This document shows positions 1-29,895 of a stretch of 29,895 nt of DNA, in pieces (position 1 is the stretch's first letter; each line of letters begins with the position of its first letter). This DNA comes from a virus: IMG/VR virus record IMGVR_UViG_3300025112_000116, positions 1 through 29,895 of that record; one strand, 5' to 3'. Made by a program: the position numbers and the translations under genes. The notes below the pieces were generated by a model. The model was not told where the DNA came from and searched no databases. It saw only the letters and a program-made list of their open reading frames with translations.

Positions 1-2
1 TT

Positions 3-3000
3 CCGCGGTCTGTCCGCACGGGAGTGGATGAATTCATGCCGTCCATGGCTACTCTCAGACCGTTCTTCGAACTCGACTCGAAGAAAACTTTCCAATGGTT
101 TCCGACATTCTCTAAAACCGTCGCTTTCTCGCAAGCCACTGGTCCCGAATCGTGGGATGTATACTCTACTAAATTCGACTTGATCGATAATCCGCCGCCG
201 CCCGCGCTTCCGTCGTCCAAAAACATGAGCACGGTAATGACTCTTGCCGACGAGGTACCTCTTCAAGGTTCTTCAGCGCCACCAGGCACATCCATGGGCG
301 CCGGGTCCGCGGTCACCCCGGCCGGCGCGCCAACAAGCAGCATTACGCAATATACTTTAGGAGCGCCCAGCACTCCCGCGAGCACCGCCTATCAAACTAT
401 TCAGCACCTTTCTAATGATACAATTAATAATGCTCTTCCGGCTGAGAAATACATTACCACCACTTCTTTTACCGGCGGTAGACATTTCGATCCGGCTGTA
501 ACCAGCAATGGACAACTATACAGCAAAACAGAGTTTCTTGACGTTTTTGGCCCCGCCGCCTTTGATACGGGGCTCGGACGCAGCTGGGAGAATATTAATG
601 CGAACCCGGGCGCCGGGGCGTTTGCTAGTTTGGCCTATAATTCTCTCAATTCGTTTTTGAAAGACTATTCTGTACTTGAGACTGCTGGCTGGAGCCAGAC
701 GGGCGGATCCCAGGACTCAACGGCCGGCCTCGCAGTCGATACCGTAGATGCGAATGCGGCTTCGAATAAATACTATAATGCTCTTCAAAATCAATATTAC
801 TATTCAGCCCAGGCCGGCCTAGTAAAACAATTGACTAACTATTGTTTAGAAAATGGAACATTTACCGCTGCAAAATTGTTGAAGGCTGTTTTTGTAAAAG
901 ATAATTCAGAGTGCCAAAATGATCCTCAAAAAATTGGCGATCTTATGGACCTTAATGGAATAATAAAGAGAGTACAACAAGAATATGATGAGGGGAGCTG
1001 TTCTGACAGTACTCCGCAGCGTAAAGTTGTATTAAATTGTGTTCAGTATGCTTCCGTTCTGATCCTTATGCAATTATTTATTGCTCAGTTCTTTCTTAAA
1101 AATGTTTTTATATTGTCTGCGTTTAAACTTGAGGATTTGTGGCAAAATCCGGCGGTTGTAGATCAGGTGTTGAACTCCATATATAGAAATTTTAAAACAT
1201 ATATACAGGATCCTTCACTTCGTATTAATATACCCAGAGCGCTTGAAGGACAATTCGGACCAGAATACAGCCCATTTGAAACTGTTTTTACAAACGTTGC
1301 CAATAACTATATAGCAAGAAAATATAATCGCCCGGATCGGAATTTTGATCCCCGCATATTAGAGGTTTTGGGAATAGGTCCGGGCCATGAAGCCGAACTC
1401 TTGGAGGAGGGTAATTCCGTTAGATATATTTTGATACAGAGAATATTAGATTCTGCCATGGCTATGCAAAATATAATTTCCAAAAATGCCACTAAGTCAG
1501 TAGAAGAGGTTTTCATTGAGGATGTTATAGGCTTTTCTGAACCTTTTATTGCTGGCGTTGACAATATATCCAGATTGCCCCAGGATCTTCACCTTGCAAT
1601 ACATCCAGAGCTAGAAAAAAATATTGATTTAATGGGGTATGGCGGGTTTAAGCTTGAAAAGATTATGAGATGGGATCAAGTTAGATTTATCGATAAGACC
1701 ACCGGAGAAGAGGATCCGGTTCCATATTTATATCATTGGGTCGACCAAATCGCGATCGCTGCGGTCGACTCGCCCTACCCTGGCTCATCACATGCCGGCA
1801 GCGACGATTATCAGAACATTCAAAGCGAAGTGCGACTAACCGCTACAAATAATCCTCATCCGGATGCAGCCTATCAAACCAATTCTGGTCCAAAATATCA
1901 GACAAGTATGTCTTTAGAAAAAATGATTAGATGGCTAGATGGGGATTCCAACTTCCTCGGTGTGTGGAACTCCACAATTCAATTAATAAATTTACGACTA
2001 ACTTATAAACTTGTTTATTATCCGCCTTTTGAGGATTCCACATCGCACGAAGGCTTTGGAATAGGGGGCTGGGGGGATCCGAAAAATAACCTGTTATGGC
2101 CACTATATGATACTGTGTTTCATTTGCAACGAATGGAGTCGATGACAGAGTTCGATGACATAAATGTAAATAGACTTAATTCTATTTTGAATTTTGAAGA
2201 GGCATATTTAGCACTGAGCGATACCACCGGCCGAGGCAATGAACAGGATGTCGCCCCCCTGGATAATTTTAAAACAGTTGGGATTCCTTTATTTGAGTGT
2301 GGTACCCAATGCTTAGGAGACGCGATGTTGGGCGATCTCGAGATTCTGGATCAGGCGATGGCCGATCTCTTATCTAAGGGCTCCTCCAGCGGCGGCACGA
2401 TGCTTGATCCTTGCGGCGACCCTATGTCTATTCCCGGCGGCCCGGGCGGTAGTGGGCCCCCCCCGGGCTACACCGCTATCCAAGGAAACGTGGGGTATAT
2501 AATGCAATTGCAAGGGGTAAACCATGTACAAAATGTTAAAGATTCCCCAATATTTCAAACGTTTTTTACTAAAGTGTTCGATAGACAACAAGTACTTACA
2601 TCAGTGTTGATGAATTCCTTTTTGTTAACAGAACAGAAATTTTCTAATCAGATCTCTAGAGCCTTTAGTGATCCAATGGATACGGCTGCCAATATATTTG
2701 CTACTGCAGTTTGTTCACCAGACGCCGGATTGCGACCAAGCGAAGGGCCAATAACCATTGATTACTTACAGGGTGCCATGGCTGGATCGAAGGCCCGTGG
2801 GTTTAACGCACAGGGCTTTATACTCAATGCGCTACGTATGACACCAATTCGTATCGTTAAGGGCTTGGCAGAGATCCTGGATCCTCATGTGGCTATTTGG
2901 AAAATAGTCAGAGATATCACAGGTCAAGTTTTGATGCAACTCATAGATGCTATTGATACTGCGATGGCGACGCTTCCTCCACCCCTCTCCGCAGTAACCA

Positions 3001-3434
3001 TAGATGCTAGATCTCTTATTCTTCTACTATTCTGTCAATTAAATAGAAAGCTGCGCGGCATTGGTGTCGACCTCGATAAGGCGCCGTGGAATGGAGAATC
3101 TCCAGAGGATAGACTGGAAAATTGTGCTGAGCCGGGTGGCTTGAAGCCCCCCGCGCCGCCTGGATTGTTTCCCCACTTTGGGATTAATGGGATTGATTTT
3201 ACCGGCACATTACCCGCCCTGTTCTTCCCGCCACCAGGGCCCTTCGGTATTATTTATTTATTGCTGAATTTGATACCAGAGTACAATATGGAAGGCGGTA
3301 TAGTCGATAATGAGCCGACCGAAGAAGATGCCAGTTGTATAGACGAGGGGCCAACGCACACAGAAGACGAACCTGCCGCCGAAGAGGAAGAGCCAGTGTA
3401 CCTGAGCGGTGGGGGATTAGGTACGGGAAATTAG
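3..3434 (+). CDS. Large phage structural protein, 5' end cut by the window
   Basis: The reading frame is open back to the first complete codon of the window, so this is probably the C-terminal part of a longer protein. A GTG at 24 and ATGs at 36 and 45 are possible starts, and a GGAG at 21-24 lies 11 bases before the ATG at 36, but none is convincing. Numbering from the GTG: residues 55-130 are a Pro/Ala/Ser/Gly linker. Residues 333-369 form a long hydrophobic stretch (VLILMQLFIAQFF). Residues 786-818 are a second Pro/Gly linker with a C8 run in the DNA. Residues 1062-1087 are hydrophobic again (PFGIIYLLLNLI), and an acidic tail ends in a Gly-rich tip. I do not recognise the family. Its place directly before gp25 suggests a tail or baseplate component. 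The hydrophobic segments could contact membrane or pack in a core; this is inference. Confidence 0.7.
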   Translation, partial: PRSVRTGVDEFMPSMATLRPFFELDSKKTFQWFPTFSKTVAFSQATGPESWDVYSTKFDLIDNPPPPALPSSKNMSTVMTLADEVPLQGSSAPPGTSMGAGSAVTPAGAPTSSITQYTLGAPSTPASTAYQTIQHLSNDTINNALPAEKYITTTSFTGGRHFDPAVTSNGQLYSKTEFLDVFGPAAFDTGLGRSWENINANPGAGAFASLAYNSLNSFLKDYSVLETAGWSQTGGSQDSTAGLAVDTVDANAASNKYYNALQNQYYYSAQAGLVKQLTNYCLENGTFTAAKLLKAVFVKDNSECQNDPQKIGDLMDLNGIIKRVQQEYDEGSCSDSTPQRKVVLNCVQYASVLILMQLFIAQFFLKNVFILSAFKLEDLWQNPAVVDQVLNSIYRNFKTYIQDPSLRINIPRALEGQFGPEYSPFETVFTNVANNYIARKYNRPDRNFDPRILEVLGIGPGHEAELLEEGNSVRYILIQRILDSAMAMQNIISKNATKSVEEVFIEDVIGFSEPFIAGVDNISRLPQDLHLAIHPELEKNIDLMGYGGFKLEKIMRWDQVRFIDKTTGEEDPVPYLYHWVDQIAIAAVDSPYPGSSHAGSDDYQNIQSEVRLTATNNPHPDAAYQTNSGPKYQTSMSLEKMIRWLDGDSNFLGVWNSTIQLINLRLTYKLVYYPPFEDSTSHEGFGIGGWGDPKNNLLWPLYDTVFHLQRMESMTEFDDINVNRLNSILNFEEAYLALSDTTGRGNEQDVAPLDNFKTVGIPLFECGTQCLGDAMLGDLEILDQAMADLLSKGSSSGGTMLDPCGDPMSIPGGPGGSGPPPGYTAIQGNVGYIMQLQGVNHVQNVKDSPIFQTFFTKVFDRQQVLTSVLMNSFLLTEQKFSNQISRAFSDPMDTAANIFATAVCSPDAGLRPSEGPITIDYLQGAMAGSKARGFNAQGFILNALRMTPIRIVKGLAEILDPHVAIWKIVRDITGQVLMQLIDAIDTAMATLPPPLSAVTIDARSLILLLFCQLNRKLRGIGVDLDKAPWNGESPEDRLENCAEPGGLKPPAPPGLFPHFGINGIDFTGTLPALFFPPPGPFGIIYLLLNLIPEYNMEGGIVDNEPTEEDASCIDEGPTHTEDEPAAEEEEPVYLSGGGLGTGN

Positions 3435-3487
3435 TACCGAATAAAACGTATTTTAATACCTATTTATTTTAAACAAGGAAAAGACAC
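3435..3487 (+). promoter_or_regulatory. Intergenic gap with CTATTTAT motif and ribosome binding site
   Basis: This is the longest gap between genes in the window. It is AT-rich and holds CTATTTAT at 3460-3467, followed by a good ribosome binding site, AAGGA at 3475-3479, eight bases before the ATG at 3488. The same octamer occurs at the equivalent place in the only other sizeable gap (25708-25715). It may be a phage late-type promoter element. It resembles the complement of the T4 late motif TATAAATA rather than the motif itself, so the promoter call is tentative. Confidence 0.35.
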
Positions 3488-3892
3488 ATGCCAACAAATA
3501 ATGAAGGATTATCAGTAGCGCTGCCATTAACGGTTGATCCTACCTTTGGAGCTTATAATTTAAACACAACCTTTGAAGATTTAGCAAAACAAAATCTTAA
3601 GATGCTTCTGCTGACTAATCCCGGGGAACGCATTATGAGGCCGCGCTTTGGGGTGGGCCTAAGAGGGTATTTATTTCAGCCAAATACCGTCATGACATAC
3701 TCCGATATAACAGAGAGAATACACAGTCAAGTGGGAGAATACTTACCCTATATAGCCGTAGATGATATAGAATTTAACCCTGCCTCTGTCGGCGAAGGCT
3801 TTGATCCATCATTTATATCTATGACAATATTCTTTACTATTTTGCCTTTACAGATAGCAACATTTTTACAAATAAGTGAATCGGGAACCTAA
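3488..3892 (+). CDS. gp25: Baseplate wedge protein, gp25/gpW family
   Basis: The protein has 134 residues, close to T4 gp25 (about 132). The family signature is clear at residues 45-65: PGER, then MRPRFGVGLRGYLFQP, matching the conserved 'PGER.mrP.FG.gL...lf.p' block of the GPW/gp25 family. In contractile tails this protein joins the wedge to the inner baseplate and helps to nucleate the sheath. The usual EPR tripeptide near residues 86-88 reads LPY here (EYLPYI), a departure from the family. The start at 3488 has a strong AAGGA site. The following gene is gp6/gpJ-like, the same order as in T4-type and P2-type baseplate loci. The C-terminus is hydrophobic and beta-rich, as expected for the fold. 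Confidence 0.9.
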   Translation: MPTNNEGLSVALPLTVDPTFGAYNLNTTFEDLAKQNLKMLLLTNPGERIMRPRFGVGLRGYLFQPNTVMTYSDITERIHSQVGEYLPYIAVDDIEFNPASVGEGFDPSFISMTIFFTILPLQIATFLQISESGT

Positions 3893-3920
3893 TTAATCAG
3901 AATATTTAGAGTTTATTCAA

Positions 3921-5720
3921 ATGCCAAAAAAACTACAACCAATAAATTACACAAGTCGCGAATTTGATTCAATTCGTCGCGATCTAGAAAATTATGCAAA
4001 AAGATATTATCCGAACACTTACAAAGACTTTAATGAGGCCAGTTTTGGCTCGTTAATGCTGGATGCGGTTTCTTATGTTGGAGACGTTCTATCTTTTTAT
4101 TTAGACTATCAAGCAAATGAAAGCTTTTTAGACAGTGCGATTGAATATAATAATGTTATAAGATTGGCAAAGCAATTTGGATTTAAAATTAGTCCAAGCC
4201 CATCTTCGTATGGAATCTTAACTTTTTATATTGAAGTGCCCACCACATTGGCCGTAGGAGGCACACCAGATTTAAATTATGCTCCGACTTTAAAAGCGGG
4301 ATCTACTTTTTCTTCTATTGGCGGCGGCACCTACACGCTTTTAGAGGATGTTAATTTTTCTAATATTAATAATTTAGTCGTCGCCGGCGCCATTAACAGC
4401 AGTACGAATCAGCCTAAAACATGGGTTATTAGAGCTCAAGGCACCGTTGTATCTGGACGACTAAGCACCACAGAGGTTGATGTTGCCGACTTCCAGAGAT
4501 TTTTTAAACTTCAACTTCCTACCGATAAAGTAGCGGAGATTATTTCTGTAGAGGATTCCGAGGGCCATGAATATTTTGAAGTAAACAATCTTTCTCAAAA
4601 TATAGTATATAAGGCCATACAGAACAATAACAATGATAGAGGAAATAGTCCTTCTATATTAAAGGCTGTTCCAGTTGCTCGAAGATATACGGTTGAATAT
4701 GAAGGCGACAGAACCTTTTTACAGTTTGGGTATGGGTCTGATTCTGAGCTGTTGTCTAAATCGATTGCAGATCCGTCCGAGGTGATATTGCAGCTACATG
4801 GTCGCGATTATATTACGGACAAAGAGTTCGATCCAACTAAATTAATCAACTCAGATAAATTTGGTATAGCTCCGGCCAATACTACATTAACGATTGTATA
4901 TAGAATTAATACGGTTCAAGACGTTAATGCTGCCGTTAATGCCGTTACTGAAGTTTCAAATGCGAATTTTAAATTTACTAATGCTGGCGCACTTAGCAAC
5001 GCAAATAGATCAACCGTAGAAAACTCTTTAGAATTGACAAACGAGACTCCGATGATTGGTGATATAAGTCTGCCATCTTCAGAAGAAGTTAGACAAAGGG
5101 TTATATCTCACTTTGCGGCACAAAATCGAGCAGTAACAATCGAAGATTATAAAGTGCTTACATATTCGATGCCTGCAAGTTTTGGTTCAATTAAACGATG
5201 TCAGCCGGCAAGAGATTTTAGTGAATTTAAGAGAAATTTGAATTTGTATATTGTTTCTGAAGATGTATCTACTGGGAAGCTTATTACCTCTAACGGTACT
5301 TTAAAGATAAATTTAAAAACATGGCTTTCACAATACAAGATGGTCAACGATACAATCGATATCCTAGATGCAAAAATAGTGAATTTTGGAATAGAGTATA
5401 TGATAATGTCAGATCGCGAAGTTAACAGATATACAACATTAAACAATGCCAACGCCGCACTCCGCGATCACTTTTCCAAGACGGGAGATATAGGCGAACC
5501 AATATATATAACCGATATTTATAAGGCACTACAAGATGTTCCCGGGATTATTGATGTCTTGAGTGTTAATATAGTTGAAAAATCTGGTGGTAATTATTCT
5601 GAGACGAGCTATGATATGCTGGCGGCCTTATCGCCGGACGGCCGATTTATTGAAGCAGAGCGCGATGTAATTTTTGAACTTAAATATGCAGATACAGACA
5701 TTAAAGGATCGGTGCAATAA
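3921..5720 (+). CDS. gp6: Baseplate wedge protein, gp6/gpJ-like
   Basis: The protein has 599 residues, against about 660 for T4 gp6. The N-terminal block, residues 5-90, is typical of Baseplate_J/gp6: INYTSREFDSIRRDL, then DFNEASFGSLMLDAVSYVGD, then LSFYLDYQANESFLDSA, then IRLAKQFGFK. The middle is beta-rich and contains a 'R.YTVEYEGDRTFLQFGYG' segment. The region around residues 375-410 (EEVRQRVISHFAAQNRAVTIEDYKVL) is the conserved gpJ-type stretch that precedes the C-terminal domain. In T4 two gp6 chains and one gp7 form the wedge core, which dimerises into the ring that opens on infection. A weak TTAGAG precedes the start. The stop overlaps the next start by one base (TAATG), so coupling is likely. 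This is the firmest functional anchor of the baseplate assignment. Confidence 0.9.
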   Translation: MPKKLQPINYTSREFDSIRRDLENYAKRYYPNTYKDFNEASFGSLMLDAVSYVGDVLSFYLDYQANESFLDSAIEYNNVIRLAKQFGFKISPSPSSYGILTFYIEVPTTLAVGGTPDLNYAPTLKAGSTFSSIGGGTYTLLEDVNFSNINNLVVAGAINSSTNQPKTWVIRAQGTVVSGRLSTTEVDVADFQRFFKLQLPTDKVAEIISVEDSEGHEYFEVNNLSQNIVYKAIQNNNNDRGNSPSILKAVPVARRYTVEYEGDRTFLQFGYGSDSELLSKSIADPSEVILQLHGRDYITDKEFDPTKLINSDKFGIAPANTTLTIVYRINTVQDVNAAVNAVTEVSNANFKFTNAGALSNANRSTVENSLELTNETPMIGDISLPSSEEVRQRVISHFAAQNRAVTIEDYKVLTYSMPASFGSIKRCQPARDFSEFKRNLNLYIVSEDVSTGKLITSNGTLKINLKTWLSQYKMVNDTIDILDAKIVNFGIEYMIMSDREVNRYTTLNNANAALRDHFSKTGDIGEPIYITDIYKALQDVPGIIDVLSVNIVEKSGGNYSETSYDMLAALSPDGRFIEAERDVIFELKYADTDIKGSVQ

Positions 5721-7786
5721 TGGGTATTAAAAGATGGGTTGCTGATGCCGATAATACTGTAACCAACGCGTTTGAGCCAAATTTGGTTACCAGAGGCACT
5801 GGCTCGAATATGGGCGCCGCCGATTCTTTAGAAGTGTTTATGCTTTACGCACAGGCGTCTGCTTCTTCGACTAATGATAGCCTAGGCCTCGGCGCTGGAA
5901 ATAGTCGAGAATTGTCCCGGATTCTTATTAAATTTCCGACAACAGAAATATCTGCTAGTCGTACGTCCGGAAGCATCCCTCCAAGTGGTAGCGTTACTTT
6001 CCATCTTAAAATGTTTAATGCCGAACATCCATTTACGCTACCTCAAGATTTTCAATTAGTTTTTTTGCCGGTTTCTGCCTCCTGGCAAGAGGGCCCCGGA
6101 CTTGATATGGATAACTATACCGATTTAACTTACAACGAATCGGGTTCCAACTGGATGAGAAGAGGCCGCAAAGCATCGTTCGTGGCAGATCCCCAAAAGG
6201 GTAATACTTCCTCTGGTTCCTTACAGGGGCACGCTACCAATAATTTTGGCGAATTATCAAAAATATTTGTTACCGGCGCCGATGGCCATGTTTTCAAATT
6301 TCAAATCGGTACCGCCTCAAACGATGGACGATGCGATACGGATGCGATTTTTGTTTCAGGTGCTGCCGGGGGGACTGCGGACCAATTTTTCCACGCTCTC
6401 TCCGGAGCAATGTTTTCCGCGAGTATGGTAGATTATGCTGCTAGTACTTATCCTCAAGCGTTTAGTGATACTCACGCCGATGGCCATTTTACTGTTACTA
6501 GTCAATCACTTGATGGCCCCAGGGTTGCGATCACTTCTTCTGTATTTTCTGGCTGGGTTAGTGAAGACCCAAACAATCTTATTCAAAAGTCAGGCGGCCA
6601 TGGCATTTCGGCCGACTCGGAAGGCCAGCCTTATAATCAAATACAGTATCTTACTGTCGCGGGACTTTCGTCTTCGGGCGATAGGGGCACATGGCAAGCG
6701 GGCGGCTCATACCACACATCTTCCACTGATTTTAGTTACACTGCTAGCTTTTCAAAAGGATATGAAGATTTAGAGATTGATATAACCGGGCTTATGGAAC
6801 ATTGGTTTTCTGGAGCGTGGGGCGGGGCGCCGGGCGAGGGATATGCTAATTATGGTTTAGGAATAAAGCTTATAGAGTCGCTGGAATCAGGAAGCGTTTC
6901 ATATTATACCAAAAAGTTCTTCTCCAGGTCGACGGAATTTTTCTTTAAAAGGCCGGTAATTGAAGCTAGGTGGGATAGCAGAACAGAAGATGATCGCGGC
7001 AATACATTTCTTAGTAGTGCATTAGTACCCGCCGTTGATAATTTAAATTCAATATATTTGTATAATTATGTAAATGGCCGCTTAGTGGATATTCCAACGC
7101 TCGGATCCACAAATAAAATATTTGTAAGCTTGTATTCTGGCTCTTCTACTCCCGCCGGTGATGCTTTGAATTTGCCCATAGGCGGCGGCGTCGTCGCTGC
7201 CGGCGACACTAATATTACAGGCAATCGCATGTCGACAGGTGTATATTCAGCCAGTTTTGCTCTGACGGGGGGGCATTCATTAACGGTCGGCGAAACATTA
7301 ACAACTGTTTTTGATGTATGGCATACTGGCACTTCACAGGCCATACGCTATCTCACAAGCTCGTTTGAACCAAAAGAGAGAATTGCGCACACCATCGCCC
7401 CTACATTTGAATACGTAACCAATATTACCAATCTTAGGGCTGAGTATTCTAGAAAAGATACAGCTCGGTTTCGATTTTTTGTTAGAGAGAAAAATTGGAA
7501 TCCTACCATTTATAATGTTGCAACTGCTACGACGCCTAGTAAAACAATAATAAGTGCGTCTTATAAAATAATGAGGACCACTGATGACTTGTTTGTGGTG
7601 CCATATGGAACCGGTAGTAAATATTCTACTTATTTATCACATGATCTTTCTGGCAATTATTTCGATCTAGATATTAATCTTCTAGAATCTGATTATAGCT
7701 ATGGCATAAGGGTTAGCTATTACAATCCGTCAATCGGTTCTTGGGTTGAACAACCAGAAGAGTTTAAATTTAGAGTAGTAGAATAA
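5720..7786 (+). CDS. DNRLRE-type beta-rich structural protein
   Basis: This protein of 688 residues starts in the TAATG overlap with the gp6-like gene; AAGGA at 5704-5708 supports the start. Residues 10-90 (DNTVTNAF, then GSNMGAADSLEVF, then SRILIKFPTTEI) and residues 350-420 (LEIDITGLMEHWFSG, then NYGLGIKL, then RPVIEARWD) look like the two ends of a DNRLRE/CBM96-type jelly roll, a fold of extracellular and carbohydrate-binding proteins. The halves are separated by an inserted domain of about 90 residues, 189-280 (HVFKFQIG, then TADQFFHALSGAM, then HFTVTSQSLDGPRVAITSS). Residues 570-686 look Ig/FN3-like and end in a beta strand. Lying between gp6-like and gp7-like genes, it is probably a peripheral baseplate or fibre-base protein. 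The fold call is by pattern; the function is inferred. Confidence 0.7.
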   Translation: MGIKRWVADADNTVTNAFEPNLVTRGTGSNMGAADSLEVFMLYAQASASSTNDSLGLGAGNSRELSRILIKFPTTEISASRTSGSIPPSGSVTFHLKMFNAEHPFTLPQDFQLVFLPVSASWQEGPGLDMDNYTDLTYNESGSNWMRRGRKASFVADPQKGNTSSGSLQGHATNNFGELSKIFVTGADGHVFKFQIGTASNDGRCDTDAIFVSGAAGGTADQFFHALSGAMFSASMVDYAASTYPQAFSDTHADGHFTVTSQSLDGPRVAITSSVFSGWVSEDPNNLIQKSGGHGISADSEGQPYNQIQYLTVAGLSSSGDRGTWQAGGSYHTSSTDFSYTASFSKGYEDLEIDITGLMEHWFSGAWGGAPGEGYANYGLGIKLIESLESGSVSYYTKKFFSRSTEFFFKRPVIEARWDSRTEDDRGNTFLSSALVPAVDNLNSIYLYNYVNGRLVDIPTLGSTNKIFVSLYSGSSTPAGDALNLPIGGGVVAAGDTNITGNRMSTGVYSASFALTGGHSLTVGETLTTVFDVWHTGTSQAIRYLTSSFEPKERIAHTIAPTFEYVTNITNLRAEYSRKDTARFRFFVREKNWNPTIYNVATATTPSKTIISASYKIMRTTDDLFVVPYGTGSKYSTYLSHDLSGNYFDLDINLLESDYSYGIRVSYYNPSIGSWVEQPEEFKFRVVE

Positions 7787-7789
7787 AAA

Positions 7790-10700
7790 ATGTCATTACG
7801 TGAACTTTTTGACCAAATGCAAAAAGCAAAGGTGCTAGCCGATGTTAGCGCCGACCAAATAGCCGAAGAAGTAGAATCTGTTGGTTATCACGAACAAGAC
7901 GTCATCAAAGACAATCGATTTATTCCCACCATAGACTTTTCAGACCCTGCTAATTTTGCAAAATATGGATCTGCAGAAGAATACTATGATCAAGCAATAA
8001 AAAGAATATATAAAACTTATCCATATGACGGCTCGTTAAAAGAACGTTTAGAGTGGGAAAATAGTTCCTCTTATGTTGATCTTTACTTATATGAAAATAG
8101 ATATCCTCGCACGAACGGATATGCAACTCTTTCTGCGGATGGGTGGGGCGTCTTAAACGGCTCGATGACCTCTGAAGGATATGGCCTACCAACTACCGAA
8201 GAATATATTTCTTTTTATGGAGGACCCCACACCAATCCAAATGGGATGGGAGATTATTCCATACAGTTTACGGGCTCAAATTACTATCATACCGCAAGCA
8301 ATCGTACTGACAATCTTGCTTTGGACATTGCAGACAAAGGCGTAACGGTAGAATTTTGGTTGAAAAAAGATCGATTTCTAGATTTTAATACTCTAGGTGA
8401 CGCGCAAGTAACTAAAAAAGAAGTAATTTTTGATCTTTGGAACGGCGAACACTCCGGCAGCACAGGCTATGGAAGGTTTAGAATTGAATTAACCGCATCG
8501 CATGCACCAGATGTGTTGGGGAATACTGACGGAGGGTTTACAGTAACTCTTGTATCGGGCACTAGTGGATTTCAATGGGCCAATCCGCTTACTGGTACTG
8601 TACCGGTGAGCGGCGGCGCAAGACAAGCGTTCACGAGCGCCTCCATAGCCGATGGTAATTGGCACCACTATGCATTCTCTTTTCTATCAGCCTCTACGAC
8701 CGCTCTCGTCCAGGGCACGATAAGCAGATTTTATGTTGATGGTGTATTAAACAACGAAGCGGTATTTAGTTCTTCAGCGCCAGTTGAAAATATTACTGGT
8801 TCCATGCAAGCAAGAATTGGGGCCCTGGTGACGGCTCCCTCTGGAGGGGCTCGTTTGGCTTCTTGGGGCGAAGCCGGCTCTGGCAAACTGTCTGCTTCTT
8901 TGGATGAATTCAGGTACTGGAAAACCCAAAGAAGTTCTAAAGACATTGGGCGCCATTGGATCGATCAAGTCGGAGGGGGCACAAATTCAGACCCCATTCC
9001 TGGAAATAGCTCTTCATTAAACTTGGCCAATACTACGCTGGGTGTCTATTATAAATTCAACGAAGGAATTACTGGGACAAGCTCTGTTGATAATACGGTG
9101 CTAGACTTTTCTGGAAGAGTAACAAACGGCTCCTGGACCGGATACACTTCCAACTCTAGAAACACAGGGTCGGCAATAGTTTCAGCCTCTGCTGCTATAA
9201 AAGAGTTTTTAGATCCAATCATCTATTCGTTTCATCCAGACGTTATAACTCTGGCTAACGAACTACAAGGTTCTGGGTCATATCACGATGTCAACAACAA
9301 TGCGGCTCTTTATAATACGATGCCGACTTGGGTTACCGAAGAGGACCAAGAGGGTTCCAAAAATTTGCATAAATTAACGCAGATAATGGGCAGCTATTTA
9401 GATTCCCTGCATCTTCAAATTGAGGCCCTAAATAAACTAAAAGATGTGCAATACCCCAGCGGCACCAATAAACCTTTAACTTTTGCAAATAGGCTTTTAG
9501 AATCTGCGGGTTTAATCTCGCCGGAAATATTTCTTGATGCGGATATAATAGAAAAATTGGCGGATCGCTCGGAGGAGAGACTATACGAAAAATCGTTGGT
9601 TGATGTTAAAAATACAATTTATCAAAACATCTATAATAATTTATCATTTATTTATAAATCTAAAGGCACTGAAAAGTCTTTTAGAAATCTAATTCGTTGT
9701 TTTGGTGTTGATGAGGAGCTCATCAAGTTTAATATGTATGCTAACAATATTGAATATGAACTCCAAAACAATGCGACAAGTCGAGTTATACCAAAAAGGT
9801 TTGTTGATTTTAATAGATCAAGCTCTGTTGAGGCGACTGTATTTCAATCTTCAAGTTATATAAGCGGGAGCACAAATTTAACCAGCGGGTTTGCCTTTAC
9901 TGTTGAGGCTAATGTTGTTTTTCCACCAAAGTTAGATAGGATTTCAAAACATTTTATAAACAAAGAATTTTTAACAGCTTCTATCTTTGGGGTGCACAGT
10001 TCCTCACATCAACATTGGGATTCAACATTCGCTATACAGGATGCGGGAAATTTCCAAGTAGTGGCATGTCGAGACGAGTTAGGGAGCGCTGACGCCAAAT
10101 TTAAATTAATCAGATCTGGAACCGCCGCCGATGGCCTTTCATTTCTTCCTCTAAACGAGACCACGGAAGTTAATGAATTAACAAGTTCATTGTTTACAGA
10201 TGTATACGATAATAGTAATTGGAATTTCGTTGTAAGAGTTCGGCCTGAAAAATATCCTTATGTTGGTCTTGTAACTGGCGCCCTCGGCTTTACCAACGGA
10301 ACCAAAGGAAATGACTACATTGTAGAATTCCGCGGCATTAATATGGAAGGCGGCGTCATTGTAAATGAGTTTTCTGTTAGCGGGAACGCTTATGATATGG
10401 CCGCCGCAAGCCGCCTCGCGGCGGTGATACCCCAAGCACCCCTATCGGGCGCCCTCTTTTTAACCGGCTCCCGAAGATTTTTTGTTGGAGCTCATAGAAA
10501 TAATTTTACTGGCAGTCTGATACACAATTCTGATGTAAAGGTGGGATCGCTAAGAGTATGGCTCGATGATATAAATGAAAAGGCCCAAAGAGCGCATGCT
10601 AAAAATATTCTTGATTTCGGAACCTATAGAACAAATGAAAATGCTTTTCCATTCTTGCCGTCTGCATCTTTTGGCGAGGTTCTATCCCAAGATACTTTAA

Positions 10701-13700
10701 TATTAAATTGGGATTTTAATCAAAATACCGGCTCCAACGCCGATGGCGAATTTACCGTAGTTGATGCTTCTTCTGGTTCTTATGTTGGTGGCGAGCCCTC
10801 ACTGGCCACCGACATGTATGGAGCCCCAAATCTGGGTACAGATCTGAGCCCTGGTTCAAGCAAATTTGGTTGGCTTGGCCCAATATTGAACAGGAAGCAC
10901 CCGGGCCTAGGATATGGTTTTGCTGCCGATGATACAAAAGCCATAGATAAAGAATTCATTAGCATTTCTAGACAAAATTTACCGGAGAGCCTACAATCAG
11001 AAGATATGATTACGGTTTATGACGGGACCGAAAGAGATATTTTTATAAGGGGCACTCGACCAGTAAATTATTCTTTCGCGTTTGAAAAAAGCTTGTATCA
11101 AAGTATCTCAGAAGAAATAATGAATTATTTTGCCACAATTCATGATATTCATAATTTAATTGGTCAGCCGGTCAATAAACGTCGACAAGATTATAAATTG
11201 ATGGCGCACGCACGCCAAAAGTTTTTTGAACGTGTCCAGAACGACACAATCGATTTTGATAAGTTCTATGAGTTTTATAAATGGTTCGATAGTTCTTTAT
11301 CAATTATGCTGCAGCAACTAGTTCCGGCGTCTGCAGATGTGGCGGAATCAGTTCATACAATGATTGAAAGCCATGTTTTAGAAAGAAACAAATATCAATT
11401 CAAAGCCCCCATGTCTGATTTTAAAGATCCAGATCCTCTTGCGGCAGGCATGGCTCAGGCATGGTTGCCATTGACGCTAGCGCCCGCCGCTGGGGGTGCC
11501 GCGATGGCCGATGCCGCGGCCCCAACCGGCAGAATAATACCGACAGACCAGGATCGCATGGGCGGGTGGCTTTTTAAACATGCGCCTGTCGCGGAAGAAA
11601 TAGCTGACGAATTAGGCAAATCTGTAAGTAGTGTTGATTGCACCGATTTGCAAAAAGCAAACTACGATTGGTGGAAAGACAGTGCAATAAGGACTGATAC
11701 ATGTTTTGGTGGCGTAACAACAATTAACAAATATCGAGAGATCCTGCGAAACAGTACAGACGAAGGCGTGTACCCGGCAGTTTCCGGCGGCTTCAGGCGA
11801 GAACAAACTAGCATTTTTAGGCTTTCTATTTCTGAAATGCCAGTTATTCATGGAGTGAATTATCACACGAGCAAAAGAAAAGATATTATTTTTTCTGTAA
11901 CTCACCCGGATGGCCCGTTGATGGATCTTGACCCGAGCTTCAACATTCCTGCTAATATAGCGTTGGCGTTTGGTGATGAAGTCGAGCAACTCCGTCCGAC
12001 CCTTGACGTAGTATACCCGGACAGGAAACAGCGTCTAGGGTTTAAGCTGAACGCAAAAATTAATCGACCCGGAGATGATGATTATTTGACCGCAGATGGT
12101 AATAATATTGCTCCATTTAGTTTATATAGCTCGTCTGTGGAAACCGGTTATAACCACGAGATTGCTCACAATTTTGCTTCAGGCGTTATGGTCACCAATT
12201 TACATAGCGATACATATGGAGAATTTTATGAAGCCCCGATACAAAGTCCCTTCACTTCTCATTGGGTAGGCGGTAGGGAATACAGGCACGTTGAATTAAA
12301 CAAATATGATTCAGATAAAAGTGGGCCCAATAATTTAGATTCTCCTGATGATAGGCCAGAAGGGTTTAAAATTCTCTGTGGCATTGATTTCGATCTGCGT
12401 CCCAGACCGGATTGGACGACGACTGGCGCTTTGGGCATTGTGGGCCCTCGATATCCTGAAGTCGATGATATTGACACAACCACCCGACGTGGCGATCTTC
12501 AGCCAAACAGGCCGCCATATAGGTATGACCGCCCGAAAGGAAATAGATATCGAGAAGTGATGGCAAAGAGGCCGGTTAATATTAAAAATATTCAATCCAC
12601 TACCGGTTCTAGTGTTTTAGGCAACTATACACATAATTATGAAATTATACAATCTTGCGGAAGAACTTCAAACGATCCATTTTGGCAGGATCAATCATTT
12701 GATTTTGCCATCAACCCTGAAACAACGGCCACAAGGGGCAGATTCCCTCTTACAGGAAATAATCTTATTGAAGCGGGCACCAGCGGCAGGGTTGCTGCAT
12801 CGAATGTCAGTGGTGCTTTAAATTATGAACTACCGGAAAGAACGGGAAGCGATTCTAATAAAACGATCATAGTTAATAGATTTATATCGCCCGCGGCGCC
12901 TGAAGTACAATCAAGGGGATATTTGGATCCGCCTCATGAAGAATTTAGCGTCTATAACAACTTGAATTATAGAAATCTATCTGTTAGAGGATTAATTGGA
13001 TTTAGTATGACTAGCGGTTCAGAGGAAACATGGACCGCCATGGAGGCACAAGATCAAGGGAACCACTGGAGAGGGCTTAGAACGCTACTTAGTCTTCATT
13101 CAACGCGCTTTGGCGGCGATCCGGTATTTACGCCCACTCCGGATGATTTATATGGCCGCGGCACTAAAGCCCATCCCCATCCGGATGTATCATCTAATCC
13201 TTCATACCACAAGATTCAACGTAACACAAAACTTCGATTAGAGTTTACTAATGATCCACTAACATATTATGACGCACTCACAAACGATGTTATAACCGCC
13301 TCAGTTCAAGATAACGGTTGGATTCAACATCCGATACCACAATCGGCAAGGCAATATCATTGGGTTACCTCTTCTTTGACCGCTAGCGCTGTTTTATTCG
13401 GATACACCGAATTAAGCGCTGGTCTTCCTACGAGCATGCCACTTATGAGTGCGTCTGGTATTGCGCCGCATGAGATCTCCGACGAGTCGATGCCGGGTAT
13501 CGCGCGCGATTTTGTCGGCTTAAACCTGATTGTATACGAGCCCATAAGCTGTTCTGCAGATCCATCTGGCAATATGTTGGGATATAACGCGGCCGAGGTT
13601 GCCAATAACAATGTCATGGTCGCGCTGAGGCCGACAACCCATGCTGGTGCAACCGCTTTCGTGAGATTTGACAACATTGCAAGTAATTTTAATGCACTAA

Positions 13701-16700
13701 TGCTTCATCGCAATGGACCATATCAATATCCCATGTGGAAACGAATTAGAACAGGGGAGCATCCTATCGCGCGATATCAAAGAGAAAGAAACATTTTATC
13801 GGTGAGATCCAACCCTAGAATATTTAGCCATCAACATGGAACAACAGTGGTTCCAGTACGCTCTCTACAGGGCAATGCGGCCTATCGATACACCGAGCAG
13901 CCAATCATGTCAAGATATCATCCTGTGTTATTTTTATATAATGGCGTCGATGTGCGTGTCTCATGGGCGAACAACTTAGATTATTTTTCTAATGAAAGTT
14001 TGAACAATAGGCTAAATCTACATAAAGACATTAAACTGAGTCCTGCATATCAGTGGTTTAAAAACAAAACTTTGATTTCAAACAATTCGGCAATAGAATA
14101 TAAAGAAAGAATTTATCCTCGCGAGGTTAATGTATATCAAAATACAACACGAGCGAGAACACAATATCTTATCGACAATATTTGGGATGATCTTAGAATA
14201 AACAGAACTACCACCACTCTAACTACCGCCATGGGTCATCCAACGATTAAGGATTCGCTTGATAGCGCTAGTATTTGGCCTCTAGATGGCCATGCCAATT
14301 TTAGAACCACCCCTCCTTCATTAGGAATAAAAGATGGGGCCGGCGAATTACAATCTAATAGCGCTTGGTACGGGTTATCTGGCAATCTTGATATAACCGC
14401 TAGTGCGGTATATGCTAGTCGAATACCAGTTGGTTATAACGGCAGCCGCGGCGAAAATACTGTTGTAGGGGGAGATTCTGCTTGGAATCTTACTTCAAGT
14501 GGTAGAGCGCCTTATAGAACATATGAAGATTATTGTCAATATTTGCGCCTTATTGGTAAGGACCACACAATAGTTCCTGAATTTAGAATTAGTGAACACA
14601 TTGAGGACTATGTTGACACAGCCCAAGAAAACTGGCTTACCGATTATGATGATGTATTTGACTTGACTGGCTCGGCTCTGTCGAGCAGTTCGGAGAAGAA
14701 TTTTTATAAACATTATGGGACTGCCGAGTTCTTTAAATATTTTAGTGTTATTGATGGAGATGTAAATGGACGGCAATGGCGGGGCCCCGGCGCTGAAAAA
14801 AATTCAACAGAAAATACTGCAATTAAACGACACAAATTGCGCTTGGAAGCATCTGCGATCAAGCAATTTTTGCCATATAAGGGATTTTACCCAGTTGAAA
14901 GAACTTTAGAATTAGCGACTCTGTTTTCAAAATCATACGGCGATAATGTTTCAGGCAATTACCCGGCCGCATTTAGAGCAATGTTGAATCCTCTTTTTGG
15001 ACCAGGAATCTTATACAATACCATTAAATCTGGCATTGCAGTTGGCAGTTTTGTAACGTATTGCACCGCCTCTGAGCCCAGTACACAGCCGGATATAGCG
15101 AACTGCGGCCAGGCGGTCGATTCGGCCGTTGGATTAGATTTACCAGAGGGCAAATTTCAATATGGCAACAATTCAGTTTTAAGCGGCAACAGCAATAAAA
15201 ATGCGTCGCAAAACGCATACGATTTTCAAAGAATTTCATTTGAAGCATTATACAGACCTAGAGAACATCTAAAAGCCGAGGCAATTAGTGGTTCCGAATT
15301 AGGAAAAATTTATGATTGTGGATTAAGATCGGCTAGTTTATCTGGCAACAGTATTAATGTTCGTGCCGCGGCCGGATCTTATCTTCACAATGGAACCATA
15401 TGGAACGGCCTTGGAAGCAAGATTTATGAACTTGCTATTGATAATTGGTTATGCGGCGTCACTGAGTTCTTCATGCAAAATCAAAATTTAACCACTTTTC
15501 AATCGGTAGGAGAAAATGATTTTGATCCCAGTGGTGAGGGGGTTACTCAAGGCGATAAATATGCGATGACTCTCACTTTGTATAGAACCTTAGATCCAGT
15601 AGGTACGCAGAGCGATGTGCACGCGACCAGCTATGATTATGTCGATAGAAGCAGTTTCGAAATGTATGAGCGGGGAAGCGCCTTTGGGCCGCCCTTTGTT
15701 CTAGATCGCGGCGACCAGCTCGCCGAGATCCCGATCGGTGACTCGGAAACCGGACATTCGTGTAGCTTTGCTCCCCACACGCCGGCATATTTTAATGGCA
15801 CTGGTACAGTAAATTTTGTTTATACTCCATCGTTTACAGGGAAGGCAGATCTAGAAGATATATTTACAAATCTAGAACAAGTGTATGATAGAAGCATGGA
15901 AGCGGGCTACTACACCGACGCTATTGGGTATTATTTTGCACAGCAAGTATCCGAGAGTTTTAATCTTAAGCAGAGGGTACCCGTATTTAATTCGGAAACT
16001 GGCGAAGAGCAACCCGCATGGCTTATTCAAAGCAAATTTGAAACACCGGTACTTAATTTTGCGAATGCTGCCACGGTAGCCCCCGCAGACCCAACTAATT
16101 TAACTAGTGATAGTGGAATTATTTCTAAAGGCATGTGGCATCAAGAGGGCGCATTAATAACCGACTCTAAGGCAGGAATTTTTGCTGAAATTTCCACCCC
16201 AGCAAACGTTCTCGCACTGAGCGTCAGAAATCCCAAGTCTTTGGCAAAATTAGTCGGGTTTGAAGAGGGCAAGCCAAAGGCGATTGGTAAAATAAAAGAT
16301 AAATTGACTCTTAGCGAGGCAGTAATAGTAGTACCATTCACAGTGGTGAAGGGGCGCCGACAATTCTATAGACTAAAGACGAGCACACCGGAAGAAAGAA
16401 GAGCTTCTTATATACTAAACAAATATATTTTGCCACCAAAATTTGATTATTTGTTAAATGATGTTGATCCAATATTGTTTTATGATTTTGAATTTACTAT
16501 GGACTTTACCAAAGAAGAAGTGGCACAATTGTGGCAAAACTTCTTGCCCAGTAGGGTCAATAATCATGATATGGAGTGTGCAATCGACCCCGCACAACAA
16601 ATATCAGGATGTACGATTGAGGATGACGAACTTATACATGATATATATAATTGTTCCGACACCCTTGAGTGGTTAGTATTTAAAGCTAAAAAACGTTGCG

Positions 16701-17101
16701 CAAAAGATTATACTAGACTTATCAAGAAAGACCTTACATCTAATCTATTCGCGGTTCCTTCAAACAATGATTCTAAATATAGTTATAATTGGCCATACGA
16801 TTATTTCTCTTTAGTAGAGCTAATTAAGATAGATGCAACTGCGCAGTATAAGAATGTTGCGGCGGGAGAGAGAGAAATGTTAGAAACACAGACACTACCA
16901 GAGATGGCCATCCCCGCCCAGAGCATGCATGATCCGGCGCCCCCCCCGGCCCAGAGCATGCATGATCCGGCGGGGCCCGCCATTAGTAAGCCTTCTCAGA
17001 CCAGTGGGGATTCTTCCTTGCCGGTGGTCAGCATTAGCCAACCTTTTATAACAGGAGAAAGTGCTCGTATAAAAAAAATCTCTAAAAAGAGGGACTACTA
17101 G
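7790..17101 (+). CDS. Giant baseplate protein: gpI/gp7-like segment with two LamG-like domains
   Basis: The protein has 3103 residues and takes nearly a third of the window. Residues 154-385 form a LamG/concanavalin-like jelly roll (YSIQFTGSNYY, VTVEFWLKKD, NWHHYAFSF, SRFYVDGVL, SASLDEFRYWKTQRS). Residues 487-645 are helical and end in YKSKGTEKSFRNLIRCFGV, which matches the 'KGT...' motif (KGT at 625-627) of P2 gpI/T4 gp7-type wedge proteins. Residues 690-940 look like a second LamG fold. Residues 1100-1207 are helical (FYEFYKWFDSSLSIMLQQL, then IESHVLERNKY), followed by an Ala/Gly/Pro linker at 1214-1252. A long beta-rich region of about 1300-2850 includes SVYNNLNYRNLSVRG and IPQSARQYHWVTSS, blocks I recall from other large uncharacterised phage proteins. 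Residues 2855-3023 are a compact C-terminal domain, then a tail with a duplicated 11-residue unit. Gene order after gp25 and gp6 supports a wedge role. Confidence 0.75.
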   Translation: MSLRELFDQMQKAKVLADVSADQIAEEVESVGYHEQDVIKDNRFIPTIDFSDPANFAKYGSAEEYYDQAIKRIYKTYPYDGSLKERLEWENSSSYVDLYLYENRYPRTNGYATLSADGWGVLNGSMTSEGYGLPTTEEYISFYGGPHTNPNGMGDYSIQFTGSNYYHTASNRTDNLALDIADKGVTVEFWLKKDRFLDFNTLGDAQVTKKEVIFDLWNGEHSGSTGYGRFRIELTASHAPDVLGNTDGGFTVTLVSGTSGFQWANPLTGTVPVSGGARQAFTSASIADGNWHHYAFSFLSASTTALVQGTISRFYVDGVLNNEAVFSSSAPVENITGSMQARIGALVTAPSGGARLASWGEAGSGKLSASLDEFRYWKTQRSSKDIGRHWIDQVGGGTNSDPIPGNSSSLNLANTTLGVYYKFNEGITGTSSVDNTVLDFSGRVTNGSWTGYTSNSRNTGSAIVSASAAIKEFLDPIIYSFHPDVITLANELQGSGSYHDVNNNAALYNTMPTWVTEEDQEGSKNLHKLTQIMGSYLDSLHLQIEALNKLKDVQYPSGTNKPLTFANRLLESAGLISPEIFLDADIIEKLADRSEERLYEKSLVDVKNTIYQNIYNNLSFIYKSKGTEKSFRNLIRCFGVDEELIKFNMYANNIEYELQNNATSRVIPKRFVDFNRSSSVEATVFQSSSYISGSTNLTSGFAFTVEANVVFPPKLDRISKHFINKEFLTASIFGVHSSSHQHWDSTFAIQDAGNFQVVACRDELGSADAKFKLIRSGTAADGLSFLPLNETTEVNELTSSLFTDVYDNSNWNFVVRVRPEKYPYVGLVTGALGFTNGTKGNDYIVEFRGINMEGGVIVNEFSVSGNAYDMAAASRLAAVIPQAPLSGALFLTGSRRFFVGAHRNNFTGSLIHNSDVKVGSLRVWLDDINEKAQRAHAKNILDFGTYRTNENAFPFLPSASFGEVLSQDTLILNWDFNQNTGSNADGEFTVVDASSGSYVGGEPSLATDMYGAPNLGTDLSPGSSKFGWLGPILNRKHPGLGYGFAADDTKAIDKEFISISRQNLPESLQSEDMITVYDGTERDIFIRGTRPVNYSFAFEKSLYQSISEEIMNYFATIHDIHNLIGQPVNKRRQDYKLMAHARQKFFERVQNDTIDFDKFYEFYKWFDSSLSIMLQQLVPASADVAESVHTMIESHVLERNKYQFKAPMSDFKDPDPLAAGMAQAWLPLTLAPAAGGAAMADAAAPTGRIIPTDQDRMGGWLFKHAPVAEEIADELGKSVSSVDCTDLQKANYDWWKDSAIRTDTCFGGVTTINKYREILRNSTDEGVYPAVSGGFRREQTSIFRLSISEMPVIHGVNYHTSKRKDIIFSVTHPDGPLMDLDPSFNIPANIALAFGDEVEQLRPTLDVVYPDRKQRLGFKLNAKINRPGDDDYLTADGNNIAPFSLYSSSVETGYNHEIAHNFASGVMVTNLHSDTYGEFYEAPIQSPFTSHWVGGREYRHVELNKYDSDKSGPNNLDSPDDRPEGFKILCGIDFDLRPRPDWTTTGALGIVGPRYPEVDDIDTTTRRGDLQPNRPPYRYDRPKGNRYREVMAKRPVNIKNIQSTTGSSVLGNYTHNYEIIQSCGRTSNDPFWQDQSFDFAINPETTATRGRFPLTGNNLIEAGTSGRVAASNVSGALNYELPERTGSDSNKTIIVNRFISPAAPEVQSRGYLDPPHEEFSVYNNLNYRNLSVRGLIGFSMTSGSEETWTAMEAQDQGNHWRGLRTLLSLHSTRFGGDPVFTPTPDDLYGRGTKAHPHPDVSSNPSYHKIQRNTKLRLEFTNDPLTYYDALTNDVITASVQDNGWIQHPIPQSARQYHWVTSSLTASAVLFGYTELSAGLPTSMPLMSASGIAPHEISDESMPGIARDFVGLNLIVYEPISCSADPSGNMLGYNAAEVANNNVMVALRPTTHAGATAFVRFDNIASNFNALMLHRNGPYQYPMWKRIRTGEHPIARYQRERNILSVRSNPRIFSHQHGTTVVPVRSLQGNAAYRYTEQPIMSRYHPVLFLYNGVDVRVSWANNLDYFSNESLNNRLNLHKDIKLSPAYQWFKNKTLISNNSAIEYKERIYPREVNVYQNTTRARTQYLIDNIWDDLRINRTTTTLTTAMGHPTIKDSLDSASIWPLDGHANFRTTPPSLGIKDGAGELQSNSAWYGLSGNLDITASAVYASRIPVGYNGSRGENTVVGGDSAWNLTSSGRAPYRTYEDYCQYLRLIGKDHTIVPEFRISEHIEDYVDTAQENWLTDYDDVFDLTGSALSSSSEKNFYKHYGTAEFFKYFSVIDGDVNGRQWRGPGAEKNSTENTAIKRHKLRLEASAIKQFLPYKGFYPVERTLELATLFSKSYGDNVSGNYPAAFRAMLNPLFGPGILYNTIKSGIAVGSFVTYCTASEPSTQPDIANCGQAVDSAVGLDLPEGKFQYGNNSVLSGNSNKNASQNAYDFQRISFEALYRPREHLKAEAISGSELGKIYDCGLRSASLSGNSINVRAAAGSYLHNGTIWNGLGSKIYELAIDNWLCGVTEFFMQNQNLTTFQSVGENDFDPSGEGVTQGDKYAMTLTLYRTLDPVGTQSDVHATSYDYVDRSSFEMYERGSAFGPPFVLDRGDQLAEIPIGDSETGHSCSFAPHTPAYFNGTGTVNFVYTPSFTGKADLEDIFTNLEQVYDRSMEAGYYTDAIGYYFAQQVSESFNLKQRVPVFNSETGEEQPAWLIQSKFETPVLNFANAATVAPADPTNLTSDSGIISKGMWHQEGALITDSKAGIFAEISTPANVLALSVRNPKSLAKLVGFEEGKPKAIGKIKDKLTLSEAVIVVPFTVVKGRRQFYRLKTSTPEERRASYILNKYILPPKFDYLLNDVDPILFYDFEFTMDFTKEEVAQLWQNFLPSRVNNHDMECAIDPAQQISGCTIEDDELIHDIYNCSDTLEWLVFKAKKRCAKDYTRLIKKDLTSNLFAVPSNNDSKYSYNWPYDYFSLVELIKIDATAQYKNVAAGEREMLETQTLPEMAIPAQSMHDPAPPPAQSMHDPAGPAISKPSQTSGDSSLPVVSISQPFITGESARIKKISKKRDY
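16916..16972 (+). repeat. Two perfect 24-base direct repeats, 33-base period, around a C8 run
   Basis: The 24-base copies at 16916-16939 and 16949-16972 are identical and offset by 33 bases, so each copy plus spacer encodes an 11-residue unit (PAQSMHDPA followed by PP or GP). A run of eight C (16940-16947) lies between them. They sit in the C-terminal, probably disordered tail of the giant protein. Perfect identity at DNA level points to a recent tandem duplication. Confidence 0.9.
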
Positions 17102-17113
17102 GGATAAACCAAG

Positions 17114-18115
17114 ATGGTAACATTTTTTAATAAAAAAGAAGAGGTAATAGATCTTCAACTTACTGAATATGGTAAATATTTGCTCTCTATGGGTCGGTTC
17201 AGCCCCGAGTATTATGCTTTTTTTGACGATGAAATATTATATGATTCAAGATATGGTGGATTTTTTGAACATCAAAATGAAGCCGAACAAAGAATTAAAA
17301 ACGAAACTCCGTCACTTAAAATAGTTCCAACAATCACAAGCGCGGAAACAAGAGTTAATCAATTTACAGACAATCTTATGAGCGCGTACACAAACAACAA
17401 TGTAGATCCGCTTAGTTCAGATATAGCCCAATATTTTAATCAGCAAACTTTTGAAGAAAAGGTTGATCTTTTGGGCGCCCCATTGGGCAATAGCAGCTTA
17501 TCAACAGACAAAGTGCCAGCGTGGTCGATATTTGCTTTGCACAATGAATTGTCTGCTGCGTCGCCCCCTTCGGATACATACACAAGTAGAAATGAATCTA
17601 TTTCTGGCCTCAGCGCCACAGAAGTCGGAGGCCCCGTGGAGCAGATACCACAAATAAATATTGAGGTGGATTATCAGCTATACGCAAAATCTGGTGAGTT
17701 TAATTCTTCAGTAGGGGTTGGCTCTTATATCAATTCTGATCTTTATCTCGCTATTAAGAGAAATTATCTATTCCTTGAAGTTTTAGAAGAGAATACTGAT
17801 TATATGAAAGAAAACTTTGATATAGAGGTGTTTTATTCTGGATCTGCAGATCCTAATAGCCCCCGAGAGCCGCTAAAAAGCATGTCGTTTATTAATTTGA
17901 CTGAGCCAGGTTCCGTAGAAGTGCCAGTCTCAATTGGGAATAGTGATAATTTGACACCAACCGTAGACTATTATATGACCGTGTTGGTTGATAATGAAAT
18001 ACCACAGAACTATATTTTGGAATCTGGCGCCGATGAACATTTTGTAACAAGAACTTCTGAGCGACTACCACTTCAAAGAGACCTTTATCAAACAGAAGAG
18101 GAGGATCCCTGCTAA
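17114..18115 (+). CDS. Phage structural protein with 'LTxxGKxLLxxG' N-terminal module
   Basis: The 333-residue protein starts 12 bases after the giant gene; AGGGA at 17100-17104 supports the ATG. Residues 9-49 (EEVIDLQLTEYGKYLLSMG, then YYAFFDDEILYDSRYGG) clearly resemble residues 8-49 of the protein at 25733-26650, so the two share an N-terminal module. I recall similar N-termini from uncharacterised genes of large phages but cannot name a function. The C-terminal part, about 265-300 (VEVPVSIG, then VDYYMTVLVDNE), looks like an Ig-type beta sandwich. The protein ends EEEDPC. The stop overlaps the next start as TAATG. The context suggests a baseplate or tail-fibre connector; this is inference. 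Confidence 0.65.
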   Translation: MVTFFNKKEEVIDLQLTEYGKYLLSMGRFSPEYYAFFDDEILYDSRYGGFFEHQNEAEQRIKNETPSLKIVPTITSAETRVNQFTDNLMSAYTNNNVDPLSSDIAQYFNQQTFEEKVDLLGAPLGNSSLSTDKVPAWSIFALHNELSAASPPSDTYTSRNESISGLSATEVGGPVEQIPQINIEVDYQLYAKSGEFNSSVGVGSYINSDLYLAIKRNYLFLEVLEENTDYMKENFDIEVFYSGSADPNSPREPLKSMSFINLTEPGSVEVPVSIGNSDNLTPTVDYYMTVLVDNEIPQNYILESGADEHFVTRTSERLPLQRDLYQTEEEDPC

Positions 18116-21100
18116 TGGCAGCCAATACAGCGATTGTAATGCCGAATATAAGCAGCAATTCCTTTAATAATATATTGCCGGTTCCTTTTTTGCAATCGGC
18201 CGTTTTAAATACCATTGACAATAACACTGTTGGCTTAAGCATGGAGATATTATTAAAATCTCTCAAAAACAGTAGAAAAAGAAAAAAATGGCATGATAGC
18301 AAAGCTATTAGGAATAGGCTAATGGTGTGTATTTGTTTGGTATCAACTCGGCGTACACTTGAAAGATTATTAAACAACACGTCTTATATGAGATCGGTCA
18401 TGCGCAAGTCGGGGCCCTCCCTAAATGTAAAAAAAATATATCTAGATTTTGATGCGATAGATAAATCCTCAACAGATAATAATGTTGAAATTATAAACAT
18501 GGACCTCGGCGAAGCAATTGAGAGTGTTAAAATGTCTGTAAAAACCAGCGTTCCGACAAAATCAATTGCAAAAGAGGGCTATTTGGCATGTTTAATAACT
18601 CCCTATTTGGCGCCACAACAAAAACATTCTTTCTGTTACGATGGATCGTTTACAACCGGCCTTTCAAATGAAAAGGGTAAATTAGGATTTGTAATGGGAG
18701 AGACCCGCATCGAAAGCCTACTTAGAGGCGGCAAACCCCCGAGCACGTCGTTATTGTTTACTTTGGAAGATTCAATTTCTGGCACACCGGGACAAGTTTG
18801 GGCCGGCCCGGTACACTATTATCGCCCTCCGCCTTTGCTGCCCGGCACCAGGGTGAGGCCCCCCGGTTCTTTTATGGCGGGCGCCTCTCATGATCATACT
18901 CGTCCCCATTCTAAGTTAAATATGAAACAAGTTGCAAATAAAAAAATATTAGATCTTAGATTTAAAAAAAATGGGGCTACTCAATTTAAAAAATATAAAT
19001 CTATTAATGAGAGACTACAAAATCGATTCCAAACAAAATCTAATATTTTTAAAAACGGCATCACAAAACAGAGGAGTTATTTTTCTCCTATTTTATTTAG
19101 TACAGAGCCTCGCCTCTTCGGCGATCAGGAAGGAGCTCGTCCAATTGCTGGCGGAGCTGTTAAATTCTTCTTTGCTTTTAACGCGGCAAGTGTGGCTAGG
19201 GATGGCGCAAGATTCAGCTATCTGTATAATAATAATTCCACTTTAGCTGAAGCCATACAAATACACGAGATAGACGTATACCGCAAAAGAGTTCGATGGC
19301 AGCCGGGAATTAGCGAACTTGCTGGCGCTCCAAGGGCAACAAGCAATTATGATAGGAATCAAAAAGAGGAGTTAGTTTGCAAATTAACAGATGGCTCTCT
19401 AAAACAATTACAATCTACAAACACTCCGGCCGGAATCTTTCAATTTGTTGGGTCCGATTTGTCGGCCGGCCGGTTTAAAACAGGTCTATATCAATATCGT
19501 GCATATGTTACATACACGGACGAATCTTCGAAAAAGCTAACTGATGCCGTCGATAGACTTTCTTCTGATTTTGCTCAGTATACTTCTTACGTTCGTTTGG
19601 CTACATATTCTCCCGGATTTAATACTTCTACTAATTCTTTTGATAAAAAAATTATAGATTATTTGTATACTACAACAACAAGCTGGAGCGATGTTGTAAA
19701 TTCATATTTAGGGGTTACGCTGGATTTGTTTGGAAGTGAAGCACTCCAAGGAACATCGATCGACGAGTGGCAAAGAAATTTACTTATTTTAACAGATCCT
19801 AGATCCGCTACGCCAAGTAGTTTGCTTATAATGGAAAAAATTGTGCAGGAACTATTAAGCACGCTGACAAGGCAAATATCAAGCACTTCGCCAATCACCT
19901 GTTCATTGACCAATGGAGAAACTCTAAATTTTTCTTCGAAGATACACGGTGCGCAAAGAAATTTCACGCCGGTGCCGGTTGTGCTGAGTCATAAATTCTC
20001 TTCTGCATACGATGCAAATCAGTTAAATTTGGGACGAAATTATATAAACGATCTCGAGCAACGCCCGGGCGTCCTTTCTTCTATTGGATATACAAAATGG
20101 AGAGCAAGGATATCTCGGGAAAAAAAATATTATGCTGGGGTAAGCTTTAACGAGGCGTCTATTAATGTGAATGGGTATCTTTCTCTTGAATCAATTGTAA
20201 CTCCGCAAAAAACAATTTCTCGGCAAGAAATGACTTTTGAAAATGGGTTGCCGTTGCTGAAAAATAAACTTGATCCAGTTGGCGAAAATATATTCAACGA
20301 TGCATCGGACTTATCTATTAAAAGTGATATATTAACTCTTAATGGTATTTCGATACGACCTCTTCGTGTAGACATAAAAGATGTTTTGGAATCAGATCAA
20401 GGGTGTCTTTCGTATATTGATAGTAAAGACGTTTTTGGCGCTGATTCTAATTTTGTTTTAGAAGATAAAACAAGCACCGCCGCATGTTCGGGTCCATCGG
20501 GAGATTCAATTCCCGGCGACGACGAGGTGAAAATTGAAGGCGCTTCGACCGATGATGATAAAATATTAAATACAGACATGGTTGATTCGATAATAAACAG
20601 CATACCAAATGATTTTAATAATAATCTTGTGGTTGATCCATCCAGCATAGGCGCCTCCCCAGCCGCGGCAGCTCTAAACTTAAATCTGAACGACTTAGTA
20701 GAAAAAGGAAGTTTCGACTTTGATTCAAAATATAATTCTTGTATGATAGTAGAATATCTTATTGGGTATGAGACGGGCATGGACGGCCCAGTTGTTAACG
20801 CGCCAATGTGGAAACAGCTAGATGAAGGAGACTTAAACAGAGCCCGTCAGGGTAGACAGGCTTTAATTTGTCGATTGCGCGATACTAATAAAGTTATAAA
20901 AGGTAAAAATGTTTATGAACTTCCTTCTTTTAATAGGCTATTCGTAATCGGAAAGCCTAAATATTATCCTTCCTTGCAGGCTGAGCCGGGCAATAGTTTG
21001 AAAAATATCTTGAATGCGCTGCAAAAGAATATGAAAAAGAATACTGTCAATAAAGCAAACATTGGCGTGCCAATTGAATATTTATCCTCGGACGAAACAC

Positions 21101-21342
21101 TTTTGAATCGGAAAATGAGCACATTTAGACGCCCGAGGCGTACGGGGACTTCTCGCTTCGGCACCGACTCCGGCGCCGGCACGGGCGGCTCATTTGCCAA
21201 CGGGGGCCGCCGCGGCGCGGGCGCAAGACCATCGAGTAGAATAACCACAAGAAGAGCCGGCGCCGCTGGTGGAGGTCGCACTGGTGGCGGTGGCACTGGT
21301 GGTGGCGGCACTGGTGGCGGTGGAGGCATGGGGGGCTACTAA
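18115..21342 (+). CDS. Large phage structural protein with His-rich segment and Gly-rich C-terminus
   Basis: The protein has 1075 residues. The start in the TAATG overlap is backed by a strong purine site, GAGGAGG around 18098-18104. Residues 50-90 are basic and helical (SLKNSRKRKKWH). Residues 225-270 are Pro-rich and hold a histidine cluster, PVHYY followed by GASHDHTRPHSKL, which could bind a metal ion. Residues 440-475 resemble an FN3 strand pair (GLYQYRAYVTYTDES). Residues 480-590 look mostly helical. The last 65 residues are a Gly/Arg/Ala/Thr tail ending in three TGGGG-type units. I do not recognise a named family. Its position among baseplate genes and its size suggest a structural role, possibly a fibre or hub-periphery component. 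Confidence 0.65.
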   Translation: MAANTAIVMPNISSNSFNNILPVPFLQSAVLNTIDNNTVGLSMEILLKSLKNSRKRKKWHDSKAIRNRLMVCICLVSTRRTLERLLNNTSYMRSVMRKSGPSLNVKKIYLDFDAIDKSSTDNNVEIINMDLGEAIESVKMSVKTSVPTKSIAKEGYLACLITPYLAPQQKHSFCYDGSFTTGLSNEKGKLGFVMGETRIESLLRGGKPPSTSLLFTLEDSISGTPGQVWAGPVHYYRPPPLLPGTRVRPPGSFMAGASHDHTRPHSKLNMKQVANKKILDLRFKKNGATQFKKYKSINERLQNRFQTKSNIFKNGITKQRSYFSPILFSTEPRLFGDQEGARPIAGGAVKFFFAFNAASVARDGARFSYLYNNNSTLAEAIQIHEIDVYRKRVRWQPGISELAGAPRATSNYDRNQKEELVCKLTDGSLKQLQSTNTPAGIFQFVGSDLSAGRFKTGLYQYRAYVTYTDESSKKLTDAVDRLSSDFAQYTSYVRLATYSPGFNTSTNSFDKKIIDYLYTTTTSWSDVVNSYLGVTLDLFGSEALQGTSIDEWQRNLLILTDPRSATPSSLLIMEKIVQELLSTLTRQISSTSPITCSLTNGETLNFSSKIHGAQRNFTPVPVVLSHKFSSAYDANQLNLGRNYINDLEQRPGVLSSIGYTKWRARISREKKYYAGVSFNEASINVNGYLSLESIVTPQKTISRQEMTFENGLPLLKNKLDPVGENIFNDASDLSIKSDILTLNGISIRPLRVDIKDVLESDQGCLSYIDSKDVFGADSNFVLEDKTSTAACSGPSGDSIPGDDEVKIEGASTDDDKILNTDMVDSIINSIPNDFNNNLVVDPSSIGASPAAAALNLNLNDLVEKGSFDFDSKYNSCMIVEYLIGYETGMDGPVVNAPMWKQLDEGDLNRARQGRQALICRLRDTNKVIKGKNVYELPSFNRLFVIGKPKYYPSLQAEPGNSLKNILNALQKNMKKNTVNKANIGVPIEYLSSDETLLNRKMSTFRRPRRTGTSRFGTDSGAGTGGSFANGGRRGAGARPSSRITTRRAGAAGGGRTGGGGTGGGGTGGGGGMGGY
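21278..21322 (+). repeat. Three 15-base tandem units encoding TGGGG
   Basis: The units 21278-21292, 21293-21307 and 21308-21322 are near-identical (GCACTGGTGG followed by a GGC/GGT variation). They encode a TGGGG repeat at the C-terminus of the 1075-residue protein. A G6 run at 21330-21335 follows, just before the stop. This is a low-complexity flexible tail, and the tract is prone to slippage. Confidence 0.85.
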
Positions 21343-21343
21343 T

Positions 21344-24112
21344 ATGTACGATACAATCTTTTTTATGGATAGACACCGCGTCGGAGGAAATTTAAATTTT
21401 CTTACCAATACGGGCATCGCCCACCCCAGTGTAAAAAAATTATGGTACCCCGATGGCAGAGTTGTTGAAGATACTACCGGCACTACTCCCGCGCGCCTTG
21501 CCGAGGGTATAATCGGCATACCGCGAACGGGAATCGGCCTCATCACAAGAGATAAGTTTTTAGCCCTGATGGGTAGGTATTTTTATTGGAATACCGAAAC
21601 CGAAACATACGAAAAAATGTTTGAAAATCTCGATTTTATCGATATAGTCGGTGGGGGCGCTAATCAGTCGATATTAACGGGACCCATTATAGATATCTCA
21701 TTCATAGAAGATTTGTCTTTGTCATCATCGGCAAGTGAAAAGATAAGATATAAATTTGACATACGTGAAGATGCCTGGAAAGAGTTGCTTATCAATAGTC
21801 CACTTTTTGGAAGCAATCTGGCCGCCGAGGAGCTTCTTAAACAGCTTGATGGCAGCGGCTGGCCGTATATTAAAAAATATTTTGTATCTGGGTTTACATC
21901 TGATGATCAAATATTGGGACCCTTTAATTCAGGTGAAGAGATACCACCCTTGTTTAATCAAACCGCCACATTTGAAGATTTTTCTACGCGCTTTGCTGTT
22001 CCGTCTCTTACAGAAGATGCGGCGTTCAATTATATAAAAAATATTTCTATGGTTTATAATCATCATATTGCAGCACTTGAAGAAGACTTTGAAGAAGTTT
22101 CCTTCGCGACCTTCGGCGCCACCGGCGGTTTAAATGAGACTGCGTTACCAAACTATTATATGATGTATTATCCAACAGCGGCCACCAATGGTAATATCGA
22201 CCTGCCTGAAGCATATCGTGATCAAATTACTTTAAACGGGGGCGTTAATTGGTCTGGAAATGTCCTCGGCGGCTCTGGTACCGGCATGAGCTATTATAAT
22301 GAACTTAGTGTATATTTGAATACTCTCTCGGAATCGCCCGCGACTTCGCCATCTCCGGCGGCGGGCGTTGGCGCTCCCGGGTCCACCATTGACCACGTCC
22401 AGGCGATATTTGACGCAAGATATAGTAATATTTGTATTCGGCCCCGTAGTTTATCGATTTTAGGACCCCAGAGCTATTTGGATAATAGCGGAAGGCCTTA
22501 TTATAATCGTTTGCCCATGTATATAAAAATTCAAATAGGCCTAGGCGGCACAGATACTCCTTCTAACTATATGCCCCAGCGCCTCGCGAACAGCGCGCCC
22601 CCTAGGGATAATATTTTTCGAGAAAAATTAAAAGATTATAATTTGTGGGATCACTTTATAACAAATTTAATTCGAGTCGATATCGATGGGCTTATGGGCA
22701 TCAATGATCAGATTGAGTCGCCCGAGCAACAAATCGCATGTGAGGCGTCTATTGATAATAATATGCCGGATGGCACCGTTAACAAAACTCGTTCACTTGA
22801 TGGTACAGGCTTTTTAAAGGAAACTCTTGGATCAGCGCCAATTAGTTTATGGACGATGGACTTCTATCACAATTGGGTAAAGAAGTGGCTAGACCTTACC
22901 AGTGGCAGTAATTTTGGTACCTTTAATAACCAGTACAATACCGAACGTGTAGAGTTTGTGGCGCCATCGTACAGCCTCAACGACGAAGGAGCCCGTGGCA
23001 CATACTTGGTTGATTCTTCATATTACCAAGACACCAACAACGATGGCATATTCGAATTTCAAGCTATCGACGAGTCGGACCCCTCGGATATTCATACTAA
23101 TTTATCGGATCTGGACTGGTCTGAGATCACCTTGGGAAACCAATTGCGGAAAGAGATGATGAGGACCATAGAGGAATATTGGAACGGCGACGACTGCTAT
23201 TCAGAAACACTTATGTTTAAAATTGAAAAGCGCAGAGTCCCGACCGACCTTCTGTCTATTCCGTTAAGCGACATACATCGACACACTCCGGTTCAAACGT
23301 TTTATATACCAAATGATGACAATGCCAATCTTATAGAATATATCGATTCACAAATATTATATGGCGTCAAATATCAATATGATATTAAAACGATTAAATT
23401 GATAGTTGGAAATAGGATTTCTTATGAGGATCCGCGTGCACCAGAAGAACTTGGAAAGGGGAAAGCAGTTGGAAACGCTTTAGGCTTCTATAAGGAAACA
23501 GAGCAAGATCTTGTTCTACCAGATCTGAATGCCAATATTTATATAAATGAGGCCGAAGATACTGGATGGGGTTATCCGGACCAAAGTGGAAAATTTGTTT
23601 TCAAGGGCGACACGAGCCACTCGGTCGGCCGCGTCGCGTCCGTCGGTCTCGATCAAGTCTTCGTAAGGCTTCAGGACGGCGTTGGTGTAAACAACAATAT
23701 TAATGGCGGCGCTATGCCAGATTCATGGAATGTTCCTCTGCCAACGTTGGTAACTTTGCCGGGCGGAGACGTCAAGGATGAGCCATATGGCCCGGAGGGG
23801 ACCCAGGCTGAGTTGTATGCTCTCCTCGAACGACAATGGGCTGTCCGGGACCGGATCAGCGAGATTTTTAATACGGCTACCGAGAACGCGTTCACCTTCT
23901 GGACGGGCTCAGCGCAGTACACTGGACTAGCATATTCCCAAAGGGTAAATCGTATCACCTCAATAGAGGAGGCTATATACATCTTTGATAATAGGCCTTC
24001 CCCGCCGCCGCTTGTAGGAGACGTATATAGAGAAAACTTAATAAACTTCTTGGATAATTTGGGGATTGATATGTCGGAGGCTCCCCACACGATGTTCGAA
24101 ATTTTGGTATAA
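21344..24112 (+). CDS. Large phage structural protein with FN3-like domain
   Basis: I place the start at the ATG at 21344, one base after the previous stop, giving 922 residues. The frame is also open upstream to an ATG at 21269, but that extension reads through the Gly-repeat DNA in another frame and gives an artificial Ala/Val string, so I reject it. The ribosome site is weak (GGAGG at 21322-21326, 17 bases away), so the gene probably depends on re-initiation. The N-terminus reads MYDTIFFMDRHRVGG. Residues 327-348 are a Pro/Ala/Ser/Gly linker. Residues 615-695 look FN3-like (SETLMFKIEKRRVP, VQTFYIPND, YIDSQILYGVKYQYDIKTI), a pattern I recall from large phage structural proteins. The function is unassigned; a baseplate or fibre role is inferred from context. 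Confidence 0.68.
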   Translation: MYDTIFFMDRHRVGGNLNFLTNTGIAHPSVKKLWYPDGRVVEDTTGTTPARLAEGIIGIPRTGIGLITRDKFLALMGRYFYWNTETETYEKMFENLDFIDIVGGGANQSILTGPIIDISFIEDLSLSSSASEKIRYKFDIREDAWKELLINSPLFGSNLAAEELLKQLDGSGWPYIKKYFVSGFTSDDQILGPFNSGEEIPPLFNQTATFEDFSTRFAVPSLTEDAAFNYIKNISMVYNHHIAALEEDFEEVSFATFGATGGLNETALPNYYMMYYPTAATNGNIDLPEAYRDQITLNGGVNWSGNVLGGSGTGMSYYNELSVYLNTLSESPATSPSPAAGVGAPGSTIDHVQAIFDARYSNICIRPRSLSILGPQSYLDNSGRPYYNRLPMYIKIQIGLGGTDTPSNYMPQRLANSAPPRDNIFREKLKDYNLWDHFITNLIRVDIDGLMGINDQIESPEQQIACEASIDNNMPDGTVNKTRSLDGTGFLKETLGSAPISLWTMDFYHNWVKKWLDLTSGSNFGTFNNQYNTERVEFVAPSYSLNDEGARGTYLVDSSYYQDTNNDGIFEFQAIDESDPSDIHTNLSDLDWSEITLGNQLRKEMMRTIEEYWNGDDCYSETLMFKIEKRRVPTDLLSIPLSDIHRHTPVQTFYIPNDDNANLIEYIDSQILYGVKYQYDIKTIKLIVGNRISYEDPRAPEELGKGKAVGNALGFYKETEQDLVLPDLNANIYINEAEDTGWGYPDQSGKFVFKGDTSHSVGRVASVGLDQVFVRLQDGVGVNNNINGGAMPDSWNVPLPTLVTLPGGDVKDEPYGPEGTQAELYALLERQWAVRDRISEIFNTATENAFTFWTGSAQYTGLAYSQRVNRITSIEEAIYIFDNRPSPPPLVGDVYRENLINFLDNLGIDMSEAPHTMFEILV

Positions 24113-24145
24113 GGACTCACGATTTTTGGAAAAATAGAGTAAAAT

Positions 24146-25687
24146 ATGACACAAGTAGACGTCCCAGAACAAGTACAAGAAGCAGAAGATCCTGGCGAAA
24201 CCGGCACGCCCGGAGGTGAGGGTGAACCTGGCCCCGGGCCGGGCGAGGTTCCCCCCGGCGGCGGCGGGACTGGCGGTGTGCCGATTGATGACCCCTGCGA
24301 TCCAATGCTCGAGCCCCCAACGTTGGGCGAGAACCCTCTGGATCTGGGCGATGAGCCAATTAATTGGTATCTAGATATTGAAGAGGGCAATGGTACACAG
24401 TACTCTATTCCCTTATCAAGCTTAAGAAAAGATATGATATTAGATATTCGGACCCTTGAATCTATGATCAATTCAGATATCGGCGCTTTTTTTGATGCCG
24501 ATCCTAGCATTACCAATAGCCGCTATGAAATTTCAGCGACTAAACAACCGAACCCCAACGGAAATACCGATACTGAGTTGGTTGTAATTTGGGGAATTAG
24601 AGAAATTAGCCTTAATAATCACTCGGGCGCCTACCCCCCTGCCCCACCCAGTGGAGGCCCCGCGGATCCACACCCTTATGCCTTCAAGATAAATTTTATT
24701 ACAGGGCCCCATGGAACCAACGCATTTGATTTTCAACAACTTGCACAAGCCTTGAATGTCGATGAGCCGACACCAGATTTATATACTACAGCTGTTATTA
24801 AGAATATGTCGAGCATTCAGATTGGCGATATGCCATTTTCTATTGGGAATACAATAACCGTAACCGACCATCCCCCTATTCCTCCAAATGTCGACATTTA
24901 TCCACTTCGCAATATTAATAATAAAATATTGTTTTTGATTAGCGGAGAAATAGGAAATATTGACGCAATACCAATTCAAATAGAACCATCAGATATAGAA
25001 AAGTTTAGAGAGATATATATTTCACAAGGAATGCCAGGCGCGCCCCCCAACGTAACGATGGAAGAAATAGATGAACTTGTAACTATGAACCCTATTAGAT
25101 TTAAAAATGATGACCCAACCTATATTTATCAAGTATTTAGAACAACGAGGCCTCCAAACTCTTATGCGGATTTTGAGGGCTCTTTGATAGCGGAACCGAT
25201 AGAATTTATTTCCGGTGATCCTGAACACCCGGCCGTATTGGCTGCTTATCTAGATGCCATCACGCCAAACAGAAAATATTATTATTGTTTTAGGGCCATT
25301 GATGCTCATGGTAATGTTTCTAACCCAACCACAGTTTATCAAATCGAGATGGTAGACAACAATGGACAAATATATCCTGTTATAGAGACATATAATTTTG
25401 TTGTAGAAGATGCTATACTGTTATCTAAAAGCGGAAGACGATTTATTTTTATAGAACCATCTTATAAACAGACCTATTTAAATATGGTTAGCGAGGGGCC
25501 CACGGCAAACACTGCATTGCCTACGCAATTAGCAACTGGGGTTTCACCCGGTGATAATATTTTAGGCGCTCATGGAGTAGATCAAATTTGGGAAAAGATA
25601 TTTAAATTAAGGGTAACTAGCAAAAAAACTGGTAAAAAATTGGATTTAAACATTATATTCAAAAATAGAGGATTAGACAATCCTTAA
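24146..25687 (+). CDS. Phage structural protein with Gly/Pro-rich N-terminus and FN3-like domain
   Basis: The protein has 513 residues and starts 33 bases after the preceding stop, with only a weak TAGAG ahead of the ATG. Residues 15-50 are a Gly/Pro/Glu linker with collagen-like triplets (GETGTPGGEGEPGPGPG). It is followed by DDPCDPM, similar to DPCGDPM beside the second linker of the first gene. Residues 60-300 are mixed alpha/beta with no family that I recognise. Residues 315-405 look like an FN3 domain (TYIYQVFRTTRPP, then AITPNRKYYYCFRAIDAHG). The C-terminus is basic (TSKKTGKKLDLNIIFKNRG). A fibre or baseplate-periphery role is inferred from the neighbours and the FN3-like fold. Confidence 0.65.
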   Translation: MTQVDVPEQVQEAEDPGETGTPGGEGEPGPGPGEVPPGGGGTGGVPIDDPCDPMLEPPTLGENPLDLGDEPINWYLDIEEGNGTQYSIPLSSLRKDMILDIRTLESMINSDIGAFFDADPSITNSRYEISATKQPNPNGNTDTELVVIWGIREISLNNHSGAYPPAPPSGGPADPHPYAFKINFITGPHGTNAFDFQQLAQALNVDEPTPDLYTTAVIKNMSSIQIGDMPFSIGNTITVTDHPPIPPNVDIYPLRNINNKILFLISGEIGNIDAIPIQIEPSDIEKFREIYISQGMPGAPPNVTMEEIDELVTMNPIRFKNDDPTYIYQVFRTTRPPNSYADFEGSLIAEPIEFISGDPEHPAVLAAYLDAITPNRKYYYCFRAIDAHGNVSNPTTVYQIEMVDNNGQIYPVIETYNFVVEDAILLSKSGRRFIFIEPSYKQTYLNMVSEGPTANTALPTQLATGVSPGDNILGAHGVDQIWEKIFKLRVTSKKTGKKLDLNIIFKNRGLDNP

Positions 25688-25732
25688 GGAAGTTATTGAA
25701 TTAATTACTATTTATATATAGAGGAAAAAAAT
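25688..25732 (+). promoter_or_regulatory. Intergenic gap with second CTATTTAT motif and ribosome binding site
   Basis: This 45-base AT-rich gap carries CTATTTAT at 25708-25715, followed by ATATA and a good ribosome site, AGAGGA at 25720-25725, seven bases before the ATG at 25733. The octamer starts 25 bases before the start codon here and 28 before it at the other gap. The gap may mark a second transcription unit for the genes from 25733 to the resolvase. The promoter role is inferred. Confidence 0.35.
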
Positions 25733-26650
25733 ATGGCTTATATAGACAATTCAGGCGACATAATTATGTATGCGACGTTAACGAGGACAGGGAAAGAGCT
25801 GTTAGCTTCCGGCCAGGGCCTTGGTGTTAAAAAATTCGCTTTGTTTGATGGTGAAGTAAATTATGAACTCTATGATGGACTAAATATAAATGGATCTCCC
25901 TATTATGATTTACAAATTTTGCAGACTCCCATATTAGAGCCCTTTACTCAAAGTGCTGCCAATAAATCTAGATTGGTTACCATGAATCGCGATGATCTAT
26001 TATATTTGCCCATACTGAAATTATTTAAAGAAGGAATATATCAGAATTATGAAGCGCTTAATACATATGTAGTGCCGGTTAATAGTACAACGGTTCTTAC
26101 TCTTAATAAGGATGGCGCAGGCTCCTTACAGAGCGGAATACTAAATGGTGATCAGCCTTCGGCCACCGATAATGCAATTGCATTTGATCAAGGCCAAGAT
26201 ACCATTAATGAGACTGCGGCGAATAGGCTTCATCAAGATCTACGCGAAAGTGCTATTATGATTGAGGTGGATGATAGATTGATAAAAATAACTGATGAAA
26301 AGGGTAATCAGGCGAATTGGTCTTTTAGAGATGATGATAATATTGCAACCTATACCTTATCAGGAATTCCATGGCTAAGATCTATAGCGCCCGGAATTCA
26401 AGTCGCCTCAAGTATTGAAGGCGCGCGCGGCATTAGAGGTGCTTTTAAGATTCTTGCCTCTAGTGAAATAAACACTTCTGTGACTTTATTCAATCAAATC
26501 GGTAATACCGGCACCGCAGCTCTTGCGAATTCGGATGGCGCCGAACTTGAGGCTAGTAAGTATAAATATATCGACACTGTCGTACGCGTAACTGGGGTAT
26601 ATACCGGATATCGTTTAGATATTCCAGTTAGGCTAGTTAGATCAATATAG
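25733..26650 (+). CDS. Phage structural protein, shares N-terminal module with the 17114-18115 product
   Basis: The protein has 305 residues and a strong AGAGGA site before the ATG. Residues 8-49 (GDIIMYATLTRTGKELLASG, then KKFALFDGEVNYELYDG) align with the N-terminus of the 333-residue protein through L-T-x-x-G-K-x-L-L-x-x-G, then A-x-F-D-x-E. The C-terminal part, about 230-303, is beta-rich (SVTLFNQIG, then YRLDIPVRLVRSI) and resembles an Ig-type fold. No named family is recognised. It opens the second gene cluster after the larger gap, so it may be expressed separately from its relative. A tail or baseplate structural role is inferred. Confidence 0.65.
   Translation: MAYIDNSGDIIMYATLTRTGKELLASGQGLGVKKFALFDGEVNYELYDGLNINGSPYYDLQILQTPILEPFTQSAANKSRLVTMNRDDLLYLPILKLFKEGIYQNYEALNTYVVPVNSTTVLTLNKDGAGSLQSGILNGDQPSATDNAIAFDQGQDTINETAANRLHQDLRESAIMIEVDDRLIKITDEKGNQANWSFRDDDNIATYTLSGIPWLRSIAPGIQVASSIEGARGIRGAFKILASSEINTSVTLFNQIGNTGTAALANSDGAELEASKYKYIDTVVRVTGVYTGYRLDIPVRLVRSI
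26561..26568 (+). promoter_or_regulatory. TATAAATA octamer inside the upstream gene
   Basis: This is an exact match to the T4 late promoter core, about 98 bases before the ATG at 26666. It lies inside the coding sequence and encodes part of KYKYID, so chance is a fair explanation. T4-type late promoters can lie within upstream genes. Weak support only. Confidence 0.15.
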
Positions 26651-26665
26651 AAAGAGAAAAAAATA

Positions 26666-27829
26666 ATGCCAATTTCAACATTTAAAACAGTTAATCCCGA
26701 CGACATAGTAAGCACAAGGTCTATGTTACATGAAGCGATTCCACTTACCGGTACAATTTTATCTGGAACGTATGATCGCCAAGATGGCACCTCCTTTAAT
26801 ATTAAGAATTTTTCACACGGTATTTTTCAATCTGTTTACGACTATCCTTATTTAAGTTCTTCGGCGAATCATATTCTTGATATCACAATGGGGTATTCGA
26901 CCGGATCTGGCCTTTCTGGCACCGTCGGCGCCTCGGGAATATACAGAAACGTTCAGGCCAAGAAAATTAATACATATAACGAGATGGCACAGATATTGGT
27001 TGGTCATGATGAAAATGGCGCCATACGACGCTTTGATGAAGATGGGGATCTCGCATCCGGCGGGAGGAAATTAAATGAGGTTTATTTCATCAATTTTGCG
27101 CGCCTGCTAACAAAGGATGAGATTAAGAAAGGCACCTTCCAAATTACTTTTATTACTGGTGGCACCTGTCTACAACTTTCATCCGGCCTCGGCGAATCCG
27201 GCGGCGGCAGAAATGGTTTCTTGACTCTTTATGATGGCAGCTCAACTACTTATTTGACGAACTCGCCAGCCGGGGAGTATACCCTTTTACATAGTAGTTC
27301 TGCTGGTACCGGGATCCCATATGGGCTTTTATATTATCAAGCAGGAATTGCCGTTATTAGCGCATCCATATTCCACCTTCCTTTTCCTTCTGGCGCCGGG
27401 CCCACCGGCAGATATGAGGTCGATCTCGACAACTATATTGGACCGAATAGCACAACCACATATACGACTTCATCAGTGAGCGCATCTTTTATTAGCGCCT
27501 CTATATCAGGGAATGCAGACTCATTGAGAAATAGAATTGCTAATGTTCAATTTAACAATACAACGGAATTAAATTCCACAATTTATTTCTTACGAGTTCA
27601 CAATGGAGAATTTAATTATTCTTCTAATCCAACATATGTGAGCACATCGGCCGGCGGTGGAAGTCACATTAGAGTTAAACAAAACCCAGAAGATGAGCCG
27701 ATTTCTTATATTTGTGGCGGAGGCCTTTTTAATGAATATAATCAGATGGTTGTTGAATTCAAGAACGGAGAGGTCCTCAAGAAGACCCCGAGCACTGAAT
27801 TTACTTTGAGGGTTAGGTTGGATTATTAA
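26666..27829 (+). CDS. Phage structural protein, paralogue of the 27838-29355 product
   Basis: The protein has 387 residues. It starts 15 bases after the previous stop with a purine-rich AAAGAGA leader. The middle and C-terminal parts align with the next protein: an 'IKxGxxxxxF' stretch (EIKKGTFQITF against AIKRGSVNLKF), then GIPYGLLYYQAGIAVISAS against GSVAGIVLYNEGFIILTSS, then HNGEFNYSSNPTYVS against NKGELNYSNNPTFVS, and the closing TEFTLRVRLDY against RDFVFKLKLDI. The '(N/G)EFNYSxNPT' block recurs in uncharacterised large-phage structural proteins that I recall. The N-terminus (MPISTFKTVNPDD) differs from that of its partner. Probably a baseplate or fibre component; the function is unassigned. 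Confidence 0.68.
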   Translation: MPISTFKTVNPDDIVSTRSMLHEAIPLTGTILSGTYDRQDGTSFNIKNFSHGIFQSVYDYPYLSSSANHILDITMGYSTGSGLSGTVGASGIYRNVQAKKINTYNEMAQILVGHDENGAIRRFDEDGDLASGGRKLNEVYFINFARLLTKDEIKKGTFQITFITGGTCLQLSSGLGESGGGRNGFLTLYDGSSTTYLTNSPAGEYTLLHSSSAGTGIPYGLLYYQAGIAVISASIFHLPFPSGAGPTGRYEVDLDNYIGPNSTTTYTTSSVSASFISASISGNADSLRNRIANVQFNNTTELNSTIYFLRVHNGEFNYSSNPTYVSTSAGGGSHIRVKQNPEDEPISYICGGGLFNEYNQMVVEFKNGEVLKKTPSTEFTLRVRLDY

Positions 27830-27837
27830 GGAATGAG

Positions 27838-29355
27838 ATGCCTTATTATAAGTTTGCACCGACTGATAAGCTTGTCAATACTTTAAAAACCTACCCATCT
27901 GTAAAATTTTTTATTTACAGTGGAAGTGTTTGGTATAACAACGAAACCACCATCAGCGCTTCTGCATATAACAAAGAAGCAAAAATGGTGCCTCCCGGCT
28001 CGGTAAGTCTTTATGAGTATAATATTGATCGTTCCGGCAGCGCTCCAATCGAGCAAGGAGACGCCGGCCAGCAAGGGCCCAAGGGCCTTCCAACGGATGC
28101 GATTCACATGCAACCATTCGGAGGCAATTCACCTAATCCGGAACAGAATGTAGTTAACTCTGGTCTTATTTATCCGTTTATGGTTAAGGATGGTAGCAGA
28201 ATTGCTTTTAATACTGTCAGCAATTTGGCATATAATACAATGGATTATGGGGCTATAATATCTGCTAGTTATCCATATTCTGCTTCTATTACAAAAGAAT
28301 ATTATCCCTCTACGTTGGCTCGGCAGGTGCCAACGACGCGCACCCAAACGGCACCCCCAACTGATATCGTACCCGGTACCGTAACAAACCTATTCGCGCT
28401 TAAAAGTGTTCTCAATAGCTATACCTATTTGAGTCGGCATTATGAAGTATCATCTTCTAAAGAGTTGTATGATCGCGATTTGTTGGCGTCTTCTTCAACC
28501 GTTACTAGCAACCCCGAGGACGCACAAAGTGGCCCGGGCGGAATGGCGCAAAGCACCCCATCATACGTATACGATGATCGAACCGGTTTGCCGCTCCTGG
28601 GCGGCGTTGGCGCTATTAATGTTGGGCTTCTTTCTATTCCTTCTATATTTTATGGCGACGCGATTAAAAGAGGAAGTGTAAATCTTAAATTTTATATTTC
28701 TGGTGCCGTTGCTGGAGAACTGCAGGATATCAATCGAAATGGTGAATTAGTACAGGTCAACCCACCGGGCGGCATCGGAACAGGGAGTGTCGCCGGAATT
28801 GTTCTATATAACGAAGGGTTTATTATATTAACTTCGTCTTATGCTCTTGGTGATACTATAAATGCGTCTCACGCAGAGGAATATGTTGAGGGTTCTGTGG
28901 ACAGTCCAAGATGGCCATATTTTGCGCAGCCAATATCCGGTTCTCCTGTAACTTTGGCCCAGGCGTGTGTAAGCTCATCTTTTTCGTTGGAATTTTCTGG
29001 CACAACGAGACTACAAACCATTACTATGTTTGCTAAAGCCAACAAAGGAGAACTAAACTATTCAAATAATCCTACATTTGTATCACACAGTTTTGATTCA
29101 AACAATTTGTTAACGCCCCCAATGTCACCGACAACCGGCCTGTATAGTTATAGAGAAAATGTTAACGCATCGGTTAAAAATATTGTCAGTTCGTCGTATA
29201 ATGATCCTACAGCAAGTTTTCAAAAGACAACATATGTTTCTAAAGTGGGTATATATGATTCAAATAAAAACTTAATTGCTATAGCAAAAACCGCTACACC
29301 AATTAAGAAAACGGAGAATAGGGATTTTGTCTTTAAACTTAAATTGGATATTTAA
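27838..29355 (+). CDS. Phage structural protein, longer paralogue of the 26666-27829 product
   Basis: The protein has 505 residues and begins eight bases after its paralogue, with AAGGA at 27828-27832 overlapping the upstream stop. The N-terminal part carries a short collagen-like stretch (GDAGQQGPKGLP, about 73-85) and a Thr/Pro-rich segment near 165-180. From about residue 255 to the end it parallels the 387-residue protein, with insertions near the C-terminus (residues 415-450) and the same ending in L-x-L-D-[IY]. The stop overlaps the resolvase start by one base (TAATG). The adjacent arrangement suggests tandem duplication followed by divergence. A baseplate or fibre role is inferred. Confidence 0.68.
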   Translation: MPYYKFAPTDKLVNTLKTYPSVKFFIYSGSVWYNNETTISASAYNKEAKMVPPGSVSLYEYNIDRSGSAPIEQGDAGQQGPKGLPTDAIHMQPFGGNSPNPEQNVVNSGLIYPFMVKDGSRIAFNTVSNLAYNTMDYGAIISASYPYSASITKEYYPSTLARQVPTTRTQTAPPTDIVPGTVTNLFALKSVLNSYTYLSRHYEVSSSKELYDRDLLASSSTVTSNPEDAQSGPGGMAQSTPSYVYDDRTGLPLLGGVGAINVGLLSIPSIFYGDAIKRGSVNLKFYISGAVAGELQDINRNGELVQVNPPGGIGTGSVAGIVLYNEGFIILTSSYALGDTINASHAEEYVEGSVDSPRWPYFAQPISGSPVTLAQACVSSSFSLEFSGTTRLQTITMFAKANKGELNYSNNPTFVSHSFDSNNLLTPPMSPTTGLYSYRENVNASVKNIVSSSYNDPTASFQKTTYVSKVGIYDSNKNLIAIAKTATPIKKTENRDFVFKLKLDI

Positions 29356-29879
29356 TGTTTTTAGGATTAGATGTAAGTACAAGTATTACTGGTGTAAGTA
29401 TAGTTAATAAACATGGTGAAATTTTAGTATGCGATCATATAGATACGCGTAAACATAAAAGTTTTTTCAAAAAGATAGAAGTTGTAAAAAAATACTTCGA
29501 AGATAGAAGATTTACGCAGACCGTGGTGCAGGAAATTTGGATTGAACAATCGTTACAATCGTTTCGTTCTGGATTTTCTTCTGCTCATACTCTCTCCACA
29601 TTGGCGCGCTTTAATGGCGTAGTCTCATGGTTGATGTATAGTTTTTATGGGATGGAGCCAAACTACATTGCTGCGCCATCTGCAAGAAAAACATGCGGCA
29701 TAAGCGTACGCCGCGGCGAAAAAGCAAAACAGAAAGTATTTCAGTTTTTACTTGACACGGAACCCAATTTTAAGGTAGAATATACAAGAAGTGGGAATCC
29801 TCGACCCGGCTATTATGATCGTGCGGACAGCCTTATAGTGGCGCGCGCCGCATGTGAATTATGGAAGAAAAAAGCTTAA
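29355..29879 (+). CDS. ruvC: RuvC-like Holliday junction resolvase
   Basis: The protein has 174 residues, the usual length of RuvC (about 173). It keeps the RNase H-fold acidic residues: D6 in GLDVSTSITG on the first strand, E64 in IWIEQSL, and D155 and D158 in YYDRADSLIVARA, matching the spacing of E. coli D7, E66, D138 and D141. Residues 108-134 (PSARKTCGISVRRGEKAKQ) correspond to the basic region that contacts DNA. It would cleave branched DNA, resolving recombination intermediates and replication forks before packaging. T4 uses the unrelated endonuclease VII for this job. It overlaps the structural gene upstream as TAATG, so it is probably co-translated with late genes, consistent with a role in trimming DNA at packaging. 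No RuvA or RuvB is nearby. Confidence 0.9.
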   Translation: MFLGLDVSTSITGVSIVNKHGEILVCDHIDTRKHKSFFKKIEVVKKYFEDRRFTQTVVQEIWIEQSLQSFRSGFSSAHTLSTLARFNGVVSWLMYSFYGMEPNYIAAPSARKTCGISVRRGEKAKQKVFQFLLDTEPNFKVEYTRSGNPRPGYYDRADSLIVARAACELWKKKA

Positions 29880-29895
29880 AATCTTAAAAGACATT

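Follow-up and report, generated by a model that had tools for sequence, protein, structure and literature searches.

Which kind of protein is encoded by a single, uninterrupted reading frame for 3103 residues that follows genes resembling those for phage baseplate wedge proteins: a wedge subunit that carries additional domains, a receptor-binding apparatus in its own right or a giant tail fiber? The gene in question resides in the 29,895-base IMG/VR virus record IMGVR_UViG_3300025112_000116, which was analyzed over its whole length and is referred to as the window in the following. The record is probably a fragment of a larger phage genome, and the list of fiber genes and possible other wedge genes that can be drawn from it is therefore necessarily partial. 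A near-DNA search among phages yielded no match to this DNA. The preliminary description of the sequence had placed the giant gene after gp25-like and gp6-like genes in the order expected for a wedge, and both upstream genes are indeed recognized, the gp25-like one by PF04965 and the gp6-like one by phrog_219 and phrog_10646 (Table 1). The gp6-like protein shares 31% identity over its full length with the product of a gene from Microcystis phage Mel-JY01 and 30% with a protein annotated as baseplate wedge protein in Flavobacterium phage immuto. The giant gene is not their immediate neighbor, as one gene for a 688-residue protein, which had gone unmentioned, intervenes. This protein matched no Pfam or PHROG family, while its gene is present in 67 compared related loci, and the order gp25, gp6, 688-residue protein gene, wedge gene is kept in all 65 loci in which all four genes are visible. 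In phages immuto and Mel-JY01, shorter hypothetical genes occupy the place of the 688-residue protein gene.

Table 1. Position of genes and protein segments in the window (nucleotide positions; residue numbers refer to the 3103-residue protein).
Feature	Residues	Position	Strand	Remarks
gp25-like wedge/sheath-initiator gene	134 aa	3488..3892	+	PF04965, 45.1 bits (cut-off 27.2); phrog_261, phrog_43
gp6/gpJ-like wedge gene	599 aa	3921..5720	+	phrog_219, E 1.5e-16; phrog_10646, E 7.6e-18
Gene for 688-residue protein	688 aa	5720..7786	+	between gp6-like gene and giant wedge gene
Giant gp7/gpI-type wedge gene (very probably BW3)	3103 aa	7790..17101	+	uninterrupted reading frame, no stops
Conserved N-terminal segment	1-105	7790..8104	+	mean 94% identity among close relatives
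LamG domain 1 (Laminin_G_3/pentraxin-like)	106-475	8105..9214	+	PF13385, family LamG HMM, fold
First half of gpI/gp7-type core	478-655	9221..9754	+	helices, KGT, helix, first strand
KGT motif	625-627	9662..9670	+	
Second beta-sandwich	656-1050	9755..10939	+	LamG-like in predicted fold only
Second half of gpI/gp7-type core	1051-1205	10940..11404	+	strand, helices, VPAS...ESHVLER strand
C-terminal module	1206-3103	11405..17098	+	separate gene in relative L178; site of extra LamG domains in relatives
Variable linker	1206-1400	11405..11989	+	gene break in L178 about 60 aa after core
Most divergent stretch	2401-2850	14990..16339	+	comparison of close relatives

Homologs of the 3103-residue protein were detected in 66 IMG/VR loci in a first scan, many of them full length with 2783 to 4275 residues, and two further scans yielded at least 535 and at least 572 confirmed relatives of its core. 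Relatives in cultured phages are few and comprise immuto gp109 (1265 residues) and a protein from Mel-JY01 (1337 residues); the uncultured 484-kb phage LR756508 also encodes a homolog (1400 residues). Judged by these sequence comparisons, the protein is a member of a large family from mostly uncultured phages, and its IMG/VR relatives share a five-part arrangement of the type N1-LamG1-core-LamG2-core. Among 84,980 prokaryote genomes two relatives were found. One of these (CP070664.1:585492-594914, 42% identity) is situated in the 2.85-Mb chromosome of a metagenome-assembled genome from candidate division WOR-3 and may stem from an integrated phage or from a binning error.

Taken by itself, the 3103-residue protein yielded a weak Laminin_G_3 match at residues 244-386 and nothing else when compared with Pfam and PHROGs; the gpI family (phrog_5726) was not matched, and a direct sequence search against PDB chains also returned nothing. 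Similarity to gpI becomes apparent at the level of the family. A gpI/gp7-type segment had originally been delimited to residues 487-645 with the KGT motif at its end; the motif does lie inside this segment, though not at its very end. Residues K623, K625, G626, K629, R632, N633, R636, C637 and G639 are invariant over 56 homologs, and the bin comprising residues 601-650 is the best conserved of the whole protein. P2 gpI matches phrog_5726 at 2e-44, and the same family matches the relative L066 at residues 585-641. Across 16 records phrog_5726 produced two matches only, both of them in the KGT segment of the giant gene (E 5.4e-5 and 0.009), and a search with Tail_P2_I over 14 large records gave one sub-threshold match (E 0.024), located in the KGT segment of the LR756508 homolog. 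When the family profile was compared with an alignment of seven gpI proteins by hhalign, a score of 28.1 (E 0.001) was obtained with the KGT motifs in register; none of 100 column shuffles performed as well, the best one reaching 20.3. Residues 480-660 align with immuto gp109 with a probability of 97.6% (E 3e-12). The corresponding hhalign comparison of the core with T4 gp7 was not significant (E 0.083, seven of 100 shuffles as good), and a control comparison of P2 gpI with T4 gp7 in the same test also failed (E 0.14). The T4 gp7 family phrog_964 was not found in 14 large related records.

Structure prediction was complicated by the neighboring domains. In an AF2 model of residues 1-1200, LamG1 was modeled well and the core poorly, with pLDDT values below 50 through most of residues 571-662 and 1063-1200, and fold searches with this model were filled by matches to LamG1. 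We therefore turned to the LamG-free core of immuto, for which a model of 354 residues without inserted domain was built from 99 sequences (mean pLDDT 73, about 82-90 in the KGT region). Besides the KGT half, it covers a second half, which ends in DFIPAR...GIIIKPNLLNR. Eleven of the 13 PDB entries matched with Z values of at least 2 are baseplates of contractile phages or injection systems, headed by A-1(L) (Z 5.8 over 173 residues), the Streptomyces coelicolor contractile injection system (5.3) and P1 (5.0 and 4.7) and further including Pam3, three entries of phi812, Klebsiella KP1 (aligned at 648-898), XM1 and T4; the model range aligned in the fold matches covers both core halves. The individual Z values are low, the best being 5.8, such that the weight rests on the consistency of this list of baseplates, in which chains were identified from title and length only. 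The 1004-residue chain from T4 entry 5IV5, which is gp7 as judged by its length, is aligned at residues 647-896. Within this range lies STKGIEASYKFL, which apparently corresponds to KSKGTEKSFRNL.

Together, the matches of phrog_5726 in relatives, the shuffle-tested gpI profile comparison and, at low Z values, the fold matches support the assignment of the KGT segment to the gpI/gp7 type. The core was matched once within the window and a single gene for it was found in every one of 13 related records of 88-203 kb (IMG/VR entries for which completeness is not shown), and the sole record with two core matches carries a single gene that is interrupted within the KGT segment. As anticipated, a separate second copy of the segment was thus found neither in the window nor in the 13 related records. 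This bears on the idea that the protein is a giant tail fiber or adhesin with an incidental KGT likeness and that the true gp7/gpI is encoded elsewhere. Its length and LamG content are adhesin-like and it resembles P2 gpI weakly in sequence, but a fiber would be hard to reconcile with a core that is the best conserved part of the protein, is matched by independent family models in relatives, is dominated by baseplate chains in its fold matches and occurs without a second copy in the 13 related records. We regard this alternative as highly unlikely and are very confident that the product of the gene is BW3, the third wedge protein, represented by gp7 in T4 and by gpI in P2.

The gpI-type fold does not appear to end near residue 645, as had been supposed. 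A second core half with the sequence LVPASADVAESVHTMIESHVLER is located at residues 1051-1205; within it, residues 1119-1199 align with immuto residues 664-740 (E 2.5e-4), and it was found in nearly all homologs whose sequence extends that far. The distance from KGT to the second motif amounts to about 170 residues in immuto versus about 550 in the 3103-residue protein, and a beta-sandwich is situated between the two halves, indicating that this second domain separates the first strand of the gpI-type sheet from the second. It is thus very likely that the gpI-type core is split into residues 478-655 and 1051-1205 by insertion of the second beta-sandwich (residues 656-1050), an arrangement predicted from the model of a homolog and from alignment, as the model of the 3103-residue protein is not confident in this region. 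The second LamG-like domain would then probably not flank the core, as the preliminary description had it, but interrupt its fold. Nor is a wedge core within a larger protein as exceptional as had been suggested, since the matching core of T4 gp7 itself makes up residues 647-896 of 1032.

Of the two LamG-like domains originally proposed, the first is backed by several lines of evidence and the second at the fold level only. PF13385 matches residues 244-386 with an E value of 4e-5 in the full-record search, just below the Pfam cut-off, and LamG1 alone reaches E 5e-6 with 27.2 bits versus a cut-off of 27.6. A family LamG HMM matches residues 177-390 at E 3e-43, and in a VIA comparison the AF2 model of LamG1 superimposes on a LamG domain of PAPP-A with a Z value of 17.8 and an rmsd of 3.0 over 212 residues. 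The second beta-sandwich is predicted by AF2 strands with pLDDT values mostly between 70 and 89. It was matched neither by Pfam nor by the family LamG HMM, which did not match at the LamG2 place of the relatives either, and hhalign aligned LamG1 and LamG2 weakly (E 0.049). Further Laminin_G_3 domains with Pfam E values from 1e-19 to 9e-37 are present in relatives: L004 and L042 carry them in an N-side insertion, L154 has one following LamG2 and ahead of the second core half, and in L040 and L026 they belong to the tail. Full-length proteins contain one to five LamG domains, up to four extra copies residing in the tail, and protein length correlates with the number of LamG domains (r = 0.92, about 338 residues per domain, 38 proteins). 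The relatives add LamG domains like plug-in modules. No LamG domain was detected by the family LamG profile in the immuto group. A PHROG match termed "tail terminator" in the relative L119 falls in the region of its LamG1 insertion and was not accepted as an indication of function.

The C-terminal part, for which PHROGs returned no match, appears to be a module that can exist separately. In L178, the gene stops about 60 residues after the second core half (1156 residues) and the next reading frame encodes the counterparts of residues 1200-2850; in L149, L152, L169 and others the break is found further downstream. The giant gene thus consists of at least two modules that have been fused. Misassembly may account for single cases of split genes, less easily for the recurring pattern. 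Conservation differs markedly along the protein. Mean identity over nine pairs of close relatives is 93% in the first and 95% in the second core half, 94% in the N-terminal segment, 88% in LamG1 and 87% in LamG2, and along the tail it amounts to 79% (residues 1401-2100), 67% (2101-2850) and 84% (2851-3050). In the L002/L052 pair, bins between residues 2401 and 2800 drop to 33-44%, compared with 88-100% over the first 1900 residues. Together with the nine-pair means, this places a hypervariable part in the last third of the protein. Residues 2401-2850 are a candidate host-specific region, followed by a conserved C-terminal part.

BW3 proteins such as T4 gp7, A511 gp104, pyocin PA0619 and P2 gpI are the usual place of attachment for receptor-binding proteins (PMC10811340). 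We propose that the gpI-type core would form the wedge heterotrimer with two gp6-like subunits. It would do so as part of a giant protein, with a LamG domain ahead of it (residues 106-475), a beta-sandwich interrupting it (656-1050) and a separable tail of 1,900 residues behind. The extra domains would most likely be displayed along the baseplate rim, the usual site at which BW3 proteins hold receptor-binding proteins, and would add contacts of low specificity to surface polysaccharide, while strain-specific contacts would more likely be made via the hypervariable residues 2400-2850 or by proteins encoded downstream. As a whole, this explanation, a BW3 wedge protein with a split core, rim-studding extra domains and polysaccharide contacts of low specificity, appears likely to us; for an adhesive role of the LamG domains taken separately, the chances seem evenly balanced.

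It is conceivable that the core is that of a BW3 wedge protein while its LamG and LamG-like domains serve a structural or protective purpose and do not bind receptors. They could pack against neighboring wedges, the sheath or fibers, or build a cage like the two modules resembling carbohydrate-binding modules (CBMs) in AlgoCIS Alg11, which make up a spike cage (PMC8894135). LamG1 and LamG2 (88 and 87% identity) are conserved nearly like the core (93-95%), while divergence is concentrated at residues 2400-2850, which casts doubt on the LamG domains as strain-specific binders. Judged from these sequences, their conservation among close relatives is more like that expected for a structural role, and host choice may not be determined by the added LamG domains. 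On the other hand, a number of LamG domains that varies from one to five per protein via the tail would be odd for fixed packing, and the Vp4 wedge protein with CBM folds has been shown to bind cells (PMC11406892). A purely structural or protective role is accordingly plausible, its chances falling somewhat short of even, and receptor binding by the wedge protein is possible, if putative.

In its strong form, the initial proposal held that the wedge protein itself is the receptor-binding apparatus of a phage that has domains on its wedge instead of separate fibers. The presence of a large protein with LamG domains in the position of the wedge, the variable LamG copy number and the hypervariable residues 2400-2850 would fit with this. 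However, seven further conserved genes are located downstream of the giant gene in the window before a ruvC-like gene, and three of the encoded proteins, with 305, 387 and 505 residues, have relatives behind the wedge gene of immuto, near genes annotated as tail fiber and tail spike. We therefore consider the strong form unlikely. A related joint claim is likewise improbable. It posits that a wedge subunit has turned into a modular adhesion platform in widespread uncultured phages, with lectin-type domains of varying number in the gpI fold and the tail, and that these domains, together with its hypervariable stretch, set host range without dedicated fibers.

Returning to the BW3 assignment, the 3103-residue protein has the KGT-helix-strand core in common with P2 gpI (Tail_P2_I; PF09684, phrog_48, phrog_5726) as well as a helix and a strand with a P-A-S/R motif at a distance after it and the position of its gene behind those for gpJ/gp6 and gpW/gp25. 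P2 gpI consists of 176 residues and lacks LamG, whereas the core of the 3103-residue protein is interrupted by about 395 residues. T4 gp7 (phrog_964) is also a large BW3 wedge protein encoded behind gp6, and its core (STKGIEAS, KGI motif) aligns with the immuto core model; it differs in its length of 1032 residues and in that sequence similarity is not significant. Immuto gp109 (NC_055915, KNV73_gp109), annotated as hypothetical protein, shares both core halves (E 3e-12 and 2.5e-4) and the gene order gp25-gp6-hypothetical genes-wedge, but lacks the insertion in the core, is LamG-free by profile and reaches less than half the length. The proteins from Mel-JY01 (PP395634) and LR756508 resemble the 3103-residue protein in that their core halves are separated by several hundred residues; both are short proteins, and Pfam does not call the intervening stretch LamG.

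A further giant protein, Syn1_094 from Prochlorococcus phage Syn1 (3274 residues, annotated as virion structural protein), is encoded right behind gp25 and gp6 and has a KGT segment near residue 197, matches to phrog_4406 and to the "baseplate wedge subunit" family phrog_2885 and an extra YHYH domain (PF14240, residues 713-839). It differs from the 3103-residue protein by the absence of BLAST similarity and of LamG. In this T4-like cyanophage, its gene (positions 6200-16024 of our locus from NC_015288) is found where gp7 would be expected, implying that giant proteins at this place are not unique to the LamG wedge family. A survey reported gp7 to be missing in marine T4-like phages and cyanophages and to be replaced by VrlC (PMC7029224). 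The large "virulence associated protein" of Syn1 seems, however, to be encoded by another gene, situated behind gp8, and we did not adopt it as a replacement of gp7.

Baseplate wedge proteins bearing folds of CBMs are already known. Gp119 of Vp4 contains two CBM folds and binds bacterial cells (PMC11406892), and in AlgoCIS, besides Alg11, the gp7-like part of Alg12 has been described as a re-engineering hotspot (PMC8894135). Gp119 is a protein of the same type as A511 gp105, and Alg11 represents a different wedge subunit; their domains are CBM folds and not LamG, and they do not reside inside a gpI core. In TssG, the counterpart from type VI secretion systems, two loops protruding from the sheet bind TssK trimers (PMC6300606); by analogy, these loops may parallel the insertion in the gpI-type fold.

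The wedge core is among the best conserved parts of contractile injection machines. The natural series from gpI with 176 residues via the immuto protein with 1265 residues to proteins of 2783-4275 residues shows where it tolerates insertions and, with a domain in the fold and varying LamG copies, how baseplates may gain adhesive surfaces. Moreover, many phages have giant genes that now bear the label "hypothetical" or "virion structural"; a name and a position are thereby provided for them, also for those at the gp7 place of cyanophages, from which gp7 had been reported missing (PMC7029224).

Some related loci feature irregular wedge genes. In L056 (9998-22334), the gene is broken within the KGT segment into overlapping reading frames for 560 and 3557 residues, and in L121 (4645-12523) it is distributed across at least five reading frames. 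Sequencing errors, real breaks or frameshifting may be responsible. Downstream of the giant gene in the window, a gene for a protein of 1075 residues (18115-21342) encodes a glycine-rich C-terminal tail and is overlapped by 74 bases by a reading frame for 947 residues (21269-24112), which is listed with a GTG start and the true start of which probably lies further downstream.
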